Both the position numbers and the translations under genes were made by a program. Under the pieces are notes generated by a model. The model did not search any database and was not told the DNA's origin. It saw nothing but the letters and a program-made list of their open reading frames with translations. This document shows positions 1-64,000 of a stretch of DNA of 64,000 nucleotides, piece by piece. The stretch is from NCBI GenBank assembly GCA_030765065.1, contig CM060978.1, forward strand, positions 220,987,498 through 221,051,497. The letters are read 5' to 3'. The stretch comes from Deroplatys truncata (lineage: Eukaryota > Arthropoda > Insecta > Mantodea > Mantidae). How positions within the stretch are numbered: the first letter of the stretch is position 1; each line of letters opens with the position of its first letter.

Positions 1-747
1 GACACATACTCTCTCTCTCACACACATAATCTCTCTCACTCACCCACATACTCTCTCACACACACTCTCTCTCAATGACACATACTCTCTCACTCACACA
101 CATACTCTCTCTCACTCACACTCTCTCACACACAAAATCTCTCACTCACACACCATCTCTCTCTCACTCACACACACGCTCTCTCTCACACACAATCTCT
201 TAATCACACACAAGCTCTCTCATACACACATTCTCTCTCATTAACACACATACTCTCTCTCAATTACACATACTCTCTCACTCAAACACATACTCTCTTT
301 CACACACTCTCACTCACGCACACACTCTCTCTCACTCACACACATACTCTCTCTCACTCACTCACATACTCTCTCACACACACTCTCTTTCACTCACACA
401 CACTCTCTCACACTACACAATACTCTCTCTCACCACTCTCTCTCACTCACACACATACTCTCTCTCACTCACACACACTCTCTCTCGCTCTCACACTTAC
501 TCTCTCACTCACACACATACTCTCTCTCACACACACGTACTCTCTCTCACACACACTCTCACTCTCGCACACACTCTCTCTCTCACACACAATCTCACTC
601 ACGCACACACTCTCTCTCACTCACACACACACACTCTGTCTCACACACACACTCTCACTCACACACACACTCTCTCACTCACACACACACTCTCTCACTC
701 ACACACATACTCGTTTACACACACTCTCTCTCGCTCTCACACATACC
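1..747. repeat. CT/CA simple-sequence tract
   Basis: The first 0.75 kb consists almost entirely of alternating CTCTCT and CACACA blocks, with occasional ATA interruptions and a rough 20-30 bp higher-order period (runs such as CTCTCTCACTCACACACA). It looks like an expanded compound microsatellite. I see no gene in it. Confidence 0.95.
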
Positions 748-1590
748 TGGACTTTTTTTAATTTGTTTGGCTCAGATATTCTGAAAGTGTTCATTTCCGG
801 TAAAACCTCGGTATCGAATTTTTGGCTGGAATACAATATTTTCTCAACTTACTGTAGGTAAGTAGTAGACAAATCTGATGTGTTGTTTTCACATGCCTTT
901 CTCTACTCACTATTGTACAAACTATTCTTACGAACTCTTCCTCTATTTACTTCATGTTAGTGGAGGTAAAATAATATTTTTTGAGTAGTAAGGTTTTTGT
1001 CTATCTCTCGAAGGTTTACCAGTTATACAAACGTCATTCAGAATGCGGAGTATTCCACAGGCAATTTCCAGAAAATTCAAGATATACATGAAGATATCTT
1101 ATACTATTTTAAACAAAATAGTTATAGGCATTTTTTAGAGAATAAAAAGTTTCGAAAAATTTTTCCTTGTAAAGGGTAGTTTAGGTGGAGGAATGTTTTT
1201 GAAGCTCTTCATGTACACATCTTTGGAATATATTGGACCGGAATACCAAGTTTGGTATTTATCCGACTTATTGTTTTTGAGTTATGCTGCTCACAAACAC
1301 ATAGACAGATAGACAGACAGACAAACAGACACCACACACAGACATGGTTCCAAAAAAGCTTTATTTTGATTAAGGGCGCCTCAAAATACGTATTTCCGGT
1401 GAAATGTCGGTATCAATTTTTCGTAGACTGCAGTACTTCCCCTATTTATATATGTAGTTGAGAAAGTAAAAATGCTATTTTTGTGGTTCGGGGTTTCAAG
1501 GCATTTGTTTCCAGTAAAATATTGACATCAAATTTTTGGGTGGAATACAATGCTTCCGCTGCTTACTATACGTAGTAGAGAAAGTAAAAG
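748..1590 (+). repeat. Interspersed repeat (ACTTTCTCTAC family), fragment plus near-complete copy
   Basis: Two plus-oriented pieces of the same non-coding repeat lie in tandem. The first (about 748-865) holds only the right end. The second runs from the CACATGCCTTTCTCTACTC left end near 891 to the right end TACGTAGTAGAGAAAGTAA near 1583. An internal (CA)n-like stretch occurs near 1300-1345, as in other copies. No coding capacity is conserved between copies, so the short open frames here are chance. Confidence 0.7.
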
Positions 1591-1865
1591 CATTTGAAAT
1601 TCAAACTAATAACAAAGAATTACTTGGAAATGGTTAACGTCACCAAAGCTATAACATAAATGTTGTGGTTTAACCGGACCTACATTTTTTTGGTGTTAAG
1701 AGCTTTTCTATATTTTAGGGTTTACCATTTATAAAAATGCGATTCAGATTCAAGAGAACTTCACAGGCTATATCAGAGCGTTTAAGACGTATATTTGATT
1801 TGCCATGTAAATATCTTAAACATACGGTTTATGATAAGTAAGCATATGATTTTAATAAAAATCTG

Positions 1866-2810
1866 ATGTGTTACACTCACATGTCTTTCTCTACTCTTGT
1901 ACAATCTATTTTTACAAACGCTTATTCTTCATCTACTTCATGCTAATCGAGATAAACTTTTGCAGACTATATCTTATTTGCTGATTTTCTTGTAGATGTA
2001 AGAGGAATATATATTTACAAGGGCAATATACAAATACAGTAGCCTTTAAGCACATACATATCTCTTAATAGCTGGTTGCTAGGTGCAGCACCATTCCCTT
2101 TGCACAGATTAATACTCTTTGCATATCCCAGACAAAAAAATGAATAACGAATTCTCATTTAAGAAAATAAGTATTGAAAAATTTAAGGGAATAACAAGCA
2201 ATATCTCGAAAACAGTTCACTCAACAAAAAAATATATGACATAAATTGTGTATTTTAACACCATCTACATTTCTAGTATAGTAAAATGTTGTCTATCTGT
2301 TATGGTTTACCAGTTATGCAAAAGTCGTTCACAATGAAGAATACTTTTGGAGACATTCCCAGGAAATTCAAGATATACATTTTATTTGTCATGAAAATAT
2401 CTTAGATATATGATATTTTAATCAAAATCGTTAGAGCCATTTTTGAGAAAATTAAAATTTTCGATAAATTTTCCAGTTAAAGGGTTATTTAGGGTGAGGG
2501 GAGTTTCTTGAAAACCTTCGTGTTGCATCTCTGGAAGATACGGAACCTAAATACCAAGTTTGGTGTTTATCCGACTGTTCGTTTCTAAGTTATGCTGTTC
2601 ACAGACAGACACACACACACACATACACACACACACACGGGCATGTTTCCAAATATGATTTTTGGATTCAGGGGGATTCAGTAAAAAAAAATAAAAGAAT
2701 TTTTCCATGTAAAACGTGGCTTGGTGGTGGTTTCCCCAATAATCTTCGTGTTGCATTGTTGGAAGACACTTCACTTAAATACAATCCTTGGTGTTTAACC
2801 GACTTTTTAC
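1866..2810 (+). repeat. Interspersed repeat (ACTTTCTCTAC family), near-full copy
   Basis: The copy starts with GTGTTACACTCACATG followed by TCTTTCTCTACTC. It contains the conserved blocks seen in other copies (ATGAAGAATACTTTTGGAGA near 2333, an internal CA tract near 2607-2640). It abuts an oppositely oriented copy at 2811, forming a long imperfect palindrome. Confidence 0.75.
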
Positions 2811-3735
2811 TTTCTCTACTACGTATAGTAATAGGGAAAGTATTGTATTCCACCCAAAAATTCCATACTGAGATTTCACCGGAAATACATGTTTTGAGAA
2901 CTCCTGAATCCAAAAACAAGCATTTTTACAAACATGTCCGTGTGAGTCTGTGAACAGCATATCTCAGAAACGAACAGTCGGATAAACACCAAACTTCGTA
3001 TTTAGGTTCAGTATCTTCCAGAGATGCGACACGAAGGTTTTCAAGAAACTCCCCTCACCCTAAACAACCCTTTACCTGGAACATTTATCGAAAATTTTAG
3101 TTTTCTCAAAAATGGCTCTAACGATTTTGATTAAAGTATCATATATCTAAGATATTTTCATGACAAATAAAATGTATATCTTGAATTTTCTGGGAATGTC
3201 TCCAAAAGTATTCTTCATTGTGAACGACTTTTGCATAACTGGTAAACCATTAGAGATAGGAAAAATTTTACTACACAAAAAATGTAGATCGCGTTAAAAC
3301 ACACAATTTATGTCATATACATTTTTGTTGTTGAGTGAACCATTTTCGAGATATTGCTTGTTATTCCCTTAAATTTTACAATACTTATTTTCTCAAATGG
3401 GAATTCGTTATTCATTTTTTTGTCTGGGATATGTAAAGAGTATTAATCTGTGGCAAAGAGAATGGTGCTGCTTATAGAAACCAGCTATTAAGAGATGTGT
3501 CTATGCTTAAAGGCTACTGTATTTCTATATTCCCTTGCAAATACAAAGCAAGGGGAACATAGTACGCCTTAAGCGATAGTCAAATATTTTTAGAACTGGT
3601 CGCTGTGTGTAAAATGTAATTCTGTTTGCATGTCAAAACATCGCTTCTGCAAATGATCGATTAATATGAAGTAGATGGAGAATAAGGGTTTGTAATAATA
3701 TTTTGTACATGGGTAGAGAAAGTCATGTGAGTGTA
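2811..3735 (-). repeat. Interspersed repeat (ACTTTCTCTAC family), inverted copy
   Basis: This is the minus-strand copy, bounded by ACTTTCTCTACTACGTATAG on the left and GTAGAGAAAGTCATGTGAGT on the right. The two ends share the 11-bp inverted ACTTTCTCTAC. Together with the copy at 1866-2810 it makes a head-to-head pair, so an RNA across both would fold back. Confidence 0.8.
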
Positions 3736-3744
3736 ACACATCAA

Positions 3745-4512
3745 ATTTCTATTTTCTAGTTATGCTGTGCACACAAGCGCGCAAACCTTTTCCCAAAAAT
3801 TCCCACTATTGTATTCAGGAACTTCAAAATATGTTTTCCAGTATCATACGTGGTAGAGAAAGTAAGTGTAGTCTCTGCATAACCAGGGGATGAAGCGAAT
3901 ACAGATCACTTGAAGAAAGTATTTGGAAATTCAAACCAATATCAAAGAATTATCAGAACTCCACAAAAATTTTATTTGACCTAAATTGTGTGCTTTAACG
4001 AGATCTGAGTTTCTGTGTAGTAAGGTTTTGTTTTTCTCTTACGGTTTACCAATTGTGCAGAAGTCAATCATAATGAATAGGTTTTCGTGGGTTATTCTTA
4101 GAAAATTCAAGATATACTTTTTTCATTTTATTATTTATTTAAGGTTGTATTTACATCTAGACCATGAGCGACTACACTTTTTTTGTCATGCAAACACTCT
4201 TATCAATTGTTATAATCAATTTTGAGTGAGTAAAATATAACGAATAATTTTCCATGTAAACAGTTGTTTATGAGGTGGTATTATCTTGAAAGTATTTGTG
4301 CTCCATCCTTAAAATATAGTGAATTTAAACACCAAATTTAGTATATTTCAGACAATTTGTTTTTGAGTTATGCTGTTTTGACACACACCGGTTTTCTAAT
4401 AGTGTTATTTTGGAAAAACGTACATCTCCAATGAAATTTTTTTGACTTTTTGGGTGGAATGTAGGTAATAGTTCCTCTAGTTACTATATATAGGTAAGTA
4501 GCAAATAAAGTA
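3745..4512 (+). repeat. Diverged interspersed-repeat fragments
   Basis: More decayed plus-oriented pieces of the ACTTTCTCTAC repeat lie here. A right-end fragment closes with GTGGTAGAGAAAGTAAG near 3866. A longer piece then runs to about 4510 (TATATAGGTAAGTAGCAAATAAAGTAA). From 4513 to about 5290 I see only AT-rich sequence with no feature. Confidence 0.55.
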
Positions 4513-5293
4513 AAAATTGTCAACTAATTTCTTATCACTGGCATTTTGTGAAGTAATTGTGATTTTAATTTTACTGATAAGTTTTTTAAAGTAATTTGTG
4601 GTGCAATTGAACAAAATATTTCTTAGTTAAGAAATATTACTTTTCTGATCACTGTTTTTATAGCTAATGTTTACTATTGTTCTCTAAACGTAAAAGGAAA
4701 CGCAGTAGAATTCATTTTACGTAGAAACTATTTCAATAAAATGCACGTAAACATCAACGATATTCAGGTTTATCACCAAAATTACTATCTTTAATTAAAA
4801 TTAATATCAGATAATCATTCTCGTATCTATTGATATCCTCCATTACCCCATATTAAGGCCATGAACAAATTAAAGCTCAATGCAATGTTTTTATGGTTTC
4901 TGATTGAAAATATATCCCTTGATTGTATGATTGCTTCCTTTTGCAATGCAAGTTTCCTATAGTCGGAAACATTTTAAGGCGTTTGTGTGAAAACTAGTCG
5001 TTCAAAGCCTATACATTCTTATTTTTTAATTAAATAAGGTAGAGAAATAAATTAACTTATTGTGATTATTTTAACGGAATGTATAAGCATTATTATGTAT
5101 ATTGTATTGGGGGAGCAAAGATATAAGGCGAAATTCGTTTGAAAATCTCTTAGCTAACGTTTAACACATACCATCAGAGGTTCCAGATTGATTTTACCAG
5201 ATTTTAGCATCTTAGTAGCCCGCTGTGATCAATTTGTACTTATGAAACATATTTTAAAGTAATATATACGGCGGACTTTATGCATCTGAAGAT

Positions 5294-5299
5294 TTTATT
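5294..5299 (-). promoter_or_regulatory. Poly(A) signal AATAAA of the defensin-like gene
   Basis: On the minus strand the hexamer AATAAA occurs about 115 bases past the TAA stop at 5413-5415, which implies a short 3' UTR ending near 5270. It is the first canonical signal downstream of the stop that I found. Confidence 0.6.
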
Positions 5300-5412
5300 A
5301 GTTTCGAAGCTGAAGTTTACGAATAAACGTTTGGAATCTCTTGAAGGGTGGAGGAACATACCACTGCCGATCATACAGCACATTCTGTTGAAATGGCTGA
5401 CACCACCGCATG

Positions 5413-5585
5413 TTAATCTGCCCCGTACTTGGTGTAGAGACAGACACATCTGGAGTATCGATGGGAACAGTAGGTGTAGAGACATCGATCATTTCCCTTG
5501 TAGTCTTCACAGTATCCGTAACATCGATCACTGCATGGCTCGTTGGGAGTGAAGTATGTTACCGTGCGGCCGCTGTACGGAGACT
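5413..5585 (-). CDS. Defensin-like gene, terminal exon (fourth cysteine domain)
   Basis: The acceptor TTTATATTTGCAG precedes the exon at 5586. The exon enters in phase 1 and ends at TAA (5413-5415). It encodes about 56 residues. A Ser/Tyr/Thr-rich lead of about 16 residues is followed by a seven-cysteine domain with spacing C-x3-C-x3-C-x8-C-x4-C-x6-C-x-C. The CxxxC and final CxC match the CS-alpha-beta signature, but the odd cysteine number means one thiol must pair elsewhere or stay free. The domain is rich in Tyr and Arg (Tyr-Gly-Tyr inside the CxxxC). It closes seven residues after the last Cys, so nothing follows the domain. The same frame is open upstream of the acceptor, but that part lacks any Cys pattern and is intronic. 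Confidence 0.85.
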
Positions 5586-6210
5586 CTGCAAATATAAAAT
5601 TGTAAACATCCATTCTTAATATACTATCAATACTATTGCTGTCATGAAGAAACACCCATTCACACCTCTCAGGCGCATCTTAACTTATCTTGTCAAGGCC
5701 TTGACAACCCTGGAGAGACTGCATGAAATCTCAACATTATAATGAACAGAAGTATTATTGACTGTGATGTTATCATATAATGCTTGAAATGTCATCATGA
5801 AATTTCAATTAATAGTGTGCATATTTACGTTTTACATGAAAATCTCCTATACACCAGGAGGTTGGGAAGTTCAGAGTACTGAATGACCATTTAAACTTGC
5901 ACCATGACATGTATGACATCACTTGTTCTGCCGCTGAGCCTTGAATTCAATGCGCCTATGATCTTTCTCAACCAAGAATGATCCTCTTGTAAACATGTGG
6001 GAGAGAAGAAACAGAGAGGCAGTGGGACGGAACGTTCATAGGCCACAGATTAATGAATGTAAGTTCACGGGTGTTTTCTTTGGTTGTTCTTCGCACTGTA
6101 ACCGTCTCTAAGAAGTAAAGCATTGCAAGTAGTTTCGGAGGGAGAACAGTCTACAAATGTTTTAAAATTCCGAAAGGAGTGTTTACAATATATATGAGCA
6201 TAGATATATA

Positions 6211-7542
6211 CAGGATGATTTTAAATGATGGACCCATTTTATAAAATTCGTATTTATTAAAGTACAAATCCAACATGAACCATCTTTATACCAATAAACA
6301 GAGGAATTTTCAAAGTATTGTTTAATACATTATAACTGTTCAATGTGTCCACCGTTTGCTACACGGCAAACATCTACGCGATAGCCAAACTCGTCCCACA
6401 CACGAGCAAGCGTATCTTGTGTTACTAAGTGCACGGCAGCAGTGATACGGTTCCGCAGGTCATCCAGAGTTGTAGGTAGAGGCGGTACGTAAACAGCTTC
6501 CTTAACATAACCCCATAAGAAATAGTCACATGGGGTGAGATCAGGAGATCTCGGTGGCCAGAAGTGTAGAGCCAGGTCTTCATTTACCCTGCGACCTATC
6601 CATCGCTAAGGGAGGGCCTCGTACATCGCTGTGCCAATGGGGCGGAGCTCCATCCTGTTGGAAAATGAAGTCCTGTGAATATTCCACAATTTGAAGGAAC
6701 AGCCATTGTTCCAACATGTGCAGGTACGTTATTCCAGTTACAGTTTTTCCGCAAAGAAAATGGTCCTTTAAACCTTTGTACGGGATAAGGCACAGAACAC
6801 GTTTGCCTTCGGTGAGTCTCTTTCGTGTTGTAATGTTGAATGTGGATTTTGCAAACCCCATATGCAACATAGTGTCTGTTGACTTTTCCACTAAGGTGGA
6901 AGGTCACTTCATCGCTAAAAATGATACGCTGTAGAAACGCGTCATCCTCCATCATTCCTAGCACATAATCACAAAATTCGAGACGCTTCTCTTTGTCTTT
7001 AGGTTTAAGAGCCTCCACAAGTTGTAATCGGTAGGGCTTGTACAGCAAACGCCGTCTCAGAACTTTCCGTACAGTTAGTTGGGGTATTCCAAGTTCTCTA
7101 CTAATTGTATGGGTAGACTTACGTGGACCGCGAACAAAACTGTCTTCAATCCGTCTGACGTCCTCCTCTGACACACGCGGTCGGCCTGTGCTTTTTCCTT
7201 TACACACACTTCCAGTCTGTTTAAATTACCTAAACCAACGGCTAATGCTTTCTCTAGTTGGTGGTTCAATGCCGAATTTGCTATGAAATGCCTGCTTCAC
7301 TACAATTTGCGACTCACCTTTCGCGAACTCAATAACGCAGAAAACCTTGTGCTCCACAGTAGCCTTCTCATTACGTACTGACAGTGAAACGCAATGGCGG
7401 CCTATTGCGCGAGCACTCTATCGGCCGCTTCTAAAACCATCACCGCCCGCGAAAAAACTTGTTATGCAGATTGTTCATGTTGGATTTGTGCTTTAATAAA
7501 TAAGAATTTTATAAAATGGGTCCATCATTTAAAATCACCCTA
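6211..7542 (-). mobile_element. Full-length mariner/Tc1-type DNA transposon
   Basis: Inverted repeats of about 68 bp bound the element. The left end reads CAGGATGATTTTAAATGATG and the right end, reversed, TAGGGTGATTTTAAATGATG; both continue nearly identically for some 50 bases more. TA dinucleotides flank it at 6209-6210 and 7543-7544, the target-site duplication of IS630/Tc1/mariner elements. At 1332 bp it has the expected full length. It sits in the last intron of the defensin-like gene, on the same strand as that gene. Confidence 0.9.
6330..7366 (-). pseudogene. Mariner/Tc1-family transposase, broken
   Basis: The N-terminal part has a helix-turn-helix arrangement followed by the hook-like GRPRVSEE segment. 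The catalytic domain follows, with IIFSDEVTFHLSG carrying the first Asp and FIFQQDGAPPHW (second Asp) readable in another frame. The C-terminus ends with GGHIEQL just before TAA at 6330-6332. No ATG survives at the start. An in-frame TAA falls between the WFR and FKQTGS segments, and at least two frameshifts lie in the catalytic half. Family transposases are about 340 residues, matching the space available. The copy is inactive, although its terminal repeats are well kept. Confidence 0.85.
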
Positions 7543-7544
7543 TA

Positions 7545-8406
7545 GATTTAGCCGAAGACAGGCACACTTACACAGTATTAACTTAATATTGTTAAATAAT
7601 GTGCAACCTAACTTTGTGTTACTAATGAAATAGTTGTGTAATGCGCAAGTTGCATTCCTATACCATACGCCCTTTCGGAACAAAGTATGTCACGAGGTGA
7701 ATGCTGATTCAAATGTTATTGTTAATCGTGCAGAGTCGCTTCTGATATGTAAGACTGTATTTCCCACGCCTCTTGCATACTTCACAAGCCCAGAGCACTT
7801 ATATGCAATTTAAAAGCAGCCAACTTATCATCATGGAGCAGAACTGTCAAGCTGCCGAAATAAAACAAAGCCGAGGCAAACCTTAACAAATGACTTGAGA
7901 AATATTTCGCGATGCTTAAGAAAGAAATTCCGAAGAGTAACTACTACATGATAATCGTAATTCTTTAACATATATATTCAATAAGTTATTGGCAATGTCT
8001 TACTCGATTTATTGTCAAGACGTTAGTGTTGCAAAACATATGTGCACACCTGTAGTACGTCAACACGTGGGTGGTTGAGTCCGCTCCACCCTTTTGTATA
8101 CAACAGGATCGTTCTTGTTTGAGACAGAGTATAAGTACTTCCGTAGAGGCACATGACTCGTGTCGGAGAAATTTCCTAGCAAGCACGGGGTTCAGAGAAA
8201 TATTTGGAATGCTGGATACTTCATAAGAAAATCGTTCACGCATATTTCGACATTATTATACAATCTCCTTCCACCAGGACCCCGTGTCGGAAGTAGTATT
8301 CCACAATAAATGTCAAGTGCTCGATATTTATGTTGTCCGGCAAGAGGACAAGACCACAATTAATCATCTTAACCCTCTCCCCGACGTAAGGCTGACACTT
8401 AATGGC
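7545..8406. other. Intronic sequence, no feature seen
   Basis: This unique-looking AT-rich sequence lies inside the last intron of the defensin-like gene. The short open frames on both strands have no recognisable domain. Confidence 0.5.
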
Positions 8407-9593
8407 CATGTGCATCATCCTCGTTAAACCAACCTTTCAGGGACCTTCAGCTTACCGGGGTAAGAACTTGACCGGGGTAATCATCACACAGCGGTGCACC
8501 AATGTTCACCGCAGTTTAGGTGACCGTGGTTACCTGGCAGGTGCTCCCCTTGGTTGAGCGCATCGTTCATTGCAAGTTAACTCTCTGAACGCACTCAGAT
8601 GTACATCATGTCGTCTGTTTTTCACTTGTTCTATCTCTTTGTTGAAGCGTACGCACAAGTTCGGCGTACAATGGCGGAAAGCAAAAGCAGACCCAAGTTT
8701 CTCTATTATGTTATTATGTTATTAAATTTAACGTGCAAATTTTTAAGAAAAAATAGAAACTACAGGGATAGAAGCAATAACTTTAAGATGGACACGTGGG
8801 AAAAGCTGCCCTTACAACTAATTAGAAAAATGTGCTGAACTTTACAGACTTTTTGTTTCTTTCTTTCCAAAGTGACTAAATTGCAGTTACTTTAGTCGAC
8901 ATTCACTTACTGAAAGACAGGAAGAAAATAAAAAGAAAAAAAAATATAATATTCCCAAACAAGATTTGAACCCGGAACCTATAAAATACGAAGCGTACAC
9001 GCTACCCCGACATCACGGTGAAGACTTCAAATTTGCGACTTCGGCACTGTATTCTTCAGGGTACTGGATTCCTATAGCTGTGCAATTAAAGTATACAATA
9101 TTCTTGAAAATGTATTAATTATACTAATTACTTCATTACTCCCCTTATTTCTGCCTCGTTATTAGAACTATGCTTCAACTGATATAATTATGATATGTAA
9201 CGCCGTGATTGTATGGATATTTCTTAGTCTTGGGTCAGGATATTTAAGGCACCCGTCGCAAAAACAAAAAACTAAAAATAAAATAATAGGCCTTAAGCAT
9301 TAAAAATTACAAAGTACATTGAAGTAACTTTATCAGGATTTGTATTCATTGGTGAAAATGGAGTGTATCTATTTGTTGGAAATTCTAACCTATACCATTC
9401 CGCCATTTTAACATTTCAGCACAAGTAAAGTTGGAAATAATCTGCGAAAACCGGCCGTTTATGGCCGGTCAGATTTAACCGCGGTAAAATCCCCAATAAG
9501 CTTTACCCGACGTCGATGCACCACAAAGGACCGTTCACCGCGGTAAAGTTCATATTTTACCACGGTAAAGCCTTGATCGAGAATGGTGCACAC
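8407..9593. mobile_element. Candidate PIF/Harbinger-like DNA transposon remnant
   Basis: The left boundary reads GTGCATCATCCTCGTTAA and the right boundary, reversed, GTGCACCATTCTCGATCAA. Both are followed by inverted clusters of TTACCG(C/G)GGTAA-type motifs, giving subterminal inverted repeats. Around 8670-8820 a plus-strand frame reads like a decayed Myb/SANT- or MADF-type DNA-binding region (KSRPKF near its start, TWEKL near its end), which Harbinger elements often carry. No transposase is visible and I could not fix a target duplication. It could instead be an unrelated non-autonomous element. Confidence 0.4.
8960..9035 (-). repeat. tRNA-like sequence (SINE or tRNA pseudogene)
   Basis: Read on the minus strand, GGTTCCGGGTTCAAATC resembles a tRNA T-arm with Pol III B box. 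It is preceded by GGGGTAGCGTGTACGCTTCG, which resembles the D-loop to anticodon-stem portion. I could not fold a full cloverleaf by eye, so a tRNA-derived SINE head is more likely than a functional tRNA. Confidence 0.35.
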
Positions 9594-10460
9594 GGCCATT
9601 AGTGTCAGTGTTCCAAACAATTCACGTTCCAGCCATGATGGTGATCGTTACTCTATTACCTCTCTTAGCACTGAACGCCATGCTTACTATGCAAGTTCTC
9701 CGCCACGCGGAGAACTAGGTTACGACACTCGCTTCAAAAAACTGACTCAAACATGATTTCATGATACCTTGAGCAAACACTGAGTACAATTATGTATCTG
9801 CAAAGTAAATGTTAAGTGGCCTAATTCGCTTTAAAATCTTTTGCACACTTCTCAAGCTGTTTTATATGTGTAATACAATCATATACTGTTTCTCGCTCTT
9901 TGTGAGCTTTACAACGGTAAACTCATTTTCTCAGGTAAAAATAGGAGTACAATATATTCAATTTGGTGCACATGTATATACTGCTTACAGCAATGAGCTA
10001 AATATGTTGTGAACATTTTAAAGCTTTTGAAGTACTCCGTAGATTTATATCTAGTTATTAACATTCCACGAGGTTGATGATTGTAATCGAAGTTGTAACT
10101 AGCCACTCCTTAACCTTGAACTTTGTGCATATCGGTGTTTACAACCACAGTCCACGCTGCGCCGCTAAACTGAATAATTTTTCGCTGAACTTCCTGGCCT
10201 TGGTGATGAAACTTGAGAGAATCGAATTTATTATTCGCACCTATGTAAATTTGATGGGTTTGTTTTAGTTCTGTAGGCTTGTTTGGAGATATTAAATATT
10301 TATCGTGAAAGTTACTTAAAATTGTTTGCTTTGAATGTTATTCACTATTAGAACTTGTAGAATAACCACGCCAAAATTGCCAACTATTACAGTTAAATTG
10401 CAAAAGGTATACAATAAGATAAACTAGAGCTTTGTAATTACAGAAGCTACAAATCCTGAT
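9594..10460. other. Intronic sequence, no feature seen
   Basis: This is AT-rich sequence between two repeats within the last intron of the defensin-like gene. I see no open frame with a recognisable domain and no clear repeat boundary. Confidence 0.45.
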
Positions 10461-11275
10461 GTGGAACATTCATATGATTTCCCTGCCCTCTTTCGTTTAC
10501 TAGTGAGTATACAAACTATTCTTACTAAAGCTTATTTGTATATCTGCTGCGTTTTAATGCAAATAAACCTTTGCAGAAATAGCTACATTACACACTTCGT
10601 TATACATACAAACAGAACAGCGATAGTCAAATGTTTAAGAACTGGAAGCTATATGCTGGCCTTAAAATTTACACTGTTTCCATGCAATCGCGAGAAACAT
10701 TGAAAAGACTTTAAAGAATGATCAAGAAATGAACAATTTGAACCATTAATACGGATATCTCAGAAGAGCCTTATGCCATAAAAACATATTTGAAATAAAT
10801 TGTGTGTTTTAAAGATATTTACATTTTTTGTGTACTACGCTTTCGTCTATCGCTTAACGTCTGCCAGTTATACAAGATTATACAAAATTCCTTCGAATGA
10901 AGGGGACTTCAAGGGCAACTTCCAGAAAATTCACGATAATTATTTTATTTGTCATGTAAATGTCTTTAATATATAGTGTTTTAATCAAAATCGTTAGTCA
11001 GTTTTTATAAAATCAAAGATTTCGAAAAATGGTCGATGTTGAGGTGAAGGATTTTCTTGAAAATCTTCGTGTCGCATCCTTGGAAGATACTGAACTTAAA
11101 TACCAAATTTGGTACTTACCCGACTTTTCGTTTTTTTGAGTTATGCTGCTCACAGACACAGACACACACACGCGCACGCACTTTTTCTAAATGCTTCTTT
11201 TTATTCAGGGGGTCTCAAATCATATATTTTTGGGTGGAATACATACTTCCTCTACTTACGTAGTAGAGAAAGCAA
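10461..11275 (+). repeat. Interspersed repeat (ACTTTCTCTAC family), full copy
   Basis: The copy begins near GATTTCCCTGCCCTCTTTCG and ends at CTTACGTAGTAGAGAAAGC. Conserved internal blocks (CAAGAAATGAACAATTTGA, GAAGATACTGAACTTAAATA, then a CA tract at 11153-11178) show membership in the same family as 1866-3735. The two short open frames at its right end merely read through the conserved repeat and CA tract. Confidence 0.7.
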
Positions 11276-12523
11276 AAATATATTCAAAATAAAATCATAT
11301 ATAAGCTCATGATTTAGCGAAATAGTGCTAATACTATAAATATTAGAATACGAAACATAAGGAATATTTCATATTCTAAATAGTGATTATAATCAAAGTA
11401 ACTTGTTTAATTAACTGAGACATAACTAGCCGTAGAACCTCCAAGTCTAAAGCTCTTGTTAAATCTTACACTCCATCTTCTGTAAACTGCAAAACGTCCC
11501 TGAAAATTCAAATCCGTATCTATATGTATAACTCTCACGATGGTTATTATTACTTATTAAATTATTATTGTTATTAGTTGTTCCAAAACCTTGACTTTAT
11601 CGCCTATTAATGGCGGTTTTCTTTTGGGGGTACTGTGAGGGCGATGTCAATTAAAATTATTCGGGCCAGCCAGTTCTTTGATGCTATTGAACTCGCATTA
11701 TACAACCGAGTTATATTGTCTTCATTATCTTGAAAACTGACTCTGTTTTATGGTAGTCAAAAGGAGACTATGTGATGGACGAGACTTTAACGTGATGTAT
11801 AAAATAATAACTGTACGAGATACAGAAAAAACAGTATGCTCAAATATATGTGTATATGATACACAAGTACATACAGAATGTTACAGAATTCAACTGACTT
11901 GCTTTCGAGGATTACAGAGGAATGCTACACGAGTACTATGATATAGGATACGTATGGTCTGGGTTCATGGTTGTTTGAAATAGGTCGATATTAATAATGA
12001 GCCAGTACGCCACTGATAAAACTCCCTGAGTTGCTTGCACTTGCAGGTAATCAAAGCCATGTTGTATTCAAACATTGCATGAGAATATCACCGCAACATA
12101 CACTTTGAAAGAAACGCAAGGAATTAAAATTCGGTTCACTCTAAACATACGCCATCAATCTGTTCGGGGATAAAAAGTTTAACCTCTTGTACCTTGACTG
12201 TCAATTTTGAGACTGACAGCCGAGCACGCCAATGACTTCAGTGTTTAGCTATTCTCGTGATTTTGGAAGAGAAATGAAATAATTTAGAGTAGAAACCGTG
12301 CCGCATTCATATCACGTCTGTACTTATTCCATTTATCAGTACGAGTATTCAAATGAAAAAGGACTACATGGCTTCAAAGTTTGTCGTCACAGACCATAAG
12401 TGTCCTGTATCAAGGTGTTCTTATACTATTCCTCTGTAAAGCCTGATAATTGTCGTTTGAATTCGGTAACGTCATATACCTATATATAAAATGCACGCCA
12501 TTATTGCAAACAAATTTAATTAA
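11276..12523. other. Intronic sequence, no feature seen
   Basis: Unique-looking sequence without a supported gene. One 63-codon open frame (11750-11941, +) has no recognisable domain. Confidence 0.5.
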
Positions 12524-14040
12524 TCTGATGTGATACATTCACATAATTTTCTCTACTTTCTATCGTTTATTAGTGAGTACACAAACTAATCTTACCAAAG
12601 CTTATTACTTTCTCTACTACGTATAGTAAGTAGGGGAAGTATTGTACTCCACCCAAAAATTCGATACCGAGATTTCACCGGAAATATATGTTTTGAAACC
12701 CCCTGAATCCAAAAAAGCATTTTTGGAAACATGTCCGTGTGTGTCTGTGTGTGTTTCTGTGAAGAGCATAATTCAGAAACGAACAGTCGGATAAACACCA
12801 AACTTGGTATTTAGGTTCAGTATCTTCCAGAGATGCGACACGAAGTTTTTCAAGAAAATCCCGTACTCCAAATTACCCTTTACTGGAACATTTTTGAAAA
12901 TTTTAATTTTCTCAAAAATGGCTTTAACGATTTTGATTAAAGTATCATATGTTTAAGATATTTTCATGACAAATAAAATCTATATCTTGAATTTTCTGGG
13001 AATGTCTCCAAAAGTATTCTTCATTGTGAACGACTTTTGCATAATGGGTAAACTGGAAGAGATAAACAAACTTTTACTCCTCAAAATATATAGATGGCGT
13101 TAAAATACACAATTTATGCCATATACATGTTTGTTGTTGAGTGAACCTTTTTCGAGATATTGTTTGTTATTCCCTTAAATTTTCCAATACTTATACTTTT
13201 CTCAAATTCATTATTCATTTTTTTGTCCTGGTAATGCAAAGAGAATGGAATACTCCACATAGCAACCAGCTCTTAAAATATTTGACTATCGCTTAAGCCT
13301 ACCAATTCCCCTTGCATGTACAAGAAAATTAGCAATAAGATTAACATCTCGATATCTCGATTAACATGAAGCATATGGAGAATAAGCGTTTGTAAAAATA
13401 GTTTGTACAAGAGTAGAGAAAGTCATGTGAGTGTATCACATCACATTTTTTTTCCATCTACTTCATCTTAAGCCATAAAATGTTTTGCAAAAATAGCTGC
13501 AGCACTTTAAGAGAACGACCAAGAAATGAACAATTCGAGCTTTTAATAACGGGTACCTCAGTAATGGCTTGTGCCATAGAAACGTTATTTGAAATAAATT
13601 GCCTGTTTTAAAGAGAACTACATTTTTTGTGTAGTGCGTTTTCGTCTATCGTTATACATTTCTTCTAAACGAAGTGGATTTCACAGGCCTATTCCCAGAA
13701 AATTCAAGATATGCATTTTATTTGAAATACATTTAATACATGGTATTTTAATCAAAATTTTCAGAGCCATTTTTTTGAAAATAAAAGATTTCGAAAAATC
13801 TTCCATGTCAAGGGTAGTCTGGGATAGGGGATTTTCTTGAAAATCTTCGTAACGTATCTTTGTAAGGCACTGAACTAAATATCAATTTAGGTGTTTATCC
13901 GGTTTTTTGAGTATTTGAGTTATACGTTCATAGACTCACATGTACCTTTTTCTAAAAATTATGCTTTTTGGATTCTGGGTTTTCAAAGCATGTATTTATG
14001 GTGAGATATCGGTACATACTCTTACGCAGTAAAGGAAGTT
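12524..14040 (+). repeat. Interspersed repeat split by a younger copy
   Basis: The left part (12524-12605, GATGTGATACATTCACATAA onward, ending AAGCTTATT) and the right part (about 13450-14040, CCATCTACTTCATCTTAAG onward) join to give the order seen in uninterrupted copies. The copy at 12606-13437 lies between them. Nesting shows at least two rounds of insertion by one family. Confidence 0.65.
12606..13437 (-). repeat. Interspersed repeat nested in an older copy
   Basis: Bounded by ACTTTCTCTACTACGTATAG and GTAGAGAAAGTCATGTGAGT, this is one of the cleanest copies and defines the unit as about 830 bp with 11-bp inverted ends. It contains an internal GTGTGTCTGTGTGTG-type tract and the 69-codon frame at 12592-12801, which I regard as chance. 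Confidence 0.8.
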
Positions 14041-14279
14041 AATTACTGTAGAAAACAATGAAGTGTGCCACACATAGAGAACACACCAGTATTCGCTCAT
14101 TACATCCTATTTTGTTTGTTAGATTAAGAAGCACGAATCTTCTGAACATTTTAATATCTTTATTGAAGACAATAGTATCGAAGAAAGCTACGCGGTTATC
14201 TTCAAGAAGATAAATCTAAAAGACAATGAATTTTGCTTGGAATTTTGTTAACTAGCCAATAAAAGAAAATGAAACTTAC

Positions 14280-14633
14280 CAGGTGCACTTAAAATAGCTT
14301 GTTGTGAAGTTGCACATACGCAGAAGGTGGAATTCTTGCAGAAGTAGAAAGACCCACCTCTCTCGTTGCAGACGGCTCTACAGTGATCATTTTCTTTACA
14401 GTCCATACCCACCACTAGGGTCTGGTTGCCGTAGCATGACCGCGGGTCAGTTTTCGTTTCCTTTCCTTCTGGTAACGGAATTGATTCCGTCGTCCCCAAA
14501 GGAACTGCTGGAGTCGAAGGTGGAATTATATTTTCTCCTTGAGTGGACGGAATAGATTCTCCGGAAGGCGTCGGTGAAATCTGCTCTCCTTTTGGTTGCC
14601 CCTCGGGAACAGCATTTCCTTCTTCCGGGTTGT
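14280..14633 (-). CDS. Defensin-like gene, exon 4 (Pro/Ser-rich linker plus third cysteine domain)
   Basis: The acceptor TTATCTTCCACAAG precedes 14633 and the donor GTAAG follows 14280. The exon is 354 bases, phase 1 at both ends. The first 75 or so residues form a low-complexity linker rich in Pro, Ser, Thr, Glu and Gly with recurring PEG and IPS steps (for example EGQPKGEQ, ESIPSTQGEN, PLPEGKE), likely flexible and perhaps O-glycosylated. The C-terminal part is a seven-cysteine domain: C-x11-C-x5-C-x3-C-x9-C-x5-C-x-C. Its last six Cys follow the arthropod-defensin pattern and the first is additional. A single Arg (DPRS) lies just before the first Cys. The exon is more than twice the size of its sister exons because of the linker. 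Confidence 0.88.
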
Positions 14634-15754
14634 CTTGTGGAAGATAAGACACAGCAAATGAGTTATTGATTCAAGTTGCTTTTAATTAACTAAAAAAGCT
14701 CCTTTATTCTTGTTATAATAACTAAAATATAAAACATATATATTATTAGAAAATATGCATTAGAAATTCTATGATAACTTAGCTTTACAGCTACGATATT
14801 CATTAAATTCCTTTAGCTATATGAATAGTATGTTGTCTTCTTCCGGTGGCAGAAATAATTTCTATAAAAGGGCACACCTATCATGCCGAAACTCTGTCTG
14901 AAACGTTACAGACCACACACACATATATTATATGAAATACATAGTTTTATATATATACATATATATAAAATAAAGATATGTAAAAGAAAGGCTCAGAGCC
15001 ATTATTGACCATCTACACCAAGCAGCGAAATAGTTATTTAGGTATGTGTTGAAAATGGAGTTTAATATTGCGTGTAGGGATGCTGGCGGAACGAGACTGA
15101 AAGCAATTGCAGCAATCCAATGAGCATAATAAAATATCTTTTAACATGTGTCACACACTAATTTTTAGACAACCTAGTATTAAATTATAAGGTATCCAAC
15201 TGAAATTTGTGTGGAAACAGGAGTATACACTCGGACATGCGCAATGATGAGTCTAGTCTGTTGTTGCTGGGCCTTCGTTGTTGTTTGACCTTCATAGCAC
15301 CAGTGCGAACAAGACCACATTATTGAAATGAATGGCTCCTGTAATTATTTATTCTAACTGCACCAGTAAATATTCTTCTTCATGCTGTAACAGCAAATCC
15401 CTTATCTTCTAGCACTCAAGTGAAATAATTGTTATAATGATTGTACAATCCAGAATTACAGAAGTGTGAAAAAGATGCTTCTGTTAGATGAAAATACTGT
15501 ACAAAGTACCTATTGAAATAGGTTCTTAGCTGCCTCAATATCTTACAGCTTAACTAAAGAATTTAAGTCTCTATTGCTTTATCAGTAGAGATAAAGTTGT
15601 AATTACCCTGACTTCCTTTAACTCCACATCTCAAAGAATAATCTTTTTGAAAAAAAGCCTCTCTTTCTGCGCAGCATTGTGAGCAGTAAAGTTACTTGTT
15701 AAAGTATGTAGATATTTTGGGCTAATTAGTGATTGTATGAAACAATTCTAATAC
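14634..15754. other. Intronic sequence, no gene seen
   Basis: This is the start of the 21.7-kb intron between exons 3 and 4 of the defensin-like gene. It has an AT-alternating stretch (14930-14985). No coding feature is visible. Confidence 0.5.
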
Positions 15755-15848
15755 TAACGGTCTTTCTCCACCCTCTATCGTTTCTCCACCTAATCAAGCT
15801 TATTTTTCTATCTACTACATTTAATCCAAATAAACCTTCGCAGAAATA
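15755..15848 (+). repeat. Interspersed-repeat fragment truncated by a Tc1-like insertion
   Basis: The sequence from CTTTCTCCACCCTCTATCG to CCTTCGCAGAAATA matches the interior left part of the ACTTTCTCTAC repeat (compare 10490-10583). It stops at the left end of the Tc1-like element. Confidence 0.6.
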
Positions 15849-17059
15849 CACTACGTGATCAAAAGAATCCGGACAAGTTCGTGGCCCCTCCATCGGTAAT
15901 GCTGGAATGGTTGGTGTTGGCCCACCCTTAGCCTTGATGACAGCGTTCACTCTCGCAGGCATATTTCAATCAGGTGCTCTAAGGTTTCCTGGGGAATGGC
16001 AGCCCATTCTTCACGGAGTGTGGAACTGAGAAGAGGTATCACTGTAGGTCGGTGAGGCCTGGCACGAAGTCAGCGTTCCAAAACATCCCAAAGGTGTTCT
16101 ATAGGATTCAAGTCAGGATCTGGGCAGGCCAGTCCATTACAGGGATGTTATTGTCGTGTAACCACTCCGCCATAGCCCGTGCAGTATGAACAGGTGCTCG
16201 ATCGTGTTGAAAGATGCAATCGCAATCCCTGAATTGCTCTTTAACAGTGGGAAGCAAGAAGGTGCTTAAAATATCAATGTAGATCTGCGCTATCATCGTG
16301 CCATGCAAAACAACAAGGGGTACAAGCCCCCTCTAGGTAAAACACGACCACACCACAACACCACCACCTCCGAATTTCACTGTTGGCACTACACACGCTG
16401 GCAGATGACGTTCACCGGGCATGCGAATATACCCACACCCTGCCATCAGATCGCCACATCGTGTACCGTGATTCGTCACTCCACACAACGTTTTGCCATT
16501 CTTAAATCGTGTAATGTTGACACTCCTTACACCAAGCGAGGCGTCGTTTGACATTTTCCTGCGTGATGTGTGGCTTATGAGCTGCCCCTCAACCATGGAA
16601 TCCAAGGTTTCTCACCTCGCGCCTAACTGTCATAGTACTTGGAGTGGATCCTGATGCACTTTGGAATTCCTGTGTGATGGTCTGGATAGATGTCTGCTTA
16701 TTACTCTTTACGACCCTCTTCAAATGTCAGCGGTCTCTGTCAGTCAACAGACGAGGTCATCCTGTACGCTTTTGTGCTGTGCATGTTTCCACTTCACTAT
16801 CACATCAGAAACAGTAGACCTAGGGATGTTTAGGAGTGTGGAAATCTCGCGTACAGGCTTCTGACACAAGTGACACCCAATCACCTGACCACGTTCGAAA
16901 TCCGTGAGTTCTACGAGCGTCCCATTCTGCTGTTTCACAATGTCCAATGACTACTGAGGTCGCAGATAATGAGTACCAGGCAGTAGGTGGCAGCACAATG
17001 CACCTAAGATGAAAAACGTATGCTTGTGGGGGTTTCCGGATACTTTTGATCACATAGTG
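15849..17059 (-). mobile_element. Tc1-like DNA transposon, decayed
   Basis: The ends are inverted repeats. The left reads CACTACGTGATCAAAAG followed by AATCCGGA; the right, reversed, reads CACTATGTGATCAAAAG followed by TATCCGGA. The left flank is TA and the right flank TG, so the expected TA duplication has lost a base match. Length is about 1.2 kb. It is inserted in a fragment of the ACTTTCTCTAC repeat. Confidence 0.8.
16100..16947 (-). pseudogene. Tc1-like transposase pseudogene
   Basis: Three pieces on the minus strand follow the order of a Tc1 transposase. At 16744-16947 is a helix-turn-helix region (ELTDFERGQVIG, then STLLNIPRSTVSDVI). At 16333-16605 is the middle catalytic part ending [12 protein letters not shown]. 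At 16108-16308 is a piece with CIFQHDRAPVHTAR, where an intact enzyme usually has QQDNAPVH. Frameshifts and stops separate the pieces. The usual length of about 340 residues cannot be made from this copy. Confidence 0.8.
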
Positions 17060-18508
17060 TGTCTACATGACAAGCAGAATTAGAACGCAAATGTGCCTTA
17101 CGTGGAAGCCAGGCGGGCTCATTCATCCCCTACTTGAATGCAATGATAAGGGGTGCATCAATTTTCAAGTTTTGCCATTTGCTTGTTTACATAGTCATTG
17201 CGCATGGGGTATGGAAGGAAAATTTATTTATATTATTCTATCACTTTCGGTACCCTAATTTGCCCTAATGTTGCAAGTTTTCAATGCTTTGCGGTTGGAT
17301 GTGACAGACACTGTTTTCTGGTTACCTCTATCAAACATCAGCCCGCTTTCGGCATGATGAGTTTTTTGCTTCCCTTATAAAATTAAATGGCTCGACAAAG
17401 AGAACAAACAATCTGACAACGTTAACTTTCTTTACTTATTTAAACTGCAATATGTAAAATATGATCCTAATGTCATATTCCACACTGCAAACGCCTCCAA
17501 AAACAATATGCACGACACATGTACAAACGAGACTAAATTTTGATAAAAATAGAAAACTTTCAAACATTTTTACGAATTTACCCATTTTTAATGTCGTAGT
17601 AAATCCGCAAATTTAGTCACAAATGGGTTTCACTCGTTCACAACATATTACAAAAAATTTTCAGAACCGCTCTTCGTGAAATATATCAAAATGTATGTTT
17701 CAGTTTTAAGGCTGCAATTTGCACACTGTAAGCTTCTCATTCTTTTGGGATTTGCTCCATCCATAACGGAAATGAATTTCAAAGTAATCTCTTGGGTAGC
17801 TCAACGGCATGGAGTTTACCTTTCGAAACGTGCTGAGCACACAGACTCCTGGGTATTGTTGGCTCGTCCCTGCACATGCTTTTAAAGCAATCGCTGCTAA
17901 CGAAACTGCAATATGCGATCGCTCTTTGAAAATGATAAACTATTATGTCCCTTCCCTACATTGCAGTTTAAAGGCGAAACACGCGTGTTTACTCTTGCTT
18001 TCGAGCACGTTCACTAATCATGGACTAGTGTGCACGAAAGTCAAAGGATTCAAAAGACAATAAGCAACATACCGATGAATTTTCCTCGTGTAAAGCATTA
18101 CGAACCAACTTTGTAACTTAGGAATTTTTTTTTCTATTTGTTGTCCTTAAAAAGAGGTTGCTTTTTTATTTCTTTTTACTCTTAAACTGTGACTTAATGG
18201 TTTAAATATTTAACGATGCTGTAAAATGTACGTATTACCACCGCCTTGGAGACTCACTGTTTAGTGTGTTTGCTTGGAATCACGTAAATGATACTATTGC
18301 GTTGTGAAGGATAGCCAAGAAAGGAATTATACTTTGCCGCCGAGATGGTTATCTGCCTTTCCTCGAAACGCCTTTGCTACATCATTAAGCATTTGCAGCC
18401 AACAGCTCCTATCAGCGCTTTACAAGTAGTGCGTCAAGAATAGGGAATAGAGGCGTTTTAAGGTGGGTGCTATATCAGACGAATCTGCTGTCCCTAGATT
18501 TCTACAAG
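17060..18508. other. Intronic sequence, no feature seen
   Basis: Unique-looking sequence within the exon 3 to exon 4 intron. Several open frames of 60-84 codons overlap each other on the plus strand, but none shows a domain or conserved composition. Confidence 0.5.
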
Positions 18509-18975
18509 GGTAACTCAATAATCATCCGTACATTTTTTTAAAATGTGTTATAACAATAATAGAAACTTACAATTACCTCACTTTCAACGAGCCCTCAGAA
18601 AGGAAGTTTTTCGGTTGAGCAGCAAGCCATGTATACACCCATTCCTTCACTTCTTGGTCTGTGGTGAATCGACGGCCCCTTAAGGCATTCTTAAACGGAC
18701 CAAAAAACATATGGTTTGCCACTTCATCGATAGTCAATCTTCGGTTTTCTGAATCAGGATACGAATTTGCTCGATGTCGGCATCACAACTGGATATGGAT
18801 GGGCGTCCTGCTCTTTTTTCTCCTTCACAGTTGTCCGACCATTATTGGACTTTTCAATCCATTCGTACACATTTCGCCGGCGTAAAACATTACCCCATAT
18901 TGTTCGATAAGTCTTCAACGGATTTAGGCTTCTGGTTCATCTTTGGTGCAAACGGGGAGGGGTGCAGTCATGTTT
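18509..18975 (-). pseudogene. Internally deleted mariner transposase remnant
   Basis: Read on the minus strand, 18970-18740 gives a mariner N-terminal region (NVYEWIEKSNNGRTTV, then AGRPS, then ILIQKTEDLTIDEVA). At 18720-18585 the C-terminal region follows directly (FFGPFKNALRGRRFTTDQEV, then WLAAQPKNF). The central catalytic part, with the aspartates, is missing. The outer sequence near 18510-18545 (GTAACTCAATAATCATCCGT) may be the surviving terminal repeat. It is a non-autonomous, decayed copy. Confidence 0.75.
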
Positions 18976-20039
18976 ATTATGCAACAATGCAACACTCACT
19001 GGAGTGATAACATCAAACATTCCAGAAGCGGAGACAAAGGAACATGTTGACATGCGCGAGCACAAACCGGTACAGCCAACCTACAAAAAATTAAAAATAG
19101 CTAGTGGATACTTATTGAACTCCCTCATACATATACGTAAGCTACCCGCAGATTGTAATCTATCCTGAAAACCTCCACCCTTTGACCAAACAAATACCTC
19201 CTTTCACAGTCACCATTCTTGTAACATATTTATAGTCGCGTATGTACTTATCCGTAATTAACGATTAATTTTTACACAAATGCAAATAAACTGCAGGAAA
19301 CTTCAAAACTGAGGCTTGTAAGCACGAAGTAGAGAAACGTTTAATTGCAGATGGTTTAGCAAATGTGCATTGTGGTGGACTGGGTCATCATTCCAAAACG
19401 AAATTTCGACGGTTAGAAACCTGTTCCGTAGATAACTTTTTATTTACTTATCATACAGTTTTAACCATTTATCAGCTGGACGATTGAGCTGCATCTAAAT
19501 ACTAATTATGAAATGTAATTATTAATGTATAGGATACGTCGCGTAACGCAATCTACGGGGATCTATTCTGGCTACCACCTCTCAGAGAAAGGGATGAAGC
19601 GGAGGAACCATAGGAGGCTGTAGGTCACTCGCAGATGGGACACAAAGACGCGCAAGTCACAGTTCTTGGTTCAAAGGCCCGTTCCACTACTGGAGTTTCC
19701 CAGAGAGCTCGTCAACAAAGCATACTTCTAGTGTCCACCAGCAGGGATCCGTACCATCTGCCCAGTAATGCCATGCCCCACACCTGAAGGGATAGGCGCG
19801 TGCTCTTTGACCTATCAGCAGTGGTCTGTTTCCGAGTGTATTTGTGTGAAATTGCTTGTAACTTAACAGTACAATAGATGATTCCAAGTCATAAACAGAC
19901 TCCATTGTGATAGAAGCACACCTGAAACTTGAGAAGGAAACAAAATTAAAGAGAAATTATGGAAAAGAAATCGTGGTAGACGAGAAATCTCCCAGCATTC
20001 ACCTGCTGAAGAGAGAAAACCACGAGAAACCCAAGGTCA
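18976..20039. other. Intronic sequence, no feature seen
   Basis: No supported gene. The region 19560-19905 has higher GC and a 72-codon minus-strand frame without any recognisable domain. Confidence 0.45.
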
Positions 20040-20104
20040 GAATGGGCGGTCGACGGGAATCGAACCCGGAACCTGCCGAATGCGCGCCTTACACGTTACT
20101 GTAA
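20040..20104 (-). repeat. tRNA-like sequence (SINE or tRNA pseudogene)
   Basis: On the minus strand GGTTCCGGGTTCGATTCCCG carries a perfect Pol III B box and T-arm. It is preceded by GTAACGTGTAAGGCGCGCA, similar in layout to the copy at 8960-9035. No full cloverleaf could be assembled by eye. Confidence 0.4.
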
Positions 20105-20192
20105 GGTAATTATTACAAATGACTATATCATGTACTGTAGGAAAATTATTTTAATATTTAATGTTATCCTATCACAAGTGCAACATGAGGCA

Positions 20193-20297
20193 GTACTTTT
20201 AACACTTAAAATGATTTTAATCTAATTATATAATATAAAATATAATAATAGCCCGTCTTAAAGCAATATGTGTATACTACAATATATAAAAAGTATA
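20193..20297. repeat. Dispersed AT-rich repeat, inverted partner of 37290-37403
   Basis: The stretch around AATTATATAATATAAAATAT and AGCCCGTCTTAAAGCAA reappears reversed near 37290-37403 (TTGCTTTAAGGCGGGCT and on). It covers about 105 bp. The element it belongs to is not identified. Confidence 0.6.
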
Positions 20298-20499
20298 CAT
20301 TATAGTCATTGTATATGTTTATATTATTGTGTATATGTATAATAATGTTATGTGAATGCATCAGTTAAGTTAATAATGTAGGAGCTGTAAGAATAGAAGC
20401 TGAAAGTTGCTAACAATGAGGTGACCTTGAGGTAATAATGAATTGGAAAGTTTAATAATGCCACCAGTAATTCTTGGAACAATAACGTAATGTTTAAAA

Positions 20500-21060
20500 C
20501 AGTATATAAATAGTCAATCAACAATAGAAAAAGCTTAATTTAAATAAGTGTTTTATTAGAGTAGGATTAGCCAATCAGAGACTTGAAATAGAGAAATTTG
20601 CAAATTTAAGCGGTAGAAGCCAGTCGCTAGTAGACAAACGTTGCTAACTGGACGCTAGACGCGTTCCCAAGCACTTCAATACGTATTCAGTCTGAGATGA
20701 AAATGCATTAAGGCGAGAATATTATAAAGTTTGTGTGTTAAAAAGTGCAAGTAATTAATAAATAATCTCACATCTGTATTAATAAGTGAAGTGTTACCTA
20801 ATCGTGTAAAGGATTAATAAAAGGAGTGAAGTAAAAACTATAATTTGTGTAAGTCTACATTCTTTAGCCGCATTACCCCCTGCTAAGAGATATATGTTTC
20901 TAAAAATTAATACTGACGCAGCCGAGGCAAACCTAAATAAATAATATTTAAAGAAACATAAAAATACAAAGTTGATTCCTACACGTTGGGGGGAAGGCCA
21001 CCGGAAACTTTGTACCATATTCGGGGCAGTTACTTTATCAAATTTGGCTCCCCAACAGTG
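20500..21060 (+). other. Possible LTR and leader fragment
   Basis: A TATA-like box (GTATATAAATAG near 20503) is followed by a transcript-like stretch with several AATAAA hexamers, a CTACA end near 20983, and GGCTCCCCAACAGTGGAAC near 21045, which resembles a primer-binding leader. No gag-pol follows and no second LTR was found. This could be a truncated LTR retrotransposon or unrelated sequence. Confidence 0.25.
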
Positions 21061-21616
21061 GAACTACAATACAACTCCTTCAAATTGGCACTTAAACATG
21101 GTGCTAATAACGTAAAGATAATCTATCTCAAACAAAAGATAGTCGCAAATATTAGTTTCAATTTTGTCTTAACTAATTTAAAAATATTAACCGATGTAAC
21201 TTACTTACAACGTTCATAGAATAGTTTATTGCGAAATATCCAACCGCGAGTCCAAAGTAATAAATAAAAGAGGGGAACATTTGAAGTCATTTGGCATATA
21301 GAATTGACCCGCGCTGTAACTTGGTAACACTGATTGTATGGATATTCTAGCACTGTACATGTATGTATTTGCAGCGTCTTAGAATCGCTCTAACTTTGCT
21401 TTATATCAGGAAAAGTATTGTTTCTACTTTAAAACCTTGCTTGTATTTGTTGGCTTTTAAGGTGACTAAGTCTGTGCTAGGGAAGAAGTTATCACTTTCG
21501 GTTTATTAAACGTAAGAGACGTAATCCACGTCAGGATTGATACCTATACCGAGAGTTTATATAGAGAGGATTTCAGTGAAAAAATCCGGCGAGAACGAGA
21601 ATTTCTTCATCGCCAT

Positions 21617-21964
21617 ATGATAAATGCAAAATCACAGGGTTGTCATGCAGTAATCAAATTTGACAAACTTTTAATAAACGGGCGAATAAGAACCAAAGCA
21701 GAGCTGGAAGAAATCGACAAGAAGATAGCAGAAATTCAAGGAGAGGAGGTTGGCATTTCTGCAGAGCATCGAGCCCCAGAAGGCAGTATGGTTACACCTC
21801 TACCGGAAGGGACAGCAGGTAGCAGGGTCCAAGACGGCCAGATGACAAAAACAATGGCAACGTCAGCAGGGGGGAGGGTGTCAGTGCAACCAGCCCGCAG
21901 GTCACAAAGGACAGGGAGAACCAGCACACTAGGAGTAGGAGGTAAGATAACAACAAACAGATAA
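21617..21964 (+). CDS. LINE ORF1, C-terminal part
   Basis: This 115-codon frame is the C-terminal third of ORF1. The preceding coiled-coil and RRM-like parts exist only in copy 2. It starts MINAKSQGCHAVIKFDKLL, which in the intact protein would be internal. A charged helix (AELEEIDKKIAEIQGEE) and a Gly/Thr/Arg-rich tail follow. It ends at TAA (21962-21964), and the ORF2 frame continues immediately in the same register. L1/CR1-type ORF1 proteins bind element RNA; that role is inferred from the family. Confidence 0.65.
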   Translation: MINAKSQGCHAVIKFDKLLINGRIRTKAELEEIDKKIAEIQGEEVGISAEHRAPEGSMVTPLPEGTAGSRVQDGQMTKTMATSAGGRVSVQPARRSQRTGRTSTLGVGGKITTNR

Positions 21965-24900
21965 AATGAAGATGCCCAGCTGTCAGTGGGGTTTTGGAAT
22001 GTGGAAGGTTTGAGGGGAAAACTGGCTAGTGGTCAATTTTTGAACTTTGTAAATAACTTGGACATAATTGGGTTAGCAGAGACTTGGCTAAAAAACAATG
22101 AAACTGTGGACATAAGTGAATTCCAAGGTGTCTTTAGTGGTTCAGAATTGAGAGGTAGAAGGGGGAGATATCCTGGGGGCGTTGCTACTTTCTTTAAGAG
22201 TAATTATGTACAGTCTATTAAGGAAATACAGAGTCATCTCAGGGGAGCAACCTGTATATATTGTAATATAGCTGATATTAATATTGTTGTTATAACTGTA
22301 TATCGCCAGCCGGTTACGTCCCAGTATGCTGAGCCAGAATTCTTTACAGATTTAGGGGAAACAATTGTAGAAATCAGGGACGAATATCAGGATGTAAAGC
22401 TAATAATAATGGGTGATCTGAATGCTAGGATAGGGCAAGAAAATATTACAATTAAAAAAGGGGACTTAGATAACAGAAAACCCGGCAGAAACAGCAAGGA
22501 CTCAATCCTGAATGCAAGAGGAAAAGAGTTATTGTTCTTTTGTGACGCCTACGAGTTAGAAATAATGAACGGAAAATACGGTTCGGACCTGTCAGGGGAA
22601 GTAACATTTGTGCACACGAATGGGAGTAGTGTCATTGACTACATTCTGTGTTCACAGGACGTATTGCCGTTAGTTCAAAATTTTAAAGTTGAAAACAGCA
22701 TTGACTCTCATCATTTTCCACTGATAATGACTTTAAAAGTATCTCGACTAGTATCTTATACAAGGGATGAAAGCGCATGCGAAACATTGACGCCATTGTT
22801 TAAATATAGATGGAGGGAGGCAGGAAAGGAGATTTTTATTAACACTTTAGAAAACGAAATTATATCTTTTGACGTAGATCAACACAAAGGAACTGAAAGT
22901 ATACAGAACATAACTAATATTATACAGAAAGCAAGTGCGCACATGCTAACAGGAAGGGGTAATGCACCAAACAGCTTAACATTAAATAGTTGGTATAACG
23001 ATCAGTGTAAAACAGCGAAGAAAGCAGCGGAATCTGCACTTATCAAATACAGAAGAGAGGGGGGTGAAGAACGTAGAATTTCTTTTGCAAATCTAAGAAA
23101 GTCATATAGGGAAGTCCTAAAGCAGAGCAAAACAGCTTGGCAGGACGCAAAGGCAGAAGAGGTACGTCAAGTAGTCGAAAATGGGGAAATTGGTGACATG
23201 TGGAAAGTTATTAGACAGATTCGAAGGCGAAGGTCCATTCAGGTAACTATCCCGGCTGGAGAATGGATAAAGCACTTTAAAACAGTCTATGAAGGAGGGG
23301 AGTTTAGAATACAATTAAATACTTTGGCCGCTGAAGGGATGACGGGGGCTCCAATTGTGCAAATGCTTGATTATGAAATTAGCACAGCAGAGGTTGTTCG
23401 TGCAATAAAATGTTTAAAAAACGGGAAGGCAGCTGGTATAGAGGGCTTGTCAGCTGAGTTTTTCAAGATCTCGCTAGAAGTTAATAAAATGTTAGATTTC
23501 TATAGAAAAAGCTTCAATAAAATATTTGAAGGCGGAGAATATCCGGAAGCATGGAAAACCGCCATTATCCAACCTCTTTACAAGGGCAAAGGGAGTTACA
23601 GCATTCCAGGAAATTACAGGGGTATCTCGCTGCTCTCTATATTTGGAAAAATTTACAGTAGAATCTTATATGAAAGAATTAAGTGTTGGGCCGAGACACA
23701 TCATAGGATTTCTAAATTTCAGGCAGGATTTAGGGAAGGTTTCTCGACTATTGACAATGTCTTTGTTCTGAAAACAATAATTGATGACAATTTTGAGAAA
23801 TAAAGGTGGTAAGGTATATACTGTATTTGTAGATTTTAAAATGGCATTTGATACTGTAGAACGCAGTGCTCTCTGGGAGAAATTAACACGTAAAGGACTT
23901 TCGGGGAAAATGATTAGAGCACTTAGGGCAATGTATAAAGAAGTTAAGTTTGTTATCAAGACCGATCAGCACAATACATCAGAATGTAACATAGCGCAGA
24001 AAGGGGTTAAACAGGGTTGTATACTATCTCCGTTACTTTTTAATTTGTTTATTGATGATGTTGTTAGCGTGATGACGGAGGAAGACATAGATGCACCGAC
24101 AATCGCAGACCAAAAAATACCAATTCTTTTGTACGCGGATGACATTGTAGTTCTTTCTAAAACGATAAAAGGTTTACAGTCTGGTTTAAACGCTCTTCGA
24201 CAATACTGTAGGCAATGGGGTATGGAGGTAAATATTCTTAAAACTAAAACAGTCACCTTTAAAAATGGATATGTGTACGGCCAACATGAAAAGTGGACCT
24301 ATGGGGAGGAAGAAATTCAAAATGTTAAACACTTCGATTACTTAGGAGTAAGGTTTGATATGGGCGGAAAATGGAACAAGAACATGGAGTTTATAAAACA
24401 CAAAGGGATTGGACAACTTTCTGAAGTATTAAGGATATTGACACGGGTACCAGATATGCCAGTAAAAACATTACAGACCATGTATGAAGCAATGGTTAGG
24501 TCCTCATTACTATACGGCAGTGAAGTGTGGGGATGGGAGAGGGTGGATAATGTAAATAAAATACAATGCAATTTCTGGAAGCGCATTCTAGGGTTGGGGA
24601 GAGGTACTTCAAACTACGGAGTTCTTCGGGAGGTAGGATGCTGGGAAGATGCTGTATTTGCTAAACTAAATGTAGTTAGGTACTGGCTGCGAATAATTAA
24701 AGGCGATCAAACAACTCTGAGAGCAATATGTTATCGTCATCAAATAAACAACATAGGGCAACCAAAATGGTGGGCAGCGGGGTTGCAACGCGAATTATCA
24801 AAAATTGGCTTAAATGATATCTGGCAAAGGGGTAATGAAAATACACACAGTGCTGTAAGAAAGGTCAAAAGACGACTATGCGATATAAACAGGCAGAAAA

Positions 24901-25292
24901 TCGAATCTGAATGTAGACAAAGATCAACATTGGAGCTACAAAATGAAATAAAAACTAGGTGGGGTAAGGAAACATATATTTTGGAATTGAGTATAAAACA
25001 GAGGACTGGAATAGCATGGCTTAGGTTGGGAGGGTGGAAAGCTCGCAAGATTGTTGATAACGATGGCAGGAGGATTTGCCCATTATGCGGGGAACAAGAA
25101 GACTGGACGCATATTTTGGCAGCATGCGTGCAGACGGAGGGTATTAGGAAAAAACTATTACCGGAAGTATTTTTGGCTTCCAACAGACGGAGGACAGCAT
25201 GCTGGGACATGATTCTAAACAGCCAAAACTGGCCAAGCTTGGGCACATACTTAATGGAAGTACGTGTACTAAGAGATAAGGTGTTTATGTAA
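21965..25292 (+). pseudogene. LINE ORF2 (endonuclease-reverse transcriptase), one frameshift
   Basis: The frame opens directly after the ORF1 stop and has no ATG near its start. Residues 1-250 are an APE endonuclease (GFWNVEGLRGK, IIGLAETWL, IIMGDLNARIG, then DSHHFP near the end). The reverse transcriptase follows, with the fingers (NGKAAGIEGL, GNYRGISLLSIFGKI), DFKMAFDTVERS, GCILSPLLFNLFIDD and YADDIVVLS. The C-terminus has the finger CPLCG-x6-H-x4-C. One extra T in a run near 23793-23796 shifts the frame, splitting it into 21965-23803 and 23781-25292. Copy 2 lacks that T at the same place. Apart from this indel the polyprotein of about 1100 residues is open, so the copy is young. Confidence 0.88.
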
Positions 25293-25333
25293 TTTTTCTT
25301 TAAACATATGTGGTGCTTGAGTACATGTGCGCG

Positions 25334-25335
<2 letters not shown>

Positions 25336-25376
<41 letters not shown>
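25336..25376 (+). repeat. (GT)n microsatellite in the LINE 3' UTR
   Basis: About 20 uninterrupted GT units lie about 45 bp past the ORF2 stop, followed by poly-T (25400-25413). It belongs to the LINE 3' UTR. Confidence 0.9.
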
Positions 25377-25379
<3 letters not shown>

Positions 25380-25605
25380 AGTGTGTGATTCAGTGTGGTT
25401 TTTTTTTTTTTTTCAATTTTATATGTATGTATGTATATAGTGCGGTGATTGTAAAAAAATAGTTGTTTTCTGGTTGATACTGCAAGTCACGTATACAGAC
25501 AAGGTATTTATCTAGAGAGCATGTACGGTCTTATGACCCATGCGACTGTGTTATGCAATTAATGTAATACTAAATACTTAATAAATACCACCACTACCAC
25601 TACCA

Positions 25606-26332
25606 ATGGCATGGTACAGCTTCGGGTTTGATTCGTAGCAAATGTTGTGAATGACCACCTCTGCTGTAGCCTAGCTCATACGCCTATGGAATGTAACGGC
25701 ATTTGCAGTTCAGTCAAAACGTTGTTTGACATGGCGTGGAGAGGAAATAACGTTATGTGAAGCTGTCTGTTGATCGTGTTTACTTTGTGTGATTAACATA
25801 ATGCGTTTATTGTATTAAATTTTGCATAAATGGAGTCAAATGTGGACTTCCAGTTGGATTTACACACAAATACCCTGATATAACGTTTCTAACAAATTCT
25901 CAATCTACATCCTGATAGGAACATTTAAACGGACTGGTTCATGTTAGACAAAAAGGGAAAAAAATCCAATTTAGGAACAAATAAATAACATAGGGCCTGT
26001 CGTGGAAAGAATTCTAAGAAAATCGTTGCCTGGCATTGGAAAGCTTGATTTACCTTCTCGCTCTCCAGATATAAACATGAAGACAGTGTCTGACGAGCGT
26101 TTTCCAATATTTCCAATGCAGAAATTTGTGGAATGCTTGTAGAGACCCCGAGAGACATAATTTTGAACACCTTTTATAACGAAAGTTAGTTGGAACAGTT
26201 ACATGGTTTCGCAATGTTAGCATTAGATAGAGAAAAAACGACGCATCTCTCCGCAGCTACTGCACAAACGAATTTTATGATATTGCCGTGCTAGAGGCAG
26301 TCGTGCCGGCATTAATTTAGTTTCTTCTGTGT
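25606..26332. other. Intronic sequence, no feature seen
   Basis: Unique-looking sequence between a LINE and a hAT element. An 81-codon frame on the minus strand (25925-26170) shows no domain. Confidence 0.5.
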
Positions 26333-26340
26333 GTCATGAC

Positions 26341-27358
26341 TAGGGCCCGGATTTTTAGGTGGAATAAACCTTCATTTTAGGTTTCTTGTATGCTTAAAAT
26401 AGGTTCTTTTAGGTTTTTCTTTATTAAAATAGTTTTTTTTTTAAGTTTTTCTTCGCGGATCAATACAGGTATCAATAATTTTGCTTTTCTGGTACTTAGT
26501 TGTCAGATTTATATTTTGACATTGCAATTTTCTGGAGTAAACGTTTTCCTTATCACTTAATACATTCCTGTATGAAGAAAAGGCTCTTTCTATGGAACAT
26601 GACGTCATTGGAGCGCAGAACATAGATGCCAGTGCAGCAGGTTCTAGCGGTAGTTGTCCTGTATACTTTTCTCCCTGCAATACTGAATTGATGATTTTCG
26701 TATCTTCAAAAGCAGGATTTCATAGAAGAATCTTCTGCAACTTCGAAGAACATGCGATCCCACTGGTCCAGGTATTTCTTTACTGGAAACATTGCCAATG
26801 ATATCTAGAGCATCTTTCAGTGGCAAAGTTGTACTTTCCAACCGGAGAGTAGCTTCTGGTATAAAACAAAAATGTGTCTTAATGTAAGCAAGGGAAGCGG
26901 CAAGAGTGGGACACTCGAGTGATTTCTTAGCCTTGGCGATGCAGGAAGCTTCTGTTTCATCCAAGTCATTGACGACATTTTTAACGTCTTTTAAGTCCTC
27001 GGCATAGTAAATGGCAGCAGACAGCCAAGTACGCTCCTCCTGACCTCCTATCAGCTGCATTCAGTTGTTACTACGTCACATGTGCTGCGTTTAACGTAGT
27101 ACTTGAACTATCTACTGACTATAAGTGGTGGAAATAATTTTATAATGAGCTTCAATCCGAAAATAACGTTCTTAATTTCGAAAAATTAAAAACAGCTATT
27201 TAGGTTATTTTAGGTGTCAACCCCTCATTTAGGTTTTTTTAGGTGTAATGAAATTCGCATATTGTGCTCCAGGAGGTATGAAACAAGTATTTATCTTGAA
27301 ATGTGTTAATTAAATAGCAAGGAAAAATATAGGTTAAGACCTAAAAATCCGGGCCCTA
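26341..27358 (-). mobile_element. hAT-family DNA transposon, internally deleted
   Basis: Terminal inverted repeats TAGGGCCCGGATTTTTAGGT (left) and the same reversed on the right bound a 1018-bp element. The flanks are GTCATGAC (26333-26340) and CTCATGAC (27359-27366), an 8-bp duplication with one mismatch, as expected for hAT. Subterminal copies of TTTTAGGT recur inside both ends. It carries only the C-terminal part of a transposase. Confidence 0.92.
26441..27060 (-). pseudogene. hAT transposase C-terminal fragment
   Basis: Two overlapping minus-strand frames cover the fragment. The downstream frame (26441-26680) contains SIERAFSSYRNVLSDKENVY, the hallmark of the hAT C-terminal dimerisation domain. 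The upstream frame (26644-27060) starts MQLIGGQEERTWLSAAIYY, typical of the alpha-helical region before it. The DDE core and BED finger are absent. A frameshift near 26650-26680 separates the frames. Confidence 0.85.
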
Positions 27359-27366
27359 CTCATGAC

Positions 27367-28398
27367 TGTACAAAACCCATTTTGGGTATGGCGGTCAGTA
27401 AATTGGCTGTTTCTCTAGTTCAGACCTAGAATTAATAACTATTTATTTATTTATTTTGGCAATGGAACTATATCACAGATGTTTCACCTAACGTAAGCTT
27501 TCGTATGTGGATGTAATAGAAGTTTTAATATCGGGACTGGATAGATAATCAGGTTTCAAAATTTCTGTAAATTTGAACGTTATTTAAACCCCTTTCTGGT
27601 TCCAGTTTGTCTAGCAGTTGCTGAAATATGTTTCTCCACCATGATTTTAACTTTTTGAAGGTGCCGTTTATGGATTGTAATCAACAGTGTGTGTAACCAC
27701 TATTTGATTATTTTTTGCACCCTTTTGTCTTCTAACTACCTCCAGTAAGTCTCTACGATAACTCTAGATGGCGTAAAGTAGATTACAGCATTTTGTTTGT
27801 ATCATTAGTTCAAAGGATAATAACAAAGTTAGGTTGTTGCGATTAGGTTTCAGTAATTTTTTGAGAAAAAGGCCATTATATGCATTTCAAAAATGTTAAT
27901 CTTTATTAACTTTAATATTATTTATGTATCTGTAATTTAGTTTCATAACAATATAAGAATACAGAAGGAATTTCATCCTTTCAATGTTGGTTGCATCATA
28001 TGACCACTGCCTTGCTAGACAGTTTCACGCCAACTGAGTGTGGCTTTTTGTCTTATCTTTAGCTGTGATTTTTAACGTCATTGTTTTCGTTACACTTATT
28101 GAAAATGTACAAAGACAAACACTGAGTGAGAAGGAAATGATACACTCTTTACTAAAGCTATACGTCAGGCGAGAAAAGTATTAGGGGTTATGATAAGGGT
28201 GAGGACCTAACTCTCAGTAATGAAAACCCCGCCAACAATGGATCAGCGCAAGAAACTGTTAGCGAAGAGGTGCAGGAAGAAGAGGAACAGTGCAATAATT
28301 CCAATCAAGTGGTTCAACAATCTACTCAAATAGGTGTACTGTCTTATTAAGTAAGTTGGTTTGGAAACAAATCCCATTGATAACATTTTAACATTTAC
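27367..28398. other. Intronic sequence, no feature seen
   Basis: AT-rich sequence without a supported gene or clear repeat boundary. Confidence 0.5.
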
Positions 28399-29300
28399 TA
28401 TACCTTTTTCACTATAAGCTGAAAGGAGAACTAAACAAAACTTAAATGTATCACTCCGCCGAGCACATGGCAGCATGACGTGGAAGATGACGGGAGAGGA
28501 AATTGCTTCAGACAGAGTGCGATTACAGTACATTGCGCAGCTTGGGGATCATTAGCTTTTAAACATTGTATGTCTTATTCCTATATTTTGCCTTAAATCC
28601 TAAACTTACTAAGAGTACACAAATAACAGTTGTACTTGAATTTGGCATTTGTGTTTAAAGGTACTGGATTAAACTGTTCTTAACTTTAGGCTTTAGAAAT
28701 CATTCATTTAATGACTTCTGCTTTAACCTTTTATGAGTCAAAAAGTTAAATAAGATTAGCACTATAGGTTAGAAAATCACAGAAAACAAACGCGATCCAA
28801 GCTACCCGAGCAACAATTCTGCATCACTAACAAAGAAGCTCAATTATTGCTAAACAATGGCCAACCATATTCATTGTCGATTAAAGGTGGCTACTTTTCA
28901 CAGAATTTGTTAAAAGCATTTAACACAATTGTCTTCTTTCCATTTCCCTCGTTTATGTTTTCTACAGTGGCAGACGATTCTCAGCTGGAAACCGGAAACA
29001 AATTGTAGCGCCTGCACATAGCCTCCTAAACCCTCTGCTATAACGGTTCATGTAGTTATAGGTGAATCTGAACAAACTCATTTAGTTTCATAAATTTAAC
29101 TGTTACAATAATGAGTTTTTTAAATTTCTCTGCACGAGAATAACCACAAAATGTGACGATATGAATCGAACTGTTTTTTGTAGAGGAAGAGACGACATGC
29201 TAAGTGGGAAAAGTTGTAATTTATCCACCAGCCAATGAGATGCTGTCTTGTCACGTGGTTTTGTTTACAACTCCTTTCAGCTTATAGTGAAAAAGGTATA
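28399..29300. mobile_element. MITE-like non-autonomous element, about 900 bp
   Basis: The left end TATACCTTTTTCACTATAAG continues as CTGAAAGGAG; the right end reversed gives the identical 30 bases. After that both ends share TAAACAAAAC. One further base on each side (C at 28398, G at 29301) also pairs. No transposase is visible. I cannot tell the superfamily: a clear target duplication is not evident. Confidence 0.75.
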
Positions 29301-29639
29301 GAACTGGTGATCATATATGGCTTTTATTTTCTTCATATCTCTTGCTATGCTCTCTCAGTTCTTCTCTAATGAACTTAAACATCTCATGAAAGGTTTGTAT
29401 TCAATTCAAACCACTTCAGTATCTCAACCGATGATACACAGTAAGAAATTTCTTAGGATATATTTAGTATATATAATGCCATTAATATATACAGTGGAAT
29501 CACCAGGAAACTAGCTTGGTCAGTTTATCTAGACCTTAACGGCAGCTATATAATATCTCAGATTAGTTGGGCCATCTTCATTTCAACGACACTTCCCTAG
29601 TGCCAAGTAATGGCAAGACTAACTACGACAAATTATAAA

Positions 29640-30510
29640 CGATTTCAGTCCAGATTCATTGTCCAATTCCTTCTTGAAATGCTATACGCCACACTGCAGT
29701 TGCCATTGATGAAGCAATGGTAACATTCAAAGGGAAGTCTTCGCTAATACAATATAATATGAGAGAGAAACCCAGTCAAGCGAAGATATAATATCCGGTT
29801 GATATCTTACGAATATGCCTATAACTTAAAATGTCAAGTATACAAAGGAAATTACGAATAAGGCAGAAAAAGTAGCGGAAACAGCTCTCTATGAAGGCAA
29901 TGGGAGGAGAGAACCATAATTTTGAGAGATAATTACTTCACATCCCGTTAGTTAAAAAAAGCAGGATGAACGTTAGTTTGCGGCAATACAAATCCCCTAG
30001 AAAAATTACCTAAACTTAATAAGGATAAAAATGAATAGAGGTAACTTTGATTTCATGATGGGTGATGAGAGATTTGAAGTTCACGGGTGGTAAGATAGAA
30101 GAGATATCAACTTAATTTCCACTTTGCATACTCTAACTCAGGTCTGTTTCGTTGACAGGAGAGACAAAGATAGATGATTCAGAAGATACCTTGTCCTGAG
30201 GTATTGAAACACTATAACAATAATAGGCGAATAATGTTGATAGACTGAGTTCAGCGATCAGTTACACACGAAGATTAAGACATGATGGTTGCAGTATTTC
30301 TGCCACTTTCTTGAATAGTGTGACCAACGCGTTTAGTATATATAAGGCATGCTGAAACAAGGGGCTTGATTTATATAGGTCTTCTCGGACCAAGGACTGT
30401 GAAATGCATAGAAAGAACGTCTCTAAAAGTCCGTATCCAATGATATCAAGAAGTGTGTCTAAGATTTCCAGCCATATCCCAAACATCTGGATCATTAAGA
30501 TGGCATACAG
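29640..30510 (+). pseudogene. Probable piggyBac-type transposase relic
   Basis: A plus-strand series of broken frames contains AMVTFKGKSSLIQYNMREK near 29717-29775. This resembles the piggyBac core in which an Asp-Glu pair is followed by FKGR and QY-x-KP. Later, CPEVLKHYNNNRRIMLIDRV near 30200-30255 resembles the CP-x5-YN-x-MGGVD segment. Many stops and frameshifts intervene. The assignment rests on these two motifs, so it is moderate. Confidence 0.5.
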
Positions 30511-30916
30511 CATAAAGCATCAAACAGAAGTCCGCACACGCAAAATGAATGTGTGCAGTGTTCCATTGTTTGAGAAATAGAAAAACATATTTTTCGACTT
30601 CCATTTATGGACACAATATGGTATACAAATATTATAAACCGCACATAAATCTTTGTAAATTTCCTTACAATTACGATTTCAAGTCATTTTAGCAACTAAT
30701 AAACCACGCATAAATTTTCTTCTTTGTTCCCATCCTTCAAAGGGAAAGACTGGTTGACTGGCTTTCATAATTTATACAGAAATTTCATCATTTTCAAATC
30801 GAAGAATGTAAGACGGAAGGGTTGTAAAAGCGTAAAATTGCTAAGGATTACATAACCACCTAACCTCATTGTTGTAAAAATTTACGAGGGCTATTCAAAA
30901 AGAAGAAACAGACTCT

Positions 30917-33900
30917 GCCATCATCATCAACAATCTTGCGAGCTTTCCACCCTCCCAACCTAAGCCATGCTATTCCAGTCCTCTGTTTTATACTCAATTC
31001 CAAAATATATGTTTCCTTACCCCACCTAATTTTTATTTCATTTTGTAGCTCCAATCTTGATCTTTGTCTACATTCAGATTCTATTTTCTGCCTGTTTATA
31101 TCGCACAGTCGTCTTTTGATTTTTCTCACGGCACTGTGGGTATTTTCATTACACCTTAGCCAGATAACATTTAAGCCAATTTTTGATAATTCGCGTTGCA
31201 ACCCCGCCGCCCATTTTGGATGCTGTATGTTGTTCATTTGATGACGATAACATAATGCTCTCAGAGTTGTTTGATCACCTTTAATTATTCGCAGCCAGTA
31301 CCTATGTTTAGTTTAGCAAATACAGCATCTTCCCAGCATCCTACCTCACGAAGAACTCCGTAGTTTGAAGTACGCCTCCCCAACCCTAGAATGCTTCCAG
31401 AAATTGCATTGTATTTTATTTACATTATCCACCCTCTCCCAGCCCCACACTTCACTTCCGTATAGTAATGAGGACCTAACCATTGCTTCATACATGGTCT
31501 GTAATGTTTTTACTGGCATATCTGGTACCCGGGTCAATATCCTTAATACACCAACCCCTTTGTGTTTTATAAACTCCATGTTCTTGTTCCATTTTCCGCT
31601 CATATCAAACCTTACTCCTAGGTATTCGAAGTGTTTAAAATTTTGAATTTCTTCCTCCCCGTAGGTCCACTTTTCATGTTGGCCGTACACATATCCATTT
31701 TTAAAGGTGACTGTTTTAGTTTTAAGAATATTTACCTCCATACCCCATTGCCCACAATATTGTCGAAGAGCGTTTAAACCAGACTGCAAACCTTTTATCG
31801 TTTTAGAAAGAATTACAATGTCATCCGCGTACAAAAGAATTGGTTATTTTTGGTCTGCGATTGTCGGTGCATCTATGTCTTCCTCCGTCATTACGCTAAC
31901 AACATCATCAATAAACAAATTAAAAAGTAACGGAGATAGTATACAACCCTGTTTTAACACCCCTCTGCGCTATGTTACATTCTGATGTATTGTGCTGATC
32001 GGTCTTGATAACAAACTTAACTTCTTTATACATTGCCCTGAGTGCTCTAATCATTTTCCCCGAAAGTCTTTCCCTTTCTCCCAGAGAGCACTGCGTTCTA
32101 CAGTATCAAATGCCATTTTAAAATCTACAAATACAGTATATACCTTACCACCTTTATTTCTCAAATTGTCATCAATTATTGTTTTCAGAATAAAGACATT
32201 GTCAATAGTCGAGAAACCTTCCCTAAATCCTGCCTGAAATTTAGAAATCCTATGATGTGTCTTAGTCCAACACTTAATTCTTTCATATAAGATTCTACTG
32301 TAAATTTATCCAAATATAGAGAGCAGCGAGATACCCCTGTAATTTCCTGGAATGCTGTAACTCCCTGTGCCCTTGTAAAGAGGTTGGATAATGGTGGTTT
32401 TCCGTGCTTCCGGATATTCTCCGCCTTCAAATATTTTATTGAAGCTTTTTCTATAGAAATCTGCCATTTTATTAACTTCTAGCGAGATCTTGAAAAACTC
32501 AGCTGATAAGCTCTCTATACCAGCTGCCTTCCCGTTTTTTAAACATTTTATTGCACGAACAACCTCTGCCGTGCTAATTTCATAATCAAGCATTTGCACA
32601 ATTGGAGCCCTTCAGCGGCCAAAGTATTTAATTGTATCCTAAACTCCCCTCCTTCATAGACTGTTTTAAAGTGCTTTATCCATTCTCCAGCAGGGATAGT
32701 TGCCTGAATTGACCTTCGCCTTCGAATCTGTCTAATACCTTTCCACATGTCACCAATTTCCCCATTTTCGACTATTTGACGTACCTCTTCTGCCTTTGCG
32801 TCTAGCCAAGCTGTTTTGCTCTGCTTTAGGACTTCCCTATATGACTTTCTTAGATTTGCAAAAGAAATTCTACGTTCTTCACCCCCCTCTCTTCTGTATT
32901 TGACAAGTGCAGATTCCGCTGCTTTCTTCGCTGTTTTACACTGATCGTTGTACCAACTATTTGATGTTAAGCCGTTTGATGCATTAACCCTTCCTGTTAG
33001 CATGTGTGCACTTGCTTTCTGTATAATATTAGTTATATTCTGTATACATTCAGTTCCTTTGTGTTGATCTACGTCAAAAGATATAATTTCGTTTACTAAA
33101 GTGTTAATAAAAACCTTCTTTCCTGCCTCTCTCCATCTATATTTAAACAATGGCGTCAATGTTTCACATGCGCTTTCATCCTTTGCATAAGAAACTGGCC
33201 GAGATACTTTTAGTCATTATCAGTGGAAAATGATGAGAGTCAATGCTGCTTACCTTAGACCTTAAAATTTTGAACTAACGGCAATACGTCCTGTGAACAT
33301 AGAATGTAGTCAATGACACTACTCCCATTAGTATGCACAAATGTTACTTCCCCTGACATGTCCGAACCGTATTTTCCGTTCATTATTTCTAACTCGTAGG
33401 CGTCACAAAAGAACAATAACTCTTTTTCTCTTGCATTCAGGATTGAGTCCTTGCTGTTTCTGCCGGGTTTTCTGTTATCTAAGTCCCCTTTTTTAATTGT
33501 AATATTTTCTTGCCCTATCCTAGCATTCAGATCACCCATTATTATTAGCTTTACATCCTGATATTCGTCCCTGATTTCTACAATTGTTTCCCCTAAATCT
33601 GTAAACAATTCTGGCTCAGCATACTGGGACTAACCGGCTGGCGATATACAGTTATAACAACAATATTAATATTAGCTATATTACAATATATACAGGTTGC
33701 TCCCCTGAGATGACTCTGTATTTCCTTAATAGACTGTACATAATTACTCTTAAAGAAAGTAGCAACGCGCCCAGGATATCTCCCCCTTCTACCTCTCACT
33801 TCTGAACCACTATAAAAACCTTGGAATTCACTTATGTCCACAGTTTCATTGTTTTTTAGCCAAGTCTCTGCTAACCCAATTATGTCCAAGTTATTTACCA

Positions 33901-33946
33901 AGTTCAAAAATTGACCACTGGCCAGTTTTCCTCTCAAACCTTCCAC
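30917..33946 (-). pseudogene. LINE ORF2 pseudogene (copy 2)
   Basis: Fragments in order on the minus strand: endonuclease start (33946-33593, MEGLRGKLASGQF), endonuclease end (33608-33255, IIMGDLNARIG), middle (33159-32548), RT fingers (32599-32306), palm with YADDIVILS (31834-31346), and thumb (31237-30917). At least five frameshifts and a lost C-terminus make it inactive. At the site of the copy 1 frameshift this copy has three T rather than four, giving the ancestral frame. Confidence 0.88.
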
Positions 33947-34001
33947 ATTCCAAAACCCCAGTGACAGCTGGGCATCTTCATTCTATCTGTTTGTTGTTGT
34001 C

Positions 34002-34915
34002 TTACCTCTTACTCCTAGTGAGCTGGTTCTCCCTATCCTTTGTATTCTGCGGGCTGGTTGCACTGACACCCTCCCCCTGCTGACGTTGACTTTGTTTTTG
34101 TCGTCTGGCCTTCTTGGACCCTGCTACCTGCTGTCCCTTCCGGTAGGGGTTTAACCATACTGCCTTCTGGGGCTCGATGCTCTGCAGAAATGCCAACCTC
34201 CTCTCCTTGAATTTCTGCTATCTTCTTGTCGATTTCTTCCAGCTGTGCTTTGGTTCTTATTCGCCCGTTTATTAAGAGTTTGTCAAATTTAATTACTGCA
34301 TGACAACCCTGTGTTTTTACATTTATCATATGGCGATGAAGAAATTATCGTTCTCGCCGGAACTTTTCAGTGAAATCCTCTTATAAACACTCCTGTACCT
34401 TTAAGATACTTACTATCTCAGAGAATGGCGGATTTGCACTTATACGACAGGAGCTTACATACAATAGGCCGCCTGTTGCCTGCTTTACCGACACGGTGCG
34501 CTCTTTCAATATCGTCAGGCATGAGATGAACTCCAATCTGGGCCACAACGTCTAGCACCTTGTTCTCCGTGATGTCCCAACTTTCATTTTCTTCTTCCGT
34601 TAATCCATATATAACAATATTATTTCTTCTTGACTGGTTTTCTAAGTAGTCCACCTTGCCCTCAAGCCACTCACATCTTGCCTCCAACTCCTTCACCCGT
34701 GTCTCAGACTTCTCCAGGGATTACATCATAGAGTTAATAATTCCTAATAGCTCACTGTGACGAACTTTACTTTCCGCGAAATCACTTTTCACTTCACTCC
34801 TCAACTTGTCCAACAGACTTTCAATATTCGCCATATTTGCACAACGCTTCTTGAGTTTACTACTACTCACAGAGCGGACCGGAAACGCGTCTACACCTGA
34901 CCGCTGCTCGAACAA
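34002..34915 (-). pseudogene. LINE ORF1 pseudogene (copy 2)
   Basis: The frame begins around ATG at 34833 (MANIESLLDKLRSEVKSD). A stop follows SMM, then a coiled-coil segment (RVKELEARCEWLEGKVDYLE) and an RRM-like stretch (NIVIYGL, then DDIERAHRVGK and RPIVCKLL). A further stop separates this from the C-terminal part (34329-34033) that matches copy 1. The layout is that of an RNA-binding, trimerising LINE ORF1 protein with two nonsense changes and a frameshift. Confidence 0.8.
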
Positions 34916-34930
34916 GACTCCCAGTTAAGG

Positions 34931-36337
34931 TTATAAGTTCAGTAAGTTTGCAGAGGCACGCAGACCGGAATTCTGTCAAAAAAAGGGAAGGTAATTATTA
35001 AATTCGGGGTGGTACCCCATAGCAACAAGGTAACAGTATAGAATCTTTAGTATTGGAGCGCATATGAAGCAATCTAAACTAGACGCACACACACTCTCTC
35101 TCGACTCGCTTAGTTAGTCTGGTGACTACTGGTGTGTTAAAGCGTCAGTAACGCGTCCGTGTGAGTAAGATTTCACGGCTATCGCGCGGCTTTTTGACCA
35201 ACATCTCTGCGACTCATGGCAAATTACGCTTCTAATCTCTTTTATTGCGGAAACAGTTATTTCAAACCGTAAAATTTATACTGCAGCAATCAGCAGGTAT
35301 AACAATTCAATTGTTATAGTTTCCAATGCTAAGATTTATAATCAGTTTCATTCTTTGTCTTCAAACAGTCGGCAACTCACTTCACTAACTCGAGTATTAG
35401 ATCACATTAAATATCTCAGTCAATGTAAACTGGTGTTATCCTTTCAACTACGCTCCTCGCATACCCTGAGAGAAAGATCTCATAGCCAACTACAGTAGCA
35501 GCCGGCAGCAGAATCAACAGCAGATACTGAAGTGAAGGGTACGGCTTTAAAAAGTAACAACCGTCACTTGGCTTCAAATATAAACAATTTTAAAGCCACA
35601 AATGGCTTTAATCGGTCCTGAACTGTTTCGGTAAAGCATTGCGTTGAACTTTAAATTCAATTTTTCAGTTCCTTGTTTTCAGCACTTTTCACTATTCAGA
35701 ATGTTTCTTGTACCACAGTGTAAATTTTCAAGAAAGCTTTAGGAATTACAAATTTAAAAATTGTTGTGCATTAGTTAAAAATATTATAGCTCAGTTAAAA
35801 TTAATCATTTTCCATAATTCACATTAAAAAGCTTAAAAATTCAATGACATCTATAAAGCTTTTTCTAAACTAATTAAAATTAAGCAATTACTGCACAATG
35901 ATTTCTTAATGTTTGAATGCTAAACTTGATTTAAAATTTGAAAGTGGTACGACAAACCGTGGTGTCCAAAGAGAATTTCATATTGGCATATCAAAAAGTG
36001 ATTCAAATATGAATAAAAAGTATCTTAGCAATAATCTGATATAGCGTGTTAAAATTTAATGTGCAATATATATTTTACTACCTGAATGTATATTAAAAAG
36101 TAAAAGCAATCGGAAGAGAACCAGATTTTTGAACTTTCACTGATACATTGGCTTATTGCAGTTATACATAGCTACTGAATTTGCAGTTATAGCTACTTCG
36201 GAATAGTTATAATATGTAAATAGATAGTTATAATAATTGCAATTGTTAATTAAAATGCCTGGCGGATAACCATTATATAAATGTTACTCTGGGAAAAAAA
36301 GAATAAAACAAAAGAAGATATACGTAATCCAACTTAC
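34931..36337. other. Intronic sequence, possible LINE 5' UTR then AT-rich
   Basis: 34931 to about 35200 may include the 5' UTR of LINE copy 2 but has no second copy for comparison. The rest is AT-rich with no supported feature. Confidence 0.4.
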
Positions 36338-36487
36338 CATTATGACTACAGACGCACAAACTGCCGAATAAAGTACAAGATCCATTTTCATAGTCGTTGT
36401 CTTTGCAAGTCTGTGTGCAGGGAACATACTGCGGATCATTACACGAGTAAAGATAGGCACCAGCTCTTGCTATGCCTCCCAAAGTAT
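36338..36487 (-). CDS. Defensin-like gene, exon 3 (second cysteine domain)
   Basis: The acceptor GTTAATATTTTACAG precedes 36487 and the donor GTAAG follows 36338. The exon is 150 bases, phase 1 at both ends. It encodes 50 residues: a lead of about 15 residues (TLGGIARAGAYLYS), then a six-cysteine domain with spacing C-x7-C-x3-C-x9-C-x6-C-x-C, then three residues. This matches the arthropod defensin pattern exactly and includes Gly two residues before the fourth Cys, the gamma-core position. The cysteine-flanking residues are acidic (KDNDYEN), unlike strongly cationic antimicrobial defensins. The intron upstream is 2.8 kb, the shortest in the gene. Confidence 0.9.
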
Positions 36488-37289
36488 CTGTAAAATATTA
36501 ACGTGTAAACCCATTATAATTATAATTAGCTTCATTCAATAAATTAACATAACTTACAAGTTAATTTCGCGAATCTGAAGGTGTCAACGAAATCATAACA
36601 TGAAGATGCAATGTTGGAGAGGTCAAGGGAAGTAAATCATTTTTGAAGGAAAGAAAAATAGCTTAGGAAAGTTTACGTAATACAAATAGTATTAATGACA
36701 TACGGGGCAACGCACTATCACAATGTTTCCAAATGCACACTGAACTTCTCCCATCTGATTCACATAATATATCCTTGCACATCCCAAGACCTCAAGGGAT
36801 TCACTATCACAGCACAGAGGCACAATTCACAGTTGTACTACTAACCGGCGATAGTAGGATACTACTAGCGAATGAGTTAAAGGGAAATGACTACTTTAAA
36901 TTAACAATTTCCCGCTTTCAACCTCTTAAAGGAGAAGGAATTATGGAAGGAGTACTAGCAGGAGAATGATCAACCACAAACATATAACAGCTGTTAGTAT
37001 TTTTGTGTTTTGCTTTTTTGGGGGGTCTTTTTAATCTAAGGGAGTCTTGCGGTTTGAATGTTCCTACTAAGTGTTGTATAAATACACCGCACACGTAATC
37101 ACAAGGTCTAACATTTTGTCCTGTTGTTTCTTTTTTTTCTTTCTTTTTACCTACTTCTTATTTTTCTTTTATTACTTTATTACTTTATATGTATAGTGCA
37201 TCAGGGTTCCCATTTAAAGGAATTAAATTGACTCTAAAATGACCATCACAACGTGCTCCAAATAAAACACGACTAATGGCATTTGCTTT
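36488..37289. other. Intronic sequence, no feature seen
   Basis: Part of the intron between exons 2 and 3. A 78-codon plus-strand frame (36733-36969) shows no domain. Confidence 0.45.
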
Positions 37290-37403
37290 CCCCTATAATA
37301 TTTTATATATTATATTATATACACATGTTGCTTTAAGGCGGGCTGTTATTATATTTTATATTATATAATTAAACTGATGTCGTTTAAGTGTTAAAAATAT
37401 TGC
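37290..37403. repeat. Dispersed AT-rich repeat, inverted partner of 20193-20297
   Basis: Reversed, this region repeats the TATATAATATAAAATATAAT and AGCCCGCCTTAAAGCAA blocks seen at 20193-20297 with few differences. The surrounding sequence is not shared. Confidence 0.6.
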
Positions 37404-37739
37404 CTCAATTTCCAGGCGTAGGGCGGTGCTACTGCGCGATGCTTACTCAAAGGAGAGAGTGTTTCCCATGGCCACTAGAGGGCTGCTTGGTTCAACGGGT
37501 CGTTCATAGTCTTCTCTGGGCAGCTCCAGAAGTGGAACGGGACTCGTTAGCGATTTCTGCGCGTCTCTGTGTCCTGTCTGCCTGCGACCTGTAGCCTACT
37601 GTGATTTCTGCACTTTATTCTTTCCTCCTTGGGGGTGGTAACCACAATAGATCTCCAGCAGGTCGCAATGCACGAAGTGTCCTCCTCCTATACCCTATTT
37701 AACGTTGTCAGGGTTAAAGAACATGTGGAAAAAAACCTG

Positions 37740-38528
37740 GTGTGTTACACTCAAATGACTTTCTCTGCTCTTGTACAAACTATTTTTACAAACGCTTGTT
37801 CTCCATATGCTTCATGTTAATCGAGATATCGAGATGTTAATCATATTGCTAATTTTCTTGTAGGTTCAAGGGGAATTGGTAGGCTTTAAGCGATAGTCAA
37901 ATATTTTAAGAGCTGGTTGCTGTGTGGAGTATTCCATTCTCTTTGCATTACCGGGACAAAAAAAAAGTTGAGTAACGAATTTGAGAAAACTTATAAGTAT
38001 TGAACATTTAAGGGAATAACAAGCAATATCTCGAAAATGGTTCACTCAACAAAAAAAAAGTATAAGATATAAATTGTGTATTTTAACGCGTTCTAATTTT
38101 TTGTGTAGTAAAATTTTCTCTATCTCTTATGGTTTACCAGTTATGCAAAGGTCGTTCACAATGAAGAATACTTTTGGAGACATTCCCAGAAAATTCGGGA
38201 TATACATTTCATTTGTCATGAAAATATCTTAAACATATGATATTTTAATCAAATTTTTAAAGCCGTTTTTGATAAAATTAAAATTTTCGATAAATGTTCC
38301 ATGTAAAGGGTAATCTGGGGTGGGGGGATTTTCTTGAAAACCTTCGTGTCGTATCTCTGGAAGTTAGGAACCTAAATACTAAGTTTGGTGTTTATCTGAT
38401 TGTTCGTCTCTGAAAATGTTTCCAAAAATGCTTTTTTTGGATTTATGGGGTCTCAAAACATATATTTCCGGTGAAATCCGGTGAAATACAGTACTTCCCC
38501 TTCTTACTATACGTAGTAGGAAAGTAAT
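37740..38528 (+). repeat. Interspersed repeat (ACTTTCTCTAC family), near-full copy
   Basis: Starts TGTGTTACACTCAAATGACTT and ends CTTACTATACGTAGTAGGAA. The block ATGAAGAATACTTTTGGAGA (38161) and the GGAAGTTAGGAACCTAAATA region match other copies. The CA tract present in most copies is missing. Confidence 0.75.
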
Positions 38529-39315
38529 ATACAGTAGGTTATCAGCACTTTGTCATCTTTAAGGTAGATATCTCTAAATCCTCGAAGGTCTGCCCGTTAC
38601 GAATGAATCAAATGAGAGAAAATCAGTGATCTGTTGGTCACGAAGCACAATAGTAATGCATCGGCCCGACAGGTGGAGGATCCGTGTCTCCAAGTCCAGG
38701 CATGAAACTGACATCTTAAACTATTATTCAGATCTATAACTGTTTACAGTACATTGTAGAAAAGCCACTGGCGTTCATTTTATTCAAAATTTGAGAGTAT
38801 ATCTAATAAATCAGTGGATACATATCTCAGTGCCAGCCGTCTCAGTGAAGTCAGAGATTATGTGTCATTTCTTATGGCTCTGAGAAGGGCATTCAATGTG
38901 ATGTGTAGGGCAGTTCAAGCAATGGGAAAGACAAAATTACTAGTGTAATACTAGCGAGGCAGGGAGGACGTTTATAAGCTTTAGGACAACCTGTTCCGCC
39001 CTTTCCTTCCCTCTGCAGCCCTTACCTACGAACTTCCTAAACGGTGTTACATCATCCTTCTGAGAAACGTCACATGTAATTGAGTTGGCTGACTGCATTA
39101 GACTGCTTATTGAAAGGATTTTAAGTTTATTTTCCAAGAAATCTCTAATCAAATTTTTCGAAAGCTTCTATTAAAATATTCCCCTGCTATTGATAATAAT
39201 GAACAGTAATTAACGGGAGCATTTAAGAACAGATATGTAGAAAACCTTTGCAGCTGCGTTGATTTCTATTGAACTTTGCATTATATCTAGAGAGGAAACA
39301 AATGAAATACGTTAC

Positions 39316-39480
39316 CTCTGAGAGAGGAAAGCAGTCCACCGGTGTTGGCGCAAGCGCAGAATCGATTGTTGACGCATCGTTGAGATCGGAAGCCGTTTTG
39401 CTGGCATTTTAGCTTGCAGGATATCTGCCCCACTTCGTAACAGGGATAGCGAAACAGTTTGGTGTCCAGACTGAGCAAAC
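39316..39480 (-). CDS. Defensin-like gene, exon 2 (first cysteine domain)
   Basis: The acceptor TACATATTTTATTAG precedes 39480 and the donor GTAACG follows 39316. The exon is 165 bases, phase 1 at both ends, 55 residues. A lead (LLSLDTKLFRYP) is followed by six cysteines spaced C-x7-C-x3-C-x9-C-x5-C-x-C, then a tail (ANTGGLLSSLR). It is the most basic of the four domains (Lys and Arg in KLK and RSQR). It also resembles termicin, the termite antifungal peptide, in its CxxxC and CxC arrangement, but the spacing fits insect defensins better. A free-standing peptide is conceivable if processed at the single Arg residues between domains; that is speculation. Confidence 0.9.
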
Positions 39481-40013
39481 CTAATAAAATATGTAAATTA
39501 TAGCTTTGTGTATCTAAATATTAAATTTTAATGATATCATTAACTATTCAGCATATCTAATGCGCTTCAGTTAGTTTGCAAACATTTCCTGGCTGTATGA
39601 CACTTTATAAACAGAAACATTCACCTATGTACATTAGAAAAGCAGATACCACATATGTTACACAAATATGTCTCTTGATACTCCATTACTAATGCTACCT
39701 TTATTTCCTACTATTTGTATTTGAACTCTCTGTAGGGCAATCAGTTCTATAAGTGGCAAAATGTTATGTTATGATACATTTTATTCTGTTCCTTTATTAT
39801 GAATTATCAACATTAATTTAACAAACTGATTCAACGTTTAGAAATTTAGAGTATGTACATATAAGCTAATCATACCTTCATGCATTAATTAACATATACT
39901 ATTTAACAGTTAAACTGGATATGTTCATTATCCGGGAACTTTAACCCGTTGCGTAATTCTTTATGAGCATACTTAATGCCTTTCGAGTTATCTGGCAGCT
40001 AATGTATCCTAGA

Positions 40014-40022
40014 TAAATAGCA
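40014..40022. repeat. Left target-site duplication of LINE copy 3
   Basis: TAAATAGCA here recurs at 57761-57769, directly after the (ACT)n tail of the LINE. This 9-bp pair brackets LINE copy 3 and the palindromic element inside it. Confidence 0.85.
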
Positions 40023-40548
40023 TCATCTTTAATTATTCGCAGCCATTTAGTTTAATAAATACAGCATCTTCCCAGCATCCTACCTCACGAACAACTCCGT
40101 AGTTTGAAGTACCCCTCCCCAACCCTAGAATGGGCTTCCAAAAATTACATTGTACTTTATTTACATTATCCAACCTCTCCCATCCCCATACTTCACTGTC
40201 GTATAGTAATGAGGACCTAATCATTGCTTCATACATGGTCTGTAATGTTTTTACTTGCATATCTGGTGCTCGGGTCAATATCCTTAATACCTCAGAAAGT
40301 ATCCAATCCCTTTATGTCTTATAAACTCTATGTTCCTGTTCCATTTTCCACCCATATCAAATCTTACTCCTAGTTAATCGAAATGTTTGACATTTTGAAT
40401 TTATTGCTCCCCTTATATCCACTTTTCATGTTGGCTGTACAAATATCCATTTTAAAGGCGACTGTTTTAGTTTTAAGAATATTTACCTCCATACCCCATT
40501 GCCTACAATATCGTCGAAGAGCGTTTAAACCAGACTGCAAACCTTTTG
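40023..40548 (-). mobile_element. LINE copy 3, inverted 5' segment
   Basis: The minus strand matches RT sequence of copy 1 (24170 to about 24704), including the segment LLYDSEVWGWERLDNVNKVQ, with small deletions and frameshifts. At 40549 the sequence switches to plus-strand 3' UTR of the same LINE family (GCATGTACGGTCTTATGACC, copy 1 25519-25538). An inverted 5' segment joined to a sense 3' end is the product of twin priming. Confidence 0.88.
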
Positions 40549-40571
40549 CATGTACGGTCTTATGACCCATG
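40549..40571 (+). mobile_element. LINE copy 3, sense 3' segment (left of the Polinton insertion)
   Basis: GCATGTACGGTCTTATGACC followed by CATG matches the 3' UTR of copy 1. It is cut at CCCATG (40566-40571), which is duplicated at 57633-57638 on the other side of the palindrome. Confidence 0.9.
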
Positions 40572-40574
40572 AGT

Positions 40575-41760
40575 AGGATATATAGGAGAGATCGAGCGCA
40601 GTTTTTTGCGTTTATATGGGAAAGGATAGGGAAAACGAGGCTAGATGCGACGGTTCAAGGAGGAAAATGCGTTTATATGGGCGAGATAGGGAATACGAGG
40701 ACTGACGCTAGGCTAGACAGTGGTAGGAGGGGGAGTGCGCTTTATATGAGAAAGATAGGGAATACGAGGGGAGGTGCTAGGCTAGACAGAGGCTGAGTAG
40801 AGTATAGTTTATATGAGAGGTATAGGAAAACGAGGGGAGGTGTTAGACTAGACAGAGGCTTGAAACGTAGTGCATGGTTTATATGAGTGCTATAGGAAAA
40901 CGAGGAGAGGAGTTAGACTAGACAGAGGTCGAGGAGCAGAGTATGGTTTATGTGAGAGATATAGGAAAACGAGGAAAGGTGTTAGGCTAGACAGAAGTCG
41001 AGGAGTAGAGTATGGTTTATATGAGAGGTATAGGAACAGGAGAAGAGGTGTTAGGCTAGACAGGTAGTGTTGCAGTAGGAATATGGACTTATATACAGGA
41101 GAGATAGGGAATACCAGGGCTGATGCTAGGCTAGTCAGATGCTAAAGGAGGGAGGGATATGCTTTATACGAGAGAGATAGGGAATACAAGGAAAGATGCT
41201 ATACTAAACAGGACTTGAAGGGTAGAATATGAGCGATTAGCGAACCGAGGAGAGGTGCTAGTATAGGAGTTTTTAATGATGGAGTAGGCGTTTATATGCG
41301 AGAGATAGGGAATACGAGGGTCGATGCTAGGCTAGACAGTGGTAGGAGGGGGAGTGCGCTTTATATGAGAAAGATAGGGAATACGAGGGGAGGTGCTAGT
41401 CTAGACATGGTTTGAGGATTAGAGTATACGTTTATATGGGAGGTATAGGAAAACGAGGGGAGGTGTTAGGCTAGACAGATGCTGAGTAATGTATGGTTTA
41501 TATGAGTGGTATAGGAAAACGAGGAGAGGAGTTAGACTAGACAGAGGTCGAGGAGCAGAGTATGGTTTATGTGAGAGTCATGGGTAAACGAGAGAGGCGT
41601 TAGGCTAGACAGAGCTAGAGGAATAGAGTATGGTTTATATGAGAGGTATAGGAACAGGAGAAGAGGTGTTAGGCTAGACAGGTAGTGTAGCAGTAGGAAT
41701 ATGGACTTATATACAGGAGAGATAGGGAATAGGAGGGCTAGACTTGAAAGCGACTTTAGA
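40575..41760 (+). repeat. 66-bp tandem repeat array, left end of the palindrome
   Basis: About 17 units of roughly 64-72 bp repeat the core TATAGGAAAACGAGGGGAGG then TTAGGCTAGACAG and TATGGTTTATATGAGAG. Because the common unit is 66 bp, divisible by three, short frames such as 40870-41067 stay open with a 22-residue period; I consider them spurious. The array is subterminal, where adenovirus- and Polinton-type elements bear replication signals. Confidence 0.9.
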
Positions 41761-41836
41761 CGTGAACTTAGTGGAAAACTGTTTCATGTCAATGTTAGAA
41801 CGCTAATTCTAGACATGCCCATCACGTAACCTATTC

Positions 41837-42020
41837 AGGGAAAAGGTGACTCGTTCAGGGGAAAAAGGTGACTGCTCAGGGAAAAAGGAGGCCCACAAAG
41901 GGAAAAAGTTGACTAGCAAAGGGAAAAACGTGACCAGCAAAGGGAAAAATGTCACCAGCAAAGGGAAAAAAGGCGACCACCAAAGGGAAAAAGGTGACCT
42001 GCAACGGGAAAAGCTAACCC
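41837..42020 (+). repeat. 20-22 bp tandem repeat, left arm
   Basis: Nine units of AGGGAAAAAGGTGACCAGCA type, each 20-22 bp with small changes. They mark the inner border of the 66-bp array. Confidence 0.92.
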
Positions 42021-42025
42021 ACTAA

Positions 42026-43200
42026 CACTAACAGGTAAGTAATTCAGGTAGTATCACAGGAGGCTAGATTCCAGGGTTGGGTATAGCATAGTTTCATATT
42101 TCAAGGTAATTCAGAGGGTATCGTAGGTATTTAGGATAATTCAAGTAACATAGGTGTTTAGAGTAATTAAGCAAGCATTACAGGAGGGTAGGTTCCAGGG
42201 GTTGGTTATAACCTAGCTTCGTATTTCACAGATAGTTCAGGTAATATCGTAAGTATTTGAGGTAATCGACAGAGCTTCACAGATATTATTGATAATTTCG
42301 ATCAGAGATTTGTATCACAGCTATTTAAGGTAAATGCAGATGATTCAGGTTGTATCAATGGTATTTGAGTCATTTTAACAGGTAATTCAGATAGCATCAC
42401 AGGTGCTCGTGCTAATTTAGAGCAGGAATTCGTATCAGAGCTAGTTAAGGTAATTTCACATGATTCGGGTAGTATCACAGGTATTTAAATCATTTTCATA
42501 GCCAATTCAGCTAGTATCGTGAGCATTTAAGCTAATTCAGCTAGTATCACAGGAGGCTAGATTCCAGAGGCTAACTGCATCATAGCTATGCATGATTTCA
42601 CAGCTAATTCAGCTAGTATCGTAGGTATTTAGGCTAATTCAGGTAGTATCACAGGAGGCTAGATTCCAGGGTTGGGTATAGCATAGTTTCATATTTCAAG
42701 GTAATTCAGAGGGTATCGTAGGTATTTAGGTTAATTCAAGTAACATAGATGCTTAGAGTAATTAAGCAAGCATTACAGGAGGGTAGGTTCCAGGGGTTGG
42801 TTATAGCCTAGTTTCGTATTTTACAGATAGTTCAGGTAATATCATAAGTATTTGGATAATCAGCATAGTTTCACAGATGCTCGTAATAATTTCGATCAGA
42901 GATTTTGTATCACGGCTATTTAAGGTAAATGCAGCTGATTCAGGTTGTATCAATGGTATTTGAGTCATTTTAATAGGCAATTCTGATAGTATCACAGGTG
43001 CTCGTACTAATTTAGAGCAGGAATTCGTATCTGAGCTATTTAATGTAATTTCACACGATTCGGATAGTATCACAGGTATTTAAGTCATTTTAACAGGCAA
43101 TTCAACTAGTATCACAGGTACTCATGGTAATATAGAGAGTAATTCGATTATAAAACTTTTCTCATCCAACGTTACAACAATTTATATACTTTTTTCTAAA
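42026..43200 (+). repeat. 600-bp duplication built from short GTATCACAGGTATTTA units, left arm
   Basis: A block starting AATTCAGGTAGTATCACAGG then GCTAGATTCCAGGGTTGGG at about 42050 recurs at about 42640-42660, giving two copies of roughly 610 bp. Each block is itself made of degenerate 30-50 bp units with AATTCAG and GTATCACAGG steps. No coding sequence is supported. Confidence 0.8.
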
Positions 43201-43299
43201 TCTTACAAACTTATTATATGTTAAACACTTATTGTACAATGCGGAGAGGGATAAACTGCATATTGGTTCACAAATTGAAAAGCTTTACGTCAACATACC

Positions 43300-43305
43300 T
43301 TTATT
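43300..43305 (-). promoter_or_regulatory. Poly(A) signal of the left PolB gene
   Basis: AATAAA on the minus strand, about 200 bases after the left polymerase stop. It is the mirror of 54899-54904. Confidence 0.6.
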
Positions 43306-43508
43306 TTAGTTCGTTATAGATGTCTCTCCCCTTTTATCTAGGCTTGAGACTAGCACTAGGATTGCTCCTAATGGCAGGGTTACCACCTTCCCTTCCATCT
43401 TCTTCTTTCTTCATCAGGCGCCAGCTATCTGCATATACAGCACACAGATACCTTCTTTTTTAAGATTGTAGACTCACTAGAAAATCTTTATCTTTAACTT
43501 ACATTCTT

Positions 43509-46500
43509 TTAAGCACTGTTTGTAATGGCGTAATGTCCATACGCATATGTTGTTATCCCGTCCTCAGCAATAATTCTTTTATCATCAAACGGAGTCAATG
43601 CAATTTTATTCACTTGTACTGTAGCAAGGGCATGCTTTCGTGATAGGATCAGATTCATAGGTGTTCTGATGATTTCACTGGTTTTAAGACAGTCTGTATA
43701 GCTGTCAAACGAAATGTACTGCTTAATAGCGCTACGTTTTATACCTTTAATCTTTTTTATCATTGACCCTTGAATATCTAAGGCATACATCTTAGGACGT
43801 AGTCCAACAAAGCGTAGGATGATTTTGCTATTAGCCTCATCTTTAAATTTTCCCAATACCTTCTTGTTCTGAGTAGAGTAACATATATGGTTGGCAGGGT
43901 AATCAGCTGTATCGAGATGTTCAAGAAAACGTAGCTTGTCCTGGTACACATCTTCAGTTCTTACACGATGAATGAACGAATCAGTGTCCATATACATAAG
44001 CTTCAGGTTTTCAGCTCCATAATAAGGCAACAAAACGTCGTAATGATAATTATACATTAATGTCTTGGAGATGTCCAACACACTCATACCAATGTATATA
44101 GGCTTGTTGAACACAATCTGACGAGAGGCCATATGTACAGCAGCTAGATTATCAGCATATATCGTCCTGTCGATAAACGTAGGCTTGGCGATCAGCTTCT
44201 CTAGAGTTTTTTCATTGGTCACCAGTCGTATATCCATACGATTACGCAGGTTCTCCATAGTTTTTCCAAACATAGCGTTGTTAAAGAGTTTGTAGAGATC
44301 CTTCTCGAAATCATTTGCAGCTTGTTGTCGTAGCCTGTTGTTAAATTCCACATAAGGTTTCAACCACTGAGACTGTCGGAATTGTAGCACACGATGGATT
44401 TTTGTTAGTCGTAGTCCATGACTAAGAGCTTGCTTCAAAGCCATGTAATGCACTACATACTTCTTTCGAGGTCCAAGATGAGGTATCAGTTTCTTTGTAG
44501 ATGATTCCAATGGTTTCATACACTCTGGCAGGAAAGGTAGATCGTTGTGTAGATCGTGAAGTTCTGCAGGATACTCGATGTCGACTTCTAATATGTACCC
44601 ATGAGGATCATCTTCTTGTAGTGTTTCTAAGTTGATTTCTTCAGGTGACACCCACTGAAATCCACCAAAAGGAAGGGCGTGACACATTGCCCACCCATAT
44701 TGGTTATTTGCGTCCTCGTATGTGATAAATTGGGTTGGTCTCGTCGGATCAAACTTCTCCATATAAGTGTTATTAGCCTCAGCATACCGATGAGAAACTT
44801 GGCATAAACCTCCTCTTATACCTGATTCCACCATGAGTAGTTGATCATAATCTTGTAACAGTTCCAGCTTAATTCCAGTATACAGCAACATGGCGTCCCA
44901 TGTAAGACCTGGAGAGGTAAAATAATGGGCAGGATCAACTTTGTGTGTTTTAAGGGTTTGCTCTCTGAACGTCTCAAAGACGTCAGCTAGAAGAAGTACA
45001 TCCGAAGTTAAGTAGAGATCGCTGTACTCTCCCAGGTTTCTCACATTAAACAGCTCCCATACATTTCTAGCATGATCGTAGTCAGCATCAGTAATTTCTT
45101 CTTCATTTAATCTATTGTAGAAGGAGTCCTTAGGAGGCAAGCAGCTCTCGTTCAGGGCATCCCATGACGTAACAAAATCATATGCAAATACACCCTTACG
45201 GGTCATCAACTTCAATTTGTCTTCTCCAAAGTACTTTAGCGTTTCAGGATACGAGGTTAGATTTTTTACCAACTTATCCAAGCTTGTACTGAGGAATCGG
45301 AAGCTATCCACAAATCGAAGCTTTATATCTCCTACATACTTGGTGAATGAGATATAGCTTTCTTCAGAGTTAGGAATTACCTCCACACGTTCACTTGTAC
45401 AACCCAGCTCCTTAACAATGAAATGAGAGTCATATCCGCTAAGGTTATGCATGAAGACTGGTATATATTTAGGTGATTTACAGGCTAAATTACATTCATT
45501 ATGAAGACTTCCACGATATTCACCGCTGATGTGATCATGGTCGCGTACTTTATAGTTCTCTTCTGTAAAGGGTTTTCTACACAAGTAGCATGTCGTAGAA
45601 GACTCGAAATCCTTTTGCTGTTGATCCGTAAGTTTCAGAGGCTTAGCAGATTTGTATATATTACCAATCATTTTTGCAAGAGATGTAAGGTACAGCATAA
45701 ACGTCTGAGCAGCATCAGCACCACGATACACATAGGGATGCTTAGGAAGATCAGTTTCGAGATGTTCAACACTGGATGTAGGTTTCACGTAAACACAGAA
45801 GCTCATTGGTGTGTGCTCTTGATAAGGTGTTGTATAGGAAGTTTCAGGATTGGGTGTACACGTATGGCATGGAGTGAGAATACTCTCAAAATCCGCATAG
45901 ATGACATAAGGTACTTTCAGCATCCTCTCAACATTTTTAAACTGTACAATTGATTTCTCCTTGGTAGGCATAACTACCCTTGCAACACCATGTTGAATAC
46001 AGACGGCTGCATGTTCTTGTAGTTTTTCCTGTCCACTTCGTCCATATCGATCATCAAAATGTGTAAAGCAGCGCTTACAAGTATAAACCCGTCCATTATG
46101 GTTAGTTTTCTGGCGTCGAACGAGTTTCTCAAAATTCCTTATATACACGTAGTGATGTTTTCCACTGCTATCATTCAATAGTAGCAGGTCGCGATGTTCA
46201 GGTAGTTCAATATCAGCAACCTTTATCGGATACACTTCATGCTTCTCATCCAACCCGAAAACGTTAATAGACATATTGTTAAACTTCTCAAATTTAGGTA
46301 TTTGAGAAAGTGGAGTAGGGTAGGAAACACAGCTGAAGTCGTACTTGTCTTGAAGTTGTTTGTATTTGCTCACACGTTGCGCATCCTTCCCTATGAATTT
46401 AGCTAATATAGAGTACATGAAACATTTATCGTCGGTAAAGTTCTGAATGTTTATACACGCTTCTTTAGCTCCGACAGATGACGGTAGTGGTATGTAGCTA

Positions 46501-47057
46501 CTTCCTCGTAACGGGTTGTACTTGTTGATACGAAGTCGAACTCCTTCCACAGCAAGCAAAGCCCAGCTGCTACCCTTAAGCTGAGACTCCTCCATTTCAG
46601 TCACCAATTTCTTGAATTTCACTTCCATCGTTGACTCCAGATCAGTTTCCAGGAAAACAGCTTGATTCCGTGTTTTAAATGTTTTGTCACAGGTTTCTCC
46701 AATACTGTTAACAAATCGACACTCAGCCAGCAGATTAATTTTAACACTCTTATGAATGCTAAGCTCTTTATGCACAGCCAGGATTATACGTTGTTTTGCC
46801 TCTTGCAGATACATATTTAGGTCCTTAGCTGATTCGCATCGTATAAAATACGATTTCAATCGTCCTTCGAACGAAGTTTCGTATTCTTTCATATCACAGT
46901 CCTCCATTGTTGACAGTAACTGATGTTTAGTTGGCTCCAATCCTCTTTTCTTCTGAGGGCTGCTTAGTTCACATATATCTTCGTGTCGCTGTCCCTTATA
47001 ACAATCTTTGAAGGTTACATTACAATGTTTACATTTGAAGAGCTTCTTGCAGCTCAT
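43509..47057 (-). CDS. polB: Family-B (protein-primed type) DNA polymerase, left copy
   Basis: 1182 residues, replicating DNA by family knowledge. Visible parts: C2HC finger (C9-x2-C12, H25, C29); second C2HC finger (C327-x2-C330, H349, C353); exonuclease motif I D389-F-E391; an inserted endonuclease-VII/HNH-like module (C490-x2-C493, DHDH 506-509, H519, C522, C526); exonuclease II (HNLSGYD 537-543); exonuclease III (Y682, D686); polymerase A (D782-ANNQYG); polymerase B (K923, N927, G931-K932); polymerase C (D1024-T-D1026). All catalytic residues are present, so the domain is intact. Transcription runs from the centre of the palindrome outward. It differs from the right copy at residue 39 (Gly instead of Arg). 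The frame also extends 35 codons upstream to an ATG at 47162, broken by TGA (47084-47082); ATG 47057 is the first start after that stop. Confidence 0.92.
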   Translation of the reverse strand: MSCKKLFKCKHCNVTFKDCYKGQRHEDICELSSPQKKRGLEPTKHQLLSTMEDCDMKEYETSFEGRLKSYFIRCESAKDLNMYLQEAKQRIILAVHKELSIHKSVKINLLAECRFVNSIGETCDKTFKTRNQAVFLETDLESTMEVKFKKLVTEMEESQLKGSSWALLAVEGVRLRINKYNPLRGSSYIPLPSSVGAKEACINIQNFTDDKCFMYSILAKFIGKDAQRVSKYKQLQDKYDFSCVSYPTPLSQIPKFEKFNNMSINVFGLDEKHEVYPIKVADIELPEHRDLLLLNDSSGKHHYVYIRNFEKLVRRQKTNHNGRVYTCKRCFTHFDDRYGRSGQEKLQEHAAVCIQHGVARVVMPTKEKSIVQFKNVERMLKVPYVIYADFESILTPCHTCTPNPETSYTTPYQEHTPMSFCVYVKPTSSVEHLETDLPKHPYVYRGADAAQTFMLYLTSLAKMIGNIYKSAKPLKLTDQQQKDFESSTTCYLCRKPFTEENYKVRDHDHISGEYRGSLHNECNLACKSPKYIPVFMHNLSGYDSHFIVKELGCTSERVEVIPNSEESYISFTKYVGDIKLRFVDSFRFLSTSLDKLVKNLTSYPETLKYFGEDKLKLMTRKGVFAYDFVTSWDALNESCLPPKDSFYNRLNEEEITDADYDHARNVWELFNVRNLGEYSDLYLTSDVLLLADVFETFREQTLKTHKVDPAHYFTSPGLTWDAMLLYTGIKLELLQDYDQLLMVESGIRGGLCQVSHRYAEANNTYMEKFDPTRPTQFITYEDANNQYGWAMCHALPFGGFQWVSPEEINLETLQEDDPHGYILEVDIEYPAELHDLHNDLPFLPECMKPLESSTKKLIPHLGPRKKYVVHYMALKQALSHGLRLTKIHRVLQFRQSQWLKPYVEFNNRLRQQAANDFEKDLYKLFNNAMFGKTMENLRNRMDIRLVTNEKTLEKLIAKPTFIDRTIYADNLAAVHMASRQIVFNKPIYIGMSVLDISKTLMYNYHYDVLLPYYGAENLKLMYMDTDSFIHRVRTEDVYQDKLRFLEHLDTADYPANHICYSTQNKKVLGKFKDEANSKIILRFVGLRPKMYALDIQGSMIKKIKGIKRSAIKQYISFDSYTDCLKTSEIIRTPMNLILSRKHALATVQVNKIALTPFDDKRIIAEDGITTYAYGHYAITNSA

Positions 47058-47162
47058 CTCGTGTCTTCTCTTGTCATAACCTCAGAGGAACTTCTTCCCA
47101 CATTTTCCGCATGCATATCCAGTAGCGCTTGGAATAATATCCTTATACGCTGAGTTATTCAT
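47058..47162 (-). other. Upstream zinc-finger extension of left PolB with in-frame TGA
   Basis: In frame with the polymerase, 35 codons start at ATG 47162-47160. They encode a finger-like C-x2-C (ACGKCGKKF) whose His and last Cys (RRHEMSC) straddle the annotated start. Codon 27 is TGA (47084-47082). The same layout occurs at 51042-51146. Confidence 0.75.
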
Positions 47163-47295
47163 CTTTATTCTTGATGTAATAACGTATTAATCACTGATCA
47201 ATGAAATGTAGACCTCTTCACCTTGACACCACTTTAGAAAACTGATTATTCTTGGAGAGAACACGATGTTAACACCTCAAGACTAATTAGCACAA

Positions 47296-47328
47296 TGAAG
47301 TCCAATGCCCTAGATCACCATATTTATA
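47296..47328 (-). promoter_or_regulatory. Predicted TATA promoter of left PolB
   Basis: TATAAATA at 47328-47321 is followed 32 bases later by an initiator-like TTCATTG (A at 47296), about 130 bases before the upstream ATG. Mirror of 50876-50908. Confidence 0.55.
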
Positions 47329-47821
47329 GAGGGAGCACGAACCTTTTAGATCAATCATAAACTCGCTCCATAACCACCTGTATATGATCGCTCAACGTGT
47401 ACTAACCCCCCAGCCATATAACCTCAAGTCTAGAGACAGGATGTTTATGACGTCACACCCAGAGACAGGATGTCTGGCAGCATCAAACACGTTTAAACTC
47501 GTCTCATAACTACCTGCTTATGCTGTCACACCAGCAAGAGAAGTATTCCCACACGCTCATTCAGACATATATTTCAAATTCAAGCCCACCACCACCATCA
47601 CCACCTATTGTACCAAGGATAATTCAAGCTGTATTATCACAATACTTAAAAGTAAAAACTTAAAAGGAAACCTAGAAGATTTTCCCCCTTATTTACTTAA
47701 TTATTTCATGTTTTTATTCCCTTTTCAATTCTTCCTTTCCATCTTCTCACACAAAGACCATTACATTTCACTACAATCATGAGAAAAGCAATTTTTCCAG
47801 AGTTACACAGATTCTAAGCTT

Positions 47822-48938
47822 CTAAATCGAACCCGGTAATACTTTTAATAAATGTATTTTAGCTCCCCAATATCAGCATCTACCATTTAATCTTTACTCG
47901 AACCTGATATGATCCATAAGCTTGAAGATATATGAAATCACCCTTCGGGATTCGATCTGAGTACTTTAAAGTAATATTTGTCACGATAACGATATTTAAG
48001 GACTAGATACTCTTGTTTGCGTTTACCTTGACATGTTTATCTAAATTAAATTACGAGTTATTAAATTTTTGCAAGTAAATTTCATTGAATCGGTATTCGA
48101 ACCCAGAACACCAGGAACAAGATAATTTATAATATTAGTCTGACATGTTAAACAAAGTTGTATGCAGTTACATCATCGATCTAAGTGATATATTCTAGTG
48201 TACAGAGGAAAATTAAGAAAGTCATTAAAAAATCGGGAATCGAACCAAGCACAACTGATTGGCAATTATATACAGCATTAATCACCCAGTACAGAACCTA
48301 TCAATCATGCTTTGCTGCACTCCTCTACCTCACTTAGTTCCCGAGATAATGAAAATTTTAAAATTAAGGATCGAACCCAGGACGTCAGGTATCTAGTTAC
48401 ACATTTACAAGATACTACCTAATAACATAAACGCAATAAAGTTTATTTGGCGTCTTTATCTTAATTGGTTTAGGAGTTATTAAATTTATAAGTAAATTCC
48501 ATCGAATCAGTATTCGAACCCAGAACACCAAGAACAAAATAATTTATAATATGAGTTTGGTATGCTTAAAGGTGCTGTATGTAGTTACAGCATCAATCTA
48601 ACTGATATTTTCTAGAGTATAGAGTAAAATTAAGGAAGTCATTAAAAAATCGGGATTCGAACTAGAGGCAACCGATTAAAAATTATATACAGTATTAATT
48701 ACACATTATAACAGCTATCAAACATGCTTTGGTCCATTCCTCTAGCTTTCTTAGTTTCCGAGATAATAAAATTTTTAAAATTAAGGATCGAACCCTGGAC
48801 ACCAGGTACCAACATATACATCCACAAGAAACTACCTAATGACATTAATGTAATAAAGTTTATTTGGCGTCTTCATCTTAATTAGTCTCCGAGTTATTAG
48901 AAGATGAATTTGCATTCACTCCTAGGATTCGAACCCAG
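47822..48938 (-). repeat. B-box/T-arm-like motif array, left arm
   Basis: Mirror image of the array at 49266-50382. It holds ten TTCGA-centred motifs reading outward on the minus strand. The spacing and description are given under the right-arm entry. Confidence 0.75.
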
Positions 48939-49067
48939 GCATCCCGGGCAACTTGGAACAATACCCTAATGACGCGGCGTATTCCAAAGAATTGATTAGT
49001 TTTTATTCCATTGTTCTATCTCTTGTCATTCAGGAGATATGAGCGATTAAACAGTAGAAATAAAATG

Positions 49068-49136
49068 AGAGAGCTGGCCCACAGAGAGATGCCGACATCT
49101 GATAAAGTTCTTTGATCTATGCCGGCAAGCTCCGCC
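49068..49136. other. Non-palindromic centre of the element
   Basis: These 69 bases separate the arms. The last paired bases are AAAATG ending at 49067 and CATTTT starting at 49137. The spacer is not self-complementary in register, though GCCGACAT (49091) and ATGCCGGC (49119) could pair loosely out of register. It would be the loop if the element folded or replicated as a hairpin. Confidence 0.85.
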
Positions 49137-49265
49137 CATTTTATTTCTACTGTTTAATCGCTTATATCTCCTGAATGACAAGAGATAGAACAATGGGATA
49201 AAAACTAATCAATTCTTTGGAATACGCCGCGTCATTAGGGTATTGTTCCAAGTTGCCCGGGATGC

Positions 49266-50382
49266 CTGGGTTCGAATCCTAGGAGTGAATGCAAATTCAT
49301 CTTCTAATAACTCGGAGACTAATTAAGATGAAGACGCCAAATAAACTTTATTACATTAATGTCATTAGGTAGTTTCTTGTGGATGTATATTTTGGTACCT
49401 GGTGTCCAGGGTTCGATCCTTAATTTTAAAAATTTTATTATCTCGGAAACTAAGAAAGCTAGAGGAATGGACCAAAGCATGTTTGATAGCTGTTATAATG
49501 TGTAATTAATACTGTATATAATTTTTAATCGGTTGCCTCTAGTTCGAATCCCGATTTTTTAATGACTTCCTTAATTTTACTCTATACTCTAGAAAATATC
49601 AGTTAGATTGATGCTGTAACTACATACAGCACCTTTAAGCATACCAAACTCATATTATAAATTATTTTGTTCTTGGTGTTCTGGGTTCGAATACTGATTC
49701 GATGGAATTTACTTATAAATTTAATAACTCCTAAACCAATTAAGATAAAGACGCCAAATAAACTTTATTGCGTTTATGTTATTAGGTAGTATCTTGTAAA
49801 TGTGTAACTAGATACCTGACGTCCTGGGTTCGATCCTTAATTTTAAAATTTTCATTATCTCGGGAACTAAGTGAGGTAGAGGAGTGCAGCAAAGCATGAT
49901 TGATAGGTTCTGTACTGGGTGATTAATGCTGTATATAATTGCCAATCAGTTGTGCTTGGTTCGATTCCCGATTTTTTAATGACTTTCTTAATTTTCCTCT
50001 GTACACTAGAATATATCACTTAGATCGATGATGTAACTGCATACAACTTTGTTTAACATGTCAGACTAATATTATAAATTATCTTGTTCCTGGTGTTCTG
50101 GGTTCGAATACCGATTCAATGAAATTTACTTGCAAAAATTTAATAACTCGTAATTTAATTTAGATAAACATGTCAAGGTAAACGCAAACAAGAGTATCTA
50201 GTCCTTAAATATCGTTATCGTGACAAATATTACTTTAAAGTACTCAGATCGAATCCCGAAGGGTGATTTCATATATCTTCAAGCTTATGGATCATATCAG
50301 GTTCGAGTAAAGATTAAATGGTAGATGCTGATATTGGGGAGCTAAAATACATTTATTAAAAGTATTACCGGGTTCGATTTAG
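49266..50382 (+). repeat. Array of tRNA T-arm/Pol III B-box-like motifs, right arm
   Basis: TTCGA-centred motifs occur at 49271, 49412, 49543, 49686, 49829, 49960, 50103, 50302 and 50373, plus ATCGAATCCC at 50248. The first intervals are 141, 131, 143, 143, 131, 143 and 145 bp. A three-motif block of about 416 bp is thus duplicated (49271-49686 and 49686-50103). The first copy, GGTTCGAATCC, is a perfect B box, and CTGGG/CCTAG pair as a complete 5-bp T stem around TTCGAAT (49266-49282). Later copies keep the loop but lose stem pairing. Upstream of several lies a GTCATTAGGTA-like segment that could stand for a decayed A box. No complete cloverleaf was assembled, so these are tRNA-like, not called tRNA genes. 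Confidence 0.75.
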
Positions 50383-50875
50383 AAGCTTAGAATCTGTGTA
50401 ACTCTGGAAAAATTGCTTTTCTCATGATTGTAGTGAAATGTAATGGTCTTTGTGTGAGAAGATGGAAAGGAAGAATTGAAAAGGGAATAAAAACATGAAA
50501 TAATTAAGTAAATAAGGGGGAAAATCTTCTAGGTTTCCTTTTAAGCTTTTACTTTTAAGTATTGTGATAATACAGCTTGAATTATCCTTGGTACAATAGG
50601 TGGTGATGGTGGTGGTGGGCTTGAATTTGAAATATATGTCTGAATGAGCGTGTGGGAATACTTCTCTTGCTGGTGTGACAGCATAAGCAGGTAGTTATGA
50701 GACGAGTTTAAACGTGTTTGATGCTGCCAGACATCCTGTCTCTGGGTGTGACGTCATAAACATCCTGTCTCTAGACTTGAGGTTATATGGCTGGGGGGTT
50801 AGTACACGTTGAGCGATCATATACAGGTGGTTATGGAGCGAGTTTATGATTGATCTAAAAGGTTCGTGCTCCCTC

Positions 50876-50908
50876 TATAAATATGGTGATCTAGGGCATT
50901 GGACTTCA
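50876..50908 (+). promoter_or_regulatory. Predicted TATA promoter of right PolB
   Basis: TATAAATA (50876-50883) is followed by CTTCATTG with a possible start A at 50908, 32 bases downstream of the first T. The upstream ATG lies at 51042. Confidence 0.55.
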
Positions 50909-51041
50909 TTGTGCTAATTAGTCTTGAGGTGTTAACATCGTGTTCTCTCCAAGAATAATCAGTTTTCTAAAGTGGTGTCAAGGTGAAGAGGTCTACATTT
51001 CATTGATCAGTGATTAATACGTTATTACATCAAGAATAAAG

Positions 51042-51146
51042 ATGAATAACTCAGCGTATAAGGATATTATTCCAAGCGCTACTGGATATGCATGCGGAAA
51101 ATGTGGGAAGAAGTTCCTCTGAGGTTATGACAAGAGAAGACACGAG
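51042..51146 (+). other. Upstream zinc-finger extension of right PolB with in-frame TGA
   Basis: ATG at 51042 opens a frame continuous with the polymerase except for TGA at 51120-51122 (codon 27). The residues around it (YACGKCGKKF before, GYDKRRHEMSC after) form a C2HC-type finger, parallel to the next finger starting C9-x2-C12. The stop therefore interrupts a plausible domain. A CGA-to-TGA change would be the simplest origin. Confidence 0.75.
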
Positions 51147-54100
51147 ATGAGCTGCAAGAAGCTCTTCAAATGTAAACATTGTAATGTAACCTTCAAAGAT
51201 TGTTATAAGGGACAGCGACACGAAGATATATGTGAACTAAGCAGCCCTCAGAAGAAAAGAAGATTGGAGCCAACTAAACATCAGTTACTGTCAACAATGG
51301 AGGACTGTGATATGAAAGAATACGAAACTTCGTTCGAAGGACGATTGAAATCGTATTTTATACGATGCGAATCAGCTAAGGACCTAAATATGTATCTGCA
51401 AGAGGCAAAACAACGTATAATCCTGGCTGTGCATAAAGAGCTTAGCATTCATAAGAGTGTTAAAATTAATCTGCTGGCTGAGTGTCGATTTGTTAACAGT
51501 ATTGGAGAAACCTGTGACAAAACATTTAAAACACGGAATCAAGCTGTTTTCCTGGAAACTGATCTGGAGTCAACGATGGAAGTGAAATTCAAGAAATTGG
51601 TGACTGAAATGGAGGAGTCTCAGCTTAAGGGTAGCAGCTGGGCTTTGCTTGCTGTGGAAGGAGTTCGACTTCGTATCAACAAGTACAACCCGTTACGAGG
51701 AAGTAGCTACATACCACTACCGTCATCTGTCGGAGCTAAAGAAGCGTGTATAAACATTCAGAACTTTACCGACGATAAATGTTTCATGTACTCTATATTA
51801 GCTAAATTCATAGGGAAGGATGCGCAACGTGTGAGCAAATACAAACAACTTCAAGACAAGTACGACTTCAGCTGTGTTTCCTACCCTACTCCACTTTCTC
51901 AAATACCTAAATTTGAGAAGTTTAACAATATGTCTATTAACGTTTTCGGGTTGGATGAGAAGCATGAAGTGTATCCGATAAAGGTTGCTGATATTGAACT
52001 ACCTGAACATCGCGACCTGCTACTATTGAATGATAGCAGTGGAAAACATCACTACGTGTATATAAGGAATTTTGAGAAACTCGTTCGACGCCAGAAAACT
52101 AACCATAATGGACGGGTTTATACTTGTAAGCGCTGCTTTACACATTTTGATGATCGATATGGACGAAGTGGACAGGAAAAACTACAAGAACATGCAGCCG
52201 TCTGTATTCAACATGGTGTTGCAAGGGTAGTTATGCCTACCAAGGAGAAATCAATTGTACAGTTTAAAAATGTTGAGAGGATGCTGAAAGTACCTTATGT
52301 CATCTATGCGGATTTTGAGAGTATTCTCACTCCATGCCATACGTGTACACCCAATCCTGAAACTTCCTATACAACACCTTATCAAGAGCACACACCAATG
52401 AGCTTCTGTGTTTACGTGAAACCTACATCCAGTGTTGAACATCTCGAAACTGATCTTCCTAAGCATCCCTATGTGTATCGTGGTGCTGATGCTGCTCAGA
52501 CGTTTATGCTGTACCTTACATCTCTTGCAAAAATGATTGGTAATATATACAAATCTGCTAAGCCTCTGAAACTTACGGATCAACAGCAAAAGGATTTCGA
52601 GTCTTCTACGACATGCTACTTGTGTAGAAAACCCTTTACAGAAGAGAACTATAAAGTACGCGACCATGATCACATCAGCGGTGAATATCGTGGAAGTCTT
52701 CATAATGAATGTAATTTAGCCTGTAAATCACCTAAATATATACCAGTCTTCATGCATAACCTTAGCGGATATGACTCTCATTTCATTGTTAAGGAGCTGG
52801 GTTGTACAAGTGAACGTGTGGAGGTAATTCCTAACTCTGAAGAAAGCTATATCTCATTCACCAAGTATGTAGGAGATATAAAGCTTCGATTTGTGGATAG
52901 CTTCCGATTCCTCAGTACAAGCTTGGATAAGTTGGTAAAAAATCTAACCTCGTATCCTGAAACGCTAAAGTACTTTGGAGAAGACAAATTGAAGTTGATG
53001 ACCCGTAAGGGTGTATTTGCATATGATTTTGTTACGTCATGGGATGCCCTGAACGAGAGCTGCTTGCCTCCTAAGGACTCCTTCTACAATAGATTAAATG
53101 AAGAAGAAATTACTGATGCTGACTACGATCATGCTAGAAATGTATGGGAGCTGTTTAATGTGAGAAACCTGGGAGAGTACAGCGATCTCTACTTAACTTC
53201 GGATGTACTTCTTCTAGCTGACGTCTTTGAGACGTTCAGAGAGCAAACCCTTAAAACACACAAAGTTGATCCTGCCCATTATTTTACCTCTCCAGGTCTT
53301 ACATGGGACGCCATGTTGCTGTATACTGGAATTAAGCTGGAACTGTTACAAGATTATGATCAACTACTCATGGTGGAATCAGGTATAAGAGGAGGTTTAT
53401 GCCAAGTTTCTCATCGGTATGCTGAGGCTAATAACACTTATATGGAGAAGTTTGATCCGACGAGACCAACCCAATTTATCACATACGAGGACGCAAATAA
53501 CCAATATGGGTGGGCAATGTGTCACGCCCTTCCTTTTGGTGGATTTCAGTGGGTGTCACCTGAAGAAATCAACTTAGAAACACTACAAGAAGATGATCCT
53601 CATGGGTACATATTAGAAGTCGACATCGAGTATCCTGCAGAACTTCACGATCTACACAACGATCTACCTTTCCTGCCAGAGTGTATGAAACCATTGGAAT
53701 CATCTACAAAGAAACTGATACCTCATCTTGGACCTCGAAAGAAGTATGTAGTGCATTACATGGCTTTGAAGCAAGCTCTTAGTCATGGACTACGACTAAC
53801 AAAAATCCATCGTGTGCTACAATTCCGACAGTCTCAGTGGTTGAAACCTTATGTGGAATTTAACAACAGGCTACGACAACAAGCTGCAAATGATTTCGAG
53901 AAGGATCTCTACAAACTCTTTAACAACGCTATGTTTGGAAAAACTATGGAGAACCTGCGTAATCGTATGGATATACGACTGGTGACCAATGAAAAAACTC
54001 TAGAGAAGCTGATCGCCAAGCCTACGTTTATCGACAGGACGATATATGCTGATAATCTAGCTGCTGTACATATGGCCTCTCGTCAGATTGTGTTCAACAA

Positions 54101-54695
54101 GCCTATATACATTGGTATGAGTGTGTTGGACATCTCCAAGACATTAATGTATAACTATCATTACGACGTTTTGTTGCCTTATTATGGAGCTGAAAACCTG
54201 AAGCTTATGTATATGGACACTGATTCGTTCATTCATCGTGTAAGAACTGAAGATGTGTACCAGGACAAGCTACGTTTTCTTGAACATCTCGATACAGCTG
54301 ATTACCCTGCCAACCATATATGTTACTCTACTCAGAACAAGAAGGTATTGGGAAAATTTAAAGATGAGGCTAATAGCAAAATCATCCTACGCTTTGTTGG
54401 ACTACGTCCTAAGATGTATGCCTTAGATATTCAAGGGTCAATGATAAAAAAGATTAAAGGTATAAAACGTAGCGCTATTAAGCAGTACATTTCGTTTGAC
54501 AGCTATACAGACTGTCTTAAAACCAGTGAAATCATCAGAACACCTATGAATCTGATCCTATCACGAAAGCATGCCCTTGCTACAGTACAAGTGAATAAAA
54601 TTGCATTGACTCCGTTTGATGATAAAAGAATTATTGCTGAGGACGGGATAACAACATATGCGTATGGACATTACGCCATTACAAACAGTGCTTAA
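51147..54695 (+). CDS. polB: Family-B (protein-primed type) DNA polymerase, right copy
   Basis: This is the same 1182-residue protein as the left copy except Arg at residue 39. Exonuclease and polymerase catalytic motifs are all intact (D389/E391, N538-D543, Y682/D686, D782, K923/N927/G931, D1024/D1026). The inserted DHDH-type zinc module at 490-526 sits between exonuclease motifs I and II. Length fits Polinton, adintovirus and linear-plasmid polymerases (about 1000-1250 residues). It is read outward from the palindrome centre and followed by AATAAA at 54899. The long antisense frame opposite residues 369-519 is a shadow. Codon use is intact across the gene, so decay since insertion is minimal. 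Confidence 0.92.
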   Translation: MSCKKLFKCKHCNVTFKDCYKGQRHEDICELSSPQKKRRLEPTKHQLLSTMEDCDMKEYETSFEGRLKSYFIRCESAKDLNMYLQEAKQRIILAVHKELSIHKSVKINLLAECRFVNSIGETCDKTFKTRNQAVFLETDLESTMEVKFKKLVTEMEESQLKGSSWALLAVEGVRLRINKYNPLRGSSYIPLPSSVGAKEACINIQNFTDDKCFMYSILAKFIGKDAQRVSKYKQLQDKYDFSCVSYPTPLSQIPKFEKFNNMSINVFGLDEKHEVYPIKVADIELPEHRDLLLLNDSSGKHHYVYIRNFEKLVRRQKTNHNGRVYTCKRCFTHFDDRYGRSGQEKLQEHAAVCIQHGVARVVMPTKEKSIVQFKNVERMLKVPYVIYADFESILTPCHTCTPNPETSYTTPYQEHTPMSFCVYVKPTSSVEHLETDLPKHPYVYRGADAAQTFMLYLTSLAKMIGNIYKSAKPLKLTDQQQKDFESSTTCYLCRKPFTEENYKVRDHDHISGEYRGSLHNECNLACKSPKYIPVFMHNLSGYDSHFIVKELGCTSERVEVIPNSEESYISFTKYVGDIKLRFVDSFRFLSTSLDKLVKNLTSYPETLKYFGEDKLKLMTRKGVFAYDFVTSWDALNESCLPPKDSFYNRLNEEEITDADYDHARNVWELFNVRNLGEYSDLYLTSDVLLLADVFETFREQTLKTHKVDPAHYFTSPGLTWDAMLLYTGIKLELLQDYDQLLMVESGIRGGLCQVSHRYAEANNTYMEKFDPTRPTQFITYEDANNQYGWAMCHALPFGGFQWVSPEEINLETLQEDDPHGYILEVDIEYPAELHDLHNDLPFLPECMKPLESSTKKLIPHLGPRKKYVVHYMALKQALSHGLRLTKIHRVLQFRQSQWLKPYVEFNNRLRQQAANDFEKDLYKLFNNAMFGKTMENLRNRMDIRLVTNEKTLEKLIAKPTFIDRTIYADNLAAVHMASRQIVFNKPIYIGMSVLDISKTLMYNYHYDVLLPYYGAENLKLMYMDTDSFIHRVRTEDVYQDKLRFLEHLDTADYPANHICYSTQNKKVLGKFKDEANSKIILRFVGLRPKMYALDIQGSMIKKIKGIKRSAIKQYISFDSYTDCLKTSEIIRTPMNLILSRKHALATVQVNKIALTPFDDKRIIAEDGITTYAYGHYAITNSA

Positions 54696-54898
54696 AAGAA
54701 TGTAAGTTAAAGATAAAGATTTTCTAGTGAGTCTACAATCTTAAAAAAGAAGGTATCTGTGTGCTGTATATGCAGATAGCTGGCGCCTGATGAAGAAAGA
54801 AGAAGATGGAAGGGAAGGTGGTAACCCTGCCATTAGGAGCAATCCTAGTGCTAGTCTCAAGCCTAGATAAAAGGGGAGAGACATCTATAACGAACTAA

Positions 54899-54904
54899 AA
54901 TAAA
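54899..54904 (+). promoter_or_regulatory. Poly(A) signal of the right PolB gene
   Basis: AATAAA about 200 bases after the stop at 54695. It is the first canonical hexamer found downstream. Confidence 0.6.
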
Positions 54905-55003
54905 GGTATGTTGACGTAAAGCTTTTCAATTTGTGAACCAATATGCAGTTTATCCCTCTCCGCATTGTACAATAAGTGTTTAACATATAATAAGTTTGTA
55001 AGA

Positions 55004-56178
55004 TTTAGAAAAAAGTATATAAATTGTTGTAACGTTGGATGAGAAAAGTTTTATAATCGAATTACTCTCTATATTACCATGAGTACCTGTGATACTAGTT
55101 GAATTGCCTGTTAAAATGACTTAAATACCTGTGATACTATCCGAATCGTGTGAAATTACATTAAATAGCTCAGATACGAATTCCTGCTCTAAATTAGTAC
55201 GAGCACCTGTGATACTATCAGAATTGCCTATTAAAATGACTCAAATACCATTGATACAACCTGAATCAGCTGCATTTACCTTAAATAGCCGTGATACAAA
55301 ATCTCTGATCGAAATTATTACGAGCATCTGTGAAACTATGCTGATTATCCAAATACTTATGATATTACCTGAACTATCTGTAAAATACGAAACTAGGCTA
55401 TAACCAACCCCTGGAACCTACCCTCCTGTAATGCTTGCTTAATTACTCTAAGCATCTATGTTACTTGAATTAACCTAAATACCTACGATACCCTCTGAAT
55501 TACCTTGAAATATGAAACTATGCTATACCCAACCCTGGAATCTAGCCTCCTGTGATACTACCTGAATTAGCCTAAATACCTACGATACTAGCTGAATTAG
55601 CTGTGAAATCATGCATAGCTATGATGCAGTTAGCCTCTGGAATCTAGCCTCCTGTGATACTAGCTGAATTAGCTTAAATGCTCACGATACTAGCTGAATT
55701 GGCTATGAAAATGATTTAAATACCTGTGATACTACCCGAATCATGTGAAATTACCTTAACTAGCTCTGATACGAATTCCTGCTCTAAATTAGCACGAGCA
55801 CCTGTGATGCTATCTGAATTACCTGTTAAAATGACTCAAATACCATTGATACAACCTGAATCATCTGCATTTACCTTAAATAGCTGTGATACAAATCTCT
55901 GATCGAAATTATCAATAATATCTGTGAAGCTCTGTCGATTACCTCAAATACTTACGATATTACCTGAACTATCTGTGAAATACGAAGCTAGGTTATAACC
56001 AACCCCTGGAACCTACCCTCCTGTAATGCTTGCTTAATTACTCTAAACACCTATGTTACTTGAATTATCCTAAATACCTACGATACCCTCTGAATTACCT
56101 TGAAATATGAAACTATGCTATACCCAACCCTGGAATCTAGCCTCCTGTGATACTACCTGAATTACTTACCTGTTAGTG
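55004..56178 (-). repeat. 600-bp duplication of short units, right arm
   Basis: Mirror of 42026-43200: two blocks with CCTGTGATACTACCTGAATT and CCTGGAATCTAGCCTCCTG steps, about 610 bp apart. Confidence 0.8.
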
Positions 56179-56183
56179 TTAGT

Positions 56184-56367
56184 GGGTTAGCTTTTCCCGT
56201 TGCAGGTCACCTTTTTCCCTTTGGTGGTCGCCTTTTTTCCCTTTGCTGGTGACATTTTTCCCTTTGCTGGTCACGTTTTTCCCTTTGCTAGTCAACTTTT
56301 TCCCTTTGTGGGCCTCCTTTTTCCCTGAGCAGTCACCTTTTTCCCCTGAACGAGTCACCTTTTCCCT
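56184..56367 (-). repeat. 20-22 bp tandem repeat, right arm
   Basis: Mirror of 41837-42020: nine units of the TTTTTCCCTTTGCTGGTCAC type. Confidence 0.92.
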
Positions 56368-56443
56368 GAATAGGTTACGTGATGGGCATGTCTAGAATTA
56401 GCGTTCTAACATTGACATGAAACAGTTTTCCACTAAGTTCACG

Positions 56444-57629
56444 TCTAAAGTCGCTTTCAAGTCTAGCCCTCCTATTCCCTATCTCTCCTGTATATAAGTC
56501 CATATTCCTACTGCTACACTACCTGTCTAGCCTAACACCTCTTCTCCTGTTCCTATACCTCTCATATAAACCATACTCTATTCCTCTAGCTCTGTCTAGC
56601 CTAACGCCTCTCTCGTTTACCCATGACTCTCACATAAACCATACTCTGCTCCTCGACCTCTGTCTAGTCTAACTCCTCTCCTCGTTTTCCTATACCACTC
56701 ATATAAACCATACATTACTCAGCATCTGTCTAGCCTAACACCTCCCCTCGTTTTCCTATACCTCCCATATAAACGTATACTCTAATCCTCAAACCATGTC
56801 TAGACTAGCACCTCCCCTCGTATTCCCTATCTTTCTCATATAAAGCGCACTCCCCCTCCTACCACTGTCTAGCCTAGCATCGACCCTCGTATTCCCTATC
56901 TCTCGCATATAAACGCCTACTCCATCATTAAAAACTCCTATACTAGCACCTCTCCTCGGTTCGCTAATCGCTCATATTCTACCCTTCAAGTCCTGTTTAG
57001 TATAGCATCTTTCCTTGTATTCCCTATCTCTCTCGTATAAAGCATATCCCTCCCTCCTTTAGCATCTGACTAGCCTAGCATCAGCCCTGGTATTCCCTAT
57101 CTCTCCTGTATATAAGTCCATATTCCTACTGCAACACTACCTGTCTAGCCTAACACCTCTTCTCCTGTTCCTATACCTCTCATATAAACCATACTCTACT
57201 CCTCGACTTCTGTCTAGCCTAACACCTTTCCTCGTTTTCCTATATCTCTCACATAAACCATACTCTGCTCCTCGACCTCTGTCTAGTCTAACTCCTCTCC
57301 TCGTTTTCCTATAGCACTCATATAAACCATGCACTACGTTTCAAGCCTCTGTCTAGTCTAACACCTCCCCTCGTTTTCCTATACCTCTCATATAAACTAT
57401 ACTCTACTCAGCCTCTGTCTAGCCTAGCACCTCCCCTCGTATTCCCTATCTTTCTCATATAAAGCGCACTCCCCCTCCTACCACTGTCTAGCCTAGCGTC
57501 AGTCCTCGTATTCCCTATCTCGCCCATATAAACGCATTTTCCTCCTTGAACCGTCGCATCTAGCCTCGTTTTCCCTATCCTTTCCCATATAAACGCAAAA
57601 AACTGCGCTCGATCTCTCCTATATATCCT
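56444..57629 (-). repeat. 66-bp tandem repeat array, right end of the palindrome
   Basis: Mirror of 40575-41760: about 17 units with the core CCTCCCCTCGTTTTCCTATA and CTGTCTAGCCTAACACC. The innermost repeated frame (57137-57334, -) is the mirror of 40870-41067. Confidence 0.9.
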
Positions 57630-57632
57630 ACT

Positions 57633-57681
57633 CCCATGCGACTGTGTTATGCAATTAATGTAATACTAAGTACTTAATAAA

Positions 57682-57758
<77 letters not shown>

Positions 57759-57760
57759 GT
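57633..57760 (+). mobile_element. LINE copy 3, 3' end and (ACT)n tail (right of the Polinton insertion)
   Basis: After the repeated CCCATG, the sequence GCGACTGTGTTATGCAATTA onward continues the LINE 3' UTR exactly as in copy 1 (25542-25585). It ends AATAAATACT and runs into about 25 ACT units (57682-57757). The target duplication TAAATAGCA follows at 57761-57769. Confidence 0.9.
57682..57757. repeat. (ACT)n microsatellite
   Basis: About 25 perfect trinucleotide units form the tail of LINE copy 3. The tail of copy 1 has only a few degenerate units, so this tract expanded during or after insertion. Confidence 0.95.
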
Positions 57761-57769
57761 TAAATAGCA

Positions 57770-58780
57770 ATTTCTAAGTCGCAGGTTAAATTCCTAAAAG
57801 CTATTGGTGACTTGCGTGCATATCAAACGTTGCTCAAAAATCAAGCTGCCATTTTCATTTCTTAGTAAATGATTAAAGGAACTATAGATAATGTATTTCT
57901 TTTCTTTATATCCTTTAAGTCGAGTATACTTCTGTAAAAAGCAACGTGGTGAGGCTTTATACCCTTTATCTAAATTTTAGGGTCATAAATATTATATATT
58001 ACGTTTATAACTTATTCACCATTTATACTTCTCACTTCGTATGGGATAAACGTGTTCATCATGGTGGTGGCAGCTGTCTAAAAAAATGTTTCCCACTTTG
58101 GGTACTTAAACATTGGCAGTTTCTGTTGCTGTGCCAAAGTTCAGTTAAACAGCAACAGCAGTGCCCCATTGCGCTATGTAAATAAACTTTGCCGATCGTC
58201 ATGAATTTGTAGACCCTTGTTTGTTTACACACGTCACCCAGGAACAAATCTTCTCTCATTTGTTTCACAACTTTATCTACGTGGAAAAGCAATCTACAAC
58301 AAAATTAAGTTTTTATTTTAAAATTATTATACGCCCGCATGCAACAGAAGAAGAAATATTCGATGATGTGTGTATATTGGTAGAGAATTTTCCGGCGGAA
58401 GAAAGTTAAAAACAAAACCAGCCATTATACGCAGCCTTACCTTTTAGATTTTTCATAAAGGTCTTAACGTTCAATTAATGTAGATAAGCTTTTCTTTGAG
58501 AAAATTAAGGGAATATTCGGACATGTTTAAAGAAAGCAAATATGCAAGCATCTTTGACCACGAAAAATGTTGATCACAACTTAGAGGCACCGAACCTCCA
58601 ACAATAAATACTGAACATTCAGCAACCGAACCCTGCAGACTTAAGGAATACAGCATGTGAAGCTGTAATCCCTATGAATTAGAAAACTTTTTCTGAAGAA
58701 CATAAAAAACTAATTTTCTTAAATTATTGGTAAATTTTCGGTTTTAATATTCATAAATACGCGCTTTGTTATTTTCTTAC
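57770..58780. other. Intronic sequence, no feature seen
   Basis: This lies just downstream of the 70-base exon (first recognised exon). Several short open frames without domains. Confidence 0.45.
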
Positions 58781-58850
58781 CTGATCTTGAGTTTAGTTGT
58801 TCCTCCTCACTGGGCTCTTCCTGAAATATGATATCCTGGCTAGATCCCAC
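58781..58850 (-). CDS. Defensin-like gene, first recognised exon (acidic spacer)
   Basis: The acceptor CCTGCTTTCTTCTGCAG precedes 58850 and the donor GTAAG follows 58781. The exon is 70 bases. Only one frame is open; it enters in phase 0 and leaves in phase 1, matching exon 2. It encodes 23 residues, strongly acidic in the middle (QEEPSEEEQ) and ending NSRS. An acidic stretch between signal peptide and mature domain is typical of defensin precursors, so this may be a propeptide. It contains no Cys. The preceding exon was not found in 58851-64000 by eye. Confidence 0.72.
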
Positions 58851-59224
58851 CTGCAGAAGAAAGCAGGATACACGTATTTAAAGTGTTAGTTGTTATTCTT
58901 TGCAAAATTACAGAATAAGTTCCAGCGTCATAGTCAAGGGTGGGATAATTCCTTAAAAAACGTAATAGAAAGCAGAAGTTCTATAATTAAATATCTGCCT
59001 AAAATAAATAAAACAGTAAAAATAGAAAGGAAGGGCGAGTTGCAGTTACAAAGCCAAAATACCTTCAGATATGGTAGGTAGGTTTGCAAAGCTATCATTT
59101 GGCTTATCATGTTTTGGATTTTCATTCACTCTCTGCCTACAATTAATTGATGTTTAGATGTCTAAGGTAGAGGAAGTACTGCGTTCCACACAAATATTAC
59201 ATATGGAGATTGGTGGCAGTAATC

Positions 59225-59938
59225 TGTATCACAATAATGTAAATGCCAGAGTGATTGTAGTGTAAATAAGCATTATTGTATGACATTGATTTGAGATGTT
59301 CGTTAATTATAAGCATTGTTAGGAAATAAGTTTACACGGCCTCACTGAAACTGACAATAAGAGCGGGCAACAATGAGCGAAGGGGTGAGTTGTTTATCAA
59401 TTAGATGAGACAAGCAAATGACGTCACATTGGCGCGCTTTTCTTAGAAATGGCGGGAATTTCTTTCCTAGAGCATATGTTTTCGTAATTTTTGATTGGAT
59501 ATAAAAGTAGACGCTAATGTTGGCGCGTTTTATTAACCAATAGCAGCTCGGTTATAATCTTTAGGCATATTAGGATGTGGGAGTATAAAAAGCTAAAGCC
59601 AGAGGCAAGTATTGCCCAGTTCAACAGAATCATCCACGCATTACACGTCGCTGAGTCCAACAGAACCATTCAGAAGTTAAACGTCGCTTAGTTCATCAGA
59701 ATCGTTCGCGGGTTATACGTCGCGCAATTTTACAAAATCTCTCGCGTTGTAAAGTTCGTTATAAATGTGAAACACGCGAATTAATAATGTGCAGCAAATA
59801 AGTGATTATAGTGATATTAGAAAATATAACAGTTTCAGTCTGGCGTGTATCAAAAGTCAATATGTGAAATTGAATAATGTGTGACGACAATAAAAGTGTA
59901 AAAACAAATTCTTTTATCAGTGTTATCTTTCAGTAACA
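59225..59938 (+). mobile_element. Probable solo LTR
   Basis: The segment starts TGTATCACAATAATG and ends TTTCAGTAACA (TG...CA), flanked by AATC on both sides (59221-59224, 59939-59942). Inside are a TATA box (GTATAAAAAG near 59582), imperfect internal repeats with ACGTCGC steps (59645-59725), and AATAAA near 59889. Those are LTR promoter and poly(A) signals in the right order. No internal gag-pol region is present, so recombination between two LTRs is inferred. Confidence 0.6.
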
Positions 59939-59942
59939 AATC

Positions 59943-60570
59943 CTTTCCGTTTACACACCCTGTTCAAGAGATGTGTTCGACCGAGAAACAATAGGAGGAC
60001 AATGAACCCAACATTCAAAGTAGTAAAACAATAACAGGCGCCCAGAAATAAGATAACACGAAGTGACCGTGACGAATTGGCTCTCATATGTGGGGGAGAT
60101 AAACATGAAGCATCTTCCAACTAGCTAACAAATAATCCACTTCAGATTACATACGCACAAAAAGAGCATTTTGTGAATAGCATATCCTAAAAACGAAGAG
60201 TGCAATAAATACCAATCGTCATATTTAAATCCTGGTGAAACGTTGGTTATTATTTGATTTTAATTTATAAACTTATGTTTGTTGGAGAATGAGCTTTTGC
60301 TTATTGTATGTTCCTGTTGTGAAATGATGCTTGGCGTCGGCATTTTAGACGTCGTAGTCTTGAATCGTTCTCCTTACCTAGTCGGCAGGGCTTGTTCTTG
60401 TTGCTGCAATACCTTTTTAAACTCACATTACTTCTATGGAAGTTGTTACTCGAAAATAGAATAGTGCCCTGTATTTGTTGTGCTTCAGCATATTATCAGT
60501 TATCAAATCTCTGATTTACACTAGTTTCATTACTTGGATGAATCTGGTCAGCATTTTACTTAATTTTTTT
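59943..60570. other. No feature seen
   Basis: A 65-codon minus-strand frame (59923-60120) has a hydrophobic run (FIVLLLFLG) but overlaps the LTR end and lacks a donor site in a usable place. I did not accept it as the missing signal-peptide exon. Confidence 0.4.
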
Positions 60571-61420
60571 TTACTTTCTCTACTACGTATAGTAAGTAGG
60601 GAAGTATTGTATTCCACCCAAAAATTCCATACCGAGATTTCACCGGATATACATGTTGTGGGCCCCCTGAATAAAAAAAAAGCATTTTTGGAAACATGTC
60701 CGTGTGTGTGTCTGTGTGTCCGTGAACAGCATAACTCAGAAACACAGAGTCGGATAAACACCAAACACCAAACTTTAGGTTAAGTATCTTCCAGAGATGC
60801 GACATGAAGGTTTTCAAGAAAATCCCCCAACCCGAGATAACCCTTTTCATAGAACTTTTTCGAAAATTTTAACTTTCTCGAAAATGGCTCCAAGGATTTT
60901 GATTAAAATATCATATATTTAAGATACTTTCATTACAAATAAATTGTATACCTTGAATTTTCTGAATGTCTTCAAAAGTATTCATCATTTTGAACAACCT
61001 TTGCATAACTGGTAAACCATAAGAGATTGACAAAAGTTTACTACACACAAAATGTAGATCGCGTTAAAATACCAATTTTCGTCATATATATTTTTTTTGT
61101 TGACTGAACCATTTTCGAGATATTGCTTGTTATTCTCTTAAATTTTCCAATACATATCCATTTTTCTCAAATGGGAATTCGTTATTCATTTTTTGTTTGT
61201 CCTGGTAGTGCAGAGAGAATGGAATACTCCACATAGCTACCAGCTCTTAAAATATTTGACTATCGCTTAAAGCCTACCAATTCCTCTTGCACCTACAAGA
61301 AAATTAGCAATAAGATTAACATCTCGATATCTCGATTAACATGAAGAATATGGAGAATAAGCGTTTGTAAAATTAGTTTGCACAAAAGTAGAGAAAGTCA
61401 TGTGAGTGTCACACACCAGA
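60571..61420 (-). repeat. Interspersed repeat (ACTTTCTCTAC family), full copy
   Basis: Bounded by ACTTTCTCTACTACGTATAG and AGTAGAGAAAGTCATGTGAG. The CA-type tract lies at 60700-60722. The frames at 60475-60850 on both strands only traverse the repeat. Confidence 0.8.
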
Positions 61421-62329
61421 TTTTTTCTTTTATTTTATGGTCACAGAATTCATTTTTTTTTGCAGCCGCAGTATTACAGTACTAAAATAAATTAGATATA
61501 TAAAATAACAGTCTTCGGTTTTTTAGATGTTGTGTTGTGTAAGCCAAAGTCTATGACATATTTTAACCCGCAACTTGAGCTTTGCTAATCCACAAATAAT
61601 TTGATATGACTATTCCATTTCTACGCCGCACTTTTCATATTGACCAATGACTTAAGCACTGCGTCGGGTATCAACCAATTATGGTTGTTTGTCTTATAAT
61701 ACGCTTACAAGGATGTTATATTATCAAATAAAACGTTAACTAGTTACTGAACCGTAATGTATCGGATAGTATCAGTATGCAGTGATTGATAGGCTCCATT
61801 ATTCAACTGTGTTTTAAATCAATGCACATTCAAATAGTATCTACTTCAAAATAAATTATGTTCCTGAAAAAATATGTTTTATTGTTTTCTAATTTTACGT
61901 TATTTAGAGGTTAACTATTCTCTCATTCCCACTATTGGTAGCATTAATTAGTATTCCGTAACACACTCGATTGTTCATTTATTTAGTAGATATGCCGTGA
62001 TCTGACAGCTGGAACAATGACGATTTGATTTTAAACGACACAAGTACGAAAGTAATTATTATTTATATCAAGGAATATTCTTAATAAATAAAACTTGATG
62101 CTACGAGTTTCATCAGATAAATTCGTAACCTCTCGTCAGATTCCCCATGAAAAATAAAATCTATGCAATAAAATAGGGTAATAAATGATGAAATATAATT
62201 ATTACACAAATATACACAATTTCGGGGTCATTTCAAAAACATATAGTGCGTGGGAAAGTATAGTAAACAAAATAAAAATTTGGATTTCACTATAATAAGC
62301 TGAATTAACGAAAATAGTCAAAAAGAAAA
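61421..62329. other. No feature seen
   Basis: AT-rich, unique-looking sequence with no supported gene. Confidence 0.5.
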
Positions 62330-63455
62330 TCTGATGTGTGACACTCACATGACTTTCTCTACTCTTGTAAAAACTATTTTTACAAATGCTTTTCTCCATA
62401 AGCTTCATGTTAATCGAGATGTTAATCTTATTGCTAATTTTATATATGTGCAAGGGAAATAGGTAGGCTTTAAGCGATAGTCAAATATTTTAAGAGCTGG
62501 TTGCTATGTGGATTATTCCATTCTCTTTGCATTACCAGGACAAAAAAAATGAATAACGAATTAGCATTTGAGAAAAAGTATAAGTATTGGAAAATTTAAG
62601 GAAATAACAAGCAATATCTCGAAATGGTTCACTCAGCAAAAAAAATATATGACATAAATTGTGTATTTTAACGTGAACAACATTTTTTGTGTAGTAAAAT
62701 TTTGTCTATCTCTTATGGTTTACCTGTTATGCAAAAGTCCTTCACAATGAAGAATACTTTTGGAGACATTCATAAAAATTGGAGATATACATTTTATTTG
62801 TCATAACTTGGTATTTAGGTTCAGTATCTTCCAAGGATGCGACACGAAGGTTTTCAAGAAAATCCCCCCCCAATCCATCCCTCTTTACATGGAAGAGTTT
62901 TCGAAAATGTTAATTTTCTCAAAAATGGTTCTAACGATTTTGATTAAAAAATAATATATGTTTAGGATATTTTATGACAAATAAAATGTATATCTTGAAT
63001 TTCCTGGGAATGTCTCCAAAAGTATTCTTTATTGTGAACGACTTTTGCATAACTGGTAAACCATAAGAGATAGACAAAATGTTACTACACAAAAAATGTA
63101 GATCGCGTTAAAATACACAATTTATGTCATATACATTTTTTCTGTTGAGTGAACCGTTTTCGAGATATTACTTGTTATTCCCTTAAATTTTCCAATGCTT
63201 ACACTTTTTCTAAAATGGGAATTCGTTATACATTTTTTTGTCCTGGTAATGCATAGAGAATGGAATACTCCACATAGCAACCAGCTCTTAAAATATTTGA
63301 CTATCGCTTAAAGCCCACCAATTCCCCTTGCATCTACAAGAAAATTAGGAATAAGATTAACATCTCGATATCTCGATTAACATAATAAGCTTTTGTAAAA
63401 ATAGTTTGTACAATAGTAGAGAAAGTCATATGAGTGTAACGCATCAGATTTTTTC
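62330..63455. repeat. Two half-copies of the ACTTTCTCTAC repeat in inverted orientation
   Basis: From 62330 (CTGATGTGTGACACTCACATG) to about 62805 the plus strand follows the left half of the repeat. At TTTGTCAT (62800-62805) it switches to a minus-oriented copy (AACTTGGTATTTAGGTTCAG) that ends with GAGAAAGTCATATGAGTGTA near 63438. Both outer ends are therefore the same terminus, making a fold-back of over 450 bp per arm. Confidence 0.75.
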
Positions 63456-64000
63456 TGTCTACTTCAGGTTAATCTGGATAAACGTTTGCAGAAATGGTTT
63501 TATTGTGCATTTCATTACAGAGTCGAGTGCACCTAACTCCCTATCGTTTGATTTCCTATAGTGCTTCTCTTTATTTAATATTGTCGGAAACCGCCTATCA
63601 TCTGTGTTCTACATCAGTCCTGTGTGCGCCAATCTCTTTTTGCTTTGAAGTCATACCCGCTATACACACGTATTAGCCTATGAACAACGGTCAGGCCCAG
63701 GTGAATGGCAAAAGGTGAGGAGTATGGAATCAGTTCACTTCAGTAGCTGGAAGGTATATTTCGCAACGATGGTCTACACCAGCTCCTAGATGGTCCGTCT
63801 CGTATTGGTTTGATGTCATATGTCTGACACTCAACTTTAACTTATGAACATAGCTCGGTTTCACACTCAGGAGCGAAAGAAAAGGTAGGGGGTAATAAAA
63901 ACAGTAAATGGAGTGCTAGAAACATGTAAGGGATTGAAGACTTGGCGTGATAGAGGCGGATTAGTATTTCCTTACCAACATAAATCGTGCATTATATGTT
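63456..64000. other. No feature seen
   Basis: The window ends in sequence without a supported gene. A 60-codon plus-strand frame (63494-63676) has no domain. Confidence 0.45.

Follow-up and report, generated by a model that had tools for sequence, protein, structure and literature searches.

What kind of element is built as one inverted repeat and carries, in each half, a gene for DNA polymerase B (PolB)? The question is raised by positions 40572 to 57632 of the window, the 64,000-nucleotide stretch of Deroplatys truncata DNA analysed here, which a sequence-only reading had taken for a Polinton-derived replicon.

Structure of the element and its insertion site

The element is a near-perfect palindrome of 17,061 bp, composed of two arms of 8,496 bp and a spacer. 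The inverted-repeat tool returned 40571-49067 and 49137-57633, from which the flanking base that matched by chance was trimmed. The ends are AGTAGG/CCTACT, with AGTAGGATATATAGG at both outer ends, and the end motif is not enriched across the remainder of the window.

25519..25603, plus strand: empty site, a paralogue of the insertion site that lacks the element and has a single CCCATG
40027..40547, minus strand: inverted host LINE fragment just left of the insertion, 90% identical to 24167-24702
40566..40571, unstranded: target site duplication, left copy, CCCATG
40572..49067, plus strand: left arm, 8,496 bp, with outer end AGTAGGATATATAGG, from inverted-repeat comparison
40671..41681, unstranded: 69-bp tandem array in the outer left arm
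48036..48899, unstranded: 417-bp repeat, 2.1 copies, in the inner left arm
49068..49136, unstranded: central spacer, 69 bp, its core conserved among other copies by comparison of centres
49137..57632, minus strand: right arm, repeating the left arm in inverted orientation except at 6 positions, from inverted-repeat comparison
49305..50168, unstranded: 417-bp repeat, 2.1 copies, in the inner right arm
56523..57463, unstranded: 69-bp tandem array in the outer right arm
57633..57638, unstranded: target site duplication, right copy, CCCATG

These coordinates confirm the inverted repeat, the 69-bp centre, the AG...CT ends and the 6-bp duplication of the sequence-only reading. Its description of the whole element as one inverted repeat also stands, except that the arms are not fully alike, differing by 6 substitutions (99.93% identity). 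When joined with one CCCATG, the flanks align unbroken to the empty-site paralogue with 95% identity over 85 bp, and the two flanks therefore belong together.

Gene content of the arms

Each arm has one long ORF, of 1,190 codons, that encodes PolB.

43509..47081, minus strand: PolB ORF of the left arm, 1,190 codons from stop to stop
47082..47084, minus strand: in-frame stop before the left PolB ORF, matching that of the right arm, from the arm alignment
51120..51122, plus strand: in-frame stop directly before the right PolB ORF, seen in none of 20 further copies compared
51123..54695, plus strand: PolB ORF of the right arm, 1,190 codons, from domain and homologue searches

In the right-arm protein, a phi29-like exonuclease/polymerase occupies about residues 389-1163 and an endonuclease VII domain is predicted near residues 494-533. 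OTU-like Cys/His motifs, judged by eye, are seemingly present in the PolB alignment, and the N-terminal part of the protein is probably the terminal protein. A protein-primed PolB, one of the features by which Polintons/Mavericks are recognised, is present in the window element. The only other ORF of at least 120 aa in each arm is a single one of 154 aa, antisense to PolB. Six-frame Pfam searches of the spacer and of the non-PolB part of the right arm gave no match at E<=1, to integrase (rve) or any other domain; the left arm differs from the right by only 6 bases. There is no capsid, protease or packaging ATPase gene among the ORFs of at least 120 aa or by six-frame Pfam, no adintovirus-type hexon-sized ORF with integrase by ORF list and Pfam, and no match to a transposase in domain and Pfam searches of the window element. 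PolB is thus confirmed, by ORF list and Pfam, as the sole detected gene, present once per arm, and the proposal of a Polinton-derived minimal replicon that keeps its PolB gains support, as no integrase, ATPase, protease or capsid gene was found.

The homologues include the PolB of a Ladona dragonfly adintovirus (49% identical). In IMG/VR, the PolB protein on its own had no match, and the PolB alignment (A1) matched one relative, an ordinary element with an integrase, an A32-type ATPase and a PolB that is 37% identical; no inverted repeat of at least 40 bp is present in the 15,750 of its 17,398 bases examined. A PDB sequence search with PolB gave nothing useful.

The stop in the window copy falls, in both arms, within a segment that homologues read as an N-terminal zinc finger. 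The PolB region of this copy has four private variants, two present in both arms and two in the left arm only. Among variants common to at least two copies, 28 are synonymous and 8 nonsynonymous in PolB, a comparison for which any p-value is rough because the elements share ancestry. Purifying selection on PolB is evident from this pattern of substitution, and PolB therefore mattered during the spread of the element.

The palindrome family and its relatives

The 27-bp element end occurs 229 and 225 times in the same genome (control, 0 and 0); the family has about 225 copies in this one large genome. Other elements with the same ends, sought genome-wide, were found at many sites, usually in the two-arm form: PolB is present in two inverted places in 24 of 26 located elements, and the same spacer is present at 17 of the 19 centres read (the window, six pairs and 12 single rows). 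The pattern proposed as a refutation, one arm leading into other Polinton genes, occurs at none of these 19 centres. Perfect 6-bp duplications, one inside a TA repeat, flank 17 of the 17 elements with both ends read; C12_134, with only a left end, falls outside the 17, and L040, L041 and L044, one-sided with no end at the expected place, were left out. Insertion at different sites with 6-bp duplications shows that the family is mobile, and the palindrome is the usual form of this Polinton-derived family. With about 225 copies and a conserved spacer, the palindrome is therefore inherited and maintained.

Some copies depart from this form. One has a new, nearly spacer-free centre; L029, one of the 19 centres read, is cut off near its centre, adjoining repeat DNA; the 3.1-kb middle of an 8.4-kb derivative (L089) contains one arm only; and the derivatives L088 and L091 have middles without PolB. 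The longest listed element, L092 (21.3 kb), was checked as a possible parental Polinton with these arms, and its central 8 kb, the part read, is the same palindrome.

Single-molecule reads are known to produce long palindromes as artefacts, and palindromic reads or a collapsed element could in principle have generated the structure in assembly or by read-through. This is exceedingly improbable given that different flanks with matching 6-bp duplications are present in 17 of 17 elements, that a paralogous empty site exists, that the spacer is conserved between copies and that the arms are not identical. The earlier argument against a hairpin artefact, from different flanks bracketed by a duplication, holds for the window element and is strengthened by the paralogue and by recurrence of the form at many sites.

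The two arms are near-identical in most elements while the elements diverge from one another, C4_57 being left out of this comparison because its centre differs; the arms of C4_57 differ at 1 of 1,078 positions. Arm differences are in excess near the centre (29 of 59, once the 9 of 68 within 10 bp of a hand-set edge are removed), an enrichment that could have other causes. The arms of C16_665 and C12_134 have no clean comparison, as a deletion in one arm spoils it; both were left out of the centre-distance count, and C12_134 also of the IQ-TREE run. The outer ends are unlike in C10:107 (76/437, gaps included) and C10:114 (15/480), and the two arms of C16:273 show 17 differences in 2 kb, above the 6 in 1,818 that separate the closest two elements. 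A symmetric genome has two like halves, and this family has matched arms and, in one copy, a new centre; we infer that a single half served as template for both. The resemblance to symmetric defective genomes of protein-primed viruses noted by the sequence-only reading fits these features, but the palindrome is not a one-off: it is a family of about 225 copies.

Integrase ORFs are present elsewhere in the genome, in Polintons whose PolBs are 34-40% identical to that of the palindrome; in the 2.5 kb (L099) in which an end of an integrase-bearing Polinton was sought, none was recognisable. With PolBs at this distance, it is the 6-bp duplication that suggests that ordinary Polintons may perhaps supply integrase in trans. 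Selection on PolB and integrase ORFs elsewhere fit an element that keeps PolB and would borrow integration proteins. An inverted integrase pair on C72 (arms 99.4% identical over 3.3 kb, with integrase and other genes) raised the idea of a segmented Polinton, its integrase borne on a separate palindrome. Further out the two sides of the pair agree only in ~0.4-kb pieces (96% and 79%) and each has PolB, and the pair is therefore treated as a rearranged ordinary Polinton.

The palindromes share with Polintons/Mavericks a 6-bp target duplication (17 of 17). Vertebrate Mavericks end in (AGT)2 or (AG)3, and AGTAGG fits (AGT)2, a motif described for vertebrates, at 5 of 6 positions (PMC8097293). The PolB of Sf Mavericks also has a predicted endonuclease VII domain, with weak E-values (PMC5803895). 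In contrast, the TIRs of intact vertebrate Mavericks are 46-1,447 bp (PMC8097293) whereas the palindrome arms are 8.5 kb, contain the gene within them and lack a detected integrase, ATPase, protease or capsid gene. Adintoviruses combine a PolB that has an OTU-like N-terminal domain with a hexon and a chromodomain integrase (PMC11071296). The palindrome has neither a hexon-sized ORF nor an integrase. Foldback/Galileo membership implies a P- or Mutator-type transposase with a matching duplication length. Foldback/Galileo 2-TIR elements are, like the palindrome, almost entirely TIR, some with tandem repeats, but their mean sizes are 1.7-2.2 kb, they lack transposase sequence and, as members of the P superfamily, they have 7-bp target sequences (PMC3573991); the palindrome has a PolB under selection in each arm and 6-bp duplications. 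A deletion derivative of the protein-primed linear plasmid kalilo forms hairpin and duplex DNA, according to the title of Vierula and Bertrand 1992 (via PMC11071308). By the same title that derivative is mitochondrial and comes from Neurospora, and no integrated, spreading family is mentioned there. No palindromic or PolB-only Polinton appears in titles or abstract openings among the matches listed, which come from outside subscription journals and Repbase. No palindromic genome is known among bidnaviruses. These are likewise small replicons with a Polinton-type PolB and TIRs but carry parvovirus-type capsid and helicase genes (PMC4061559).

Proposed replication of the palindrome

A single-stranded, TIR-paired intermediate features in a model proposed for the replication of Polinton-type elements (PMC4046053). 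For the palindrome family, we consider it fairly likely that replication is protein-primed and proceeds via a hairpin, with one arm re-templating the other and integrase provided in trans. PolB would start at the AGTAGG termini by protein priming, and the single strand it displaces would fold back as an 8.5-kb hairpin closed by a 69-nt loop. Incomplete 3' ends would re-prime on the opposite arm, and one arm would therefore rewrite the outer part of the other in each round. Integrase, perhaps from ordinary Polintons, would insert the product, and new palindromes would arise when a truncated strand folded back at a short inverted repeat not used before. Counting against this model are the unlike outer ends of C10:107 and C10:114, the C16:273 arms that differ more than the closest elements do, the stop before the PolB ORF in the window copy, and the fact that gene conversion after insertion would match arms too.

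Such conversion is the main rival. An ordinary long-TIR element would have had its arms matched after insertion by chromosomal gene conversion, as in sex-chromosome palindromes, and the matched arms of most elements, the stop present in both arms of the window copy and absent from the 20 others, and the sharing of two of its four private variants between arms all agree with this. Gene conversion by itself gives no reason for palindromes in nearly all copies read, leaves the nearly spacer-free new centre unexplained and, if limited at edges, should presumably leave differences at both arm ends, whereas 15 of 17 elements have clean outer ends; we regard it as rather unlikely. Still less likely is a non-autonomous deletion derivative at a dead end, for which every protein needed for mobilisation, PolB too, would come in trans. 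The absence of a detected integrase gene, the in-frame stop in the window copy, the PolB-less middles of L088 and L091 and the other Polinton PolBs in the genome would suit such a derivative, which is nevertheless already weakened by the excess of synonymous over nonsynonymous shared variants (28 versus 8).

Hairpin replication may, more tentatively and with the balance somewhat against it, be extended to a life strategy. The element would be a minimal self-synthesising transposon with a genome amounting to a single 8.5-kb arm, maintained as an inverted dimer able to form a hairpin. Its arms would repair and rewrite each other in each round, PolB would act in cis and ordinary Polintons would provide integrase; the endonuclease VII domain might have the hairpin or cruciform junction as its substrate.

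A family of a couple of hundred copies consisting of PolB and termini sets the cis requirements of replication (PolB and ends) apart from the functions that may be supplied in trans (integrase and capsid). It makes a hairpin intermediate searchable in native DNA, and it provides a natural case of a doubled gene held in concert by palindromy.

Structure and insertion site of the window element

The window element, a Polinton-derived element that carries DNA polymerase B (PolB) once per arm, is a 17,061-bp palindrome with a 69-bp spacer and 6 substitutions between its arms.

Palindromic element in the window
40572-49067, left arm, 8,496 bp
49137-57632, right arm, 8,496 bp

Both sides have the terminal sequence AGTAGGATATATAGG and both are flanked by CCCATG, in agreement with the palindrome, 69-bp centre and duplication described in the sequence-only reading. 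In each arm a single long ORF spans 1,190 codons, its 3′ end pointing outward, and both arms have an in-frame stop directly upstream, at a position that, read by eye, is the N-terminal zinc-finger segment in homologues. The outer arms contain shorter arrays besides a 69-bp tandem array, and the inner arms a 417-bp repeat; folding of the spacer plus its edges is somewhat more stable than that of shuffled sequences (z -2.8). A Pfam search of six frames of the spacer and right arm outside the PolB ORF returned no match at E≤1, and PolB is the sole gene detected. There are tRNA B-box-like stretches, by eye, in the inner arms at 48900-49300, perhaps a tRNA-derived repeat; ARAGORN identified no tRNA.

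The sequence left of the element consists of an inverted LINE fragment (40027-40547; 90% to 24167-24702) and then 24 bp whose continuation, on the other side of the element, is the right flank. Because the joined flanks match 25519-25603 of the same window (85 bp at 95%, CCCATG present once), the host site is a repeat copy and both junctions belong to one place. The insertion is genuine, and the earlier argument that the different flanks are not a read-through artefact is upheld. The host repeat (40027-40571 and 57633-57760) resembles a LINE whose 5′ part is inverted and whose tail is (TAC)n, a twin-priming pattern. Elsewhere in the window, two LINE reverse-transcriptase copies (21470-25292 and 30866-34381), ~95-98% alike in pieces, face each other, and a 209-aa frame at 6596-7225 has, by eye only, the appearance of a mariner-type transposase fragment.

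Palindromic copies in the same genome

A 1.5-kb PolB piece, searched against the genome that the window comes from (818 contigs, 4.29 Gb), gave 3,660 first-look candidates; the 40 scored, all 100% identical as printed, sort into 14 pairs in inverted orientation, with 12 single rows left over. Neighbouring regions were fetched for all 12 single rows, and in 10 a second inverted arm extends into PolB. Adding these to the 14 pairs, PolB is in two inverted places in 24 of 26 elements (from 40 scored of 3,660 candidates). The other two are L032, with a palindromic centre and a deletion in the second arm, and L029, which stops 41 bp before the centre, beside repeat DNA. Centres were read in 19 elements (the window copy, every single row and 6 of the 13 remaining pairs), and the spacer is recognisable in all but C4_57, the copy at C4:57.24 Mb, and L029 (17/19).

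As the sequence-only reading had proposed, the genome was searched for the same ends: the 27-bp end motif, with up to 2 mismatches, has 229 forward and 225 reverse occurrences, versus 0 and 0 for the reversed motif. Among the matches listed (100 of 454 end places), 94 make 47 pairs and 6 are partnerless; 42 pairs are spaced 14.4-21.3 kb, 18 of these within 100 bp of 17,061, and 5 are spaced 7.9-10.8 kb. Four short elements were read in the middle. L088 and L091 (7.9 and 8.5 kb) are palindromes with the family's spacer and ends in which arm similarity (93-95%) ends at 1,279 bp on each side; they seem to be derivatives without PolB, parasites of the parasite. The middle of L089 shows a single arm and L090 has an internal deletion. 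In L092 (21.3 kb), the 8 kb read in its middle are the ordinary palindrome. The family is mobile: perfect 6-bp duplications, all different, flank 17 of the 17 elements with both ends found, one being little informative as it sits in a TA repeat.

Intact vertebrate Mavericks span 12.7-24.6 kb; their TIRs measure 46-1,447 bp and their duplications 6 bp (PMC8097293). Galileo copies are almost only TIRs, without transposase sequence (PMC3573991), and the kalilo plasmid has, by title, a hairpin-forming derivative. Among the matches listed in the open literature, titles and abstract openings held no palindromic PolB-only Polinton family.

Polymerase and integrase

PolB was compared in 20 other copies, one arm each, from the 25 other elements located. 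The open length equals that of the window copy in 18, with a 3-nt deletion in one and a frameshift in another, and all 20 have a sense codon at the window copy's stop position. In total, the 21 copies have 40 synonymous and 51 nonsynonymous variants. Those in at least 2 copies comprise 28 synonymous against 8 nonsynonymous changes, a ratio of 0.076 (binomial p 5e-13, a rough value since the copies share ancestry), and singletons, 12 synonymous and 43 nonsynonymous, are near neutral. This is the pattern of a gene required during family spread and released once inserted.

With the integrase of L001, an ordinary IMG/VR relative with integrase, ATPase and PolB, as query, 126 places were scored among 9,142 candidates in this genome. 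The best E is 3e-20; the frames are mostly 309, 320 or 339 aa long, and 8 places have an internal stop. Four loci were read (L093-L096); an rve domain was detected in L093, the one tested (5e-10), and PolB sequence adjoins the integrase in L094, L095 and L096. The PolBs there and around L093 share 34-40% identity with the palindromic element's PolB and so belong to other families. The genome has several ordinary Polinton families, probably recent, and integration of the palindromic family in trans is plausible.

At G000:C72:155800-169900 (L093 with L097 and L098) there is a 3.3-kb inverted repeat (99.4%, ~390 bp between arms) that carries the integrase (rve; chromodomain-like by eye) along with other ORFs of Polinton type and is flanked on each side by PolB. 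It may be a second palindrome that arose independently, within an ordinary Polinton.

Arm divergence and the copying of the palindrome

Within each element the arms evolve in concert. Over the inner 2 kb they differ at 1-17 sites (median 3.5; 14 of 16 elements), versus a median of 30 between elements, with ranges that overlap, the smallest between-element distance being 6 in 1,818. The arm comparison was not clean for C12_134 (78/590) and C16_665 (38/1,553), which is attributed to deletions affecting a single arm. FastTree placed arms as sisters in 14 of 16 elements, not in C13_47 and C12_134 and weakly in C3_179; IQ-TREE did so in 14 of 15, C16_665 being the exception, with support of 93-100 in 12, 63 in C3_179 and no value for the window pair. 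Of 68 arm differences in 14 elements, 38 are no more than 500 bp from the centre, where 17 are expected, 9 of the 38 being within 10 bp of an edge set by hand. Fifteen of 17 elements have clean outer ends (6 differences in 5,701 bp), the others being C10_114 (15/480) and C10_107 (76/437, with gaps).

A new centre is present in C4_57, where the arms meet ~1.05 kb from the PolB ORF start, versus the usual ~2 kb, and are separated by 2 nt where the family norm is 69. The junction lies at a short imperfect inverted repeat and the arms have 1 difference in 1,078. A central deletion that happened to be symmetric is unlikely; fold-back of a strand that then copied itself accounts for this centre.

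The chief rival for the likeness of the arms is chromosomal gene conversion between them, which may act as well. The element probably works by hairpin re-templating. Replication would start, protein-primed, at either end and proceed by strand displacement; the displaced strand would fold into a long hairpin, its incomplete 3′ ends would re-prime on the facing arm, copying would be completed around the loop and the product integrated in trans. With re-priming from the 3′ side, the outer arm would always be rewritten and the inner arm seldom, which fits the gradient of arm differences, clean at the outer ends and enriched at the centre.
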